From Luteimonas terricola (GTDB lineage Bacteria; Pseudomonadota; Gammaproteobacteria; Xanthomonadales; Xanthomonadaceae), in assembly GCF_004352845.1 (NCBI RefSeq), contig NZ_SJRX01000002.1, positions 1-64,000 on the forward strand: 64,000 bases of DNA, written 5' to 3'. Shown here in pieces: positions 1 through 64,000 of this stretch; position 1 is the first letter of the stretch, and every line of letters starts with the position of its first letter. Made by a program: the position numbers and the translations under genes. The notes beneath the pieces were generated by a model. It saw nothing but the letters and a program-made list of their open reading frames with translations, made no database searches and had not been told where the DNA came from.

Positions 1-302
1 GCCTTCGCGGCTCATGTCCCCCGGCATCCGCCTGGCGGCGGATGCCTCCTCCTTTACTTCCCCGCGAAGGCCTTCCGGCCACGACGGGGCTCGGCGTTGC
101 TGCGGGTTCGCGGGATACCGGCTTTGCTCCTGGGGGCGCCGCGTACTGCTGCGCACCGGGTGCCAAGGCCCTTGAGAGCGAAGTCAAGGAGGAGGCGATG
201 GCCGCAAGGCCAGCGCCGGGGGACATGAGCACTCAAGGGCCTTGGCACCCGGCGCCCGCGCTGTAGCTATGGCGCCCCATTCCCTCAATTGGGAGAAGAA
301 CC
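1..302. repeat. Dispersed two-hairpin repeat, copy 1 (left edge cut by window)
   Basis: This stretch is nearly the same as 57441-57740, with small substitutions and one-base indels. It has two palindromic units. The first (1-72, its left arm running off the window) encloses an inner hairpin near 26-43. The second has perfect 21-bp arms at 156-176 and 232-252. The cores of the two units are inverted copies of each other, as described for copy 2. The copy ends with the same short tail as copy 2 (about 276-302), just past the sucCD terminator. Short reading frames on both strands are by-products of the palindromes and I do not call them genes. No transposase is nearby. It could be a MITE-like or REP-derived element; mobility is inferred from the second copy only. 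Confidence 0.88.
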
Positions 303-330
303 AAAGAAAAGGCCGCCCGGAGGCGGCCCT
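303..330 (-). terminator. Rho-independent terminator after sucD
   Basis: On the minus strand a GGCCGCC stem, a short loop and GGCGGCC are followed by TTTTCTTT. It lies 24 bases past the sucD stop codon and would end the sucCD transcript just before the repeat. Confidence 0.8.
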
Positions 331-353
331 TCCTCAACGCTCCAGCGTGGCGA

Positions 354-1232
354 TCAGCCCGCGAGGCGCTTGGCGATGGCCGCACCCAGGTCGCCCGGCG
401 AGCGGACCGTGGTGACACCGGCCTTCTCCATCGCGGCGAACTTGCCCTCGGCCGTGCCCGAGCCGCCCGAGGCGATCGCGCCGGCGTGGCCCATGCGCTT
501 GCCCTTCGGCGCGGACGCACCGGCGATGAAGCCGACCACCGGCTTGGTCACGTACTCGGCGATGAACTCGGCCGCTTCTTCCTCGGCCGAACCGCCGATC
601 TCGCCGACCATGATGATGCCCTCGGTCTGCGCATCGTCCTGGAACAGCTTCAGGCAGTCGATGAAGTTCAGGCCGTTGATCGGGTCGCCGCCGATGCCGA
701 TCACCGTCGACTGGCCCAGGCCCGCGTCGGTGGTCTGCTTGACCGCCTCATACGTCAGCGTGCCCGAGCGCGAGACGATCGCGATCTTGCCCGGCTGGTG
801 GATGTGGCCCGGCATGATGCCGATCTTGCACTCGCCCGGGGTGATGATGCCGGGGCAGTTCGGGCCCACCAGCACGGTGTCCGGATAGGTGGTGACCAGG
901 GTCTTCTTGACGCGCAGCATGTCCAGCACCGGGATGCCCTCGGTGATGCACACGATCACCTTGATACCCGCATCGGCGGCTTCAAGGATCGCGTCGGCCG
1001 CGAACGGTGGCGGCACGTAGATCACCGACGCATTGGCGCCGGTGTCGGCGACCGCATCGGCCACGGTATTGAAGACCGGCAGGCCCAGGTGCTCGGTGCC
1101 GCCCTTGCCGGGAGTCACGCCGCCCACGACCTTGGTGCCGTACTCGAGCATCTGCTCGGCGTGGAAGGTGCCCTGCGTGCCGGTGAAGCCCTGCACGATC
1201 ACCTTGGTGTTCTTGTTGACGAGAACGCTCAT
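354..1232 (-). CDS. sucD: Succinyl-CoA synthetase (ADP-forming) alpha subunit
   Basis: Alpha subunit of the TCA-cycle enzyme that interconverts succinyl-CoA and succinate with ATP or GTP formation. The 292-residue length is normal for the family. The N-terminal CoA-binding Rossmann domain starts with [16 protein letters not shown]. The phosphohistidine loop is visible as [11 protein letters not shown], with His at about residue 249. The ATG start directly follows the sucC stop (24-base gap), so the two subunits are co-transcribed from upstream of sucC. A terminator follows. Assignment is secure. Confidence 0.98.
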
Positions 1233-1256
1233 TGCAATTCGATCCTTGGATTCGGG

Positions 1257-2423
1257 TCAGGCGGCCTTGGCCGCTTCGACGGCCTTGCGGGCGCCGTCGT
1301 TGATGTCGTCGGCGGGGGTGATCGCCAGGCCGGAGTTCTTCAGCATCTCCTTGCCCGCGTCCACGTTCGTGCCCTCGAGGCGCACGATCACCGGCACCTT
1401 GACGTCGACTTCCTTCACCGCGGCGATGATGCCCTCGGCGATCATGTCGCAGCGCACGATGCCGCCGAAGATGTTGACGAAGATCGCCTTCACGTCGTCG
1501 CTCGACAGGATCAGCTTGAACGCCTCGGTCACGCGCTCCTTGGTGGCGCCGCCGCCGACGTCGAGGAAGTTGGCCGGCGAGCCGCCTTCCAGCTGGATCA
1601 CGTCCATCGTCGCCATCGCCAGGCCCGCGCCGTTGACCATGCAACCGATGTTGCCGTCCATGGTCACGTAGTTCAGGTCGTGCTGGCTGGCCTTGACCTC
1701 GGTCTCGTCTTCCTGGCGGATGTCGCGCAGCGCAACCAGCTCCGGGTGGCGGAAGCCGGCGTTGTCGTCGGAGTCGACCTTGCCGTCGAGCACGGCCAGG
1801 TTGCCGTCGGTGAGGATCGCCAGCGGGTTCAGCTCGACCAGCGCCAGGTCCTTCTCGTTGAACAGCCTGTACAGGCCCATCATGATCTTCGCGAGCTGGT
1901 TGACCTGCTTGCCGGTCAGGCCCAGGCCGAAGCCCATGTCACGGCACTGGTAGGGCTGCAGGCCCTGGATGAAGTTGACGTTGAGCGACTGGATCTTCTC
2001 CGGCGTCTCGGCGGCCACCTGCTCGATGTCCACGCCGCCTTCGCTGGAGGCAATGAAAGTGATCGACTGCGTCGAACGGTCCACCAGCACCGACAGGTAC
2101 AGCTCCTTGTCGATGTCGGTGGCCAGGGTGACCAGCACCGAATCGATCGGCAGCTCGACGCCGGCGGTCTGGTAGGTGGCCATCTTCTGGCCGAGCATGC
2201 CCTTGGCGTGCTCGCGCACGTCGTCGAGCGAGCGGCAGAGCTTCACGCCGCCTGCCTTGCCGCGGCCGCCGGCGTGGATCTGGGCCTTCACCACCCAGAA
2301 ATTGCCGCCGATGGCCTTGGCGGCATCGACTGCCTCTTCGGGGGTGCGGGCGACGCGCCCGGCCGGGACTGAAATGCCGTAATCGGCAAACAGCTGCTTT
2401 GCCTGGTACTCGTGGAAGTTCAT
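1257..2423 (-). CDS. sucC: Succinyl-CoA synthetase beta subunit
   Basis: The beta subunit supplies the ATP-grasp nucleotide-binding domain and part of the succinate site of succinyl-CoA synthetase. Translation from the ATG at 2423 begins [16 protein letters not shown], the classic SucC N-terminus, and gives 388 residues, the usual length. A longer reading frame upstream is rejected because it is low-complexity and overlaps pilS. The C-terminal half shows the conserved glycine-rich ligase region ([12 protein letters not shown]). The gene is first in the sucC-sucD operon and diverges from pilS across about 50 bases, so both promoters sit in that short gap. Confidence 0.97.
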
Positions 2424-2476
2424 GTGGGGTCCGTCGTGGGAAAGTGGGACACAGCGCCAACCATTATAGTGCGCGG

Positions 2477-4105
2477 ATGCCTCCGGAGCCCGCACGCGTG
2501 CCGATAGCCGCCCCCGATCGCGCCATGAGGCGCGAGCTTTACCTGCTGGCCCTGTACCGCACGCTCGAAGCCGCGCTGCTGGCGCTGGCCGTATTCGGCC
2601 CGCTGCAGGGCGTATTCGGCGGCGAGTCGCGCGACCCGGCCCTCGCCGCCGCGGTGGCAGCCACCTATCTGGTGGCCTCCGCCGTGCTGCTGGTGTTCTC
2701 CGGACGCGCATCGATTCCGCTGCCGGCGCAGGTCGTGGTCGGCGTCCTGATCGACATCGCCGTCGCCACCCTGGCCACCCACGCCCTGCCCCACGCCGGC
2801 CCCGGCATCGCCATGATGCTGCTGTTCAACGTCGGCGCCGCGGCCCTGCTGATGCCCCTGCACCTGGGCCTGGCCGCAGCGGCGCTCGCTTCGGGCGCCC
2901 TGGTCGCGCAGTACATGATGGTGGCCATCGCCGGCAATCCCATGCGCGAACGCCCGCTGGCCGAAGTGCTGATGTTCTCGGTCAGCTACCTGGCCCTGGC
3001 CACCCTGACCAACTTCCTCGGCCGCGACATGCGCGAAAGCCGCACGCTCGCGCACAAGCGCGGGGCCGAAGCCGCCAACCTGGCCGAGGTCAACGAACTG
3101 ATCATCCGCCGCATGCGCGTGGGCGTGCTGATGGTGGATGGCGCCGGCCGCATCCGCATGGCCAACGAGGCCGCCCGCATCCTGCTGGGCCAGGCCGGCA
3201 GCGACCCGCACGGCGAGACCGCGCGCACCCTGCCCCAGCTGTCGCCTGCGCTGGCCATGCGCGTGGCCGAATGGCGGCGCAGCGGCCAGACCGACGACAC
3301 CCCGCTCAACATCGGCGACGACGGCAACGAAGTGCTCCCGCGCTTCACCCGCCTGCTGGCCACCGACGACACCACGTTGATCTTCCTCGACGACACGGCG
3401 CTTGTCTCGCGCCGCGCCGAATCGCTCACCCTGGCCGCCATGGGCCGCTTCTCCGCCAGCCTCGCGCACGAGATCCGCAACCCCCTGGCCGCGATCAGCT
3501 ACGCCACCCAGCTGCTGGAAGAATCGCGCGACATCGGCGACAGCGACCGCCGCCTGCTGCAGATCGTCCACCAGCAGTGCATGCGCACCAACACCATCGT
3601 CGAAAGCGTGCTGAGCCTGGCCCGCCGCGAGCGCGCCCAGCCCGAGAACGTCGACCTGGTGGGCCAGGTGCGCGCCTTCATCGACGACTACCGCCAGACC
3701 TGCCCCGAAGAGAACGCCAGCCTGCGCCAGGCCGGCCAGCGGCCCGAAGTCCCGGCCATGATCGACCCCCGGCACCTGCAGCAGGTGTTGACCTCGCTGA
3801 CCAACAACGCCGTGCGCCACGGCCACCAGCCCGGCGAACCGGCGCGGATCACCATCAACGCCGACCTGCTCGACCGCAACCCGGTGATCGAGATCAGCGA
3901 CCGCGGCCCCGGCATCCCCGACGCCGTCAGCCACCAGCTGTTCCGCCCCTTCTTCACCACCTCCGAGCACGGCACCGGCCTGGGCCTGTACATCGCCCAC
4001 GAGCTTTGCCGCGCCAACGACGCCCGCCTTGAATACGTCTCCCTGCCCGGCGGCGGCGCCTGCTTCCGCATCACCCTGCGCGGCGGATCGGTGATGCTCG
4101 CCTGA
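2477..4105 (+). CDS. pilS: Type IV pilus two-component sensor histidine kinase PilS
   Basis: Membrane sensor kinase that phosphorylates PilR to control pilin transcription. From the ATG at 2477 it has 542 residues. The first roughly 190 are hydrophobic with about six membrane segments. A PAS-like region follows ([19 protein letters not shown]). The H-box [14 protein letters not shown] places the phospho-accepting His at about residue 331. The C-terminal ATPase domain shows N-box TNNAVRHG, G1 DRGPGIP and G2 GTGLGLYIA motifs. Position beside sucC and the neighbouring pilR support the name. pilR does not follow directly: two antisense genes separate the partners by about 1 kb. Confidence 0.95.
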
Positions 4106-4117
4106 CGGCCCGCGCCC

Positions 4118-4672
4118 TCAGGCGATCATCCGGCAGGCGATATCAATGGTGTTGCGCACCCGCGCAAGATCGCCCACATAGCCGCCCAGTGCCTCATCGG
4201 CACGTACACGCAGGCCCGCCGCATCGATCAGGGCATGCCTGGCCAGCGCCAGGATGTCTTCCCGGTCCTGGCCCGAGAACCGGCTCAACTTGCTGACCGC
4301 CAAGTCCAGGGGCGACAGCAGGCGCACGTCGAGCACCGCGTTGTCCACGCCCGGCAAGGGCAGTGGATGCGAATCGTCATAGGCATCTTCGTGCAGCAGT
4401 GCGAGGGTGTCGTTGTAATTGCGGTCGAAGTACAGCAGCCGGGAAGCACCATCGGCGTCCCGCCAGGCCACTTCCAGGTCCTCAGGCAGCGCGATGCGAT
4501 GCGAGAACGCCGCATCGACATCATTGGAGACGCGCTCACCGGTATAAAAGTGCAGCGCAGCGCCGCCAGCGATATACATGTGGATCGGCAGGACCACCGG
4601 CGCCACCCCGTGCAGGGACGCGGCGATGCGGCCAACAATTTCAGCAAGCGCGCCGAGGAATTCGCGGCGCAC
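4118..4672 (-). CDS. DUF6036-like nucleotidyltransferase (possible toxin or TA partner)
   Basis: Predicted nucleotidyltransferase-fold protein of 184 residues if the GTG at 4672 is the start. That start lies 7 bases after the stop of the upstream gene. Any longer version would run into low-complexity antisense sequence. The motif YIAGGAALHFY followed by SNDVDAAF (residues about 34-56) matches the G[GS]xxL...DxD arrangement of the DUF6036 and AbiEii-like families, with Asp51 and Asp53 as candidate metal ligands. It ends 13 bases from the pilS stop in convergent orientation. With the 121-residue protein upstream it forms a two-gene unit antisense to the pil genes. A toxin-antitoxin role is inferred from family and layout, not shown. 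Confidence 0.7.
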   Translation of the reverse strand: MRREFLGALAEIVGRIAASLHGVAPVVLPIHMYIAGGAALHFYTGERVSNDVDAAFSHRIALPEDLEVAWRDADGASRLLYFDRNYNDTLALLHEDAYDDSHPLPLPGVDNAVLDVRLLSPLDLAVSKLSRFSGQDREDILALARHALIDAAGLRVRADEALGGYVGDLARVRNTIDIACRMIA

Positions 4673-4679
4673 GGACGCA

Positions 4680-5045
4680 TCAGGCGGCACGCCGGGCCTC
4701 CATTTCAAACAGCGGCAGGAAACGCGAAGGGCGCAGGGGGCTGAGTCGGAGCCAGCGCGTGAACACCTCAGGCTCGGAGGCCCCCGGATACAGGCGCTCG
4801 GCCAGGTCCAGCAGGCCGCGTCGATCCTCACCACGTACGCTCGCCAGCATCACCGCCAGCCCCGCCATGAAAAATCCCGGACCGGCCGCGCACCAAGCCT
4901 CGAAGTCGCGTGGCCGCGCGGCCGCAAGCCTCAACAGGCGCGCTTCATACTCCCGGTCCAGGGCCGCCGGGAAGTCGCCATGCGACGCAGCATTGGGGTC
5001 GGCCAAGGTGCCCATGGACCCAAGGTTCAGCATGTCGAACCCCAA
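4680..5045 (-). CDS. Hypothetical protein paired with the nucleotidyltransferase
   Basis: I do not recognise a characterised family. The product is 121 residues, mostly helical in character and rich in Arg, Leu and Ala, with no signal peptide or membrane segment. Its stop lies 7 bases before the proposed start of the nucleotidyltransferase, so the two are probably translated from one mRNA. Two ATG codons are close together at the start (residues 1 and 5); the first is used here. Small helical proteins preceding a nucleotidyltransferase often act as its partner or regulator, which makes an antitoxin-like role a reasonable guess. Confidence 0.62.
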   Translation of the reverse strand: MGFDMLNLGSMGTLADPNAASHGDFPAALDREYEARLLRLAAARPRDFEAWCAAGPGFFMAGLAVMLASVRGEDRRGLLDLAERLYPGASEPEVFTRWLRLSPLRPSRFLPLFEMEARRAA

Positions 5046-5135
5046 GTCAATCGCATCGTACTTTTAGACACTCGTCACACTAAGTAAAAAAGTGCCAAAA
5101 TTGGTCACCTCGAACCACCAGCCATCGATTCCTCC

Positions 5136-6530
5136 ATGACCGAAGCTCGCAGCGCCCTCATCGTCGACGACGAACACGACATCCGCGAGCTGCTGGTGCT
5201 GACCCTCGGCCGCATGGGCCTGCGCACCGACACCGCCGCCAACCTGGCCGCCGCCCGCGAGCTGCTGGCCGGCAACCACTACGACCTCTGCCTGACCGAC
5301 ATGCGCCTGCCCGACGGCTCCGGGCTTGAGCTGATCAGCGACATCACCACCCGCTTCCCCGATACCCCCGTGGCGATGATCACCGCCTACGGCAACGTCG
5401 AGGCCGCGGTGGAAGCACTGAAAGCCGGCGCCTTCGACTTCGTCAACAAGCCGGTGGACATCAACGTCCTGCGCGGCCTGGTGCGCCAGGCGCTGGAGCT
5501 CAACGCCCGCCGCGGGGCGCAGCCGGAAGAAGCCGGCCGACTGCTCGGCGGCTCCCCGGCGATGGTCGCCCTGCGCGAAACCATCGCCAAGGTGTCCCGC
5601 AGCCAGGCCCCCGTGCACATCAGCGGCGAATCCGGCACCGGCAAGGAGCTCGTGGCACGCACCATCCACGTCCAGGGCGCCCGCGCCAACGGCCCCTTCG
5701 TGCCGGTGAACTGCGGCGCCATCCCCACCGAACTGATGGAGAGCGAGTTCTTCGGCCACAAAAAGGGCAGCTTCACCGGCGCCCACGCCGACAAGCCCGG
5801 CCTGTTCCAGAGCGCCGACGGCGGCACCCTGTTCCTGGACGAAGTGGCCGAACTGCCGCTGGCGATGCAGGTCAAGCTGCTGCGCGCGATCCAGGAAAAG
5901 AAGATCCGCCCCGTGGGCGCCTCCACCGAGATCGACGTCGACGTGCGCATCCTCTCGGCCACCCACAAGGACCTCAACGCCCTGGTGAATGCCGGCAGCT
6001 TCCGGCATGACCTGTACTACCGCATCAACGTGATCGAACTGCACGTCCCCGCCCTGCGCGACCGCGACGGCGACCTGCCGCTGCTGTCCGACGCGATCTT
6101 CGCGCGGCTGGCGCAGGCGATGCACAGGACCGCGCCGAAGCTGGGGCCCGAGGCGCTGGCGGCACTGGCCGCGTACGCGTTCCCGGGCAACGTGCGCGAG
6201 CTGGAAAACGTGCTTGAGCGCGCGATGGCGCTGGCGGACAGCGACAGCATCACCGCCGCCGACCTGCGCCTGCCGGGCGGCAACAACATCCACTCGCCCG
6301 GCCGCCTGCCGCCGATGACGGGCAGCACCGCCCATTCGCAATCCCCGGCCGCGATGAACCCGCGCGAGACCGCGTCAAGCGCCCTGCCTTCTTATATAGA
6401 AGAGATCGAACGCGCCGCCATCCAGCAGGCGCTGCAGGAAAGCCGCTACAACAAGACCAAGGCGGCCGCCGCGCTGGGTATCACCTTCCGGGCCCTGCGC
6501 TACAAGCTCAAGAAGCTCGGGATCGACTGA
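5136..6530 (+). CDS. pilR: Sigma-54-dependent response regulator PilR
   Basis: NtrC-family activator of pilin transcription, 464 residues. The receiver domain has acidic residues D11 and D12 and the phospho-acceptor Asp55 in CLTDMRLP, with a conserved Lys in FVNKPVD. The AAA+ domain has Walker A GESGTGKE and the sigma-54 contact loop as GSFTGA; the usual GAFTGA Ala is Ser here. DEVAELP gives Walker B. A Fis-type helix-turn-helix ends the protein ([20 protein letters not shown]). It is read from its own upstream region rather than directly after pilS. Predicted targets in the window are the pilA promoter at 8449 and possibly pilB at 24458. Confidence 0.95.
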
Positions 6531-6540
6531 CCGCGAAGCC

Positions 6541-6601
6541 TGCGGGAGCGCACGAAACCCTGTGGGAGCGGCTTTTGTGGGAGCGGCTATAGCCGCGATT
6601 T
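6541..6601. repeat. REP-type palindromic repeats
   Basis: Three tandem partial copies of a GTGGGAGCGGC unit occur here. The last continues into GGCTATAGCCGC, a short palindrome. This is the extragenic REP family common in Pseudomonas, Stenotrophomonas and relatives; related copies lie at 29224-29247 and 35731-35827. The repeats separate pilR from the MntA/HepT pair and could also be an insertion target. Confidence 0.75.
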
Positions 6602-6676
6602 CGCTGCCGGCAACCGCCATCACCGCCGATACCGCATCATTGGTCCCGGCCCGCCATCCGCGTGTACCATGCCGCC

Positions 6677-7066
6677 ATGTCCACGACGTCGCCCCGATTG
6701 CGCGAAGTCCTCCAAAGGCACCCGCACATCCGCCAAGCGCTCGTATTCGGCTCAGTGGCAGCCGGCCGGGCACATCCGGGCAGCGACTTGGACATCGCCG
6801 TGGAAGCGGACCATCCCCTGGACGCCCGGGAAAAAACCGCGCTCATCGAAGCATTCGCCTCAGCCACCGGCCGGCCCGTGGATCTGATCGACCTGAAGAC
6901 CGCGAGCGGCCCGCTGCTGGCCCAGATCCTGAAGCACGGCCGGCGCATCCTCGGCAGCGACTCCGACCACGCCGAACTCATCCGCCGCCACCTGTTCGAT
7001 GCCGAAGACTTCCAGCCCTACGTCGAACGCATGCTGCGCGAGAGAAGACAGGCATGGATCGGCTGA
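6677..7066 (+). CDS. mntA: MntA-type minimal nucleotidyltransferase (antitoxin-like)
   Basis: The 129-residue protein carries the exact GSX10DXD signature of minimal nucleotidyltransferases: Gly25-Ser26, then Asp37 and Asp39 in SDLDIAV. In characterised MntA-HepT pairs this enzyme neutralises the HEPN toxin by adding AMP to a tyrosine in its RX4HXY motif. The next gene encodes such a HEPN protein and overlaps this one by 13 bases, the normal arrangement. The ATG at 6677 is preferred over a GTG 15 bases upstream because the latter adds no conserved sequence. Function is strongly suggested by motif and pairing. Confidence 0.88.
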   Translation: MSTTSPRLREVLQRHPHIRQALVFGSVAAGRAHPGSDLDIAVEADHPLDAREKTALIEAFASATGRPVDLIDLKTASGPLLAQILKHGRRILGSDSDHAELIRRHLFDAEDFQPYVERMLRERRQAWIG

Positions 7067-7473
7067 TCGTCGAACGCAAGCTCGACTCTCTCCAGCGCTG
7101 CCTGGCGCGCGTCGCCAGCAGGCGCCCGCCCGACGTGGAGACCCTGGAAGCCGACCTCGACCTCCAGGACGTGCTGGTGCTCAACCTCAGCCGCGCCGTC
7201 CAGATCTGCGTGGACCTCGCCGCGCACCTGCTCTCGGGCCTGTCCCTGCCGCCACCCGAGACCATGGGTGCGGCATTCGATCGGCTGGCCCAGGCCGGGA
7301 TCCTCGACACCGATCTGTCACTGCGGATGAAGAAGGCGGTCGGCTTCCGCAACATCGCCGTGCATGCCTACGACACCATCGACTGGCACATCGTGTTTGC
7401 CATCGCTACCGAGCGTCTGGTGGATTTCGAGCAGTTCGCACGGACTGTCGCCTCACGCTTCGACCCCGCATAA
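7054..7473 (+). CDS. hepT: HepT-type HEPN ribonuclease toxin
   Basis: DUF86/HEPN protein of 139 residues. It shows the family catalytic motif RX4HXY as RNIAVHAY (Arg99, His104, Tyr106) in the C-terminal half, the expected place. In studied systems HEPN dimers cleave RNA and the motif tyrosine is the target of the MntA partner. All catalytic residues are intact. It overlaps mntA by 13 bases and is followed by a likely broken gene on the other strand. Together the two genes form a complete type VII-like toxin-antitoxin module next to pilR. Confidence 0.9.
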   Translation: MDRLIVERKLDSLQRCLARVASRRPPDVETLEADLDLQDVLVLNLSRAVQICVDLAAHLLSGLSLPPPETMGAAFDRLAQAGILDTDLSLRMKKAVGFRNIAVHAYDTIDWHIVFAIATERLVDFEQFARTVASRFDPA

Positions 7474-7908
7474 CGATTCGGGGCCAGGCCCGGTTCGATA
7501 CCCAATGCGCACGCGATGTCCTGCGGGAAGATCTCGAACGCATCCAACCGCTGGCGCAGAAGGCGGCCTGAGGGCCATTCGGCGAGCCGCTGCTCCTGTT
7601 CGGGCGGGATGGTCGAGCCCACGAGGGCGCAGTGGCCCGACCGCGTAGCCCGCCCGCACATCCTCCACCCCGTCCCGCCCACCGGGTGCCTGCCCGGTCC
7701 GCTGCGCCTCCACCTGGCCGAGGATGCTGCGCGCGGCCTGCGCATGGTCGTGGATCGCCTGCCCGATCACAGGCAGCGTGCCGGGGGCCAGTTCGGCGGC
7801 CTGCATGGGAAACGCTCCACCGGTACCAGCACCGGGCGGGCCGGCCATTGCCTCTTCCGGCGGCAAATCGTCCGGGCTGCCCGGATCATGCGTTCGCTGA
7901 CTCGACAT
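7453..7908 (-). pseudogene. Unrecognised gene, probably frameshifted
   Basis: An ATG at 7908 is preceded by a good ribosome binding site (AGGAGG, 7 bases upstream). It opens a frame beginning MSSQRTHDPGSPDDLPP and passing through PVIGQAIHDHAQAARSIL. From about 7680 that frame becomes Arg/Pro/Ala-rich and unconvincing, while an adjacent minus-strand frame takes over protein-like sequence (GSTIPPEQEQRLAEW, then QRLDAFEIFPQDIACALG). I infer one frameshift in the region 7650-7700. The 3' end runs into the end of hepT. I cannot name the family. It may instead be a short intact gene with an unusual C-terminus. Confidence 0.4.
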
Positions 7909-8448
7909 CGTTGCCTCCTCGTTCCGTGAAGTGGCCGGCCGCCGCGCAGGCGGACGGGAAGTCGGGAGGTTCGAAACCGCACAGAGCCGGCGGGCGTATT
8001 CCCCCGAAGGGTGTTGTATTAGCCGCCCTCCCGACGCAGGCTTCGCGTCGGCTGCACCTGCAAGACATGAATGACCCAGTGACTTCCTGCTCACGTGCTA
8101 CTTTTTCACGAGAGCACGATGAGCCAAGTGATGGACACGTTGAGGTTGGCGTCGCCCACGCCCTGCACCAGGGCGCAGTTCGGGATGGCCTGGGCCAGAC
8201 GAACCAAGCCAGCCGTCGTCAGGATGTGACCCATCTCCAGTCGTAGTTGCGCACTTCGAACCGCGCATCGCACATGCACGGAAAGACGCGATGCGCGACG
8301 AGCATCACAAGACATCCCAAAATACTGACCTGCAACGTCACTTTCTGCGTTAAAAAGTGACGCGATACGTCGCCTACTTCCCGACAGTGACAGTCTGGAC
8401 CGTGAATCCTGTTGCACATCTGTTCATTCATCCCCGCAAGGCAACAAC
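7909..8448. other. 540-base unexplained region upstream of pilA
   Basis: No convincing gene is seen here. The region holds an imperfect hairpin at 8089-8124 (arms GCTCACGTGCT and AGCACGATGAGC with one bulged base). Near 8384-8394 are two GACAG words, CTGTC on the other strand, about 60 bases upstream of the sigma-54 site; these resemble the short tracts bound by PilR in Pseudomonas. Base composition is lower in GC than the flanking housekeeping genes. The distal part may be decayed coding sequence linked to the broken gene at 7453-7908. Confidence 0.4.
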
Positions 8449-8464
8449 TGGCACGGGTTCTGCA
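8449..8464 (+). promoter_or_regulatory. Sigma-54 promoter of pilA
   Basis: The sequence TGGCACGGGTTCTGCA fits the RpoN consensus TGGCACGNNNNTTGCW at all but one fixed position, with GG and GC at the correct spacing. It lies 107 bases before the pilA start, giving a leader of roughly 95 bases. PilR at 5136 is the expected activator. Confidence 0.85.
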
Positions 8465-8478
8465 TACACTTCACTGCA

Positions 8479-8494
8479 CGTGCGATATCGCACG
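8479..8494. promoter_or_regulatory. Perfect 16-bp palindrome in the pilA leader
   Basis: CGTGCGATATCGCACG is a perfect inverted repeat starting about three bases after the predicted transcription start of the sigma-54 promoter. It could be an operator for a dimeric regulator or fold as a short hairpin at the 5' end of the pilA mRNA. No known site is assigned. Confidence 0.55.
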
Positions 8495-8570
8495 GCAGCA
8501 ACGGTTCCGGAACCCATGCCGGCGTTGTCACACGTGAAGTTTCCTACAAACCTCTAGGGGAGTTACCCAA

Positions 8571-9011
8571 ATGAAGAAGAAGATGCAAGGTTTCACGCTC
8601 ATCGAGCTCATGATCGTTGTGGCGATCATCGCCATCCTGGCCGCCATCGCGCTGCCGGCTTACCAGGACTACGTGGCCCGGGCGCAGGTTTCCGAGGCCA
8701 TGAGTCTGTCGTCCGGCGCCCGCACGGCCGTTGCTGAGTACGCCGCCGACCGTGGCGCTTGGCCGACCACCAACGCCGAGGCTGGGCTGTCCCCTGAAGG
8801 CAGCATCACTGGCCGCTACGTACGTCAGGTAGCGGTCGGCGCCAACGGCGTGATCTCCGCAACCATGGCAGGCGCAGGTTCTGCCAGCAGCAAGATCGCC
8901 GGCGACGTGTTCTCCCTGACTCCCTCCGATGCAGGCGGCAGCATCCGCTGGGCCTGCAATACGGCCACCACCACCGTCGAAGACAAGTACCTGCCCAGCT
9001 CCTGCCGCTAA
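8571..9011 (+). CDS. pilA: Type IV major pilin PilA (copy 1)
   Basis: Prepilin of 146 residues. The leader MKKKMQG is followed by the PilD cleavage site and the N-methylated Phe, then [31 protein letters not shown], split here by description: Glu5 of the mature pilin is present, and the hydrophobic helix runs to about residue 32. Two C-terminal cysteines (WACN and SSCR) would form the D-loop disulfide. GGGGAG precedes the ATG by a suitable distance. It has its own sigma-54 promoter and a strong terminator, so it can be expressed as a single-gene transcript at high level. The second pilin at 11037 is related but clearly distinct. Confidence 0.95.
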
Positions 9012-9036
9012 GCACCGTCAGCACGCCAGCACACTG

Positions 9037-9066
9037 AAAGGGCCGCATATCGCGGCCCTTTCTTTT
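9037..9066 (+). terminator. Rho-independent terminator after pilA
   Basis: AAAGGGCCGC, a four-base loop and GCGGCCCTTT are followed by a T-rich tail (CTTTT). It sits 26 bases past the pilA stop and before the membrane protein gene, probably separating high pilin expression from downstream genes. Confidence 0.85.
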
Positions 9067-9081
9067 CAAAAGTCCGCACCA

Positions 9082-10977
9082 ATGCGCCGATTGAGTCTCC
9101 TCGCCCCCGCTCTGATATGCCTCGTTGGCGCCTTGGTCTATTGGCAGGGACTGCGAGGCGGTTTCATATTCGACGACTTCGCCAACTTGGTTGACGACCC
9201 CGACTGGAAAGCGACTTCACTCGCGCCTGCCGAACTCTATCGCGCGATGGCATTAGGCATTGCAAGCGACACGGGACGCCCTCTGGCCTTGCTCAGCTTT
9301 GCACTGAACCATGTATTCACCGGCTTAGCCCCATTCCCCCTCAAACTCACCGGCCTGGTCTTCCATTTAACGAACGGCGTCCTAGTGTGGCTGCTATGTC
9401 TGCGCCTATTTACCTTGGCCCCAGGACGTCTCACAGCCGAACGCATGGGCTGCTACGCGGCGATGCTGGTTGCCTTGGCATGGGTCGTGCACCCCCTGCA
9501 AGTATCATCGGTTCTGTACGTCGTGCAGCGGATGGAAGTTGCCGCCCATACGGGCGTGCTCCTGGCGCTACTGGCATACCTCAGTGGCCGGACCGCACAG
9601 ACGACTGCGGGGGCAATAGCCTGGCCGTGGTTCGTCCTATCCGCCTTGGCGGTCGCGCTAGGCTTGGGGTTCAAAGAATCGGCTCTGCTAGTGCCGCTTT
9701 ACACGTTTGCGCTCGAAGTCTTCATCCTGCGATTCAAAACCGCAGACAACAGACCTTCCCGCCTACTTGTTGCGATCTACACCGCCGGTATCGCCTTCGG
9801 ACTCACACTGTTCGTCTTCCTCATCCTGCCCAAGTACTCCCCTGAGTCGATCTATGCAGCAAGACATTTTTCCCTGCACGAGCGCCTCCTCACGCAACCC
9901 CACGTATTGGCCTCATACCTCGGCCAAATACTGTACCCAAGGCTGGACAGCCTTGTCTTCTATTACGACAGCTTTCCTGTCTCTCGTGGGTGGCTGAATC
10001 CTCCCGCCACCCTGATCAGCACGATCGCTCTCGCCCTGCTCGCAGCTTTGGCCTGGCTTGCCAAAGACCGTTGGCCACTTGTTCCACTCGGAGTCGCTTG
10101 GTTCTTCGGGGCGCACGCTCTCACCAGCAATGTCGTGCCCCTTGAACTCGCATTCGAACATAGAAACTACTTTGCATTGCTCGGGATACTAATAGCAGCA
10201 GGACAAGTACTCGCCGCCGTGGGCGCGCGCTTGAACATGGATTCCCGACGAACGCTGGCTGCGACGCCAGTTGCACTCCTTGCATGTCTTTGCGCAATCC
10301 AGGCACACGTTTGGGGCGACCCATTGCGCTTGGCTATCGCGCTTGCGTCCCGGAACCAGGAGTCGCCTCGCGCAAGCTATGCCCTTGGAAAGCAGATGAC
10401 TATTCAGGCTGGCGAGAATCACTCGTCGCCGCTGTTGTCGCTGGCCGCCAAAGAGTTCGAGCATTCGGCGCAGTTGCCTCATTCATCCGCACTCGCGGAC
10501 CAGGCGCTCATCATTCTGCACGCAAGGACTGGTCAGACAGCGAAGCCAGAAATGTGGCAGCAACTGCGAGAGAAGATCACTCGAAGGAGTCTTGGCGTGC
10601 AGGACATCAGCGCACTTCATGGCCTCTTGGATTGCCGCATCCAGCACCGATGTGACATTGACGACCAAGAGCTTTTGGATACTTTTTTGACGGCGCTTGA
10701 CAAGAACCCAAGATCCGCGGTGCTCAACTCACTCTATTCTAACTTCGCTTATTTCGTGCTTAGGGATGCTGAACTTGCCCTAGTTGCGACACGAAGGTCA
10801 ATTGACCTCGACCCAAACACCCTACAATACAAAGTCAATCTGGCGAAAATTCTAGCAATGACCTCGCCAGAGGCCCCAGAACTAATCGAACTGTTAACCG
10901 CTATCAAGCACGCCGACAAGCATGGGATCTATTGCCAAGAAACTTCGGCTCCGGCTTGTCCACTTTTCTGGGACTGA
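9082..10977 (+). CDS. Polytopic GT-C-like membrane protein, candidate pilin glycosyltransferase
   Basis: A 631-residue inner-membrane protein with about ten hydrophobic segments in the first 420 residues and a soluble helical, TPR-like C-terminal part. After the first membrane segment comes [15 protein letters not shown], with an Asp-Asp pair at residues 31-32. This matches the first-loop acidic motif of GT-C enzymes, especially TMTC/PMT-like proteins that carry TPR tails. Other family-like signs are [15 protein letters not shown] and a conserved [12 protein letters not shown] stretch. It starts 16 bases after the pilA terminator and precedes the second pilin. I infer transfer of a lipid-linked sugar to pilin; acceptor and donor are unproven. 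Codon use is less GC-rich than in the housekeeping genes. Confidence 0.7.
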
Positions 10978-11036
10978 AAGATAGGCATGAAAATTGCATG
11001 GAGATTGGTCAACAGTATCTTCTGCGGGGGCTGGTT

Positions 11037-11465
11037 ATGAGAACATCGACTGAACGTGGATTCACCCTCATTGAGCTGATGATCACAGTCGCGATCATCG
11101 CCATCCTTGCAGCGTTCGCGCTACCAGCGTACCAAGATTACGTTGCCCGAAGTCACGTCACGGAAGCGATCAGCCTCGCAACTGGTGCCAAAAGCGCCAT
11201 AACCACGCACTACGGCGAACATGGGGAGTATCCCGCTAATAATCACAATGCGGGCATGGCATCGCCCTTATCCATTAATGGTAAATATGTGGCATCCGTT
11301 ACCATTGGCGGCGGCGATGGAATCATCTCCGTAGCATTCTCTTCTACCGCCAGCGCAAAACTCAGCGGACAAACGCTGTCGCTTCAGGTTTACGACCATT
11401 CGGGCAGCCTCCGCTGGGACTGTGGAGGCGTCGATGCCCGTTACCTGCCGTCCACTTGCCGCTGA
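11037..11465 (+). CDS. pilA2: Type IV major-type pilin (copy 2)
   Basis: Prepilin of 142 residues with leader MRTSTERG, cleavage before Phe, Glu5 retained ([10 protein letters not shown]) and the same [12 protein letters not shown] helix as copy 1. It keeps the two C-terminal cysteines (RWDCGG and PSTCR). The variable middle region differs strongly from copy 1 and is richer in His, Asn and Ser. The ATG at 11037 follows a GGGGG ribosome site. No clear sigma-54 site is seen just upstream, so it may be read with the preceding membrane gene. It could be an alternative or minor pilin, or a structural variant modified by the adjacent glycan genes. Confidence 0.92.
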
Positions 11466-11515
11466 CTACAGACCCGTCGCATGTTACCTACCCTGATCTA
11501 TCGCTTGCGCAACGT

Positions 11516-12553
11516 ATGAAAGAAACATTGGAACGCGAGCGTCCCGGGGTCTGGTTTCCTGCGATCAGAGCGGGAACCGGCACCGACGTGTTCACCGAAC
11601 GTCTGGTGGACGGTTTGAGACAGTGTGGTTTGCGGGCAGACATCACTTGGCTTCCGTTGCGTGCGGAGTACGCACCATGGACAGTTTCTGTACCCGAGCC
11701 GCCCGCCTGGGCGAACTTGGTACACGTCAACACCTGGCTGCATCCGCGCTTCATCCCATCGAATCTTCCGGTTGTGGCCACGCTGCATCACGCCGTGCAT
11801 CACCCAGATGCACACGCTTACAAGGGTGTACTGCGCGCCGCTTACCACTGCTGGTGGTTTGCACCCATCGAACGTCGCGTAATCTGCCGGGCCGACAAGG
11901 TGACCGCCGTCAGTCAGTTCGTTTCCGACAGCGCCCAGAAATCTCTTGTCGATGTGTTCATGCGGGTGATCCATAACGGCGTGGATACCAAAACCTTCAG
12001 ACCTGGCGCACGACAGAACCAACCCGGTGAACCCTTCAAATTGCTGTTTGTCGGCAGCTGGAGGGCACTCAAAGGTGTGGACCTGCTCGCTCCTATTCTG
12101 CGCGAATTAGGCGAGAACTTTGTACTTCGTTACACAGGAGGCTCGCCGGCGGAAACGGACAAAACGAACATGCCAGCCAACATGATCGACATCGGTCGTT
12201 TGCAAGGCGACGCCGCCGTGGTCTCGGCCATGCAGAATGCGGATGCGCTGCTTTTTCCTTCTCGCAACGAAGGCTTTGGGTTGGTTGTTGTTGAAGCCAT
12301 GGCTTGTGGGCTGCCGGTGATCGCAACGCGCGGCTCGTCCTTGCTCGATCTGGTGGAAGACGGAAAAACAGGGTTGCTGTGCGCACAAGACGATCTGCGC
12401 GCCTTTGTTGGCTCCATTCGGAGCTTGGCCGCGGACAGCGCCCGTTACGCCAGCTTTGCCCAAGCAGCACGGGAGCGAGCTTTGAATCTATTTACCAAAG
12501 AAGCAATGACCCAATCGTACGTAGACCTTTATCGCGCCCTCTTCACGCGTTAA
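11516..12553 (+). CDS. Glycosyltransferase family 4 (GT-B fold)
   Basis: 345-residue cytoplasmic glycosyltransferase. The C-terminal Glycos_transf_1 domain is clear: LLFVGSWRALKGVDLL, then NADALLFPSRNEGFGLVVVEAMACGLPVIA, which holds the EX7E-type motif of retaining GT4 enzymes. The start is set at the ATG 51 bases after the pilin stop; an in-frame TTG inside the pilin end is less likely. Its stop overlaps the stop of the opposing glycosyltransferase gene by 11 bases. It is probably co-transcribed with pilA2 and adds a sugar to the glycan made by the adjoining island. Donor and acceptor cannot be read from sequence. Confidence 0.88.
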   Translation: MKETLERERPGVWFPAIRAGTGTDVFTERLVDGLRQCGLRADITWLPLRAEYAPWTVSVPEPPAWANLVHVNTWLHPRFIPSNLPVVATLHHAVHHPDAHAYKGVLRAAYHCWWFAPIERRVICRADKVTAVSQFVSDSAQKSLVDVFMRVIHNGVDTKTFRPGARQNQPGEPFKLLFVGSWRALKGVDLLAPILRELGENFVLRYTGGSPAETDKTNMPANMIDIGRLQGDAAVVSAMQNADALLFPSRNEGFGLVVVEAMACGLPVIATRGSSLLDLVEDGKTGLLCAQDDLRAFVGSIRSLAADSARYASFAQAARERALNLFTKEAMTQSYVDLYRALFTR

Positions 12554-13754
12554 TACGAGCCCGCCATGCACCGCGCAATTCATTCCCTAAGAACCGCAAG
12601 CTATCCATGCGTCCCGGTGCAGCTCTGAGCGCCCCGGCTGCGATGCTGGCCTCATACACGTTCTGTAGCGCAAGTCTGTCGGTGACGACCGAGCGCAGTA
12701 CTCGCACCAATTTTTGCCCCAGCCAGCGTGATTCCAGCTTTCGGCGCAGATGTACCGCCGAACGATTCGCGCGGGAATAGTCTAATCCGTGCAAATGCGA
12801 AAAGTCCTGGCCCCAAGCATCAATCGCAGTGCGGTGCTTCCCGGAAGTCGCCAGCACCACAGCCAATTGTCGAGCGTGATTCATCGAGTCCACGCTGCCG
12901 CCCAAACGAGCAGATTGCAGATAGGCCTCGTAAACGCACGCTTGCAATGACGTTGGCATGTTGCCTTCCTTGGAGGTTGGCATATCCGCATGGGAGGGTA
13001 TATTGCCCTCGCTTAAGAACTGCCTGTAAGCCTGCGGGTTGCGGGAAGCACGGGCCGAAAACGCCGAATGCCCGTTGCTGTACTTGGACGTTCCGCTGAT
13101 CGCCAGCGGCTCGCGGACGAAAAGAAAATCGTCGGTCAGGCGGGCAATCGCCACGGCCGTGTATACGTCTGGATTGACCGAGGAGAAGAACACACCCATC
13201 ACGTCCCTGATGTGTTGCAACACCGAGAAATGGATAAATCCGCCGTTGTAGATCATCGGCAACTGACTGTATCGGACGTGCCCCTCCAAGGCCTTCTTGA
13301 GCCATTTTCGGCTGTTTCGACTTTCCATCCCGGATGTCAGCGGCACGATGAGCTGGCCGTACGGGCGCCCAAGCATTCCCGGCCAGTCGTAGGTACAGTA
13401 TTCGGTGCGAATCACCTGCGCCTTCGTCTCAACGATGATCTCGGCCATCCGGTGTATTGCGCCAGGGAGGAGGCCATCGTCATCGCCCATGAAGGTGACC
13501 CAGCCCTCCCGCACATGGGTTAGTGCGAACTCCCAGTTGTGCGACATGCTCAAGCGCTTGCCAGTGTTTAGGTAGCGAATACGACTGTCATTAGCGTGCT
13601 GCACTACTGCATCAGTGCCATCACCGCTATTGTTGTCGCTGACGATGATTTCTAGGTTTTCGTAGGTTTGAGCCGTAACGGTTCGCAGCGCGGCGCCTAG
13701 CACGCTGGCGCGCTCACGTGTAGGGATGATGACGGTAATCTTGGGTGAAGTCAT
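12543..13754 (-). CDS. Glycosyltransferase family 2 (GT-A fold)
   Basis: 403-residue inverting-type glycosyltransferase. The N-terminal nucleotide-sugar domain opens with ITVIIPTRERASVLGAALRTV, followed by SDNNSGDGT and an acidic FMGDDDG motif that serves as the DXD metal site. The C-terminal 150 residues are helical and not assigned. It is the last gene of the minus-strand sugar operon; its ATG overlaps the flippase stop. The 3' end overlaps the opposing GT4 gene. It likely adds one residue to the lipid-linked oligosaccharide. Confidence 0.88.
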   Translation of the reverse strand: MTSPKITVIIPTRERASVLGAALRTVTAQTYENLEIIVSDNNSGDGTDAVVQHANDSRIRYLNTGKRLSMSHNWEFALTHVREGWVTFMGDDDGLLPGAIHRMAEIIVETKAQVIRTEYCTYDWPGMLGRPYGQLIVPLTSGMESRNSRKWLKKALEGHVRYSQLPMIYNGGFIHFSVLQHIRDVMGVFFSSVNPDVYTAVAIARLTDDFLFVREPLAISGTSKYSNGHSAFSARASRNPQAYRQFLSEGNIPSHADMPTSKEGNMPTSLQACVYEAYLQSARLGGSVDSMNHARQLAVVLATSGKHRTAIDAWGQDFSHLHGLDYSRANRSAVHLRRKLESRWLGQKLVRVLRSVVTDRLALQNVYEASIAAGALRAAPGRMDSLRFLGNELRGAWRARINA

Positions 13755-15265
13755 TGGAACAGTTCGTCAAAGTATGAGGACATCCGCCGCCACATCGCAG
13801 CGCGTACCGCAGGTGCGGTCAGGGCACAACCCAACAAAGTTAAGCCACTCGCCAGTGCGAGCACAGCAAGCCCCGACAGGCTGCGAGGCAGGACTGGAAA
13901 TAGCGCCCTCAGCGCGAGTGCTACACCCAAGCCTGCCAGCAACGGGGGCAGATTGTCGCGCAGAAGCCATGGCACGGCTTGGCCTCGCAGCAGGCGACGA
14001 TGCATCAGCGGAACACCCATGGCAACCGAGATCAGGTTAGGCACCAGCCAAAGCACCGACGCGCCGACCATGCCGTGGCGCGGCACGGCCCAAAAGCAAA
14101 GGGGAATGATCAGCACCAGTGACACAGCGTTCAGACCCAACGCCAAGCGCGTCCAGCCATTAGCTAGCTGAAGCGCGTATGGAATGTTCATCAGCCCGTT
14201 CAGTGCTGTCCCCGTGACCAGAATCGCCATGGGCAGCGCCACCCTATCGGCCACCATGGCGTCACCCGTCCAAAGCACTAGAATATCCCAAGAAAATATG
14301 ATCAATATAGACGTCATTGAAGCAATGACTACGGCAAGATACTGGCTGCTGAGGTGATATAGCTCACGCAGAGTCTTTTCGTCATGGCGTGATACCAGCC
14401 GGCTGAAACGGGGATAGAGTGCGTTGAACATAGGTTGCACCATGCGCCCAAGGCCAGCGGCAACGCTCAATGCCAGCGTGTAATAACCCACTTCCTCCAG
14501 CGGACGAAGACTGGCTAGCGCCAAGCGGTCAATCTGGGTTATCACCACCGACAATACGCCAATGGCGAACAGTCCGCCGGCAAAGCTCCGGTTGCGCAAG
14601 AGTTCCAGCGCTGACCAGCGCGCGTTGCGCTTGCCAGAAGGCAAAGCACGCCATACGGCTACGGCCATGACCAATGACTGCACAAGGCCCACGATGGCGT
14701 GCCACCATAGGAACGCCTCGATTGTTGATGCAGCCCATATCAGCACAGGCACCACGCCAGCGTATCGAAGCGTGGCGAATGCCGCATTTATCAAATTGAG
14801 CGCAGGTTGCCGCTCCAGCCCCGACAAGCAATTGGCGTAGAACGTGCTCGGCCAAAGCAACGCAATGGCCACTCCCATTATCGCGATGGCCGTGCCGGCT
14901 TGGTCCCGGCCAAGGGTTTGCAAGTGGAGCCAATGTTCGGCCATCGGCCCGCTGCCAATCCATACTAACAGCGCTGCCAGAGCCGCCAGCAGCCAAATGG
15001 TGGTTTCCGCCGTGCGCAACAAGTCGCGCGAGTTGTCTGCCTGTGCTGCGTCATACACGCGACGCGACAACTCGCGGTTCACAGTGCCACCAATACCGAA
15101 GTCGAAGAGTTGCATGACCGCTTGCAGGCTGAGCATCAGGCCGACCAGACCAAAGGCTTCCATGCCCAAGATGCGTGTGTACAGCGGCAGGAACACCAGT
15201 CCAATTGCCGCGATCCACATGTGGCCGGCGTAATTAGCCAGAATGTTGATGCGCAGTGCAGCCAT
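13751..15265 (-). CDS. Wzx-like polysaccharide flippase
   Basis: 504-residue integral membrane protein with about 12 to 14 hydrophobic helices spread over its whole length, beginning MAALRINILANYAGHMWIAAIG. The pattern matches MATE/MVF-superfamily O-antigen and teichoic acid exporters that move undecaprenyl-linked glycans across the inner membrane. It overlaps the downstream glycosyltransferase (ATGA) and starts 8 bases from the upstream stop, so it is part of the sugar operon. The presence of its own flippase argues that the island builds a complete lipid-linked unit. No polymerase (Wzy) or chain-length regulator is recognised, which suits transfer of a single repeat. Confidence 0.88.
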   Translation of the reverse strand: MAALRINILANYAGHMWIAAIGLVFLPLYTRILGMEAFGLVGLMLSLQAVMQLFDFGIGGTVNRELSRRVYDAAQADNSRDLLRTAETTIWLLAALAALLVWIGSGPMAEHWLHLQTLGRDQAGTAIAIMGVAIALLWPSTFYANCLSGLERQPALNLINAAFATLRYAGVVPVLIWAASTIEAFLWWHAIVGLVQSLVMAVAVWRALPSGKRNARWSALELLRNRSFAGGLFAIGVLSVVITQIDRLALASLRPLEEVGYYTLALSVAAGLGRMVQPMFNALYPRFSRLVSRHDEKTLRELYHLSSQYLAVVIASMTSILIIFSWDILVLWTGDAMVADRVALPMAILVTGTALNGLMNIPYALQLANGWTRLALGLNAVSLVLIIPLCFWAVPRHGMVGASVLWLVPNLISVAMGVPLMHRRLLRGQAVPWLLRDNLPPLLAGLGVALALRALFPVLPRSLSGLAVLALASGLTLLGCALTAPAVRAAMWRRMSSYFDELFQ

Positions 15266-15273
15266 GAGACGAA

Positions 15274-16050
15274 TCAGCGCCTGCGCAAATAGCCGCCGGG
15301 AGCTACCGTGATCAATAGCTTTGCCTCGATGTCCTCATCCACCTTGAAATCATCGCGGCCGGAAAGGAATTCACGAACGGCAGTCTTGGGGTTGTTGCCC
15401 ACGTCCCAAGGACGCTCGGGATAAATACCGGCGGGCAAATCCTCGATCACCGTGTCGAAAACCACGCAGTAGCTGCCGTGACTAACCAGCGGTGCATAGG
15501 CACGAAGCTCCGCCAGCACATGATCATGCGTGTGGTTGGAGTCCAGGATTACCATGATGCGCTCGAAACCTGCGGCGCGCTTGCGCACTTCGGCCACGAT
15601 CTCGGGCGCAATCGACGAGCCCTGAATCATATCGATAAGGTGCGCCATGGGGTGTGCGTCAATGGCGGCACGGTTATGGGCGCGGATGTCGATGTCGATG
15701 CCCAGCACACGTCGGCGCGACTCTTTGGGGTCCAGCATCCTGCCGTCATCGACGGCGTCGCGGTAGTCCAGTAGCGCCAAGATTGAGGCGCTTAGGATCA
15801 ATGAACCACCATGGGCGATACCCGTCTCTATCACAAGATCTGGCTTAATCTGCCAGATCAACTCCTGGATGGCGATCATGTCTTGTGGATACTGGATGAT
15901 CGGACGGTCCATCCACGAGTGGTTGTAAGAGTATTGGTGGAAGAGCGTCCTGCGCAGCCAATCGATGGAATCCTTTCGGAGGCTAGTGTCAGCTCTAAGT
16001 CCATCGATATTTGCTTTAACGAAGCACTTGAATTCGGCTTTTGGATCCAT
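15274..16050 (-). CDS. CmcI-like cephalosporin hydroxylase family protein (probable O-methyltransferase)
   Basis: 258-residue protein with the CmcI/rhamnosyl O-methyltransferase signature: KPDLVIETGIAHGGSLI as SAM-binding motif, followed by VLGIDIDIRAHNR and the acidic metal-binding motif VILDSNHTHDHV. Despite the family name, members are SAM-dependent O-methyltransferases acting on sugars and other small molecules. Position in the sugar operon suggests methylation of a hydroxyl on the unusual sugar or the finished glycan. 18 bases separate it from the acetyltransferase gene upstream. Confidence 0.85.
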   Translation of the reverse strand: MDPKAEFKCFVKANIDGLRADTSLRKDSIDWLRRTLFHQYSYNHSWMDRPIIQYPQDMIAIQELIWQIKPDLVIETGIAHGGSLILSASILALLDYRDAVDDGRMLDPKESRRRVLGIDIDIRAHNRAAIDAHPMAHLIDMIQGSSIAPEIVAEVRKRAAGFERIMVILDSNHTHDHVLAELRAYAPLVSHGSYCVVFDTVIEDLPAGIYPERPWDVGNNPKTAVREFLSGRDDFKVDEDIEAKLLITVAPGGYLRRR

Positions 16051-16068
16051 GGGCTGCTTCTGTTGGAA

Positions 16069-16716
16069 CTACTTTCTGATGGGGGGATGTGCGGGATTAC
16101 CAATGACAGTTGTACATGCGGGCACATCCCTAGTGACAATGGCCCCGGCGCCAATGATCGCACCAGACCCGATTCGAACACGGGGGAGCACCACGGCTCC
16201 AATACCTATGAACGCATTTTCCTCGACCAAGACTTCACCTCCGAGCCGCGCACCGGGCCCAATGTGAACCCCGTCGCCAATCACGCAATCATGGTCGACG
16301 GATGCCGCAGTATTGACGATGACCGAGCGACCCAGTCGCGCGTTCGCGCAGACCGCTGCCTGTGCCAGCACGTGACAGCCGTCGCCGATGGTCGCTGTTG
16401 TCGCAACGAAGCCGGTTCTATGGATGACGGTCGGCAGGTTCAATCCATGTGACAAGAGGAAATCTGCGGTATCCAGCCGGCTCTTGCCGTCGTTGCCTCC
16501 AATCGCGACGCACGCTGCCACTACCTCGACAGACTGCGAATGCATCCAGCTGGAAAAGGTGTCAGTTCCTACGAAAAGCGGCACGTCCTCAAAAGGGGAA
16601 ACGATCTCGCGCTGGTCAAAAACTGCGACAACATGCCAGCTTTCTCTGCGCAAGGCCTCGCGGATCACCCTTGCGTGCCCCGTGCCTCCCCATATGACCA
16701 AGGGTTGCGCAGTCAT
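16069..16716 (-). CDS. PglD/NeuD-like sugar N- or O-acyltransferase
   Basis: 215-residue protein. The N-terminus is a Rossmann-like domain (VIWGGTGHARVIREAL) typical of PglD/NeuD-type enzymes. The C-terminal half is a left-handed beta helix built from hexapeptide repeats (IGDGCHV, VIGDGVHIGPGARL, AFIGIGAVVLPRVRIG). Such enzymes acetylate the amino group of UDP- or CDP-4-amino-sugars with acetyl-CoA. It overlaps the aminotransferase gene by four bases (ATGA), which supports sequential action: amine installed, then acylated. Confidence 0.9.
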   Translation of the reverse strand: MTAQPLVIWGGTGHARVIREALRRESWHVVAVFDQREIVSPFEDVPLFVGTDTFSSWMHSQSVEVVAACVAIGGNDGKSRLDTADFLLSHGLNLPTVIHRTGFVATTATIGDGCHVLAQAAVCANARLGRSVIVNTAASVDHDCVIGDGVHIGPGARLGGEVLVEENAFIGIGAVVLPRVRIGSGAIIGAGAIVTRDVPACTTVIGNPAHPPIRK

Positions 16717-17840
16717 GGAATGTCTCCAAGCACGGAGTGGACACAGATTGAAACCCTCTCCATGTCGGCATTATCAAGATCTTGATAGCTGGGCAAGTTG
16801 ATGGCGCGTGACGACAGCGAATAGCTAATTGAATTCTGGGGTTCTGATCTGAACATTTCGAGGGAGGACAGCGGCCAAAAAAACACCCGCCCATCAATGT
16901 TGCATGCGCTAAATGCTGCTAGCAGCGTCTCGCGGTCGAAAGGAACAGCTTCGTCAACGACAATTGTCGGCATCCAATAGCCGTTTACTGTATTTGGTGG
17001 CTCTGGATTCATCGACACCGGCAACCCGGCGAGTGCCCCACGATAGGCCTCGAACACACGGCGCTTGCCGGCTACAAGTTCATCGACCCGCTCCAACTGT
17101 GCGCAGCCGATGGCAGCTTGGACATTGGACATTTTGTATTTAAAGCCGATACTTTCGGGCCAGAACTGACGTGCCTCATCGCGGGCGCGACCGTGGTTAG
17201 AGAGGGTCAGAGCGCGCTCGTAAAGGGCATCGTCATTAGTGATAAAGATGCCGCCTTCACCGGTGGTGAGTGTCTTGGTGCCGTGAAAGGAAAAGGCTCC
17301 AAAGATTCCCATGGATCCAGCACGTTTTCCGTGCCAAGCTGAGCCAATCGCTTCGGCAGCATCTTCGATCAAGTAGATGCCGTGCTTTTGTGTGATGACT
17401 GAAAGCGCATCCATGTCGCACAAATTGCCATACAGATGCACAGCAAGAACGGCCTTGGTACGTGGCGTGATAGCCGCTTCCACTGCAGCCGGGTCAAGAC
17501 ACCAAGTGTCCGCCAAAATGTCCACTAGAACAGGCGTTGCGCCGACGTAGATAATGGGCGCTGCGGAAGCAATCCAGTTGATGTCGGCAAGGATGACTTC
17601 ATCCCCTGGGCCGATACCCAATCCAGCCAAACCCATGTGCAACGCACCTGTGGCGCTGGATGTGGCAATTGCGTGGCGCACGCCGAGGTACTGGGCGAAT
17701 TGTCGTTCAAAGCGGTAAATGTAGTCGTAGCATTGCTCCCCCCAGCCGTTCGTCACGGCATCGTTGGCATACCGGATCTCCAGCTCCGTGATGGACGGCT
17801 TGGTGTAGTAGATACGGGACGAGTTGCTTTCAATAGTCAT
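16713..17840 (-). CDS. DegT/DnrJ/EryC1-family PLP sugar aminotransferase
   Basis: 375-residue PLP enzyme. FSFHGTKTLTTGEGG carries the Schiff-base lysine (Lys189), so this is a true aminotransferase and not an RfbH-type 3-dehydrase, where histidine replaces it. Asp160 in LIEDAAEA is the PLP nitrogen contact. The ATG at 17840 (MTIESNSS) overlaps the stop of the methyltransferase gene by four bases; an upstream in-frame start lies inside that gene. Amination at C4 of the keto sugar made by RfbG is the simplest reading, because the next gene product is PglD-like. Confidence 0.9.
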   Translation of the reverse strand: MTIESNSSRIYYTKPSITELEIRYANDAVTNGWGEQCYDYIYRFERQFAQYLGVRHAIATSSATGALHMGLAGLGIGPGDEVILADINWIASAAPIIYVGATPVLVDILADTWCLDPAAVEAAITPRTKAVLAVHLYGNLCDMDALSVITQKHGIYLIEDAAEAIGSAWHGKRAGSMGIFGAFSFHGTKTLTTGEGGIFITNDDALYERALTLSNHGRARDEARQFWPESIGFKYKMSNVQAAIGCAQLERVDELVAGKRRVFEAYRGALAGLPVSMNPEPPNTVNGYWMPTIVVDEAVPFDRETLLAAFSACNIDGRVFFWPLSSLEMFRSEPQNSISYSLSSRAINLPSYQDLDNADMERVSICVHSVLGDIP

Positions 17841-19060
17841 GACATTTGCAACTTTGGAATCACAGTAAGAAACTTGCCATTCCATTCCCGGATATAGGCT
17901 AGCTGTGCGGTAATTTCATCACGGAGGTTCCAGGGGAGGATCACCACGTAGTCTGGCTGGGTTTCGCGGATGCGGGCTTCAGACACCACAGGAATACGTG
18001 AGCCTGGCAGGAAGCGCCCCTGCTTGTGCGGCGACGCATCCACGACATAGGGGAGCAGGTCGGGGCGTACACCAGCATAATTGAGCAATGTGTTGCCTTT
18101 CGCCGCAGCGCCATACCCGGCGACTTTGCGGCCCAAGCGCCGTTTTTCAAGCAGGAACGCAAGCAGGTCGTTCTTGACCTCGTCCGCCTGGGCCTGGAAG
18201 CCACGGTAGTAGTCCATGGCGAGCATGCCGGCTGCACGTTCAACGTTGAGAATGGCCTCGACCGACGGCTGCTGTTCGAAGGCGCTGCTGTCGTGGGCAG
18301 CCCAGACACGCAGCGACCCGCCATGCGTGGTCAGGCGCTCTACATCCCAGATACGCAGGCCATGCTGGACAAGCGCGTTGAGTACCGTGTGCAGGGAGAA
18401 ATAGGAAAAGTGTTCGTGGTAGACGGTATCGAACTGGCGCTCCTCGATCAGGCGCTGCAGGTGAGGAAACTCGATCGACAGCGAGCCCTGCTGCGCCAGC
18501 ATGATCGCCAGTCCGGCGATAAAGTCATTGAGGTCAGGCACATGCGCAAGCACGTTATTGGCGACGATCAGCTCGGCGCCACCGCGTTCGCCAGCAAGCT
18601 CCCTGGCCAGCGCTTGGCCGAAAAATGCCTCAATGGTCTCGATACCGCGTCCACGTGAGACGGCAGCAGTCCCGGAGGTCGGCTCGATTCCGACGCAGGG
18701 AATGCCCTTGTCTGCCACGTACTGCAAGAGGTAGCCATCGTTTGAGGCAACTTCCAGTACCAGGCTTTCGTGTCCGAGACCGAGTCTGTTGGTGGCGGCA
18801 TCGACAAAGCCCCGCGCGTGTTCGAGCCACGAACTTGAGTATGAGGAAAAATAGGCGTAATCCGCCGGGAACAGGGCCTCGTGCGACTGCACCTCGTCGA
18901 CCTGCACCAAGAAGCATGCTCTGCAGGTGAACAGCTTCAGTGGGAACCAGGTCTCCGGTGCAGTGAGTGTCTCGGCCGTCAGGTAGGCGTTGGAAGGCGG
19001 TGCGCTTCCTAGATCAAGGAAAACATCGCGTAGCGGCGCGGAACACAGACGGCATCTCAC
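17837..19060 (-). CDS. SAM-dependent sugar C-methyltransferase (TylC3/NovU type)
   Basis: 407-residue enzyme with the three-part layout of sugar C-methyltransferases. An N-terminal zinc site is formed by C3/C6 and C46/C49 (MRCRLC and FTCRAC). A central SAM domain shows VLEVASNDGYLLQ. The C-terminal domain contains a second Rossmann-like motif (KVAGYGAAAKGNTLLN). The YHEHFSYFS motif holds the base pair of His and Glu typical of the family. Homologues place a methyl on C3 or C5 of nucleotide-linked 4-keto-6-deoxy sugars. Overlaps of four bases with both neighbours make it a core member of this pathway. Which carbon is methylated cannot be told. Confidence 0.92.
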   Translation of the reverse strand: MRCRLCSAPLRDVFLDLGSAPPSNAYLTAETLTAPETWFPLKLFTCRACFLVQVDEVQSHEALFPADYAYFSSYSSSWLEHARGFVDAATNRLGLGHESLVLEVASNDGYLLQYVADKGIPCVGIEPTSGTAAVSRGRGIETIEAFFGQALARELAGERGGAELIVANNVLAHVPDLNDFIAGLAIMLAQQGSLSIEFPHLQRLIEERQFDTVYHEHFSYFSLHTVLNALVQHGLRIWDVERLTTHGGSLRVWAAHDSSAFEQQPSVEAILNVERAAGMLAMDYYRGFQAQADEVKNDLLAFLLEKRRLGRKVAGYGAAAKGNTLLNYAGVRPDLLPYVVDASPHKQGRFLPGSRIPVVSEARIRETQPDYVVILPWNLRDEITAQLAYIREWNGKFLTVIPKLQMS

Positions 19061-19617
19061 GGCTGCAATCCCGCGAATTCATGGTCGATCAACGGGGCTG
19101 TGCGGTCCTTGTCCGAGATCAGGCTGATCGCCAACCGCCACTCGATTGCGAGTGCGGGGTCATCAGGGCGCAGACCACCTTCGTGTTCGCGCCTCCAGGG
19201 CGCGGTGTGCAGGTACAGAAGCTGCACGTTGTCGGTCAACGCCTGGAAGCCGTGCGCGAAGCCTTCCGGGATGAACACCTGCAAGGGCTTGTCAGCGTCG
19301 AGTTCAACGGCGTGCCAATGCAGGAAGGTCTTGGAGCCGGCGCGCAGATCGACCGCCACGTCGAACACGCGTCCGCGCAGGCAGCGGATCAACTTGGCTT
19401 CCGCGGCCGGTGGGCGTTGGTAGTGCATGCCGCGTACGGTGCCGCGCTGGTACGTCACGGATAGATTCACCTGCGGGATATCCTTGGATGGGTGCAGTTC
19501 ACGGAGCGAAGCTTCACAGAATACGCGCGTGAAGCTGCCCCGGTCGTCGTTGACCGATTTTGTTTCGACCACAACAAGTCCCGAAAGTGGCGTGGCGTGC
19601 AGCTTCATGCCGCCCAT
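19057..19617 (-). CDS. RmlC-like sugar 3,5-epimerase (CDP-keto-sugar epimerase)
   Basis: 186-residue cupin of the dTDP-4-dehydrorhamnose 3,5-epimerase family. The conserved RGMHYQ segment (His base), FDVAVDLR and FIPEGFAHGF are present. Because the operon makes CDP-sugars with RfbF and RfbG, the substrate is probably CDP-4-keto-6-deoxyglucose and not the dTDP form. Some relatives epimerise only C3 or C5, as in novobiocin-type sugar pathways. The ATG at 19617 overlaps the rfbG end by 13 bases; a second ATG nine bases later is possible. Confidence 0.88.
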   Translation of the reverse strand: MGGMKLHATPLSGLVVVETKSVNDDRGSFTRVFCEASLRELHPSKDIPQVNLSVTYQRGTVRGMHYQRPPAAEAKLIRCLRGRVFDVAVDLRAGSKTFLHWHAVELDADKPLQVFIPEGFAHGFQALTDNVQLLYLHTAPWRREHEGGLRPDDPALAIEWRLAISLISDKDRTAPLIDHEFAGLQP

Positions 19618-20705
19618 TCCAGTCCCGAGGAACGGGCATGCCGGATATAGTCGACGAGGTTGTCGCGGCTGTCGACGAAGCCATGCACATGGAAGTTTCG
19701 GTACCAGCCCATCGTGCGGGTGATGGTCATGTCTGCATCCCAGACCGGCCGCCAGCCGAGTCCGAGCGCGGCCTTGCCGCTGTCCAGTTGCAGTACGGCT
19801 GCCTCATGGAGGTGCTCCACTCCCGGGACCTGCACCGACACTCCGGGCCAGTGTTCCCGCAAGCGCTCGACCAGGGCAAGGACCGGGAGCGTTGCGCCGG
19901 GCGCGGGGCCGAAGTTCCAAGGGCCCTCCGCCGGCTCGCCGGCCAACAACGCCTGGCCAAGGCGCAGGTAGCCCGAGAGGGGCTCAAGCACGTGCTGCCA
20001 GGGGCGGATCGCATCCGGGTTCCGCACCTGCAAGGGTGTGCCGCGCGATGCGGCGCGGACAAGGTCGGGGACCAGTCGGTCCGCTGCCCAGTCACCGCCG
20101 CCGATCACGTTGCCTGCCCGCGCGGTGGCCAGGCGTGGCACCACCTTGCCCGTGCCGGTGAAAAAGCTGCGGCGATAGCTTTCGCTGACCAGCTCAGCGC
20201 AGGCCTTGGACGTGCTGTAGGGATCATGCCCGCCGAGCGCGTGTTCTTCCGAGTAGCCGCCAGTTGTCGCCTGCTCGAGATACACCTTGTCCGTGGTGGC
20301 GTTGACGACAGCCAGAACGCCGCTGATCTTGCGGATAGCCTCATACAGGCTCACCAAGCCGATGACATTGGTGGAGAAGGTGCCGACCGGATCAACGTAG
20401 CTGTGTCGCACCAGCGGTTGTGCTGCCAGATGGAAAACGACTTGCGGGCGGTGGTGCTGCACCGCTTCGTAGAGCTTCTCGGCGTGACGCAGATCGATGC
20501 GCTCGTCCGCAATCCCTTTCAGTGCAAGCAGATTCCAGTGCGACGGTTCGGTGTCAGGCGACAGCGCAATGCCCGCCACTTTGGCACCCATGGCCTGAAG
20601 CCAAAGGCACAACCATGAGCCCTTGAAACCGGTGTGCCCGGTGACCAGCACACGCATGCCCGCGTAGGCGCCGCCGAACAGGTGCTTCAATTCCAGGTCT
20701 TCCAA
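19605..20705 (-). CDS. rfbG: CDP-glucose 4,6-dehydratase
   Basis: 366-residue short-chain dehydrogenase. NAD-binding motif VLVTGHTGFKGSWLC, active site TTDKVY and the YSTSK Tyr-Lys pair are all seen; the FKGSW variant and overall length are typical of RfbG and separate it from dTDP- and GDP-sugar dehydratases. It converts CDP-glucose to CDP-4-keto-6-deoxyglucose, the branch point for the downstream enzymes. It overlaps the preceding rfbF by 19 bases and the epimerase by 13. Confidence 0.95.
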   Translation of the reverse strand: MEDLELKHLFGGAYAGMRVLVTGHTGFKGSWLCLWLQAMGAKVAGIALSPDTEPSHWNLLALKGIADERIDLRHAEKLYEAVQHHRPQVVFHLAAQPLVRHSYVDPVGTFSTNVIGLVSLYEAIRKISGVLAVVNATTDKVYLEQATTGGYSEEHALGGHDPYSTSKACAELVSESYRRSFFTGTGKVVPRLATARAGNVIGGGDWAADRLVPDLVRAASRGTPLQVRNPDAIRPWQHVLEPLSGYLRLGQALLAGEPAEGPWNFGPAPGATLPVLALVERLREHWPGVSVQVPGVEHLHEAAVLQLDSGKAALGLGWRPVWDADMTITRTMGWYRNFHVHGFVDSRDNLVDYIRHARSSGLEWAA

Positions 20706-21457
20706 GGTGCTGCACCGGTCTGCCAGAGCTCTTCAAGACGGGTGCGATCGCGCAGCGTATCCATGGGTTGCCAGAAGCCTCGGTGCAGGTAGGCGGACAG
20801 TTGCCCGTCTCGCGCAAGGTTTTCCAGCGGTTCGCGTTCCCAGACGGTGCCTTCACCGGCGATGTACTCGAACACGCCTGGCTCCAGGACGAAGAAACCA
20901 CCATTGATCCAAGTGCCATCCCCCTGAGGCTTCTCGGTGAACTGTGTGATGCGGCTGTCGTGGATGTCCAACGCACCGAAGCGGCCGGGTGGCTGCACGG
21001 CACCCACCGTCGCCAGCGTGCCACGTGAGCGGTGGAAGCCGAGTTCGGCAGTGATGTCGATATCCGACAGGCCATCCCCATAGGTGAAACAGAAAGTGTC
21101 ATCGTCCAGGTACTCCGCGACACGCAACAGGCGGCCTCCGGTCTGGGTGTCGTCGCCCGTATCGACCAGCGTGATCCGCCAGGGCTCAGCGTGCTTGTGG
21201 TGCACTGCCATGGTGTTGTCGCGCATATCCAGGGTGACGTCTGATGTGTGCAGGAAGTAGTTGGCGAAGTACTCCTTGACCAGATAGCCCTTGTAGCCCA
21301 AGCAGATCACGAATTCGTCGATCCCGTGGCGGGAATAGTGCTTGAGGATGTGCCAGAGAATCGGCTTTCCGCCGATCTCGACCATCGGCTTTGGGCGCAC
21401 AACGGTTTCCTCGCTCAGGCGAGTACCGAGACCACCGGCGAGGATGACTGCTTTCAT
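20687..21457 (-). CDS. rfbF: Glucose-1-phosphate cytidylyltransferase
   Basis: 256-residue nucleotidyltransferase that makes CDP-glucose from CTP and glucose-1-phosphate. The signature MKAVILAGGLGTRLSEET and RPKPMVEIGGKPILWHI are classic for RfbF; GDGLSDID holds the metal-binding aspartate. It is the first gene of the nine-gene minus-strand sugar operon (21457 to 12543), so the promoter should lie in the 150-base gap 21458-21607. I could not identify a convincing promoter there. Confidence 0.96.
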   Translation of the reverse strand: MKAVILAGGLGTRLSEETVVRPKPMVEIGGKPILWHILKHYSRHGIDEFVICLGYKGYLVKEYFANYFLHTSDVTLDMRDNTMAVHHKHAEPWRITLVDTGDDTQTGGRLLRVAEYLDDDTFCFTYGDGLSDIDITAELGFHRSRGTLATVGAVQPPGRFGALDIHDSRITQFTEKPQGDGTWINGGFFVLEPGVFEYIAGEGTVWEREPLENLARDGQLSAYLHRGFWQPMDTLRDRTRLEELWQTGAAPWKTWN

Positions 21458-21607
21458 GGGCGCAAGGTATCAGGTGGGAAGATGGTGCGGCAGGGAAGGA
21501 TGGTTTGGCAGTGGTGCCAGCAGCTTGGATATCCGGCCTCTCAAATGGCGTCTGTGCCAAAGCTCGGCTACTTGCCGCGCCCATGCGCTGGTGGTAATCA
21601 TCGTTGC

Positions 21608-23533
21608 CTACGCGGCGGACACGTCGCGCGCGTCGGGGTCCTTGAGGCGCAGTACATAGATCAGCGTTGGGAACACTCGCCGCAGCAAACCGAAAGCCCA
21701 ATCTGGAACATGCCGGAGGAAAGCGCGGTAAGCAAGCGCCCGTGGACGTTCCAACTCGTAAGTCAGGCGCAGCGCTCCGCCGTGCAACTGTGCGTGCTCA
21801 AAACCAACGGTATCGAGCAGAGCCTCCAGCTCCGGCACGGTCAGCGGCCGACAATCATATTCGGTACCTCGCCTACGCCAACGCAGGTACGGCGTCCGCC
21901 AGTGTGGTGGCAGCCAGCTTAGGAATGCCAGCCCATAGTGTGGCTCGACCAACATCCAACGGTTAGGCACCGCCAGGTAGATGCGCCCCGAAGGCGCGAG
22001 AACGCGCCGCAATTCCTCGAGGTGGCTCTTCTGGGCACCCATGTCACCCACGTGCTCGATAACGTGATTGCTGATGACAGCATCGAATGCAGCATCTGCG
22101 AAGGGCAGTCCGGTATCTTCGACGCGCGTGAACTGGTAACCGCCGTGGACCTGGCGTGCATCCTCGACATCCACTGCTTCGACGTCGAACGCGATTGTCG
22201 GATGAGTGCCGAAGTAGTGCGCGATCCCACCCGAGCCGCAACCGACCTCCAGCAGCCGGAGCGGTCGCTCGCGCGCACCCAGTTCCAGCAACGCTTCGAT
22301 CTTTCGTGCCTTGGCGTTGCGGCTCTGCAAGTCTAGTACTGCGTGGCCGCGGTGGCCATCTTCCGTAAGCCGATCGCCGCGCAAGATTGCATCCACATGA
22401 TCGTGCAACCGCGTTTCGAACTGTTCCCAAGCGAACCCTCGCGCAAAAACGCGTGCTGACGCGCGCAGAGGCGCGTCGGGGCCGTCGTGGAGGATGTCGC
22501 ACACCCGCCGCGCAAACCCTGCGTAATCGTTCGGTGCCAGCAGGTTGCCGCTGACACCATCCCTGACCGCATCCGGTACGCCGCCGACCGCGAACGCGAC
22601 GGTGGGGACGCCATGCGCCGCCGCCTCGATCGCGACCATTCCGAACCCCTCGACATCCCCGGGCACCTGTCGCACAGGAAAAACATGCACGTCGGCCGCC
22701 GCATAGGCCTCTGCCAGGGTTGCTTCGCCGCACGGCCCCAAGCGTGTGACGTGGTGGGACAGCCCCTGCCCGGCTGCCGCACGCGCCAATGCGTCCACGG
22801 GATCCTCGCTACTTCGTCGGAGGGCGTCCGGCGCATCATCGCCGACGAGCACCAGGCGCGCTCCGGGATATCGCGCCACGATCGCGGGAAGCGCCTGCTC
22901 GACCAAGGCGGCCAAGCCCTTCCGCTCCGTCAGACGGCCAACGCTGAGCAAAAGAGGGCCATCACCCAAGCCAAAGCGCGTACGAAAGCCCTTGGAGTCG
23001 ATGGCGACGCCTTGCGGCAAGGATGTCCCGGGATGCACGACCGCCACGTTGCCTCCTGCCACACCTGCCCGCGCGGCGAGATCGGCGGTATTGGCGCTGT
23101 TTGCCAGTGCGCCGTCGAGTCGTCGCAACATCGGCAGCCACATCATGCGGTAGACCAGGTGCGTCGCCACGATATCGAGGCCATGGATGTAGGCGGCAGA
23201 CTTGGCCCGTGCCCGCCACGCCGCATACACTGCCGCCGGCGCCATCAGTCCGCTGCCGGCCACCACCAGGTCGAAAGGGTTTGCCGTGAGCCGATGTGCA
23301 AGCAGCATCGAGCGGACCAGGAACCGCCACAGTGGCGCGACCGGGATTTCATGCACTTGGACGCCTGTCGGCAAGCTGTCCCCACATCCCATTGGACCCA
23401 CGACTAGCAACTCCGCGCGCTTGGCAAGCGCCGTCGCTACGCGCTGGTTTAGTCGTTCCATCCCGCCTCGCAGCGGCGGCAAATTGCGCGTAAGAAGAAG
23501 AATGCGCGGGCGGGACTCGCCAGGTTCAGGCAT
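21608..23533 (-). CDS. Fusion of GT4 glycosyltransferase and SAM methyltransferase
   Basis: 641-residue two-domain protein. Residues about 1-385 form a GT-B glycosyltransferase: N-terminal ILLLTRNLPPLRGGMERLN and C-terminal LLSVGRLTERKGLAALVEQ with an EGFGMVAIEAAAHGVPTVA motif. Residues about 410-641 form a class I methyltransferase: LRLLEVGCGSGGIAHYFG and VISNHVIEHVGDM. The two domains read through in one frame with a short linker and no internal start with a ribosome site. The likely role is sugar transfer followed by methylation, perhaps a chain-capping reaction. A 150-base gap separates it from the rfbF operon; the GT2 gene upstream overlaps it by eight bases. Confidence 0.9.
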   Translation of the reverse strand: MPEPGESRPRILLLTRNLPPLRGGMERLNQRVATALAKRAELLVVGPMGCGDSLPTGVQVHEIPVAPLWRFLVRSMLLAHRLTANPFDLVVAGSGLMAPAAVYAAWRARAKSAAYIHGLDIVATHLVYRMMWLPMLRRLDGALANSANTADLAARAGVAGGNVAVVHPGTSLPQGVAIDSKGFRTRFGLGDGPLLLSVGRLTERKGLAALVEQALPAIVARYPGARLVLVGDDAPDALRRSSEDPVDALARAAAGQGLSHHVTRLGPCGEATLAEAYAAADVHVFPVRQVPGDVEGFGMVAIEAAAHGVPTVAFAVGGVPDAVRDGVSGNLLAPNDYAGFARRVCDILHDGPDAPLRASARVFARGFAWEQFETRLHDHVDAILRGDRLTEDGHRGHAVLDLQSRNAKARKIEALLELGARERPLRLLEVGCGSGGIAHYFGTHPTIAFDVEAVDVEDARQVHGGYQFTRVEDTGLPFADAAFDAVISNHVIEHVGDMGAQKSHLEELRRVLAPSGRIYLAVPNRWMLVEPHYGLAFLSWLPPHWRTPYLRWRRRGTEYDCRPLTVPELEALLDTVGFEHAQLHGGALRLTYELERPRALAYRAFLRHVPDWAFGLLRRVFPTLIYVLRLKDPDARDVSAA

Positions 23534-24377
23534 CGCGCCGGTACGTCAGACTTGTGATCTGCTCAGAGACCAACCCAATGAGGAAAATAATCACCGATGC
23601 GCTGAACATAAGCATGCTCATGTTCGTGAAGCGACCTTGGGTAATGTACGTGTATACGTAGTAGCCCAGCCCCACCAGGAAGAACGCCCCGGCGCTTGGT
23701 GCGAACAACTTGAGTGGCGAGTAGAGCGTAGCGATCTTGAAGATGATCAGCAAAAAGCGGATCCCATCCCGGATTGGTCTGATGTGGCTGATGCCAATGC
23801 GCTTGGCCACCGGAATCGGCACATACGCCACCGGGTACGCGCTTCGAAAGAAGGCCATTGTGCTGGTTGTGGGGTAGCTGAAGCCGTTTGGCAACAGGTG
23901 AATGAATTCTTTGAACTTGTCTGACCTGGCTACGCGAAAGCCGGACGTCAGGTCCTTCACATCGAACCCGGTCATACGGCTGGCCAACCAGTTGTAGAAG
24001 GCGTTTGCCGCACCTCGACTCACGCCGGCTTGCCCGGACCAATCCCGTGCGCCCACCACCATGTCGAAGCCCTGCTCAAGCCGGGCCAGCAGGGTCGGGA
24101 TATGGGCTGGATCATGCTGGCCATCGGCATCCATGAACACCAGTACCTCACCAAAGGCCGCGCGCGCGCCGCGCTTGATCGCCGCGCCATTGCCCATCGA
24201 ATACGGCAATGACAGCACCCGCGCGCCATGCGCGGCAGCGACCGTAGCGGTATCGTCGCCTGAGCCATCATCCACTACGATCACTTCGGCATCGGGCAGC
24301 AGTGCCCTTAACGTAGGCAGGGTGCGCCGAAGGCCGTCGGCCTCGTTCTTGGCGGGCAGGATGACTGAAATTCGCAT
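23526..24377 (-). CDS. Membrane-anchored GT2 glycosyltransferase (DPM1/GtrB type)
   Basis: 283-residue protein. The N-terminal GT-A domain opens RISVILPAKNEADGLRRTL and has VIVVDDGSGDDT and VFMDADGQHDP motifs. The last 70 residues hold two hydrophobic membrane helices (LFAPSAGAFFLVGLGYYVY and the SASVIIFLIGLV segment). This is the layout of polyprenyl-phosphate sugar synthases such as GtrB and DPM1, which make undecaprenyl-phosphate-linked donors for GT-C enzymes. The ATG at 24377 has a GGGGA site four bases before it and is preferred over one 18 bases upstream. If it feeds the GT-C-like protein at 9082, both halves of a flip-and-transfer pathway are present. Confidence 0.88.
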   Translation of the reverse strand: MRISVILPAKNEADGLRRTLPTLRALLPDAEVIVVDDGSGDDTATVAAAHGARVLSLPYSMGNGAAIKRGARAAFGEVLVFMDADGQHDPAHIPTLLARLEQGFDMVVGARDWSGQAGVSRGAANAFYNWLASRMTGFDVKDLTSGFRVARSDKFKEFIHLLPNGFSYPTTSTMAFFRSAYPVAYVPIPVAKRIGISHIRPIRDGIRFLLIIFKIATLYSPLKLFAPSAGAFFLVGLGYYVYTYITQGRFTNMSMLMFSASVIIFLIGLVSEQITSLTYRRDA

Positions 24378-24457
24378 GAGATCCCCTTTGCCCAAGGGTA
24401 GCCGGAAATCTCCGGCGGCGGCAGCCGCCCGTCCATAGCGTGACCCATGTCCGCCTA

Positions 24458-24473
24458 TGGCACACAGGATGCT
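24458..24473 (+). promoter_or_regulatory. Putative sigma-54 promoter of pilB
   Basis: TGGCACACAGGATGCT has TGGCAC and TGCT elements at the RpoN spacing, with two mismatches to the full consensus. The predicted start of transcription is about 20 bases before the pilB ATG, whose ribosome site GGAGG falls inside the short leader. The fit of promoter, leader and ribosome site is good. Confidence 0.65.
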
Positions 24474-24506
24474 TGCGGTAAAGTCTGCCCATCGTGGAGG
24501 AACCCA

Positions 24507-26231
24507 ATGAACGCAGTCGTATCAGCCAACCTGGTCGGCATCACCGGTATCGCCCGCCGCCTGGTCCTTGACGGAGTCTTGGACGAGGCCGCCGCCCGCG
24601 AGGCGTTGGACAAGGCCACCAAGGAGCGCAAGCCCGTCGCGCTGTACCTGCGCGAGGCCAAACTGGTCACGACGGCCCAGATGGCCGCGGCGAACTCCAT
24701 GGAGTTCGGCATGCCGGTGTTCGATCCATCGGTCATGGACGGCAGCATGAGCGCGATCAAGCTGGTCAGCGACGAGCTGCTGTCCAAGCACACCATCCTT
24801 CCCCTGTTCAAGCGCGGCGGCAAGCTGTTCGTGGGCACCACCGACCCCACCAACACCCATGCCCTGGACGAGGTGAAGTTCCACACCAACCTGGTGGTGG
24901 AGCCCATCCTGGTGGACGAGGACAAGATCCGCCGCTGCATGGAGCTGTGGCAGGACGCCGGGGACAGCTTCGGCGACGCCTTGCAGGACTCGGAAGGCTT
25001 GGACAACCTCGACATCAGCGGAGGCGAGGACGAGGGCGGTGATTCCGGCGTCGACGCCAAGGGCGACGACACCCCGGTGGTCAAGTTCGTCAACAAGGTC
25101 CTGATCGATGCCATCAAGAAGGGGGCATCGGACATCCATTTCGAGCCATATGAGGACGATTTCCGCGTCCGCCTGCGCATCGACGGCATCCTCAAGCAGG
25201 CCGCCAAGATGCCGGTGAAGCTGAACCAGCGGATCACTGCGCGCCTGAAAGTCATGGCCCAGCTGGACATCGCTGAAAAGCGCGTGCCACAGGACGGCCG
25301 CATCAAGCTCAACCTGAGCAAGACCAAACAGATCGACTTCCGCGTCAGCACCCTGCCGACCCTGTTCGGCGAAAAGGTGGTGCTGCGTATCCTGGACGGC
25401 AGCGCCGCGAAGCTGGGCATCGAGAAGCTGGGCTACGAGCCGGAGCAGCAGAAGATCTTCCTCGATGCCATCCACAAGCCCTACGGGATGGTGCTGGTCA
25501 CCGGCCCCACCGGCTCGGGCAAGACGGTCAGCCTGTACACGGCGCTCGGCATCCTGAACGACGACATGCGCAACATCTCGACTGTTGAGGATCCGGTGGA
25601 AATCCGCCTGCCCGGCGTGAACCAGGTGCAGCAGAACGTCAAGCGTGGCATGACCTTCGCCGCGGCCCTGCGCAGCTTCCTGCGCCAGGACCCGGACATC
25701 ATCATGGTCGGCGAGATCCGCGACCTGGAAACCGCCGAGATCGCCATCAAGGCCGCCCAGACAGGCCACATGGTGCTTTCCACCCTGCACACCAACGACG
25801 CCCCGCAAACGATCGCCCGCTTGATGAACATGGGCATCGCGCCCTACAACATCACCAGCTCCGTCACCGTGGTGGTGGCCCAGCGCCTGTGCCGCCGGCT
25901 CTGCCCCAAGTGCAAGCGGCCGCAGGACCTGCCCGACAACGCCCTGCTGGCCGAAGGCTTTACCGCCGACGAGATCCACGCGGGTTTCACGATCTACGAG
26001 GCTGTGGGCTGCGACGAGTGCACCGGTGGCTACAAGGGCCGGGTGGGCATCTACCAGGTGCTGCCGATGAGCGACGAGATCCAGACCATCGTGCTGCAGG
26101 GAGGCAACGCGCTGCAGATCGCCGAGGTGGCGAAGGCAGCAGGGGTGAAGGACCTGCGCCAGTCGGCGCTGCTGAAGGCGAGGAACGGGCTGACGAGTCT
26201 GGCCGAGATCAACCGGATTACGGTCGACTGA
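24507..26231 (+). CDS. pilB: Type IV pilus extension ATPase PilB
   Basis: 574-residue GspE/PilB-family hexameric ATPase that drives pilin polymerisation at the inner membrane. The N-terminal domain (to about 150) is the PilZ/c-di-GMP-responsive N1 type. Walker A is GPTGSGKTVSLYTA, the Asp box and Walker B follow (DPDIIMVGEIRD), then the His box (LSTLHTND). A zinc-binding cysteine set is present (RLCPKCKRP and GCDECTGG). The ATG at 24507 follows GGAGG by seven bases. Placed before pilC and pilD as in other gammaproteobacteria. Adjacent sigma-54 site suggests co-control with pilin. Confidence 0.97.
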   Translation: MNAVVSANLVGITGIARRLVLDGVLDEAAAREALDKATKERKPVALYLREAKLVTTAQMAAANSMEFGMPVFDPSVMDGSMSAIKLVSDELLSKHTILPLFKRGGKLFVGTTDPTNTHALDEVKFHTNLVVEPILVDEDKIRRCMELWQDAGDSFGDALQDSEGLDNLDISGGEDEGGDSGVDAKGDDTPVVKFVNKVLIDAIKKGASDIHFEPYEDDFRVRLRIDGILKQAAKMPVKLNQRITARLKVMAQLDIAEKRVPQDGRIKLNLSKTKQIDFRVSTLPTLFGEKVVLRILDGSAAKLGIEKLGYEPEQQKIFLDAIHKPYGMVLVTGPTGSGKTVSLYTALGILNDDMRNISTVEDPVEIRLPGVNQVQQNVKRGMTFAAALRSFLRQDPDIIMVGEIRDLETAEIAIKAAQTGHMVLSTLHTNDAPQTIARLMNMGIAPYNITSSVTVVVAQRLCRRLCPKCKRPQDLPDNALLAEGFTADEIHAGFTIYEAVGCDECTGGYKGRVGIYQVLPMSDEIQTIVLQGGNALQIAEVAKAAGVKDLRQSALLKARNGLTSLAEINRITVD

Positions 26232-26363
26232 GTGTTTTGCGGCTGAAGGAAAGGTCGGAACCCGGAGCGGCGTCACAAACGGAAATTTCACTTTCCGCCG
26301 CAAGGGTTTAGGATGGACTCTTGCGGCCTGGTCGGGGTTCCGGGCCTTTAGGGGAGTCTGAAC

Positions 26364-27635
26364 ATGGCTGTGACCGGTAGCGCCGCGCGAACCGCCGCGA
26401 AGAAGCCCGTTGCGCACCAGCGCGCGGGCGTTGAGCTGACGCCTTTCGTCTGGCAGGGCACGGACAAGCGCGGCAAGAAGATGAAGGGCGAGCAGTCGGC
26501 GAAGAACGCCAACCTGCTCCGCGCCGAACTGCGCCGCCAGGGCATCACGCCCCAGGTGGTCAAGCCCAAGCCCAAGCCCTTGTTCGGCAGCGCGGGCAAG
26601 ACCATCTCTGCAAAAGAGATCGCGGTGTTCAGTCGCCAGTTGGCGACCATGATCAAGTCCGGCGTGCCGATCGTGCAGGCGCTGGAAATCATCGGCAACG
26701 GCAACAAGAATCCGCGGATGAAGACCATGGTCGATTCGCTGCGCCTGGACATCGAGGGCGGCTCGTCGATTTTCGAAGCCATGAGCAAGCACCCGGTTCA
26801 GTTCGATGAGCTGTACCGGAATCTGGTCAAGGCCGGTGAAGGCGCGGGCGTGCTCGAGACTGTGCTCGAGACCATCGCCACGTACAAGGAGAACATCGAA
26901 ACCCTCAAGGGCAAGATCAAGAAGGCCTTGTTCTACCCGGCCACAGTGGTTGCGGTGGCGCTGATTGTGAGCGCGATCCTGCTGGTTTTCGTGGTGCCGC
27001 AGTTCGAAGCGGTTTTTCAAGGCTTCGGTGCAGATCTTCCGGCGTTCACCCAGATGATCGTGACTGCGTCCGACTTCTTGGTGGCCTGGTGGTGGTTGGT
27101 GCTATTCATCGTCGTCGGTACGATCTTTGCCCTGATCTTTTTCTTCAAGCGCTCACCCGCATTCCAGCATCTCTGCGACCGGATGATCCTCAAGGTCCCA
27201 GTGATCGGCCAGGTGATGCACAACTCGTCGATCGCCCGCTTTGCACGCACCCTGGCCACCACGTTCAAGGCCGGCGTGCCGCTGGTGGAGGCCTTGGATA
27301 TTGTCGCCGGCGCAACCGGCAACACGGTCTACGAGAAAGCCACCCACGAGATCAAGAACGACGTGGCGGTCGGCTACCAGCTCAACATGTCGATGAAGCA
27401 GGTCAACCTGTTCCCGCACATGGTCATCCAGATGGCGGCGATCGGCGAAGAAGCCGGCGCGCTCGACACCATGCTGTTCAAGGTCGCCGAGTTCTACGAG
27501 GAAGAGGTCAACAACGCGGTGGACGCGCTGTCCAGCCTGCTGGAACCGATGATCATGATCTTCATCGGTGGCGTGGTCGGCAGCATGGTCATCGGCATGT
27601 ACCTCCCGATCTTCAAACTCGCCGCGGTGGTCTGA
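26364..27635 (+). CDS. pilC: Type IV pilus inner-membrane platform protein PilC
   Basis: 423-residue polytopic platform protein that couples PilB/PilT to pilin movement. Two GspF domains are evident: the first begins FSRQLATMIKSGVPIVQALEI and the second FARTLATTFKAGVPLVEALDI. Three membrane helices occur, near residues 190-215, 235-260 and at the C-terminus. GGGGAG lies eight bases before the ATG. A 132-base gap follows pilB and contains only a weak sigma-54-like sequence, so a shared transcript with pilB is also likely. Confidence 0.97.
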   Translation: MAVTGSAARTAAKKPVAHQRAGVELTPFVWQGTDKRGKKMKGEQSAKNANLLRAELRRQGITPQVVKPKPKPLFGSAGKTISAKEIAVFSRQLATMIKSGVPIVQALEIIGNGNKNPRMKTMVDSLRLDIEGGSSIFEAMSKHPVQFDELYRNLVKAGEGAGVLETVLETIATYKENIETLKGKIKKALFYPATVVAVALIVSAILLVFVVPQFEAVFQGFGADLPAFTQMIVTASDFLVAWWWLVLFIVVGTIFALIFFFKRSPAFQHLCDRMILKVPVIGQVMHNSSIARFARTLATTFKAGVPLVEALDIVAGATGNTVYEKATHEIKNDVAVGYQLNMSMKQVNLFPHMVIQMAAIGEEAGALDTMLFKVAEFYEEEVNNAVDALSSLLEPMIMIFIGGVVGSMVIGMYLPIFKLAAVV

Positions 27636-27642
27636 CCGACCA

Positions 27643-28503
27643 GTGGCCTTCCTCGACCAGAACCCCGAGATCGGCTATCCGCTGGTCGCAGGCCTCGGCC
27701 TGCTCGTCGGCAGCTTCCTCAACGTGGTCATCCTGCGCCTGCCCAAGCGCATGGAGTGGCAGTGGAAGCGCGACAGCCGCGAGATGCTGGGCGAGCCGGA
27801 GCTCTACGATCCGCCGCCGCCGGGCATCGTGGTGGAGCGCTCGCACTGCCCGCACTGCGGCCACCAGCTGAACTGGTACGAGAACATTCCGGTGTTCAGC
27901 TGGCTGGCGCTGCGCGGCAAGTGCCGCTCGTGCCGCGCGCCGATCTCGGTGCAGTATCCCGCGGTCGAGCTGCTCACCATGCTGCTGGTGCTGGCCAGCG
28001 TGTGGACCTTCGGCTTCGGCTGGCAGGGCTTTGGCGCGGCGCTGCTGAGCTGCTACCTGGTCGCGCTGGCGGGCATCGACCTGCGCACCCAGCTGCTGCC
28101 GGATTCGCTCACCCTGCCATTGCTGTGGCTGGGGCTGATCGCGGCGGTGGAGAACCTGTACCACGGGCCCAAGGCGGCCCTGCTCGGTGCGATCGCCGGC
28201 TATGTGAGCCTGTGGACCGTGTGGTGGGGCTACAAACAGTTCACCGGCAAGGACGGCATGGGCCACGGCGACTTCAAACTGCTGGCCGCGCTGGGCGCCT
28301 GGTGCGGACTGGCGGGCGTGCTGCCGATCATCCTGGTGTCGTCGCTGGTGGGCGCCGTGATCGGTGGGGCGTGGTTGCTCTTCAAGGGCCGCGAGCGCGC
28401 CACCCCGATCCCCTTCGGCCCGTTCCTCGCGATCGCCGGCTGGCTGGTCTTCATGTGGGGCGACCCGATGATCAGCTGGTACCGCAACCTGGCCGGCTTC
28501 TGA
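27643..28503 (+). CDS. pilD: Prepilin peptidase / N-methyltransferase PilD
   Basis: 286-residue bifunctional aspartic protease and methyltransferase that cuts and N-methylates prepilins and pseudopilins. The GTG at 27643 lies 7 bases after the pilC stop. The cytoplasmic loop has the four-cysteine set (HCPHCG and KCRSCR). Catalytic aspartates sit in GIDLRTQLLPD and GHGDFKLLA. About seven membrane helices follow the pattern of the A24 family. Both pilins in the window have PilD-compatible leaders. Confidence 0.96.
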   Translation: MAFLDQNPEIGYPLVAGLGLLVGSFLNVVILRLPKRMEWQWKRDSREMLGEPELYDPPPPGIVVERSHCPHCGHQLNWYENIPVFSWLALRGKCRSCRAPISVQYPAVELLTMLLVLASVWTFGFGWQGFGAALLSCYLVALAGIDLRTQLLPDSLTLPLLWLGLIAAVENLYHGPKAALLGAIAGYVSLWTVWWGYKQFTGKDGMGHGDFKLLAALGAWCGLAGVLPIILVSSLVGAVIGGAWLLFKGRERATPIPFGPFLAIAGWLVFMWGDPMISWYRNLAGF

Positions 28504-28600
28504 CCCGCCCTCCCCCGATATTCGTGGGACGCAGGATCATCACGGGATTGCTTGGACAGCGCGCGCGAACCGTACGGCGCGCAGGCTAGACTTCGCCCCC

Positions 28601-29227
28601 ATGGCCCACTACACCATCGCCCTCACCGGCGGCATCGCCTCGGGCAAGTCCGAGGTCGAGCGCCGTTTCCGCGCCCTGGGCGTATACGTGGCCGATGCCG
28701 ACGTGGCAGCGCGCGAGGTGGTGGAACCCGGAACGCCGGGACTCGCGGAGGTCGTGGAGGCCTTCGGCCCCGACGTGCTGGGAGCCGACGGCGGGATGGA
28801 CCGCCCGGCCATGCGCCGACGCGTCTTCGCCGACGCCACCGCCCGCCTTCGCCTGGAAGCCATCATCCACCCCCGCGTACGCGCCGCGCTGCGCACCGCC
28901 TGCGAAGCCGCCCCCGGCTCCTACGCCATCGCCGCGATCCCGCTGTTCGCCGAGGCCGGCCGCGACGCCTACGCCGCCTGGGTCGACCGCGTGCTGGTGG
29001 TGGACGTGCCGGTGGAGCTGCAGCTGGAACGCCTGCTGCGCCGCGACGGCATCGACGAGACCCTGGCCTGGCGGATGATCCGCGCCCAGGCCACCCGCGA
29101 ACAGCGCCTGTCCGTAGCCGACGACATCATCACCAACGATGGCCCCCTGGACGCCCTGGACCCCGCCGTGGCCACCCTCCACGCCCGCTACCTCGCCCTG
29201 GCCCACGCCACCCCCCGCCCCCTGTAG
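28601..29227 (+). CDS. coaE: Dephospho-CoA kinase
   Basis: 208-residue P-loop kinase for the last step of coenzyme A synthesis. The N-terminus IALTGGIASGKSEVERRF holds Walker A, and the DADVAAREVVEPG segment is the family signature for dephospho-CoA binding. Length is normal. The gene follows pilD as in many gammaproteobacteria. Its usual neighbours zapD and yacG are not present between it and the Nudix gene. Confidence 0.96.
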   Translation: MAHYTIALTGGIASGKSEVERRFRALGVYVADADVAAREVVEPGTPGLAEVVEAFGPDVLGADGGMDRPAMRRRVFADATARLRLEAIIHPRVRAALRTACEAAPGSYAIAAIPLFAEAGRDAYAAWVDRVLVVDVPVELQLERLLRRDGIDETLAWRMIRAQATREQRLSVADDIITNDGPLDALDPAVATLHARYLALAHATPRPL

Positions 29228-29247
29228 GAACCGCTGCAGCGGCGATC
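29224..29247. repeat. Degenerate REP element
   Basis: TGTAGGAACCGCTGCAGCGGCGAT resembles the REP unit seen at 6541 and 35731, with a CCGCTGCAGCGG palindrome. It overlaps the coaE stop and sits in the convergent gap to the Nudix gene. Confidence 0.5.
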
Positions 29248-29279
29248 CCCGGGATCCATATGAGGGCCGAGTGCGGCCG

Positions 29280-30255
29280 CTATCGCCGGGCGCCACCCCA
29301 GAGGCTGCGGATGGCGGCGATGCCCTGCGCGCCGTGGTGGCGGGCGTCTTCGAGGTCGGTGGGGGCCAGGCCCCCGAGGGCGTAGATCGGGAGGCTGACA
29401 TTCTCACGCAGGCGGACGAAGGCATCCCAGCCGATGCCCGGTTCGCCGGGGTGCGTGGCGGTCGGCTTCACCGGGCCGAGGACGACGAAGTCACAGCCCA
29501 GGCGCGCGGCGTGGGCGAGGTCTTCGGCGGTGTGGCAGGACGCGGCCAGCGCGGCGCCTCCGGCCAGCGCGGGGCGTTCGGCCAGGCCCGCGAGCTGGGC
29601 GGCGCGCAGGTGCACGCCGGTGCCGAGCTCACGGGCCAGGGCGATGTCGGCGTTGAGCAGCAGCCCGGCGTTGGCGCTGCGGCAGCGTTCGGCGGCGGCG
29701 ATCGCGAGCTGGCGGTGCAGGTCGGGACTGAGGCCGGGAAGGCGGAGCTGGATGCGGGCGACGCCGCTGGCGAGGGTCGCATCGAGGGTGGAAAGCCAAG
29801 CGCTCCTGCTGGAAACAAGGTCGGGGCTGATGGCGTAGCGATCAGGCTGCAGCAGCGCGGCCACCACCGGGATGTCCGCCGGCGGCATGGCGTAGCTGGG
29901 GAGCTTGTGCGGCGGCACCCAGGCCAGGGCCTGGCCTTCGAGTCCGCGGGGAATTCCGGTCCAGCGCGAGACGCGGCGGACGTCCAGGCGCAGGCGCTTG
30001 TCGGCATAGGCCTGGGGCACGGTGATCAGGTGGCCGTCGACGCGGGCCTCGATGCCGAGTTCTTCGTGCAGTTCGCGCGCGAGCGCGGCCTCGGGCGTTT
30101 CGCCCTGTTCGCGCTTGCCGCCGGGAAACTCCCAGAGGCCGGCGAGATCGCGGCCCTCGGTGCGTCGGGCCAGCAGGATCCGGCCGCGGGCGTCGGTGAT
30201 GACGCCGGCGACGACGTCGACCTGCTTCAACTGCGACCCCCGCCCAGGAAGTGGG

Positions 30256-30272
<17 letters not shown>
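29280..30272 (-). CDS. Nudix hydrolase fused to thiamine-phosphate-synthase-like domain (MutT-like)
   Basis: 330-residue fusion. Residues about 15-140 are a MutT-type Nudix domain with the full box [23 protein letters not shown], which in MutT removes 8-oxo-dGTP. Residues about 150-330 form a TIM-barrel like ThiE/TenI, with [12 protein letters not shown] and GGLAPTD segments. The domain pair next to secA is widespread in this group and named Nudix family hydrolase. Whether the ThiE-like half is catalytic is not known. The ATG at 30272 lies inside the end of secA; a TTG at 30230 just before the Nudix fold is an alternative start. Confidence 0.88.
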
Positions 30273-32991
<2,719 letters not shown>

Positions 32992-33053
32992 TGGATGACC
33001 GGTTGGATGGATGGGAGGCCGGAGTGCCCGGCCAGGAATGTCTCGCCAGAAAC

Positions 33054-33082
33054 GGAAAAAGGGCGCAGGGCGCCCTTTCCGT
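33054..33082 (-). terminator. Rho-independent terminator after the M23 peptidase gene
   Basis: On the minus strand GGAAAGGGCGC pairs with GCGCCCTTTTTCC around a short loop, ending in a T run. It lies 60 bases past the peptidase stop and just upstream of secA. Confidence 0.75.
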
Positions 33083-33141
33083 TGGCCGCGACATTGTAGC
33101 GTGGGGGTCGCGGACCCGCCTATCAAGCCTCCCCGGGAGGG

Positions 33142-34053
33142 TCAGCCCTTCTCGCCGAGGAACTTGCGCGGGTTCACGACGTGGCCGTTCTCCCAGACCT
33201 CGAAGTGCACGTGGGCGCCGGTGCTGCGGCCGGTGCTGCCGGCGCGGGCGATCTTCTGCCCCACGCGGACCAGGTCGCCGACCTGGACGACGTTGGCGGA
33301 GTTGTGGGCATAGCGGGTGACGTAGCCGTTGCCGTGGTCGATCTCGACCACGTTGCCATAGCCCGAACGGCGGCCGGAATAGCTGATCACGCCGTCGGCC
33401 ACGGCCATGACGGTGTCGCCGGTACTGGCGCTGAAGTCGATGCCCTTGTGCCAGGCGGCGCCGCGGCCGAAGGGGTCGGCGCGGCGGCCGAAGCCCGAGG
33501 TGATGTAGCTGGCGGACACCGGCGAGCGCGAGGGCACGGCGTTGCGGTCGAGCTCGCGGTTGAACAGCAGCATTTCGAGCACCGACAGCTGGCCGCCGGC
33601 GGTGCCGAACTCGAGGTCCACGCCGGTGATGCCTTCGCGCAGCTCGCCGGCGGCCATGTCGGCGACCGGGCCATGGCCGCCGATGCCGACCGGACTGTTG
33701 AAGTCGAACTCGCCATCGCCGAGCTGGGCCACGCGGGTCAGGCGGTCGCCGAGCGCGTTGAGACGATTGGCCTGGGCCTGCAGCTCGCCCAGGCGGGCGG
33801 CCAGGGCGTTGACCTCGCGCTGGGCGGCGCGGCGGGTATCTTCGATCCGGGTGTCCTGGCTGGCGATCTCCGCGCGCAGCGCGTTGACCTCGGCCGACTG
33901 CACGGCGGCGCCGGCCGCGGCGCCGACCACCAGGGTCGCGGCGATCACCGCGAGCCGGTTCCGGCTGCCGGCCTGCACGACACGGTGCGCGCCCAGTCGG
34001 GCGTAATGCATGAGCCAGTCGTGTGAGTGTTGAAGCGTCCGGTGTAGAGTCAT
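33142..34053 (-). CDS. M23-family peptidoglycan metallopeptidase
   Basis: 303-residue envelope protein with one N-terminal membrane segment (about residues 33-55, NRLAVIAATLVVGAAAGAAV), a coiled coil rich in RL/EI heptads, and a C-terminal LytM domain. The zinc ligands are His and Asp of AWHKGIDFS and the HVHFEVW HxH pair, so the enzyme looks active; it should cut peptide cross-links. Placement between secA and lpxC is typical of Xanthomonadaceae. The ATG at 34053 lies four bases from the divergent DUF721 start, so its promoter must lie inside that gene. Confidence 0.92.
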   Translation of the reverse strand: MTLHRTLQHSHDWLMHYARLGAHRVVQAGSRNRLAVIAATLVVGAAAGAAVQSAEVNALRAEIASQDTRIEDTRRAAQREVNALAARLGELQAQANRLNALGDRLTRVAQLGDGEFDFNSPVGIGGHGPVADMAAGELREGITGVDLEFGTAGGQLSVLEMLLFNRELDRNAVPSRSPVSASYITSGFGRRADPFGRGAAWHKGIDFSASTGDTVMAVADGVISYSGRRSGYGNVVEIDHGNGYVTRYAHNSANVVQVGDLVRVGQKIARAGSTGRSTGAHVHFEVWENGHVVNPRKFLGEKG

Positions 34054-34057
34054 CTGT

Positions 34058-34504
34058 ATGTCTGCTGGCAATGCCAAATCGGTGTCCCCAAAAGGTCTGC
34101 GCGCCGCGTTCGACGCGCTCGCGGCCGATGTCTCCGGCCGTTCCCCGATCCAGCGTGCCATGTGGCTCGACGCGCTCGATCGCACCCTGCGTCCCCACAT
34201 TTCCCCTTCACTGGCCGCGCACGCGCGGCTTGCGAATGTGGATGGCGCAAAGCTGGTGTACCTGGTGGATTCGCCGCTCTGGAACGCAAGCCTGAGGCTT
34301 GCCGCTCCAGCGCTCCTGGACGCCGCCCGTTCGCACGGGCTGGAAGTCCGGGAGCTCAGGATAAAGACGACCACCCAGCCGCTGTTCCCGCCTGCGCGGG
34401 TTGAAGCGACCTCACGTCCGTTGTCGGCAAACGCACCGGAGGGGCTGCGGGCTGCCTTGGCGTCCCTGCGATTGCCCGTGGGCAAGGACAAGGACGTCTC
34501 CTGA
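34058..34504 (+). CDS. DUF721 / DciA-like protein
   Basis: 148-residue protein with the DUF721 fold, seen in the segment around ARLANVDGAKLVYLVDSPLWN followed by RELRIKT. DciA, the characterised member, helps load the replicative helicase DnaB in bacteria that lack DnaC. The C-terminal tail is variable. Its place beside lpxC and the M23 gene is conserved in this group. The assignment to DciA function is by family only. Confidence 0.8.
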   Translation: MSAGNAKSVSPKGLRAAFDALAADVSGRSPIQRAMWLDALDRTLRPHISPSLAAHARLANVDGAKLVYLVDSPLWNASLRLAAPALLDAARSHGLEVRELRIKTTTQPLFPPARVEATSRPLSANAPEGLRAALASLRLPVGKDKDVS

Positions 34505-34688
34505 ATTCGCGCCGGCGTTTTCGCGCCGACTGGGCATCCTAACGGCCGGGCAGTGCCCAAACGTTAACGAAACCGAAGGTTCTTATTCGGTTTTCGTTAA
34601 TATTTCATTAAAGTGTGACGTCGAAAGCAAGACGCCGTGAACGTGGACAGGCCGGGTTGGGCTTCGTGCACGGCCTTGCTGGCTGCGC

Positions 34689-35600
34689 TCAGGCGGCCGG
34701 TTGCAGCTCGCCGTAGGTCACCGGGCCTGCCACGGCCTCGGGGAAAGTCACCTCGTCCCAGGCATCCACGTCCGCCAGCAGCGCGCGCACCAGCGTGTTG
34801 TTCAGCGCGTGCCCGGACTTGTAGCCTTCGAAGGCGCCGATGATCGGCCGGCCGGCGAGATAGAGGTCGCCGACGGCGTCAAGGATCTTGTGGCGGACGA
34901 ACTCGTCGGCGTAGCGCAGGCCGTCCTCGTTGAGCACCCGGAAGTCGTCGAGCACGATGGCGTTGTCCATCGAGCCGCCCAGGCCCAGGTTGCGGTCGCG
35001 CATGTACTCGAGATCGCGCATGAAGCCGAAGGTGCGGGCGCGGCTGACCTCCTGGATGTAGTTCTCGGTGGAGAACTCCACCACCGCCCGCGAGCGGGTG
35101 GTCGGGATGGCGGGGTGGTTGAAATCGATGGTGAAGCCCAGGCGGAAGCCGTCGTAGGGCTCGAAACGGGCGATCTTGTCGCCGTCGCGGACCTCGACCG
35201 GGCGCTTGATGCGGATGAAGCGCTTGGGCGCGTCCTGCTCGACGATGCCGGCGGACTGCAGCAGGAACACGAACGGACCCGAGGAGCCGTCCATGATCGG
35301 CACCTCGGCCGCGGACAGCTCGACCATGATGTTGTCGATGCCCAGGCCGGCCAGCGCCGACATCAGGTGCTCGACGGTCTGCACGTTGGCGCCGCCGATG
35401 GACAGGCCGGTGCACAGCGTGGTCTCGGTGACCAGGGTGGCCTCGGCCGGGATCTCGACCGGCGGCTCGACGTCGACGCGGCGGAACACGATGCCCGAAT
35501 CCGGCGGCATCGGGCGCAGGGTCATGAACACTTTCTCGCCACTGTGCAGCCCCACGCCGGTGGCGCGGGTGACGTTCTTGATGGTGCGCTGCTGGACCAT
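34689..35600 (-). CDS. lpxC: UDP-3-O-acyl-N-acetylglucosamine deacetylase
   Basis: 303-residue zinc amidase for the committed step of lipid A synthesis. Zinc ligands are seen in [12 protein letters not shown] and in [17 protein letters not shown] (HxxxD). The N-terminus [22 protein letters not shown] is the standard LpxC opening. It lies downstream of ftsZ as in Escherichia coli. A REP element and 239 bases separate it from ftsZ, giving room for its own promoter. Confidence 0.97.
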
Positions 35601-35730
35601 TCACTGACTCTGGGTGGTGATGCCGGGCACTTCAAGCGCAGGCAAATGAAAGCGGCTCGCAATTTAGCATGGCGCCCGCTGAACCTGAACGGAAATGGCC
35701 GTCCCACGGACGCAGCGGCAGCCGCCGGCC

Positions 35731-35827
35731 GCAGGAGCGGCTACAGCCGCGACCGCCCCCCCCCACACCCCATGCAGGTCGCGGCTGCAGCCGCGACCGT
35801 GGTGGTCGCAGCTGTAGCTGCTCCTGC
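35731..35827. repeat. BIME-like cluster: two inverted REP units around a palindrome
   Basis: A REP unit (35731-35754, GCAGGAGCGGCTACAGCCGC) and an inverted partner (35804-35827) differ at two positions. Between them GTCGCGGCTGCAGCCGCGAC (35778-35797) is a perfect 20-base palindrome. The arrangement lies directly behind the ftsZ stop and before lpxC. It could act as a transcript stabiliser or terminator. REP units of this type spread by RayT-class transposases; none is encoded in the window. Confidence 0.82.
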
Positions 35828-35839
35828 GCAAGCCAGGAG

Positions 35840-37093
35840 TCAGTCGGCCTGGCGACGCAGGAACGCCGGGATGTCGAGGTAGCCCGAATCGTTCCCACCG
35901 CCGAAGTCCGCCACCGCCGGGGTCGTCGGTGCCGGTTCCGCCGAACCCCTGCGCAGGCCCATGCCGTGGCCGGCATGCATCGGCTGCGGCTCGTCATCCT
36001 CGATCAGCATGCCGGTGGTGCCGTCGCGGCGGCCGGCGGTGTTGATCAGCTGGATGTTCGGGCGGCGCTGGGCTTCGCCGAAGCCGGCGTCGCGGCCGTA
36101 GCCGGTGTCGCGCACCACGCCGCGGGCCTGGGCGCGGTTGAGGCCGGTGGCGACCACGGTCACGCGCACGTCGTCCTGCATGTCCGGGTCGAGCACGGTG
36201 CCGATGACGATGGTGGCGTCCTCGCTGGCGAAGTTCTCCACCGTGCGGCCGACCTCGTCGAACTCGGCCATGGTGAAGTCCGGGCCGGCGGTGATGTTGA
36301 CCAGGATGCCGTTGGCGCCGGCCAGGTTGACGTCGTCGAGCAGCGGGTTCTGGATCGCGGACTCGGCGGCGGCCTGCGCGCGGTCGTCGCCGCGGGCGGT
36401 GCCGGTGCCCATCATTGCCAGGCCCATCTCGCTCATCACGGTGCGCACGTCGGCGAAGTCGACGTTGATCAGGCCGGGACGCACGATCAGGTCGGCGATG
36501 CCCTGCACGGCGCCGAGCAGCACGTCGTTCGCCGCGCGGAAGGCCTGCACCATGGTCGCGTTGCGGCCGAGCACGGTGATCAGCTTCTCGTTGGGGATGG
36601 TGATCAGCGAGTCGCAGTTGGCCGACAGTTCCTCGATGCCCTTCAGCGCCACCTGCATGCGGCGGCGGCCTTCGAACGGGAACGGCTTGGTGACCACGGC
36701 GACGGTCAGGATGCCCATCTCCTTGGCCATCTGCGCCACCACCGGTGCCGCGCCGGTGCCGGTGCCGCCGCCCATGCCGGCGGTGATGAACACCATGTCC
36801 GCGCCCTGCAGCGCTTCCATGATCTGGTCGCGGTCCTCGAGCGCGGCCTGGCGGCCGACCTCGGGGTTGGCGCCTGCGCCCAGGCCCTTGGTCACGCTGT
36901 TGCCCAGCTGCAGCTGCAGCTTGGAGCCGTTGTTCTTGATTGCCTGCGAGTCGGTGTTGGCGGTGATGAACTCAACCCCGTCCACGCTGCTGTTGACCAT
37001 GTGGTTGACCGCGTTGCCGCCGCCGCCGCCCACGCCGATGACCTTGATGATGGCGTTGGGGGCCATCTTCTCAACCAGTTCAAAGTGCGCCAT
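35840..37093 (-). CDS. ftsZ: Cell division GTPase FtsZ
   Basis: 417-residue tubulin homologue that forms the Z ring. [15 protein letters not shown] and the tubulin signature [13 protein letters not shown] bind GTP; the T7 loop with catalytic Asp residues lies near [10 protein letters not shown]. The C-terminal tail ends in [14 protein letters not shown], the conserved peptide that binds FtsA and ZipA. A 143-base leader separates it from ftsA, so ftsZ probably has an extra promoter there, as in other species. Confidence 0.98.
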
Positions 37094-37236
37094 GTCCGTA
37101 GTCCTCTTGATGTCGTTATGTGGTGCTGGTGTTTTCTAGTTGTTGGTGGTGTTGCGTGTTGCTGTCTGTTTTCGTCGTCGCCCTGTCCGTTTCCGCGGCC
37201 ATGGCCGTTCCGGCATTCGCATGTGCTTGGCCATGG

Positions 37237-38472
37237 TCAGAACTCTCCGTTGAACCAGGTCTTGAGCTTCTTCAGCAGGCTGCCGGCGCGGCCGGTGGGC
37301 AGCACGGGGCGCCGCGGATTCTCGATCTGGCTGCCCATCAGCAGCAGGCCGACGCCGGTGGCGTGGACCGGGTTGTTCACCACTTCGCCGAGTCCGGTGA
37401 CGTGCTGCGGGATGCCCACGCGCACCGGCATCTGCAGCATTTCCTCGGCCAGCTCGACCACGCCTTCCATCTTCGCGGCGCCGCCGGTGAGCACCATGCC
37501 GGCGCGCACGTGCTGCTCGAAGCCCGAGCGGCGCAGTTCGGCCTGCACCATCTCGAAGATCTCCTCGTAGCGGGCCTGCACCGCCTGCGCCAGCGACTGC
37601 CGCGGCAGGCGCCGCGGCGGGCGGTCGCCGACGCTCGGCACCTGGATCGACTCTTCGCTGGTCGCCAGCTGCGCGAGCGCGCAGGCGTAGCGGACCTTGA
37701 TCTGCTCGGCTTCCGGCGTGGGCGTGCGCAGCATGTGCGCGATGTCCTCGGTGACCTTGTCGCCGGCGATCGGCAGGCTGGAGGTGTGGCAGATCGCGCC
37801 CTGCACGAACACGGCCAGGTCCGTGGTGCCGGCGCCGATGTCGACCATCACCACGCCCAGTTCGCGCTCGTCGCTGGTCAGCACGGCGGTGCTCGAGGCC
37901 AGCGACGACAGCACCAGGTCGTCGATCTGCAGGTCGCAGCGCTGCACGCATTTGGAGATGTTGGCCGCGGCCGACTGCGCGCAGACCACCAGGTGCGCGT
38001 GCACCTCCAGGCGCACGCCGGTCATGCCGACGGGGTTGCGGATGCCTTCCTGCGAATCGTCGAGCACGTACTCACGCGGGATCGCATGCAGGATGCGCTG
38101 GTCGGCCGGGATCGCGACCGCCTTGGCGGCGTCGAGCACGCGGTCGAGGTCGCTCCAGGTGACCTCGCCGTCGCGGATCGGGACGATGCCCGGCGAGTTC
38201 TTGCACTGCACGTGGCTGCCCGAGATCGAGGCGTAGACCGAGCGGATGTCGCAGCCGGCCATGAGCTCGGCCTCTTCGATCGCGCGCTGGATCGACTGCA
38301 CCGTCGACTCGATGTCCACGACCACGCCGCGCTTGAGCCCGCGCGATTCGTGGCTGCCGATGCCGATCACCTCGATGGGGTTGCCCGGCGAGTACTCGCC
38401 GACCAGGGCCACCACCTTGGAGGTGCCGATGTCGAGGCCGACGATCAGGGCCTTGTCGCCTTTGCGGTTCAT
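37237..38472 (-). CDS. ftsA: Cell division protein FtsA
   Basis: 411-residue actin-like protein that anchors FtsZ to the membrane. The start [25 protein letters not shown] is typical, with ATP-binding motifs DIGTSK and MVDIGAGTTDLAV. The C-terminal amphipathic helix (AGSLLKKLKTWFNGEF) is the membrane tether. The ATG overlaps the ftsQ stop by four bases, which indicates coupled translation. Confidence 0.97.
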   Translation of the reverse strand: MNRKGDKALIVGLDIGTSKVVALVGEYSPGNPIEVIGIGSHESRGLKRGVVVDIESTVQSIQRAIEEAELMAGCDIRSVYASISGSHVQCKNSPGIVPIRDGEVTWSDLDRVLDAAKAVAIPADQRILHAIPREYVLDDSQEGIRNPVGMTGVRLEVHAHLVVCAQSAAANISKCVQRCDLQIDDLVLSSLASSTAVLTSDERELGVVMVDIGAGTTDLAVFVQGAICHTSSLPIAGDKVTEDIAHMLRTPTPEAEQIKVRYACALAQLATSEESIQVPSVGDRPPRRLPRQSLAQAVQARYEEIFEMVQAELRRSGFEQHVRAGMVLTGGAAKMEGVVELAEEMLQMPVRVGIPQHVTGLGEVVNNPVHATGVGLLLMGSQIENPRRPVLPTGRAGSLLKKLKTWFNGEF

Positions 38473-39176
38473 GCGTTGCGTTCCTCGGCCCAGGTCAGGG
38501 CAAAACCATTCGTGTAGCGGAGATCGGCGCGCGACAACGGCTGCTGCCGCTGCGCCAGGAGCTGCGGAAGCTGGCGGGCGAAGCGCGCCATGCGGGTGCG
38601 CACCTGGTGGCTGCCGATCACCACCTCGGTGCCGTTGGAAAGGACCAGCGCCCAGCTGCCGCGGCTGTCGAGCAGCAGCGCGCGCACGCTGTAGCCCGCC
38701 GGCGCGAACTGCACGCGCGCAGCGTGGTACAGCTCGACCACGTCCGAAGCGCGGCCATCGGGACCGTGCAGCAGCGGCAGGCCCTGCGGCATGTCGATGC
38801 CTTCGGCGGGGAAGACGCGGCCCTGCTGCGACAGCAGGCGGTCGTCGCCCCAGCGCGCGAAGGGACGGTGCTCCTGCACGCGCACTTCGAGCACATCGGG
38901 CCAGCGCTTGCCGACCTCGACCTGCTCCACCCACGGCAGCACGGCCACGGCCGTGCGCGCGTCGTCCAGGCGCACGGCGAAGAAGCCCTGCTGCGCGTAT
39001 GGCAGCACCGCCGCGCGCACCGCGGCCGGATCGACCTGCTGCAGGTTGTCGTTGATGCGCAGCGTGCGCAGCGGCCAGCGATCGGCGCCGATCCAGCCCT
39101 GGACCACGGCCACCACCGGCAGCGCGATCAGCGCCACCGCCAGGGACCAGGCAAGGATGCGGGCGAGCGCGTTCAC
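38469..39176 (-). CDS. ftsQ: Cell division protein FtsQ
   Basis: 235-residue bitopic protein linking early and late divisome parts. The GTG at 39176 overlaps the ddl stop (GTGA). One membrane helix lies at residues about 5-27 ([19 protein letters not shown]), then a POTRA domain ([16 protein letters not shown]) and a beta domain with [20 protein letters not shown]. The frame continues upstream but that part is antisense-like and overlaps ddl. Confidence 0.95.
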
Positions 39177-40111
39177 AGCGTCTGCTCCAGCACGCGCCAG
39201 CACAGTTCTGCGTAGTCGCAGCCGAGCTCGCCGGCGGCCTTGGGCACCAGCGAATGGCTGGTCATGCCGGGCGCGGTATTGATCTCGATCAGCTGCAGGC
39301 CGCGTTCGCGGTCGCGCATCACGTCCACCCGGCCCCAGCCGCTGCAGGCGGCGGCGCGGAAGGCGCGCAGCGCGAGCGCGCGCAGTGCGGCTTCGTCCTC
39401 GCCTTCGAGTCCGGGGCACAGGTACTGCGTGTCTTCGGCGACGTACTTGGCGTGGTAGTCGTACCACTCGCCGGCGGGCACGATGCGGATCGACGGCAGC
39501 GCGACATCGCCGAGGATGCCGACGGTGAGTTCATCGCCGCGCACCATCTGCTCCATCAGCAGTTCGCCGTCGTAGCTCGCGGCGAATGCGATGGCGGGCG
39601 CGAGGTCGGACTCGGCCAGCACGCGGAATACGCCCACGCTGGAGCCTTCGCTGGACGGCTTCACGAACACCGGCAGGCCCAGGCGCTGCGCGGCGGCACG
39701 CAGGTCGGCGCCTCTGGGCAGGCGTTCGTAACGCGGCGTGGGCAGGCCTTCGGACAGCCACACCTGCTTGGTGCGGATCTTGTCGAGCGTGAGCGCGCAG
39801 CCGAGCACGTCGGAGCCGGTGTACGGCACGCGCAGCGCGGCGAGCAGGCCCTGCAGCACGCCGTTCTCGCCGACGCCGCCGTGGAGGATGTTGAACACGC
39901 GGTCGAAGCGGCCGGCCTGCAGCGCATCGAGCAGCGCGGGCACGCCGTCGACGCCCTGCGCATCGACGCCGCGCGAACGCAGCGCCGCGAGCACGTTGCC
40001 GCCGGAGTCCAGCGACACCTCGCGCTCGCTGGTGTCGCCGCCCATGAGCACGGCCACGCGCCCGAAGGCCGCGGGATCGGTCACGCGCAGCGCGGGCAGG
40101 CGCTCGCTCAC
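39173..40111 (-). CDS. ddl: D-alanine--D-alanine ligase
   Basis: 312-residue ATP-grasp ligase that makes the D-Ala-D-Ala dipeptide for Mur[33 protein letters not shown]-like [15 protein letters not shown], and [14 protein letters not shown] (metal-binding Glu/Asn) are present. The GTG at 40111 overlaps the murC stop by four bases. Its position between murC and ftsQ is the standard DdlB position. Confidence 0.96.
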
Positions 40112-41562
40112 GCGTCCTCCCCTTCTTTCGGGAAGCCTTCGGCGACCAGGTTCTGAGCGATCTGGCCGATGTCGCCGGCGCCCATCACCAGCAGCAGGTC
40201 GCCGTCCTCGAGGATGTCGGGCAGCACGCCGCGCAGGTCGGCGGGGCCGTTGACCACCACCGGGTCGATGCGGCCGCGGGCGCGGATCGCCCGCGCCAAC
40301 GCACGCGCGTCGGCATTGGCGAGCGGCTGCTCGCCGGCGGGATAGACCTCGGTCAGCACCAGCGCGTCGACGTCGGACAGCACGCCGGCGAAGTCGTCGA
40401 GCAGGTCGCGGGTGCGGCTGTAGCGGTGCGGCTGGAAGGCGACCACCAGGCGGCGCTCGGGCCAGCCGCCGCGGGCGGCCTCGAACACCGCGGCGAGTTC
40501 GCGCGGGTGGTGGCCGTAATCGTCGACCAGCTGCACGGTGGCGCCGCGCGCGGTGGTCAGTTCGGCCAGGCGGTTGAAGCGGCGGCCGATGCCCTCGAAC
40601 TTCGCCAGCGCGGCGCGGATCGCACCGGGCTTCACGCCCAGCTGCCAGGCGACGGCGGCCGCGGCCAGCGCGTTCTGCACGTTGTGGCGGCCGGGCAGCG
40701 CCAGCTCCATCGGCGTGACCGACGCGTCGGGCAGCATCAGGTCGAAGTACATGGTCGGGCCGTCCTGGCGCACGTTGTCGGCGCGCACGTCGGCATCGGC
40801 ATGGAAGCCGTAGGTCATGACGTGGCGCGACACCGCGCCGGACAGGGCCTCGACCTCGGGGTCGTCGATGCACAGCACGGCCAGGCCGTAGAACGGCAGC
40901 CGGTGCAGGAACTCGGAGAAGGCCTGCTGCACGCGGGCGAAGTCGCCGCCGTAGTTCTCGAGATGATCGACGTCGATGTTGGTGACGATGGCCACCAGCG
41001 GGTTCAGGCGCAGGAAGCTGCCGTCGCTCTCGTCGGCCTCGGCCACCAGCCAGTCGCCGCCGCCCAGGCGCGCGTTGGCACCGGCGGCCAGCAGCTTGCC
41101 GCCGATCACGAAGGTCGGGTCGAGCCCGCCCTCGGCCAGCACGCTTGCGAGCAGCGAGGTGGTGGTGGTCTTGCCGTGGGTGCCGGCCACGGCGACGCCG
41201 CGGCGGAAACGCATCAGCTCGGCCAGCATTTCCGCGCGCGGCACCACCGGGATGCGCTGCGCGCGCGCGCCCATCAGCTCCGGGTTGTCGGGCCCGATGG
41301 CGCTGGAGATGACCACGCAGTCGGTGCCGAGCACGTTGGCCGCGGCGTGGCCGCGGTGCACGGTGGCGCCGAGGCTGGCCAGGCGGCGGGTGACCGCGCT
41401 GTCGGCGGTGTCCGAACCCGAGACCTGGTAGCCCAGCGTGCACAGCACTTCGGCGATGCCGCTCATGCCGGTGCCGCCGATGCCGATGAAGTGCACGCGC
41501 GAATGCCGCCGCGCGAAGTCGGCCATCGGCACGCCGTGGGTGTCGTGGAGGCGCTGGATCAT
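40108..41562 (-). CDS. murC: UDP-N-acetylmuramate--L-alanine ligase
   Basis: 484-residue Mur ligase that adds L-Ala to UDP-MurNAc. The N-terminal Rossmann motif [18 protein letters not shown] and the P-loop [15 protein letters not shown] are diagnostic. DDYGHHP is the family Asp/His motif. The ATG at 41562 overlaps the ftsW stop by four bases; a second in-frame Met lies at residue 13. No murG separates it from ftsW. Confidence 0.97.
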
Positions 41563-42869
41563 GCCTGTGCTCCCGGCGTGAGCCTGGGTTCGATGCGCTG
41601 GCGCAAACGGGCCGTGCCGCGCGCGGCCAGCGACGGCACCGGCTGCGCGGTCGGCGGCGGTGGCGACTGGCTGGCGGCGGGCGCAGCGCCTTCGCCGCGC
41701 AGGCGGGCGACCTGGCGCTGGGTGCGGTCGAGCTCGTAGGACACGCGCAGCAGCAGGCCCACGGCGACGCAGGTCATCATCACGCTGGAGCCGCCGGACG
41801 ACACCAGCGGCAGGGTCAGTCCCTTGGTCGGCAGCAGGCCGAGGTTGACGCCGATCGACACCAGCGCCTGCAGGCTCAGCCACAGCGCGATGCCGAAGGC
41901 GATGTAGCCGGCGAAGTGGCGGCGCGTCTCCACGCAGCGCAGGCCCACCAGGAAGGCGCGGCCGACCAGCAGCGCGTACAGGCCGATCACCAGGCAGACG
42001 CCGACGAAGCCGAGCTCTTCCGCGATCACCGCCAGGATGAAGTCGGTGTGCGCCTCGGGCAGGTAGTTGAGCTTCTGGATCGACGCGCCCAGGCCCACGC
42101 CCCAGAACTCGCCGCGACCCACCGCCATCAGCGCGTTGGCCAGCTGGTAGCCGCTGTTGAAGGGATCGGCGAAGGGATCCATGAAGGACGTCAGGCGGCG
42201 CATGCGGTAGGGCTCGGCGATCGCCACCAGGGCCAGCACCGGCAGCAGCGCCAGCACCGGCGCGGCCATGCGCGGCAGGTGCACGCCGCCCAGCACCAGC
42301 ATGCCGGCGGTGATCGCCAGCAGCAGCGCCAGCGAGCCGAAGTCCGGCTGCAGCGCCAGCAGCACCATCAGCACGATGGTCACGCCGATGGGCTTGAGCA
42401 TCGCGCCCCAGGTGGCGTTGACCTCGTCGCGGAAGCGCACCAGGTAGCTGGCGAGCCAGACGATGTACATCACCTTCACCGCCTCGACCGCCTGGAAGTT
42501 GGACACGCCCAGGTTGATCCAGCGCTGCGCGCCGTTGACGGTGTGGCCGATGCCCGGCACGAACACCAGCAGCAGGGCCACGAAGCAGCCGACCAGCAGC
42601 AGCCGGTCGAAACGCTCGATGGTCTTGAGCTCGGTGCGCATCGCCCACCAGGCCAGGCCCGCACCCAGGGCCATGAACATCACGTGGCGCACCAGGAAGT
42701 AGTACGGGCCGACGCCCAGTTCCTCGCCGACCGCGATCGAGCTCGAGGCCACCATCACGATGCCCAGCGCGGCCAGCGCGATCACGGCGCCGAGCATCCA
42801 CGGGTCGAAGCGCCCGCCGATGGACTCGAGGCGGACGGCTTGGCTGCTGCGGTCGTGGGTCCGGTCCAT
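41559..42869 (-). CDS. ftsW: SEDS peptidoglycan glycosyltransferase FtsW
   Basis: 436-residue polytopic SEDS protein that polymerises septal glycan together with FtsI. About ten membrane helices are visible. Conserved stretches are [23 protein letters not shown] and the C-terminal [12 protein letters not shown] motif. The tail of about 60 residues is proline-rich and cytoplasmic. The start codon shares one base with the mraY stop (TGATG). Confidence 0.96.
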
Positions 42870-43954
42870 CAGCGCACCTTCAACGTGGCGAGGCCGACGA
42901 GGACCAGGACCACCGAGATGATCCAGAAGCGGACGATCACGCGCGGCTCCGGCCAGCCCTTGAGCTCGAAGTGGTGGTGGATCGGCGCCATCCGGAACAC
43001 GCGCTTGCCGGTGAGCTTGAACGAGGCCACCTGGATGATCACCGAGAGCGTCTCGATGACGAAGATGCCGCCCATCACCACCAGCACCAGTTCCTGGCGC
43101 ACGATCACCGCGACCGTGCCGAGCACGGCGCCAAGCGCCAGCGCGCCGATGTCGCCCATGAACACCATCGCCGGATAGGTGTTGAACCACAGGAAGCCGA
43201 GCCCTGCCCCGGCAATCGCCGCGCAGATGATCACCAGCTCGCCGGCGCCGGGCACGCGCGGGATCTGCAGGTATTCGGCGAACTGCGCGTGGCCCGAGGC
43301 ATAGGCGAACACGCCCAGGGCGCAGGCGACCAGCACGGTGGGCATGATCGCCAGGCCGTCGAGGCCGTCGGTCAGGTTCACGGCGTTGGAGAAGCCGACG
43401 ATCCAGAAGTAGGCGATCACCACGAAGGAGAGACCGGCCAGCGGCAGCGCCACGGCCTTGAAGAAGGGGATGTAGAACGTGGTCGCCGCCGGGGTGTCGG
43501 CGGTGTAGAGCAGGAACAGGCCGGCGGCCAGGCCGAACAGCGACTGCAGCGCGTACTTGGTGCGCGAACGCATGCCGTTGGGATCGCGCTTGACGATCTT
43601 GATCCAGTCGTCCCACCAGCCGATGGCGCCGAAGGCGACCATCACCGCCAGCACCACCCAGACGTAGCGGTTGCGCAGGTCGCCCCAGAGCAGCGTCGAT
43701 GCGAGCACGGTGAGCAGGATCAGGCCGCCGCCCATGGTCGGCGTGCCGGCCTTGGAGAAGTGGGTCTGCGGACCGTCCTGGCGGATCGGCTGGCCACCCT
43801 TGTACTGGGCGAGCTTCCGGATCACCGCCGGGCCCCACCACAGCGACAGGAACAGTGCGGTGAGCGCGGCGAGGATGCCGCGGAAGGTGAGGTAGCCGAA
43901 CAGGCCGAACAGGCCCTCGAGCTGCTCCAGCCAGCGCGTGAGTTCAAGCAGCAT
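42869..43954 (-). CDS. mraY: Phospho-N-acetylmuramoyl-pentapeptide transferase
   Basis: 361-residue integral membrane enzyme that makes lipid I. The catalytic pattern [11 protein letters not shown] is clear, as is the [11 protein letters not shown] loop near the C-terminus. Ten hydrophobic helices fit the family. The ATG at 43954 overlaps the murF end by 11 bases. Confidence 0.97.
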
Positions 43955-45332
43955 CGGTATCGCCTCCTTCCAGCAGCGCGCGGACCACGCGATCCATCGC
44001 GCTGCCGCGCGATCCCTTCACGAGGATGGTGGGTGCATCGGCACCGGGTGCCGCGACCATTGCGGCGATCAGCGTTGCCGCCAGCTCCGCGTGCGATCCG
44101 GACACCGCCGCACCCTCGCCAAACGCCTCCGCCGCCTTCGCGGCCAGCGGCCCGAGCGCGAACAGCTTCGCCACGCCGGCCTCGCGGGCGCGCCGGCCCG
44201 CGGCTTCGTGCAGCGCGATCGCGTCCACGCCCAGCTCGCGCATGTCGCCCAGCACCAGCCAGCCACCACCGCGCGTGGCCGCCAGGGTGTCGATGGCCGC
44301 GGCGAGCGAGCCGGGGTTCGCGTTGTAGCTGTCGTCCACCAGCCAGGCACCGCCCGGCAGGCGGCGGCGCACCAGGCGGCCTTCCACCGGCCGCGCGCCC
44401 GTCAGCCCTTCGGCGATGGCGGCAAGCGGCGCGCCGCAGGCCAGCGCCAGGGTGGCGGCGGCCATGGCGTTGGCGATGTTGTGCCGGCCGGGCAGCGACA
44501 GCGACACGGTGGCCTCGCCGTCCGGCGTGACCAGGGTGAAATCGCTGCCGTCCTCGCGCAGGGCGATGTCGCGGGCGCTGACGTCGGCGCGGGCGCCGAA
44601 GCCGAAGCGCAGCAGACGACGGCCGTGCGCGCGTTCGGCGAAAAAGGATTCGAAGGCGTCGTCGGCGTTGATCACCGCGGTGCCGTCCGCGGGCAGCGCG
44701 TCATAGATCGCGGCCTTGGTGTCGGCGACGGTGGCCAGGCTGCCCATGCGTTCCAGGTGCGCCGGCGCGATGTTGTTGACCAGGGCCACGCGCGGGCGCG
44801 CGATGGCGGCGAGGTAGGCGATGTCGCCGGGCTTGCCCGCGCCCATTTCGTACACGGCGAAGCGGGCGTCGTCGTCGGCGTCGATGATCGCCAGCGGCAG
44901 GCCGATCTCGTTGTTGCGGTTGCCGGGGCTGGCGGTGACGGAGGCGACGCCGCGGAGGATCGACAGCACCAGCTCCTTGACGCTGGTCTTGCCGTTGCTG
45001 CCGGTGATCGCGACCACGTCCTGCCCGCTGCGCACGGTCTGCAGCGCGGCGGCAAGCGAACCCAGGGCCTCGACGGTATCGCCCACCACGACCTGCGGCA
45101 GCTCCGCGTCGACCGGGCGCGAGACCAGGGCCGCCACTGCGCCCTTGGATGCCGCCGCGGCCACGTGCTCGTGGCCGTCGAAATTCTCGCCCGCGATCGC
45201 CACGAACAATGGCGCGCCGCTGCCGGCCGACAGCGTGCGGCTGTCGGTCACGATCGCGTCGACCATGAGGTCCCCGCCCTGCAGGCGGCCATTGCAGGCC
45301 TGGGCGATGCGGGAGAGCAGGAGCGGCTTCAT
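43944..45332 (-). CDS. murF: UDP-N-acetylmuramoyl-tripeptide--D-alanyl-D-alanine ligase
   Basis: 462-residue Mur ligase that adds D-Ala-D-Ala to UDP-MurNAc-tripeptide. P-loop [13 protein letters not shown], then NEIGLPL and the C-terminal YNANPGS motif typical of MurF. The ATG overlaps the murE stop by four bases. It uses the dipeptide made by the ddl product of the same operon. Confidence 0.97.
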
Positions 45333-46804
45333 GCCCGCGCTCCCAGGGCGCGCTGCGCCACGTCGCGGTCGTCGAAGGGATGGCGCACGCCGTCGATTTC
45401 CTGGTAGGGCTCGTGGCCCTTGCCGGCAACCAGCACGATGTCGCCGGGGCCGGCGGCGCCGACGGCGCGCTCGATCGCGGCGGCACGGTCGCGCTCCACC
45501 GTCACCGAGGAGGGATCGCTGAAGCCGGCCATGATGTCGGCGACGATGGCATCGCCGTCTTCGCCGCGCGGGTTGTCGTCGGTGACCACCACGGCATCGG
45601 CGCCCTGCTCCGCGGCGGCCGCCATTTCGGGGCGCTTGCCGCGGTCGCGCTCGCCGCCGCAGCCGAAGACGCAGGTGATGCGCCCGGCGGCGTGCGCGCG
45701 CACGCCGGCCAGCGCCTGTTCCAGGGCGTCGGGCGTGTGCGCGTAATCGACCACCACCAGCGGCAGGCCGCCCTGGCCGCCGAGGCGGTTCATGCGGCCG
45801 GCGATCGGCTGCAGCTGGCCGAGCACGCGCGCGATGTCGGCGGCGGCGATGTCCTGGGCATGCAGCACGCCGGCCACGGCCAGCAGGTTCTCGATATTGA
45901 AGCGGCCGAGCAGCGGCGAACGCACCGGGTGGCTCTCGCGCCCGACGCGCAGGTCGAAGGCGATGCCCGCGGCATCGAGCACGATGGCCGACGCCGTGAT
46001 GGTCGCTGCGTCCGCGGCGCGCGCGCTGGTGCCGATGCGGCGCAGGCGCTCGGGCAGGCGCGCGAACAGTTCGCGGCCGAAGCCGTCGTCGATGTTCACC
46101 ACCGCCGCCGCCAGCCCCTGCACTGAAAACAGGCGTTCCTTGGCGATGCCATAGGTGGCCATGTCGCCGTGGTAGTCGAGGTGGTCGCGGGTGAGGTTGG
46201 TGAACACGCCGACCTGGAAGTGCACGGCGTCCACGCGGCCCTGGTCGAGCGCGTGCGAACTGGTTTCCATCGCCACCGCCTGCGCGCCGGCGTCGCGCAG
46301 TTCGGCGAGCAGCTCATGCACCTGCAGCACCAGCGGCGTGGTGAAGCCGGTCGGGCGCAGCGCGCCGTGCAGGCCGGCGCCGAGCGTGCCGATGCTCGCG
46401 GCGCGGCGACCGAGCAGCTCCCAGGCCTGGGCGAGCAGCTGCACGGTGGAGGTCTTGCCGTTGGTCCCGGTGATCGCGACCGTCGACATCGCAGCCGAAG
46501 GCCGGCCGTGGAATGCATCGGCCATCGCGCCCATGCGCGCGCGCAGGCCCGGCACGGCGATGGCGCCCGGCGGGGGCGCCGGCACGTCGGCAGGCACTGG
46601 CGGCTCGTACATCACCGCCGCGGCACCGTCGGCCAGCGCGCGCCCGGCGAAGTGCAGGCCGTGCGTGCCGAAGCCGCCGATCGCGACGAAGCCGTCGCCC
46701 GGGCGCACCGTGCGGCTGTCGAGCACGAGGCCCGAGACCTCGAGCGTGGCCGGCACGCCGGCGACGTCGGGCAGCAGTTCGCTAAGCGGCATGCGGGGGC
46801 TCAC
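45329..46804 (-). CDS. murE: UDP-N-acetylmuramoyl-L-alanyl-D-glutamate--2,6-diaminopimelate ligase
   Basis: 491-residue Mur ligase if the GTG at 46804 is used; the ATG at 46792 gives 487. The GTG is favoured because it overlaps the ftsI stop (GTGA), the same pattern as ddl, ftsQ and ftsL. P-loop [14 protein letters not shown] and the [10 protein letters not shown] motif are present; DNPR selects meso-diaminopimelate, so the cell wall is of the Gram-negative type. Confidence 0.97.
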
Positions 46805-48603
46805 TGACCTGCTCCCGATGCCACTGCGGGCGTGGCCGCAACGCGCGGCGCGTTGCGCGCGCGCTCCTTCGCCTGCTGCTTCGCCTGTTCGGCCAGCCAG
46901 GTCTCGATGTCGTCGGGCGGCACGTCCATCAGCCGCAGCGCGCCGTCCATCACGGTCTGGAACACCGGCGCCGACACCGGGCCACCGTAGATGCCCTTGG
47001 TCGGATCGGGATCGTCGATCACCACCGCCATCGCGAAGCGCGGGTTCTCCACCGGCACCACGCCGGCGAAAAAGGACACGTAGCGGCGCGAGTAGCCGCC
47101 GCCGGACGCCTTGCGCGCGGTGCCGGTCTTGCCGGCCACGTGGTAGCCCGGGATCGCGGCCTGGATGGCGGTGCCGCCGGGCTCGGTGACCGTCTGCATC
47201 ATGCGCAGCACGGTGTCGGCGATCCCGGCCGACAGCACCTGCCGGGGCTCGGCGTGCTGGCCCTTGACCAGGGTCGGCTGCATCGCCCTTCCGTGGTTGG
47301 CCAGCGTGGCATAGGAATGCGCGATCTGCAGCGGCGTGGCCGACAGGCCGTAGCCGTAGCTCATGGTCTGCTTGGTGGTGCCGCTCCAGCCGTCCGCCGG
47401 CTGCAGCAGGCCGGAGGCCTCGCCCGGGAAGCCGCTGCCGGTGCTCTTGCCGTAGCCCAGCCGTGCCAGGAAGTCGTGGAAGTACTGGTTGTCCAGCTTC
47501 TGCACGATCATCGACGTGCCGATGTTGGAGCTCTTGGTGATCACGCCCGTGGTGTCGAGCACGCCCAGGTTGCGGTGGTCGGTGGTGCGGTAGCGGCCGT
47601 TGGCGATCCAGCCGGGATTGGTGTCGAAGATCGTGTTCACGGTGATCACGCCGGCTTCGAGCCCGGCGGCCACGGTGATCGGCTTGATCGTCGAACCCGG
47701 CTCGATCAGGTCGGTGACCGCGCGGTTGCGGCGCGCATCGCGGTGCTCGCCGGTGACCGCGTTCGGATTGAAGGTGGGCAGGTTGGCCATGGCGAGGATC
47801 TCGCCGGTGGCGATATCGAGCACCACCGCCGAGCCCGCGACGGCGCCGGTGCGCTGCAGCGTGGCGCGCAGCTCGCGGTGCGCGAGGTACTGGATGCGGC
47901 GGTCGATGCTGAGCGTGAGGTCCTTGCCCGGCTGCGCGGCGCGCACCAGGTCGACGTTCTCGACGATGCGGCCGCGGCGGTCGCGGATCACCTTCTGCGC
48001 GCCCGGAATGCCGCTCAGCCACTCGTCGAACGCGAGCTCCACGCCCTCCTGGCCGGCGTCGTCGATGTTGGTGAAGCCCAGCACGTGCGCCAGTGCCTCG
48101 CCCTGCGGGTAGAAGCGGCGGAACTCGCGCTGCGAGAACACGCCCGGGATCTTGCGGGCCAGGATCAGCTCGGCCTCGCTGGGATTGATGCGGCGCTTGA
48201 GGTAGACGAACTCCTTGTCCGCGCGCTGCGCCAGCCGGCGCTCCAGATGATCGAGCGGCACGCCCAGCGCTTCGGCCAGCTCCGGCAGGCGATCCGGCGT
48301 CTTCAGCAGCTCCTGCGGATTGCCCCAGACGCTGTCCACCGGCGACGACACCGCCAGCGGCTCGCCGTTGCGGTCGGTGATCATGCCGCGCGAGGTCGGG
48401 ATCGGGATCTCGCGCAGGAAGCGCGAGTCGGCCTTCTGCTGGTAGTAGGCGTTGTCGACCAGCTGCAGGTCGACCGCGCGCGCCACCAGCACGACGCCGC
48501 AGGCGCCGAGCACGCCGACCACCAGCTTCAGCCGCCCGCGCAGGTTGAACTGCGCGCGACCGCGGGGCCGGACGGTGCCGCTGCGGTCGCGACGGAACTT
48601 CAT
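46801..48603 (-). CDS. ftsI: Septal peptidoglycan transpeptidase FtsI (PBP3)
   Basis: 600-residue class B penicillin-binding protein. One membrane helix at residues about 27-47, a pedestal domain starting near [17 protein letters not shown], then the transpeptidase domain with SXXK as PGSTIKP, SXN as KSSNIG and KTG as AGKTGTAR. A charged C-terminal tail of about 30 residues follows. The ATG overlaps the ftsL stop by four bases. Confidence 0.97.
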
Positions 48604-48863
48604 GGCCGCACCACCACGATGTCCCCGGCTTCCGGGAACTTCATGCCCAGCCGCATGCGCGCGACGTGGTCGATGCGGTTGGCCTCGGCCCAGGTGGCCT
48701 GCTCGATCTGCAGCCGGCCGAAGTCGATATTCAGTTCGTCGCGTTCGTCGACCAGGCGGGTCAGCTCGACGAACAGCTGGCGGTGCTGGTGGCGCGCGTG
48801 CACCACGCCGATCGCGGCGAGCACGTTGGCGATCAGCAGCACGATGACCAGGAAACGGGTCAC
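48600..48863 (-). CDS. ftsL: Cell division protein FtsL
   Basis: 87-residue bitopic divisome protein. From the GTG at 48863 it reads [20 protein letters not shown], a membrane helix, followed by a leucine-zipper-like periplasmic coiled coil ([17 protein letters not shown]). Small size, position between rsmH and ftsI and the GTGA overlap with rsmH identify it. It should bind FtsB, which is not encoded here. Confidence 0.92.
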
Positions 48864-49816
48864 GGACGCGCCTCCAGCTTCTCGGCCACGCGCAGCACGG
48901 CGCTGCGCGCGCGCGGGTTGCCGGCGAGTTCGTCCGAGCCGGCGCGGATCGCGCCGCCGATCTCGCGCAGCGTCGGCACGAAGGGCGTGGCTTCGGGCAG
49001 GCGACGGTTGCCCGCCGGCGGCTTTGCACGGGCGGCGATGAAGCGTTTGGCGATGCGGTCTTCCAACGAGTGGAAGCTGATCACCGCCAGGCGTCCGCCC
49101 GGATGCAGTGCGACCTGGGCGGCTTCGAGGCCCGCCTCGAGGTCGGCCAGCTCGCGGTTGATGTGGATGCGGATGCCCTGGAAGGAGCGCGTGGCGGGAT
49201 GGATCGCGTGGCGGCCGGGCTTCGGACGCGGCATCACCGAGGCGATGAGCTCGGCGAGTTCGGCGGTGCGGGTGATCGGCGCCTGTGCGCGGCGCTCGAC
49301 GATCGCGCGGGCGATGCGGCGGCTCATGCGCTCCTCGCCATAGGTCCAGAGCACGTCGGCGATCTCGTCGGCCGGCGCGCGTGCAAGCCACTCCGCGGCG
49401 CTTTCGCCGGAATCGGGGTCCATGCGCATGTCCAGCGGGCCGTCCTTGCCGAAGCTGAAGCCGCGCGCGGCGACGTCGAGCTGGGGCGAGGACACGCCGA
49501 GGTCGAACAGCACGCCGTCCAGGCCGTCGGCAACGGCGTCCCACTGGCCGAGGTCGGCGAAGCTGCCGCGGCGGATCGAGACGCGCGGGTCCGCTCCGAA
49601 CTCGCGCTCGGCGACGGCGATCGCATCGGGATCCTTGTCCATGACCAGCAGCCGGCCTCCGCTCCCAAGCGCCTGCAGCACGCCGCGCGCGTGGCCGCCG
49701 CGGCCGAAGGTGCCATCCAGGTAGGTTCCGTCCTCACACACGCGCAGCCCTTCCATGACCTGCGTAAACAAGACCGGAAGGTGCGCGGAGCGGGCATCCG
49801 CGGCACCCGCGGTCAC
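48860..49816 (-). CDS. rsmH: 16S rRNA m4C1402 methyltransferase
   Basis: 318-residue SAM methyltransferase (MraW). [14 protein letters not shown] is the SAM motif; [15 protein letters not shown] and [12 protein letters not shown] are family blocks. It modifies C1402 of 16S rRNA, the same nucleotide whose ribose is methylated by RsmI (58188). The start overlaps the mraZ stop by four bases. Confidence 0.97.
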
Positions 49817-50259
49817 AACTGCAACCCGTCCAGTTCGTCGCCGAAATCGTCGTCGCCCAGCGGCGTCTCGATCTGCGTGCGATGTGCCTGTTCGCTCCAG
49901 AGTTCGAACTTGTCGCCCATGCCCAGCAGCACGGCCTTCTTTTCGATGCCGATGGCGTTGCGGTGGCTGGCCGGGATCGAGATGCGGCCGTTGCCGTCGG
50001 GCTCGACGACCGTCGCCGCGCCGACCAGCTTCAGCTGCAGGCTGCGGTGGGCCTTCTTGACCTTGGACAGCGCGTTGACGCCATCACGCACCTTTTCCCA
50101 GGCGGCATGGGGATAGATGTAGAGCGAGCCCTTCTCGAAGGGGTTGTAGGCGATGACCAGGCGGTTGCCGAATTCGGACGCGACAAGGTCCCGGTAGCTG
50201 GTCGGAATCGCCAGCCGTCCCTTGTCGTCGATCGTGATGGCGTGCTCGCCCTGCAACAC
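49813..50259 (-). CDS. mraZ: Transcriptional regulator MraZ
   Basis: 148-residue regulator of the dcw operon. Two SpoVT-AbrB-type DNA-binding repeats are seen: [20 protein letters not shown] and [16 protein letters not shown]. Known homologues bind repeated TGGG-type boxes upstream of their own gene and repress it. Candidate boxes lie about 50 bases upstream at 50311-50334. First gene of the cluster. Confidence 0.96.
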
Positions 50260-50310
50260 TTGCTGTCCGCTCCGTGCCCGTCTGTGGCGGGCTTCATGCT
50301 ATAGGAAAAA

Positions 50311-50334
50311 CCACGATATTCCCGGTCTCCCCAC
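50311..50334 (-). promoter_or_regulatory. Candidate MraZ boxes upstream of mraZ
   Basis: On the minus strand three G-rich triplets occur at about 10-base steps: GTGGGG, CCGGGA and CGTGGT. The spacing resembles the direct TGGGN repeats bound by MraZ in Escherichia coli. The third repeat is degenerate. Confidence 0.4.
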
Positions 50335-50517
50335 GCATCGCCACCTTAGGAGCGCTCCACACCCTTGTCAACAGCTGCCGACAGGAATTTTCATCAGGCA
50401 GGTCAATGACTTGCGCAACACTTCAGAGACTTGTTCAAGCTTTATCCACAAGCTGCTGTTTACTCTCAAATTTCAAGAACCGTAACGCCGTTTTCACGCG
50501 AACTGTGCATTCGCGCA

Positions 50518-50551
50518 CAAAAAAGCCGGGGCCCCTTGCGGGACCCCGGCC
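50518..50551 (-). terminator. Rho-independent terminator after the TonB-dependent receptor
   Basis: On the minus strand a GCCGGGGTCCC / GGGGCCCCGGC hairpin is followed by six T residues. It lies 19 bases past the receptor stop and isolates the receptor gene from mraZ. The 258 bases between this site and mraZ hold the mraZ leader and promoter region and no gene. Confidence 0.85.
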
Positions 50552-50569
50552 GGTGTCGCCCAGCGCCGA

Positions 50570-53464
50570 TCAGAAGCGCTGCTGGTACTTCATGAACACG
50601 AAGCGGCCGAGGTCGAAACCGCCGTAGTAGGCGAAGTTCGAGTTCGGCTGGTCGAACGCCGGGGCCGCGTAGTGGTTGAACACGTTGTTGGCACCGACCG
50701 CCACCGTCGCGTTCCACGGGGTCTTCACCGCGAACTGGACGTCGTGGAAGGTGTTCGAGCCGGTCTCGTTCATCGGCACGTTCTGGCCCTGGGTGTCAGG
50801 CGCCGCGTAGCCGGGAACGTTGCAGAGCGAATCGAAGTAGCACTCTTCCTTCATCGAGGAGTAGTAGCGCATCCCCCAGTTGGCCGAGAACGGGCCGTTG
50901 TCCCAGTTCAGGTTCAGGTTCGAACGCAGGCGGAAGTTGCCGCCGAAGCTGACGTACACCGATTCCGGCGTGGTGGCTTCGTTGGTGGTCTTCAGGTTGT
51001 TCTTGCTGACGTAGGTGTTCTGCCAGGTCGCCCCGATGTTGCCGTAGCCGGTCTGCACGCGGTAGGACATGTCGAAGTCGAAGCCTTCCGTCTCCTGGTA
51101 GCCGGCGTTGCGCAGGCCATAGGTGAGGTCGTTGACGATGCCGCTCACCGGGTCACGGCTGAAGCCCGAGCAGCGCGACTCGATCAGCGCGACGTAGCAG
51201 TCGCTGAGCATCTGGTTCGGGCTGTCGGACACCAGGGTGTTCTCGATGGTGATGTTCCACCAGTCGAGCGTCAGGCTCAGGCCCTCGACCCAGGACGGGC
51301 TGTACACCAGGCCGATGGTCTTGGACTCTGACGTCTCCGGCGACAGCAGCGGGTTGGAGCCGCTGGTGAACGGCACCGGCGTCTGCGCCGCGGGGCCGTC
51401 GGTCGGGATGAAGCCCTGCTGCTGCTGGCGGTAGTTCGCCGCCACGTCCTGCAGGCAGCGCTGCGAGCCGCCCACGGTGCCGTATTCGCTGTCGCAGGGG
51501 TCGCGGAAGCCGGTGGTGAAGGTCTGCGAACCGCCGCCGTACAGGTCGGAGATCGTCGGTGCGCGGAAGCCCTCGGCCCAGGTGCCACGGACCAGCAGGT
51601 CGTCGATCGGACGCCACTTCACGCCGAACTTGTTGTTGGTGGTGTCGCCGAAGGTGCTGAAGTCCGAATAGCGGCTGGCGACGTTGAAGCTCAGCTCACG
51701 GGCAAACGCCATGTCGGCCAGCACCGGCACGTTCAGCTCGAGGTAGAACTCGTCGACGTCGTACTCGCCATAGGTCGGGCCGGCGGCCAGGTTGGTCGAG
51801 TCGCCCGACTGCGAGATCGCGTCGGGGGTGTAGCCGCCCTGCTCCTTGCGGTACTCGTAGCCCACCGCGAAGCCGAGGTCGCCGGCCGGCAGGGTCATGA
51901 TGGAACCGGCCAGGTTGGCGAAGTAGCTGGTGGTCTCGGTTTCGCCCATCGCGTGCTCCTGCTTGAACAGGTAGGCGCGCACGGCCTCGTCGTCGAGCGA
52001 GTTGGCGACCTCGCCGGTGCCGAAGCCCGCAAAGGGGTTCCACGGCGTGCAGCCGGAGATCACGGCGCCCGGAACGCCGCAGACCACGTTGCCGGCGTCG
52101 TCCATGAACGACGGACCCACGGCATTGCGGACGTTGGGGATGTAGAAGTTGCCGTTGCTGATCTTGGTCAGCTCGTTCTTGTTGTACAGATAGCCGGCAT
52201 CCCAGTCGAAGTAGCGGTCGCCGACCTGGAACGCGCCGTCCAGGCCCGCGGTGAAGCGCCAGGTGGTGAGCTCGGACTCGGTGGTGCGCGGGTTTTCCCA
52301 GCCGCGGCGGCGCCAGTCGACGGCGCGGCCGTCGCCGAGCGGGTTGAAGTAGCTGTCGGCGGACATCGGCGCGCCGAGCGCGGTCGACTGCACCGGGTAG
52401 CCCGCGATCTGCGAGTTGGAAACGCGGTTGTTGTAGCCCATGTCGGTCGAGAAGCGGATGTTCTCGGTGAGGTCGTACTGGCCGTTGACGTACAGCGAGC
52501 GGCGCTCAAGCGGCGTCAGCACGTGCATCTGCTGCGCGGCGTTGCTCATGTCGTCGCTGGTCTGCGGGTGGAACGCGTCCGAACCGAGGGCGTTGCCGTC
52601 GCGGTTGGGGGCATACCAGTCGGCCGGCAGCGGAATGGTGTTGCCATCGGCGTTGAGCACCGGCGAGCCATCGGGGTTGCGCTGGATCAGGCCGCTGTTG
52701 GCGTTGTAGTTGCCCCACTGTCCGACCGGGCTGAGGCTGTACTCCGGGAAGCCGGGGTAGCTGTCACGGCTGAACCAGCGGTCGCGGGCCCAGACGCCGT
52801 CTTCCTTGTGGTACTCGGCGGCAAGGGTGATCGAGCCGCGGTCACCGGACATGCCCATGATGAAGTCGTAGCTTTCCTTGGCACCGTCGCCGTCGCCGAA
52901 CTGGCCGTAATAGGCATTGGCCTCGGCACCGTCGAAGTTCTTGCGGGTGATGATGTTGACCACGCCGGCCATCGCGTCGGAGCCGTAGATCGACGAGGCA
53001 CCGTCCTTCAGGATCTCGATGCGGTCGACCATGACCGACGGGATCGAGGACACGTCCTGCAGGCCGCCGGTGGTGACGCCCAGGCGCTTGCCGTTCACCA
53101 GCACCAGGGTGCGATTGGCGCCGAGGTTGCGCAGGTCGATGTACTGGCCGCCAACCGCTTCACCGGAGGCGAGCGACTCGGAGCGGCTGATCGCCGGGGA
53201 GCCGGCGGCGGTCATGTTCTGGAGGATGTCGGACACGGTGCGGAAGCCCTGGCCCTCGATGTCCTGCCGACTGATGGTCAGCACCGGCTGCGCCGTCTCC
53301 ATGTCGACCTGGCGGATACGCGAACCGGTGACCTCGATGCGATCAAGCGTCGTGGCAGCGGCGGCGTCCGTGGCGTCCTGCGCGAGCGCGGGCAGCGAGA
53401 CCGCCAGGGTCGCGCCGGCGAGCAGCGACGTGCGGATGGCGTCCCGCAGCAAACTTGTCTTCAT
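50570..53464 (-). CDS. TonB-dependent outer membrane receptor
   Basis: 964-residue outer membrane transporter. A signal peptide ends near residue 29 ([10 protein letters not shown]). The plug domain begins [22 protein letters not shown] and continues with [15 protein letters not shown] and [22 protein letters not shown]. The barrel ends in a C-terminal Phe (FMKYQQRF), the signal for outer membrane insertion. It belongs to the large-loop receptors abundant in Xanthomonadaceae whose substrates are often peptides or glycans; no TonB box is recognised and no substrate can be given. It is a single-gene transcript facing the divergent AraC regulator, a plausible control partner. Confidence 0.93.
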
Positions 53465-53850
53465 GAGTACTCCAAAATCTTTGGTTGATGAGTGCAAACA
53501 GTTAAGGCGTCGTTAAAAAAAGCCGACCGGACGACCTTAGGGAGGGCCTGCCGCTACGGGGTGCTCGCGCTGTCGCTTCGGCGTGCCCGAAATCGCCATC
53601 CCGCCGGATCCGGTGCATTTGTCACCGGGCGTTCATGAGCTTTTGAGATGCCCTCAACGCCGCTTTCGGGATCAGCGCGGCATGCCTCCGCGAAGCGCCC
53701 CCTGCGCCCCCAGGCCAGCGCCCATGCGGGGTTTCATCGATACGTCATCGATACGTCCTGCCCTGGAGCCGAAACGTCCGCGCCGCTTCGCGACTTCGGG
53801 CACGCGGGCCCGCAGCCTTGGGCACGTACTTCAGTGACAGGGGGCAAGCC
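53465..53850. other. Divergent intergenic region between receptor and AraC regulator
   Basis: 386 bases with no convincing gene. It must hold the promoters of both flanking genes. It contains a tract of seven A residues at about 53514 and no clear palindromic operator. The receptor ribosome site is weak to the eye. Confidence 0.5.
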
Positions 53851-54717
53851 GTGGTGGATGTGGAGTTCTGGCGCGCCGGACAGGGCGGCGGTATCGATCT
53901 GACCGGCGTGGAGGGCGTGCATTGCGTGCGCGGCTTCGGCCGCGGCAGCCATGCCCTGGTCGCGGCGGCATCCCCGTCGCTGTGGTGCGTACTGCGCGGA
54001 AGCGTGGAGGTACGCGGCGCGGACGGAGCCTTCCGGGTGCCGCGCCGGCATTTCCTGGCCTTGCCGGCCGGCGCCGCCGTGCGCGCGCTGGGTCGTGACG
54101 GCGCCGACTGGGTGGCGCTGGCGCTGCCGCCACCCGCCGTGGCCGCGATCCTGCGCAGCGTCGGCGTGCGCCGGGGCCCGGGTCCGCTGCTGTTCTCCTC
54201 CGTGCTGCCGATGGACCGCGCCCTGTTGCGCGCCGTGGCCGCGGTCGCACGCGCGGCCGGCGATGGCCAGCGGCCGGCGATGGACATCCTGCTGGGAAGC
54301 GTCCTGCAGGCCGCGCGCGATGCCCAGGCCCCCAGCCGTGACTGGGTGGCGCGGGCCAGCGGCCGCACCGAGGGCCACCGTCGGCAGACCGTGCAGCGGC
54401 TGCTCAGCGCCCATAGCCGGATCCTGAACTCGCCGTTCGAAGGCAGCGATCTCGACAGCCTGGCCGCTGCGGCGCGCTACTCGAAGTCGCACTTCCTGCG
54501 CAGCTTCCGCGACGTGTTCGGCATCACGCCGCACGACCTGGTGATCCAGACGCGGATGGAACTGGCCAAGGACCTGATCGCCAACAGCGACCTGGCGATC
54601 TCCGAAGTCGCGGCCAGCGTCGGCTACGAAAGCCGGTTCGCCTTCGCGCGCTCGTTCAAGAAGTGCGTCGGCCTCACTGCGACCCGGTTCCGCCAGGACC
54701 TCGCCGACGCCGCCTGA
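53851..54717 (+). CDS. AraC-family transcriptional regulator
   Basis: 288 residues from the GTG at 53851, which follows AGGGGG by seven bases; a TTG at 53818 is the outer limit. The N-terminal 170 residues are a cupin-like ligand domain (FWRAGQGGGIDL, RVPRRHFLALPAG). The C-terminal 100 residues carry two helix-turn-helix motifs: LDSLAAAARYSKSHFLRSFRDVFG and AISEVAASVGYESRFAFARSFKK, the usual AraC signature. It diverges from the receptor gene and may respond to the imported compound. Confidence 0.9.
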   Translation: MVDVEFWRAGQGGGIDLTGVEGVHCVRGFGRGSHALVAAASPSLWCVLRGSVEVRGADGAFRVPRRHFLALPAGAAVRALGRDGADWVALALPPPAVAAILRSVGVRRGPGPLLFSSVLPMDRALLRAVAAVARAAGDGQRPAMDILLGSVLQAARDAQAPSRDWVARASGRTEGHRRQTVQRLLSAHSRILNSPFEGSDLDSLAAAARYSKSHFLRSFRDVFGITPHDLVIQTRMELAKDLIANSDLAISEVAASVGYESRFAFARSFKKCVGLTATRFRQDLADAA

Positions 54718-54849
54718 GCTGGCGCCGTAAAGCTGCCCGCCAGCTACGCGGCGCTACACTACTCCGCCATATGAAGCTCCGCGGCGCCCCCGCGCAGCCC
54801 GCCCGTGCGTCCGCCCGGCGGGCCCGCCGCCGCGGATCACAGGTGAAAC

Positions 54850-57177
54850 TTGCCCCGAGCCGCAGACCAACGCAGCCGCGACGGCAGCCATCGCCAGCAA
54901 CTTGATGTCGGCGCATTCCACGTCGACGCCGGCGCGCTGCAGGTGGAGTCCGGCGGACAGGCCACGCGCCTGAAACCCAAGGCCATGGCCGTGCTGCTGG
55001 CGCTGGCCCGCGAGCCGGGCGTGACCGTGTCCCGCGACGAACTGCTCGACGAGGTCTGGGGCAGCGTGCACGTCACCCCGGGGGTGGTCGGGCATGCCAT
55101 CACCGCCCTGCGCCGCGCCTTCGGCGACGACCTCGAGCGACCCGGCTATATCGAAACCATCCCGCGGATCGGCTATCGCCTGATCGCGCAGGTGCAGTGG
55201 CTGGGCGCCGCCGAGGCAGGCGGCTCCGCGCACGAGGCGGACGGTGAGGCGACGGCGGCGGGGATCGACAGTCCACCGGCGCCTTCGCCCTCCGTTGCGA
55301 TCGAGGGGTCACCGGCCACGACGGCGGCTGCGGCTGCGACGCCCGCGGAGGCTCCGGAAGACACCCGGCCGGCCCCGGCAGATTCCGCGCCGTCCAGAGC
55401 CGCGCCGCGGCGCTGGCTGCGGCCGCTGGCCATGGTGGCGCTGCTCGCCGCGGCGGCGGTGCTGCTGCTGGCGAGCCCCTGGCGGCGCGACGCCGAAATC
55501 GCACCCGCGGAGGCGGCCGCTGGCGTCACCGCCGGCCCTGTCCGCCGCATCACCTTCGCCCCCGGCAGCGAAGACCATCCGCGGCTCAACCCGGGCGGTG
55601 ACTGGCTGGTATACAGCCGCCGGGACCGCCTTGGCGACCCGCCAGGCCTGTTCCTGCAGTCGCTTTACGGCACCGAGGCGATCGAACTGGCCGCAGGCGA
55701 CCACGCCGAACGCCCGGCCTGGTCGCCGGACGGCCGCGAAATCGCCTATGTCTGGCGCGCGGCCGACGGCACGCGCTGCGAGATCCGGGTGACCAGCATC
55801 GACGGCGGCGGCCAGCAGCCGATCAGCGACTGCCCGGCGCGCAGCGTCGTGTACCTGGACTGGAACCCGGCCGATGCCGACCAGATCGCCTACTCCGCGA
55901 TCATCGCCGGCAGCGCCGCGGACACCCGCGTCACCTTGCTGCGGCGCGGAGAGGGATGGGCATGGGAACCCTTTGAATACGGGTACCTGGAAACCGCCGT
56001 CGACCTCTACCCGCGGTTCTCGCCGGATGGTCGGCAGATCGCGTTCCGCGGCAACACCAACCCCACCTCCGACCTGTATTCGGTGTCCACGAGCGGCGGC
56101 ACGGTCAAGCGGCTGACCACGCTGCGCTCGGAGATCCTCGGTTTCGACTGGCTGCCCGACGGCTCGGGGCTGGTGCTCTCCTCCAACCACGAAGGCCATC
56201 GCGCGCTCTATGCGCTGGACCTGGCCGATGGTGGGATCACCGCGCTGGGCATCCCCGACGCCTCATCGCCGGACATCGGCGGCACCGTCTGGAACCTGGC
56301 CTTCCAGCTCGATGCGCGGCGCTCCGCTCTGGTCGAGTATCCGCTTGAAGGCGGCCCCAGGCGGCTGCTGGCACCGTCGTCGGGAAGCGACTTCTCCGCC
56401 GCGATGTCGGCCGACGACAGCCGCCTGGTGTTCGCCAGCGACCGCGACGGCAGCTCGCAGCTCTGGCTCCTGGACCGCGGCGAGGGCCAGGCCACCCGGC
56501 TGACCCGGCACGAGGCGGGAATGGTGGAAGCGCCGGTGCTGTCGGCCGATGGCCGCCGCGTGCTGTACGTGCTGCGCGTGCAGGGGCGGCACGAGCTGCA
56601 CGAGTTCGACTTCGAGCGGGGCCTGTCGCAGCGCGTGGCGGAAGCAAGCGCATCGCTGCGCAACGCCGTCTACGCCAGCGATGACCGTTCGATCTGGTAC
56701 GCCGGCTGGAGCGACGATGGCTGGTACCTGCATGCCTGTCGGCGGCCGGCCGACGGCGCCGTCTGCAGCGGCCAGCGGACTCCGCTGCAGGCGTTCCGGG
56801 TCGAGCGCGCCACGGTGGACGGGCGCACCGCCTTGCTGCTGGCCGAGGCCGGCAGCGAGGGTCGCGTAGCGGTCCATGCCGAAGACGACCTCCGCGCCCT
56901 GCGCGACGCGCCGCTGCCGATCGACGAACCGTGGCAGGTGGTGGGCGATGCGGTGTGGTCGCTGCACTCACAGGGCGACGGGTCCGGGATCGCGACGCTC
57001 CAGGCGTATGCCCTGCGCGATGGCGAAGTCACGCGGCTGGCGACGCTGCGCGGGCTGCGGCTGCTGCTGGGGGGAGGGTTCCAGGTCGGCTCGGACCGCC
57101 GCCACCTCGTGCTGCCGGTGCTGACCGAGAACCGGACCGACGTCGGCGTGGCAACGCTGCGCCCGAACGGCGGCTGA
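54850..57177 (+). CDS. CadC-like winged-helix regulator with TolB-like periplasmic propeller
   Basis: 775-residue membrane-bound regulator. Residues about 18-115 form an OmpR/CadC winged helix (LKPKAMAVLLALAREPG, SRDELLDEVWGSVHVTPGVVGHAITALRRAFGDD split by a loop). A Pro/Ala-rich linker leads to one membrane helix at about 190-210. The periplasmic part from about 225 contains repeated TolB/PD40 blades (RPAWSPDGREIAYVW, YPRFSPDGRQIAFRG). Such one-component sensors read a periplasmic signal directly. The proposed start is a TTG at 54850 with AGGTGA six bases before it; no ATG or GTG in frame precedes the DNA-binding domain. Confidence 0.88.
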   Translation: MPRAADQRSRDGSHRQQLDVGAFHVDAGALQVESGGQATRLKPKAMAVLLALAREPGVTVSRDELLDEVWGSVHVTPGVVGHAITALRRAFGDDLERPGYIETIPRIGYRLIAQVQWLGAAEAGGSAHEADGEATAAGIDSPPAPSPSVAIEGSPATTAAAAATPAEAPEDTRPAPADSAPSRAAPRRWLRPLAMVALLAAAAVLLLASPWRRDAEIAPAEAAAGVTAGPVRRITFAPGSEDHPRLNPGGDWLVYSRRDRLGDPPGLFLQSLYGTEAIELAAGDHAERPAWSPDGREIAYVWRAADGTRCEIRVTSIDGGGQQPISDCPARSVVYLDWNPADADQIAYSAIIAGSAADTRVTLLRRGEGWAWEPFEYGYLETAVDLYPRFSPDGRQIAFRGNTNPTSDLYSVSTSGGTVKRLTTLRSEILGFDWLPDGSGLVLSSNHEGHRALYALDLADGGITALGIPDASSPDIGGTVWNLAFQLDARRSALVEYPLEGGPRRLLAPSSGSDFSAAMSADDSRLVFASDRDGSSQLWLLDRGEGQATRLTRHEAGMVEAPVLSADGRRVLYVLRVQGRHELHEFDFERGLSQRVAEASASLRNAVYASDDRSIWYAGWSDDGWYLHACRRPADGAVCSGQRTPLQAFRVERATVDGRTALLLAEAGSEGRVAVHAEDDLRALRDAPLPIDEPWQVVGDAVWSLHSQGDGSGIATLQAYALRDGEVTRLATLRGLRLLLGGGFQVGSDRRHLVLPVLTENRTDVGVATLRPNGG

Positions 57178-57296
57178 AGCCGCCGCCGAAACCGCAACTT
57201 CGGCAAACCCAGTGCGCAGCCCCCGCCACGCATGTCCGGGGGCCGCGCGCGAGACTGTGGCCAAGGGCGCGAAAGCCCATCAACCAAGTGAGTCTT

Positions 57297-57341
57297 GCGC
57301 ACGGCCCTCCTCTCTCCCCCGGGGCCGTGCGCAATTTTTTT
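57297..57341 (+). terminator. Rho-independent terminator after the CadC-like gene
   Basis: GCGCACGGCCC and GGGCCGTGCGC pair perfectly and are followed by AATTTTTTT. It lies 120 bases past the stop codon; the space between holds no gene. Confidence 0.82.
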
Positions 57342-57431
57342 GATTCATCTCCCAACTCCGGGGAAGCGGCTTTGACGAGGAGTGTCTGCTTCTTTCGCTA
57401 CGCCTCGCGGTGATCTGGAGGGCCCCGCCGC

Positions 57432-57740
57432 GGCCGGGAGGCCTTCGCGGCTCATGTCCCCCGGCATCCGCCTGGCGGCGGATGCCTCCTCCTTGACTTC
57501 CCCGCGAAGGCCTCCCGGCCACGACGGGACTCGGCGTTGCTGCAGGTGCGCGGAATGCCGGCTTCGCTCCTGGGGCCACCGCGTACTGCTGCGCACCGGG
57601 TGCCAAGGCCCTTGAGAGCGAAGTCAAGGAGGAGGCGATGGCCGCAGGCCATCGCCGGGGGACATGAGCACTCAAGGGCCTTGGCACCCGGCGCCCCAGA
57701 GGATCAATGGCGCGCCATTCCCTCAGTTGGGAGAAGAACC
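57432..57740. repeat. Dispersed two-hairpin repeat, copy 2 (complete)
   Basis: Complete copy of the element at 1-302. Unit one has perfect 19-base arms at 57432-57450 and 57502-57520 around a small hairpin (ATCCGCC/GGCGGAT). Unit two has perfect 21-base arms at 57596-57616 and 57671-57691 around GGCGATGGCC/GGCCATCGCC. The core of unit one, CTCATGTCCCCCGGC...GCCTCCTCCTTGACTTC, appears inverted in unit two, so the two units can fold separately or pair into one long hairpin. The tail CCTCAGTTGGGAGAAGAACC is shared with copy 1. Its right end is 12 bases from the 3' end of rnpB. Confidence 0.92.
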
Positions 57741-57752
57741 TTTTTTTGAGAG

Positions 57753-58134
57753 GTGGCGGAGCCGGCCGATAAGCCGGGTTCTGTCGTGGACAGTCATTCC
57801 TCTAGGCGCATCGTCGCCGATACGCTCAAGCAGCCTACCCGGAGGCACCGCGGGCCGCGGCATTGCCTCCCTATTTGGCCTTGCTCCCGGTGGGGTTTGC
57901 CGTGCCGGTCTGTTGCCAGACTCGCGGTGCGCTCTTACCGCACCGTTTCACCCTTGCCACGCATCCGGCATTCTTTCGAACACCTGACCGTTCGGCGGTC
58001 TGCTCTCTGTTGCACTTTCCGTCGGCTCGCGCCGCCCAGGCGTTACCTGGCACCGTGCCCTGTGGAGCCCGGACTTTCCTCGGCACCGACCCATCGAGAT
58101 GGGACGATGACGCGACTGTCTGGCCGACTCCGCC
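57753..58134 (-). ncRNA. rnpB: RNase P RNA (bacterial class A)
   Basis: The minus strand shows the class A RNase P RNA blocks: 5' GGCGGAGUCGGCCAGACAGU, then GAGGAAAGUCCGGGCUCCACAG, and near the 3' end AGAACCCGGCUUAUCGGCC. Terminal P1 pairing joins 58122-58134 with 57755-57767 with one G-U pair, which sets both ends. The RNA cleaves pre-tRNA leaders. It sits between rsmI and the dispersed repeat. Exact ends are good to a few bases. Confidence 0.95.
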
Positions 58135-58187
58135 GTGGGTATTGTCGCATGGGGCGAGCCCCTTCCCCCGCCTGGGTCGGCTTGGGG

Positions 58188-59012
58188 TCAGCCGCCGTAC
58201 AAGGCCTTTCTCGGGGCGCCGCTGAGTTCTGCCGCGAGCTTGGCCGCGGTCGAGGGTGGCAGGTGCGCGGCGAGCTTTGCATACAGCAGCTTGCCCTGCG
58301 CGACCCTTGCCTCCGCATCGTCGCCAACGCCTTCCACCAGCAGCACGAACTCGCCCTTGCGCTGGTTGGCGTCGGCCTCGACCGCGGCATGCAGGTCGGC
58401 CAGCGTGCCGTCGAGCACGGTCTCGAAAAGCTTGGTCAGCTCGCGTGCCAGCACGGCGCGGCGCGCGTCGCCGAACACGGTGCGGAAATCCGCCAGCGAT
58501 TCGGCGATGCGGTGCGAGGATTCGTAGAACGCGAGCGTACGCGTCTCGCCGACCAGGGCCGCCAGGCGCTCGCGCCGCGCGCCGGCCTTCGCCGGCAGGA
58601 AGCCCTCGAAGGCGAAGCGGTCGCTGGGCAGGCCGGCCACGCTCAGCGCGGCGATGATCGCGCTCGGGCCGGGCACCGGACTCACGCGGATCCCGGCTTC
58701 GCGCGCGGCGCGCACCAGGCGGAAGCCGGGGTCGCTGACCAGCGGCGTGCCGGCGTCGGACACCAGCGCCAGCGACTCCCCCGCGGCCAGCCGCGCGACC
58801 AGCCGCCCGGCGACCTCGGCCTCGTTGTGCTCGTGCAGCGCCAGCAGCGGCTTCTCGATGCCGAAGTGCGCCAGCAGGTGCCGGGTGTGCCGCGTGTCTT
58901 CGGCGCAGATCGCAGCGACGGTGCGCAGCGTGTCCTGCGCGCGCGGCGACAGGTCGGCGAGGTTGCCGATCGGCGTGGCGACGACGTGGAGGGTTCCGGC
59001 GGCGGGCTGCAT
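58188..59012 (-). CDS. rsmI: 16S rRNA 2'-O-ribose C1402 methyltransferase
   Basis: 274-residue tetrapyrrole-methylase-fold enzyme. The start [25 protein letters not shown] is typical; [16 protein letters not shown] and [11 protein letters not shown] are the SAM and substrate blocks. It acts on C1402 together with RsmH. It diverges from the LpoA-like gene across 57 bases and precedes rnpB. Confidence 0.97.
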
Positions 59013-59069
59013 CGTGTCCTTGCGGGGGTGACGGTAGAATCCGGGCATTCTCGCAGCCGGAACGCCTCG

Positions 59070-60251
59070 ATGCGCCATCCCTGGAAGCAGGCCCTTGCGG
59101 CCACCCTCGCCGCGCTGGCGATCGCCGGCTGTTCCACCGTGCAGGTGACGCGCCCCGCCGAGGTGCCGGACGCGGCTCCGGCTCCGGCCACGACCGGCCA
59201 CTGGCAGTTCGACGCCGGCGACCGGCCGCCTGCCGAGCGCGATGGCTATCGCCCCCCGCGCAAGCTGGCCGTGCTGCTGCCGCTCACCGGCAGCCTGTCC
59301 ACGGCCGCCGGCCCGGTGCGCGACGGCCTGCTGGCCGGCTATTACGGCGAACAGCGCCGGCGTCCGGACCTGGAGTTCTACGACACCCGGGGCACCGCCT
59401 GGGGCGCGGTCGAGGCCTATCGGCGCGCGGTGGCCGAGGGCGCCGGCCAGGTGGTGGGGCCGCTGAGCCGGGACGAGGTCGACGCGGTGTTCGCGCAGAC
59501 CACGGCCACGGTGCCGGTGCTGGCCCTCAACCGCGCCGGCACGCCGCCGGTGAACAGTGCCAGTTACGCACTTGCGCCCGAGGACGAAGGCGTGGCCGCG
59601 GCCGATTTCCTCGCCGCGCGCGGTGCGCTGAGGGTGCTGGTGCTGAGCTCCGGCGACGACAGCGCGCGGCGCAGCATCGATGCGCTGGGCACGCGCCTGC
59701 AGGAGCTCGGCGGCGGCGTGGTGCAGCTGCTGGCGGTGGTCGGCGACAGTCCGCCCGACCTGATCGGGCCGATGCAGGCCGCGCTGCAGCGCGAGGGCGG
59801 CGTCGATGCGGTGTTCATGGCATTGCGCGGCCCGCAGGCGCGGCTGGCGGCCGCCCAGGTCTCCGCGGCCGGGCTGTCCGGACGCCCGCGCGTGGCGACG
59901 TCGCAGCTGCTGTCGGGCACGGGCAAGGCCGAAGACGACGCGGCGCTGGACGGGATCGCCTTCCCCAACGATGCCTGGTCGGTGTCCGGCGTTCCCGGCC
60001 TGCCCCCGGCGCGCAGCGTGGCCGACGCGCTGCCCACCGCGCGCGGGGCGGCCGCGCGCCTGTTCGCCTTCGGCTACGACGCCTGGCTGCTGTCGGCCTA
60101 TCTGGGCCACCTCGCCAGCAGCCCCGAGGCCTCGGTGTCCAGCGCCAGCGGCGTGCTGCGCATGGGCGTGGACGGCCACGTGCTGCGCACGCCGGCCTGG
60201 TCGACCTTCAGCGGTGGCCACGTGGTGCCGCTGGCGGGCGCCGCGCGTTGA
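59070..60251 (+). CDS. lpoA: LpoA/LppC-like lipoprotein, penicillin-binding protein activator
   Basis: 393-residue lipoprotein with lipobox LAIAGC (Cys at about residue 21). The body is a periplasmic binding protein fold: [23 protein letters not shown], later DLEFYDTRG. It corresponds to the C-terminal domain of E. coli LpoA, which stimulates PBP1A; the N-terminal TPR domain of LpoA is absent. This short form is common outside enterobacteria. Gene order rsmI-lpoA-yraN supports the name. Confidence 0.88.
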
Positions 60252-60619
60252 GCGAAGCCCGGCGCCGCGGCGCCGGCGTGGAAGCCGCGGCGCGCACGCA
60301 TCTGCTGCGCGCCGGGCTCGCCGAAGTGGCGGCCAACGCCGGCTATCGGCTTGGTGAGCTCGACCTGGTGATGCGCGACGGCGACACCGTGGTCTTCGTG
60401 GAAGTGCGCTATCGCGCCAGCGCCGACTACGGCGGTGGCGCGGAATCGGTCGACCGCGGCAAGCGCCGGCGCATCGTGCGCGCGGCGCAGCTGTTCCTGC
60501 TGCAGCATCCGGCACTGGCCGAGGACTTCTGCCGCTTCGACGTGGTCGATGCCAGCGGCGATCCGGAGTCGCCCGACTTCACCTGGTACCGCGACGCGTT
60601 CCGGGTGGACGACGCCTGA
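60248..60619 (+). CDS. yraN: UPF0102 protein YraN
   Basis: 123-residue protein of the YraN family, a small endonuclease-fold group. The signature [21 protein letters not shown] matches the restriction-like ExE/D...EVK pattern. Its start is a TTG that overlaps the lpoA stop (TTGA), and no ATG lies in the early frame. Function is not established; a role in DNA handling is only suggested by fold. Confidence 0.9.
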
Positions 60620-60681
60620 GGCAAACGGCCGAAGCACCCCGCGCGGCCTCGATGGGCGGCAAATGCGCCCGGCGGAGAGCG

Positions 60682-61641
60682 TCAGGGAACGAAGTGCTCG
60701 TGGCCCTTGCGGGCGGGCAGCCACGAGCGGCCGTCGCGATCCAGCGCCTGCACGCCCTGCCCCGCCACCACCGTGCCGACACGCGTGACCTCGACGCCGG
60801 TCTCTGCCGCGTCCGCCGCCGCCCGCACCGTGGCGTCGGCATCGCCGGGCGCGGTGAAGCAGAGTTCGTAGTCGTCGCCGCCCGATGCCTGCAGCATGCG
60901 CGCCGCATCGTCGCCCAGGTGCGGGCGCAGGGCTTCGCGGCCGGGCAGCGCATCGACCTCCAGCCGCACGGCCACGCCGCTGGCGACGCAGACATGGCCG
61001 AGGTCGGCGAGCACGCCGTCGGAGATGTCGATGCAGGCATTCGCCACGCCCGCCAGCGCGCGGCCCAGCGCGATGCGCGGCCGCGGGCGCTCCAGGCGTT
61101 CCCGCAGCGCCGGGGCGATGGTTTCGCCGGCGCGCCACTGGCCAAGCGCGGCCGCTGCGCCGCCGAGCGTGCCGCTCACCCACACGCCATCGCCCACGCG
61201 CGCGCCGTCGCGCCGCAGCGCGCGGCCGGGATCGACGAAGCCGTGCACGGTCACCGAGATCGACAGCGGCCCGCGCGTGGTGTCGCCGCCGACCAGGGCG
61301 ACGTCGTACAGCGAGGCCAGCGCCAGGAATCCGTCGAGGAAGCCGGCCACCCAGGCCGGATCGCCGTCGGGCAGCGACAGCGACAACGTGCACCACGCGG
61401 GTTCCGCTGCCATCGCCGCGAGGTCGGACAGGTTCACCGCCAGCGCCTTCCAGCCGACGTGCGCGGGATCGGTGCCCGGGGGGAAATGCACGCCGTCGTT
61501 GAGCGTGTCCATCGCCACCACCAGTTGCATGCCGGGCGGCGGCTGCAGCAGGGCGGCATCGTCGCCGATGCCCAGCACGACGTCGTCGCGCGCCTGCGTG
61601 GCGCGCGCGCGGATGAGGTCGATCAGCTTGAATTCGGCCAT
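60682..61641 (-). CDS. thiL: Thiamine-monophosphate kinase
   Basis: 319-residue PurM-fold kinase producing thiamine diphosphate. GIGDDAALL, the SDLAAMAAEP segment and VALVGGDTTRGPLS are the ThiL motifs. It follows nusB by 16 bases in the rib-nusB-thiL operon. It converges with yraN. Confidence 0.96.
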   Translation of the reverse strand: MAEFKLIDLIRARATQARDDVVLGIGDDAALLQPPPGMQLVVAMDTLNDGVHFPPGTDPAHVGWKALAVNLSDLAAMAAEPAWCTLSLSLPDGDPAWVAGFLDGFLALASLYDVALVGGDTTRGPLSISVTVHGFVDPGRALRRDGARVGDGVWVSGTLGGAAAALGQWRAGETIAPALRERLERPRPRIALGRALAGVANACIDISDGVLADLGHVCVASGVAVRLEVDALPGREALRPHLGDDAARMLQASGGDDYELCFTAPGDADATVRAAADAAETGVEVTRVGTVVAGQGVQALDRDGRSWLPARKGHEHFVP

Positions 61642-61657
61642 GGCGGCGGCCGCGGGC

Positions 61658-62131
61658 TCAGCCGCGCGACGCCTGCACTTCCGCCGCGCGCCACTCGGCG
61701 GCGGCGTGGTCGAGCACGCCGTTGACGTAGGTGTGGCCGTGCTCGGAACCGAAGCGCTTGACGGTTTTCAGCGCCTCGTCGATCACCACCCGGTAGGGCA
61801 CGTCGATGCGGTGGCGCAGCTCGTAGGCGGCGATGCGCAGCATCGCGCGCTCGATCGGGTCGACTTCGCCGATGGCGCGGTCGAGGAAGGGCTGCAGCGC
61901 CGCATCCAGGTCGCGGCGATGGGTCTCCACCCCGCGTACCAGGTCCTCGAAGTACTCGAGGTCGGCGACTTCATGCGCCTGTTCGTGGGCGAACTGGGCG
62001 ATCGCGTTGCGCGCATCCACGCCGGAAAGCTGCATCGCGTACACCGCCTGCAGCGCGCGCCGGCGCGAACGCGAGCGCGCCACGGTGTCGATGCCGGCAT
62101 TGCGGCCGCCGCCGCCACGCTGCGGCTTCAC
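61658..62131 (-). CDS. nusB: Transcription antitermination factor NusB
   Basis: 157-residue all-helical factor that binds boxA RNA with NusE. The block [15 protein letters not shown] near the N-terminus and [14 protein letters not shown] plus [15 protein letters not shown] later are diagnostic. The GTG at 62131 overlaps the ribH stop by four bases. The N-terminus has a Gly-rich extension of about 15 residues. Confidence 0.95.
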
Positions 62132-62595
62132 GGCAGCTTCCTCAACAGATTGGCCATCTCGATCGCCACCAGGGCGCATTCCTCGCCCTTGTTGCCGTGG
62201 CTGCCACCGGCGCGGTCCTCGGCGTCGACCATGTCATCGACGGCAAGCACCCCGTTGGCCACCGGCACGCCGTGCGCGAGCTGGACCTGCGCCAGGCCCT
62301 CGGCGCAGCTGTCGGCGACGTGCTCGAAGTGGCGGGTGTCGCCACGCACCACGCAGCCCAGGGCGATGATCCCGGCGTGCCGGCCGCCACGCGCCAGGCG
62401 GTCGGCGACCATCGGAATCTCCCAGGCACCGGGCACGCGCACGACGTCGACGGCATCGACGGCCACGCCGTTGCCCTCGAACGTGGCGCGCGCGGCGCCC
62501 ACAAGGGCATCGACGATGCGTGGATTCCAGCGGCTGGCGATGATCGCGAAGCGCGCGCCGGCGGGCGCGTGCAGGTCGCCTTCGTGATGGGTCAT
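62128..62595 (-). CDS. ribH: 6,7-dimethyl-8-ribityllumazine synthase
   Basis: 155-residue enzyme for the penultimate riboflavin step. [28 protein letters not shown] and [14 protein letters not shown] are the substrate and phosphate-binding blocks, with the catalytic His in the last. It receives butanone phosphate from the RibB product of the upstream gene. Confidence 0.97.
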
Positions 62596-62639
62596 GGTGT
62601 GTTCCTGGGGCAGATCGGCATTCTAGCCCGTCTGCGACA

Positions 62640-62665
62640 TGCTTCCCCCGCAAAGCGGGGGAGGA
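62640..62665. repeat. Short intergenic palindrome
   Basis: TCCCCCGC, three A residues, GCGGGGGA form a perfect hairpin in the gap between ribH and ribB. It lacks a T run on the ribB-transcribed strand and is a REP-like or attenuator-like element, not a clear terminator. A FMN riboswitch is not recognised. Confidence 0.5.
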
Positions 62666-62719
62666 TGCCCGAAGGGCAGATGGGGGACGAAGCCTGCGGG
62701 CGTGTCGGCCGGCAGCGCC

Positions 62720-63844
62720 CTACGCCAGCGGGTCCATGTATTCGACGACTTCGAGGCCGAAGCCGGCCAGGCCGACCTGCTTGCGGGCGGTGCCCAGCAC
62801 GCGCAGCTTGCCCAGGCCGAGGTCGGCCAGGATCTGGCTGCCGGCGCCGTTGCGGCGCCATTCGACCAGGGCGCCGTCGCGCGCCGGCGCCGGCGATCGG
62901 CCTTCGGCGGGCAGCGCATCGGCGGCACGCAGGCGCTCGAGCAGCGCGTCGGGTGTCTGGCCGCCATCCAGCAGCACCAGCGCGCCGCGGCCCTCGGCGG
63001 CGATTCGCTGCAGCACCTCGCCGACCGCGGGACCGAAATCGGGCCGGCACCAGCGCAGCACGTCGGCCAGCGCGTTGCGCACCTGCACGCGCACCAGGGT
63101 CGGCGTTCCGGCATCGGGCTCGCCACGGACCAGGGCGAAGTGCAGCGCGTGGCCGAGGCGGTCGTGGTAGGTGTGCAGTCGGAACGGGCCGTGTTCGGTC
63201 TCGATGTCGCGGCTGTCCACGCGCTCCACCGTGTGCTCGGTCTCGAGGCGGTGGCGGATCAGGGCCTCGATCGAGCCCATCTTCAGCCCGTGCTCGCGCG
63301 CGAACACTTCCAGCTCCGGGCGGCGCGCCATGGTGCCATCGGGGTTGAGGATCTCGACCAGCACGCCGGCCGGCTCCAGCCCGGCGAGCATCGCCAGGTC
63401 GGTCGCGGCCTCGGTGTGGCCGGCGCGCGCCAGCACGCCGCCGGGCTGCGAGGCCAGCGGGAAGATGTGACCGGGCTGGGCGAGGTCCGACGGCGCCGCG
63501 TTGGGGCGCACCGCGGTGCGGACGGTGTGCGCGCGGTCGTAGGCCGAGATGCCGGTGGTGACGCCTTCCGCGGCCTCGATGCTGACGGTGAAATTGGTGT
63601 GGTGCGAGGAGGTATTGGCCTGGACCATCGGCGGCAGGCCCAGCTGCGCGCAGCGCTCGCGGGTCAGCGACAGGCAGACCAGGCCGCGGGCGTGGGTGAC
63701 CATGAAGTTGATGTCGGCGGGGCGCACGAGTTCGGCGGCCATGATCAGGTCGCCTTCGTTCTCGCGGTCTTCGTCGTCGACGATGACGACCATGCGGCCG
63801 GCGCGGAGTTCTTCGAGCAGTTCGGGGATGGGGGCGAAAGACAT
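62720..63844 (-). CDS. ribB: 3,4-dihydroxy-2-butanone-4-phosphate synthase with degenerate GTP cyclohydrolase II domain
   Basis: 374-residue two-domain protein. Residues 1-205 are an intact RibB domain (VVIVDDEDRENEGDLIMAAELV, THARGLVCLSL, HTEAATDLAMLAG). The remainder resembles RibA but lacks the zinc cysteines of active GTP cyclohydrolase II, where the family shows GECLTGD...RCDC. This is the RibBX-type hybrid known in proteobacteria, whose second half is non-catalytic. A separate ribA is therefore expected elsewhere. It lies between ribE and ribH. Confidence 0.93.
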   Translation of the reverse strand: MSFAPIPELLEELRAGRMVVIVDDEDRENEGDLIMAAELVRPADINFMVTHARGLVCLSLTRERCAQLGLPPMVQANTSSHHTNFTVSIEAAEGVTTGISAYDRAHTVRTAVRPNAAPSDLAQPGHIFPLASQPGGVLARAGHTEAATDLAMLAGLEPAGVLVEILNPDGTMARRPELEVFAREHGLKMGSIEALIRHRLETEHTVERVDSRDIETEHGPFRLHTYHDRLGHALHFALVRGEPDAGTPTLVRVQVRNALADVLRWCRPDFGPAVGEVLQRIAAEGRGALVLLDGGQTPDALLERLRAADALPAEGRSPAPARDGALVEWRRNGAGSQILADLGLGKLRVLGTARKQVGLAGFGLEVVEYMDPLA

Positions 63845-63899
63845 GGCGGACCTGGGATTGGGGGCTGGGGAAACGGCGCTGCCGACGGGAAGGCCGGGA

Positions 63900-64000
63900 C
63901 TAGGGCGCGCTTTGCAGGCGTTCGAGATAGCGCGCGATGAGGTCGACCTCGAGGTTGACCGGGTCGCCCACGCGCGCCGCGGAGAACGCGGTATGGGCCA
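63900..64000 (-). CDS. ribE: Riboflavin synthase alpha chain, C-terminal end (partial)
   Basis: Only the last 33 residues are in the window. The minus strand reads AHTAFSAARVGDPVNLEVD followed by LIARYLERLQSAP and a TAG stop. VGDPVNLEVDLIARYLERL is the typical C-terminal block of the riboflavin synthase second lumazine-binding domain. The gene continues past the window edge and is 55 bases upstream of ribB. Confidence 0.9.
   Translation of the reverse strand, partial: AHTAFSAARVGDPVNLEVDLIARYLERLQSAP

Follow-up and report, generated by a model that had tools for sequence, protein, structure and literature searches.

The type IV pilus locus of Luteimonas terricola raises the question of why genes for making and transferring sugars should fill the space between a pilin gene and pilB. 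To our knowledge, only a few bacteria, namely Pseudomonas aeruginosa, Neisseria and Acinetobacter, have had their pilin glycosylation worked out in detail. A sequence-only reading of the window (the whole stretch of DNA analysed, 64,000 nucleotides) had proposed that these genes make a sugar and attach it to pilin. This is still the best reading of the sequences, because position and covariation link a GT-C glycosyltransferase to pilin, and this enzyme is in turn linked to a lipid-phosphate sugar synthase. We regard it as probable that the interval is a pilin-specific O-glycosylation island with constant ends and an exchangeable middle. The GT-C enzyme, which has a TPR tail, belongs to a family without a name in Pfam or NCBIfam that is present in half of the sampled Xanthomonadaceae genomes and is often tied to pilins and variable sugar genes. 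The system as we read it is a variant of pilin glycosylation, and its chemistry is not of a new kind.

Gene content and predicted sugar

The open reading frames and domain profile matches place 14 genes between pilA1 (8571-9011) and pilB (24447-26231), all present and in order. Three of them are read in the direction of the pilus genes (GT-C, 9082-10977; pilA2, 11037-11465; GT4, 11456-12553). The other 11 (12543-24395) run opposite to the pilus genes and are packed tightly, mostly overlapping. Upstream of the island an NtrC-type regulator occupies the pilR position, and a PilC-type protein and a prepilin peptidase are encoded downstream. The GC content is 59.6% from the GT-C gene to gtrB, against 68.0% upstream. 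The features are as follows.

8449..8464 (+): sigma-54-like promoter site, about 107 bp 5' of pilA1, 1 mismatch to the consensus
8571..9011 (+): pilA1, type IVa pilin (PF00114, 2.3e-28)
9036..9062 (+): intrinsic-terminator-like hairpin in the pilA1/GT-C gap, 11-bp stem then TTTTC
9082..10977 (+): GT-C glycosyltransferase with C-terminal TPR domain, candidate pilin glycosyltransferase (model, structural matches, invariant residues)
11037..11465 (+): pilA2, second type IVa pilin (PF00114, 1.3e-22)
11456..12553 (+): GT4 glycosyltransferase (PF00534, 1.9e-27)
12543..13754 (-): GT2 glycosyltransferase (PF00535, 2.6e-20)
13751..15265 (-): Wzx-type flippase (PF01943, 1.1e-20)
15274..16050 (-): CmcI/rhamnosyl O-methyltransferase-type sugar methyltransferase (PF04989, 3.2e-94)
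16069..16716 (-): NeuD/PglD-type sugar acetyltransferase (TIGR03570, 194.8 bits, cut-off 160.8)
16713..17885 (-): DegT sugar aminotransferase (domain match; closest solved relative perosamine synthetase, C4 amination)
17837..19060 (-): sugar 3-C-methyltransferase (PF08484, 2.2e-63; closest solved relative D-mycarose 3-C-methyltransferase 4rv9, 6.2e-72)
19057..19617 (-): RmlC-type 3,5-epimerase (PF00908, 1e-59; TIGR01221, 155.2 bits, just below the cut-off of 155.75)
19605..20705 (-): RfbG, CDP-glucose 4,6-dehydratase (TIGR02622, 428 bits, cut-off 278.45; 1rkx, 1.2e-106)
20687..21457 (-): RfbF, glucose-1-phosphate cytidylyltransferase (TIGR02623, 461.5 bits, cut-off 300.25)
21608..23533 (-): GT4 fused to SAM methyltransferase (PF13692, 5e-30; PF13489, 9.4e-15)
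23526..24395 (-): GtrB/DPM1-like polyprenyl-phosphate sugar synthase (PF00535, 3.2e-30)
24447..26231 (+): pilB, assembly ATPase, boundary gene (TIGR02538, 848 bits, cut-off 675.65)

Pfam matches bear out the GT2 enzyme, GT4 enzymes, flippase and DPM1/GtrB-type enzyme named in the sequence-only reading (PF00535, PF00534/PF13692, PF01943 and PF00535, respectively), and its choice of ATG 9082 as the GT-C start was confirmed. The gtrB gene begins at ATG 24377 or TTG 24395 on the minus strand. Solved relatives of its product include ArnC-type transferases, dolichol monophosphate mannose synthase and sll0501, and the CmcI-type methyltransferase (15274..16050) had no solved relative at 0.001. The sigma-54 motif was found 25 times in the window against a mean of 35 expected (two mismatches or fewer), and the motif alone is thus not above chance; the placement of the site 5' of pilA is the feature that fits. 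The pilA1/GT-C gap (9012-9081) folds at -24.0 kcal/mol, and its hairpin is absent from the list of a separate terminator scan. A nucleotidyltransferase/HepT-like pair at 6662-7473 (+), between the pilR-type gene and pilA1, is probably an MntA-HepT toxin-antitoxin module.

RfbF and RfbG would produce CDP-4-keto-6-deoxyglucose. In an order that we infer, the 3-C-methyltransferase, the RmlC-type epimerase, DegT and the NeuD-type acetyltransferase would convert it to a branched, probably N-acetylated 4-amino-4,6-dideoxy-3-C-methylhexose. The solved relatives of the C-methyltransferase and DegT, together with the NeuD-type acetyltransferase, thus lead to the prediction of a CDP-linked 4-acetamido-4,6-dideoxy-3-C-methylhexose. 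O-methylation of this sugar by the CmcI-type enzyme is predicted, and the GT4 fusion may perhaps methylate it too. We surveyed 149 genomes of the bacterial family, including that of L. terricola, and found an RfbG-type CDP-glucose dehydratase above the cut-off in nine; in eight it lies 4.6-15.2 kb from pilB, and in G105 the distance is 2.2 Mb. Genome G024 has a truncated RfbG-type dehydratase at one end of the contig that carries pilB. RfbF is present in eight islands, all eight of which also hold RfbG, RmlC, the C-methyltransferase and CmcI, and five of which hold DegT.

The remark in the earlier reading that no polymerase could be recognised holds, as the Pfam matches of all 14 genes include no Wzy; nor do they include a phosphoglycosyltransferase or a GtrA domain. 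An O-antigen biosynthesis locus was rejected as the identity of the island, whose Pfam matches include no initiating phosphoglycosyltransferase and no Wzy polymerase or Wzm/Wzt. Elsewhere in the genome, the sole PF02397 phosphoglycosyltransferase is on another contig (C10:99184), about 14 kb from a Wzy_C protein. A second Wzy_C protein outside the window adjoins a Kdo-transferase (WaaL-like), and Wzt_C was not found in the genome.

The GT-C/TPR enzyme and its linkage to pilins

The protein between the two pilins had been called GT-C-like. It matches no Pfam family at 0.001, and the assignment is supported by a confident model, by structural matches and by invariant residues. The AF2 model has a pLDDT of 93.7 for the whole protein and 94.8 for the GT-C part. 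With VIA-align, GT-C enzymes were structural matches to this predicted model, which appears to have the multi-helix membrane GT-C fold. STT3-type enzymes were among the closest folds, and TPR proteins matched residues of about 499-617. The fold assignment rests on VIA-align because Foldseek and sequence searches gave weak or TPR-dominated matches. In Foldseek, the GT-C part on its own drew ArnT and OST chains first, with weak E-values (0.011-0.07; ArnT 0.011), and then largely transporters; most of the best 50 matches listed for the whole model were to proteins with TPRs or other repeats. The 27 matches listed when the GT-C profile was compared with solved structures by sequence were mostly TPR proteins and included no GT-C enzyme. 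Residues D31, D32, R66, H95, K198, E359, H360, R361 and N362 are invariant in 56 aligned sequences, and the acidic pair D31 D32 (first outer loop) sits just after the first helix of the predicted model. TPR models match some of these 56 relatives, with TPR_19 in 12.

The GT-C gene was detected in 75 of the 149 genomes and 34 of 54 genera (own genome included); within the genus itself it is present in three of six genomes and absent from the other three. Counting our own, 102 of 105 GT-C matches are found no more than 30 kb from pilB, where about two would be expected at random in a 3.5-Mb genome. The other three comprise one on another contig and two in genomes without a full PilB listed. A stretch adjoining pilB, mostly of 20 kb, was taken for 130 of the 148 other genomes, which gave 131 regions with our own, and 73 of these contain a GT-C gene (own included). 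Where GT-C is present, the first pilin lies a median of 11.4 kb from pilB (71 regions in which a pilin was detected); where it is absent, the median is 1.4 kb (53 regions). A same-strand pilin lies less than 300 bp from the start of 73 of the 102 GT-C ORFs; the remaining 29 are 26 second or third tandem copies (counted by hand), two at contig ends and one in the inverted island of G064. GtrB homologues were found inside the pilin-pilB interval in 68 of the 73 loci with GT-C, five lacking one there, but in only 3 of the 58 without GT-C. In 64 of the 68, GtrB is divergent from pilB and less than 400 bp away. The linked gtrB suggests that a lipid-linked sugar is the donor of the GT-C enzyme.

The sequence-only reading had called for a synteny search across the Xanthomonadaceae for this gene set. 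Pilin, GT-C and GtrB, often with GT4, do recur together, whereas the exact gene set is not conserved and the middle differs, with 144 singleton gene clusters in 73 islands. Approximate counts from the clusters for extra genes in these islands are 58 with GT4, 62 with any extra glycosyltransferase, 43 with a methyltransferase, 28 with a flippase-like gene and 23 with DegT. In 50 of 56 islands the interior is poorer in GC than the flank upstream. A terminator follows the pilin in 43 of the 73 GT-C loci and follows 52 of the 84 pilins of GT-C-less loci; being equally common in the latter, it was rejected as a mark of the GT-C cassette.

Divergence of the pilin and of the GT-C enzyme is correlated. 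Over 65 loci the pilin-GT-C distance correlation was 0.57 (partial correlation given GtrB 0.56, permutation p 0.001), and that of pilin and GtrB was 0.08. When pilR served as the control (48 loci), the correlation of pilin and GT-C was 0.59 (partial given pilR 0.57, p 0.001), and the control pairs gave 0.16 for pilin-pilR, 0.26 for GT-C-pilR and 0.54 for GtrB-pilR; pilC, available in too few loci, was set aside as a control. From these correlations, GtrB follows the neighbouring regulator gene, and the pilin varies in step with GT-C. Part of the pilin-GT-C covariation may come from co-transfer of neighbours. In 44 two-pilin loci GT-C covaries to much the same degree with either pilin (0.56, 0.59), the non-adjacent as well as the adjacent one. 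The Ser/Thr content does not separate pilins adjoining GT-C (0.180), other pilins of GT-C loci (0.177) and those of GT-C-less loci (0.171). A search for acceptor sites in 72 GT-C-adjoining pilins against 84 of GT-C-less loci gave one column with a Ser/Thr difference above 0.3 (0.46 vs 0.14).

The linkage of GT-C and pilB is strong within this bacterial family but looser outside it. Of 321 genomes sampled across the class, 113 have GT-C at E 0.001, and in 84 the matches are strong. A pilB was listed in 55 of these 84, on the same contig in 24 and on different contigs in 31; where both shared a contig, 20 of 24 were within 30 kb and four were far apart. Because of these four and of the 31 of 55 on different contigs, the GT-C-pilB link is not absolute. 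A scan of named genomes returned at least 592 GT-C relatives. Among the best 80 of these loci, a pilin lies less than 700 bp upstream in 38, elsewhere in the locus in 37 and nowhere in it in five; within limited flanks, the same 80 had a GtrB-like match in 18 and pilB in 12. In Pseudomonas toyotomiensis and P. chengduensis, pilin genes are followed by GT-C and directly then by GtrB, divergent from pilB-pilC, and these GtrB proteins are 65-66% identical to that of L. terricola.

Known systems and competing explanations

Papers are cited here from excerpts. TfpW of Pseudomonas paraeruginosa Pa5196, compared by description only, is likewise a GT-C enzyme encoded in a pilA cassette, with a polyprenyl-phosphate pentose donor and pilin as acceptor (PMC12369383, PMC11841053, PMC11127046). 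The island GT-C gene also lies directly after pilA. In the TfpW system, however, the D-Araf genes are in another region (RGP80) and the synthase that makes the donor is said not to resemble GtrB (PMC11127046, PMC12369383), whereas the island has a GtrB-type synthase and sugar genes inside the pilin-pilB interval and its GT-C enzyme has a TPR tail.

TMTC1-4, animal O-mannosyltransferases of the GT-C/PMT clan, share with the island enzyme a GT-C domain followed by TPRs; the TMTCs act on cadherins with Dol-P-Man. The 24 families matched by the 56 GT-C relatives do not include DUF1736 (PF08409), which we take to be the TMTC domain. The TMTC motifs (DD in the first outer loop, RP and KE) can be read by eye in the island enzyme from the motif names in an excerpt of PMC7801869, but its last motif is EHRNY, not ERxxY, and it is a bacterial protein adjoining pilins. 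Full-length TMTC homologues have been noted in uncharacterised prokaryotes (PMC7801869).

The O-oligosaccharyltransferases TfpO/PilO and PglL have a Wzy_C domain. They too glycosylate pilins, and TfpO is encoded in the pilA cassette (PMC12369383). A Wzy_C-type identity for the island enzyme was rejected, PF04932 being absent from the window protein and from all 56 relatives.

Fragments of the island pattern are already in print for Xanthomonas. In X. vesicatoria BNM 214/216 an EamA transporter and two glycosyltransferases lie between pilB and pilC (PMC10333488), and in X. vasicola pilA alleles have been transferred horizontally (PMC4235730). The excerpts of these two papers neither propose pilin glycosylation nor describe a GT-C/GtrB pair, and within the excerpts available from the open-licence literature we found no description of a GT-C/GtrB pilin island.

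Undecaprenyl-phosphate sugars are products of GtrB-type enzymes, and it is in the periplasm that GT-C enzymes draw on lipid-linked donors (PMC11127046). The pair could be part of a three-component system whose target is O-antigen or exopolysaccharide and which lies in the pilus locus merely by position: O-antigen side-chain glucosylation, as in Gtr serotype conversion, has GtrB together with a GT-C enzyme as its hallmark (PMC11127046), and the two Wzy_C proteins elsewhere in the genome, one of them WaaL-like, imply that such glycans are made. The Gtr acceptor is O-antigen, however, whereas the GT-C gene of the island adjoins or is near pilins in most loci examined, tracks pilin divergence and encodes a TPR tail, and no GtrA domain is found among the 14 genes. 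We consider this explanation quite improbable. It is somewhat easier, though still unlikely, to imagine that pilin is glycosylated with oligosaccharides on undecaprenyl pyrophosphate (Und-PP), started by a phosphoglycosyltransferase encoded elsewhere, with GT-C as the oligosaccharyltransferase and GtrB in a side branch. Wzx, the two GT4 domains and GT2 resemble such a pathway, one PF02397 enzyme is available in the genome, extra glycosyltransferases occur in 62 of 73 islands and STT3-type enzymes are among the closest folds; the island itself, however, is without a phosphoglycosyltransferase, and GtrB is a near-constant partner (68 of 73) that directly follows GT-C in Pseudomonas.

The pilin-pilB gap might also be an insertion hotspot that gathers sugar genes with no function for the pilus. 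The lower interior GC, the many singleton clusters and the patchy presence even within the genus would agree with such hitchhiking. Against it, the ends recur in a fixed order, GtrB and GT-C occur together, GT-C covaries with pilin, and the same pairing appears on another layout in Pseudomonas; we find it very hard to credit.

Proposed route and variation among loci

In the pilin glycosylation that we favour, the constant ends would be the GT-C/TPR transferase on the pilin side and the GtrB/DPM1-like synthase on the pilB side. On the cytoplasmic side of the membrane, GtrB would start the glycan by joining a sugar to undecaprenyl phosphate (Und-P), and the exchangeable middle would provide and add further sugars. 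In L. terricola, the GT4 and GT2 enzymes would attach the CDP-derived sugar to the lipid-borne one, the methyltransferases would O-methylate, and Wzx would flip the lipid-borne glycan. Ahead of the assembly driven by PilB, GT-C would then move the glycan onto Ser/Thr of PilA1, PilA2 or both. We infer each of these chemical steps, together with Und-P rather than Und-PP as carrier, transfer en bloc and Ser/Thr as acceptor; the lack of a phosphoglycosyltransferase in the island agrees with an Und-P carrier.

Constant ends with a different middle across relatives suggest that their pili carry differing sugars. TfpO- and TfpW-type glycosylation guards Pseudomonas against pilus phages (PMC11841053, PMC12369383), and by analogy with P. 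aeruginosa the selective force is likely to be escape from pilus phages or from recognition. More tentatively, as a picture that we find plausible but short of probable, the widespread TMTC-like GT-C/TPR family and its DPM1-like partner would be a pilin glycosylation machine, and in this bacterial family the pilin-pilB gap would be a cassette-exchange locus for pilus glycotypes, like an O-antigen locus but for pili. The TPR tail would bind pilin, so that pilin and GT-C would form one specificity unit and the sugar cassette would be swapped independently. If true, this would show how many bacteria could diversify the pilus surface used by phages; glycoengineering would gain new transferases, and the TMTC/DPM1 pair would have a bacterial model.

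Several features vary among the loci. Tandem GT-C genes (two or three) occur in 27 of the 73 GT-C loci. The copies fall partly in separate clades, and they may therefore act in sequence or on different pilins; a division into two clean subfamilies holds only partly. In L076 (G064) and L128 (G095) either the island or pilB is reversed with respect to the other, an arrangement that suggests cassette inversion. Several other islands have, next to gtrB, a GT4 gene that adjoins an unfused methyltransferase gene; the two are fused in the window (21608-23533, -). Pilin-pilB intervals of about 12-13 kb without GT-C were seen in G022, G067 and G131, with four, three and two pilins, respectively. Eight long hydrophobic ORFs from GT-C-less loci with long intervals were scanned for domains: those of L071, L088 and L199 have a spermine-synthase domain and lie between pilin and pilB, and five more (L096, L121, L132 and two in L162) have no Pfam match. 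These long hydrophobic proteins possibly represent other pilin-modifying cassettes.
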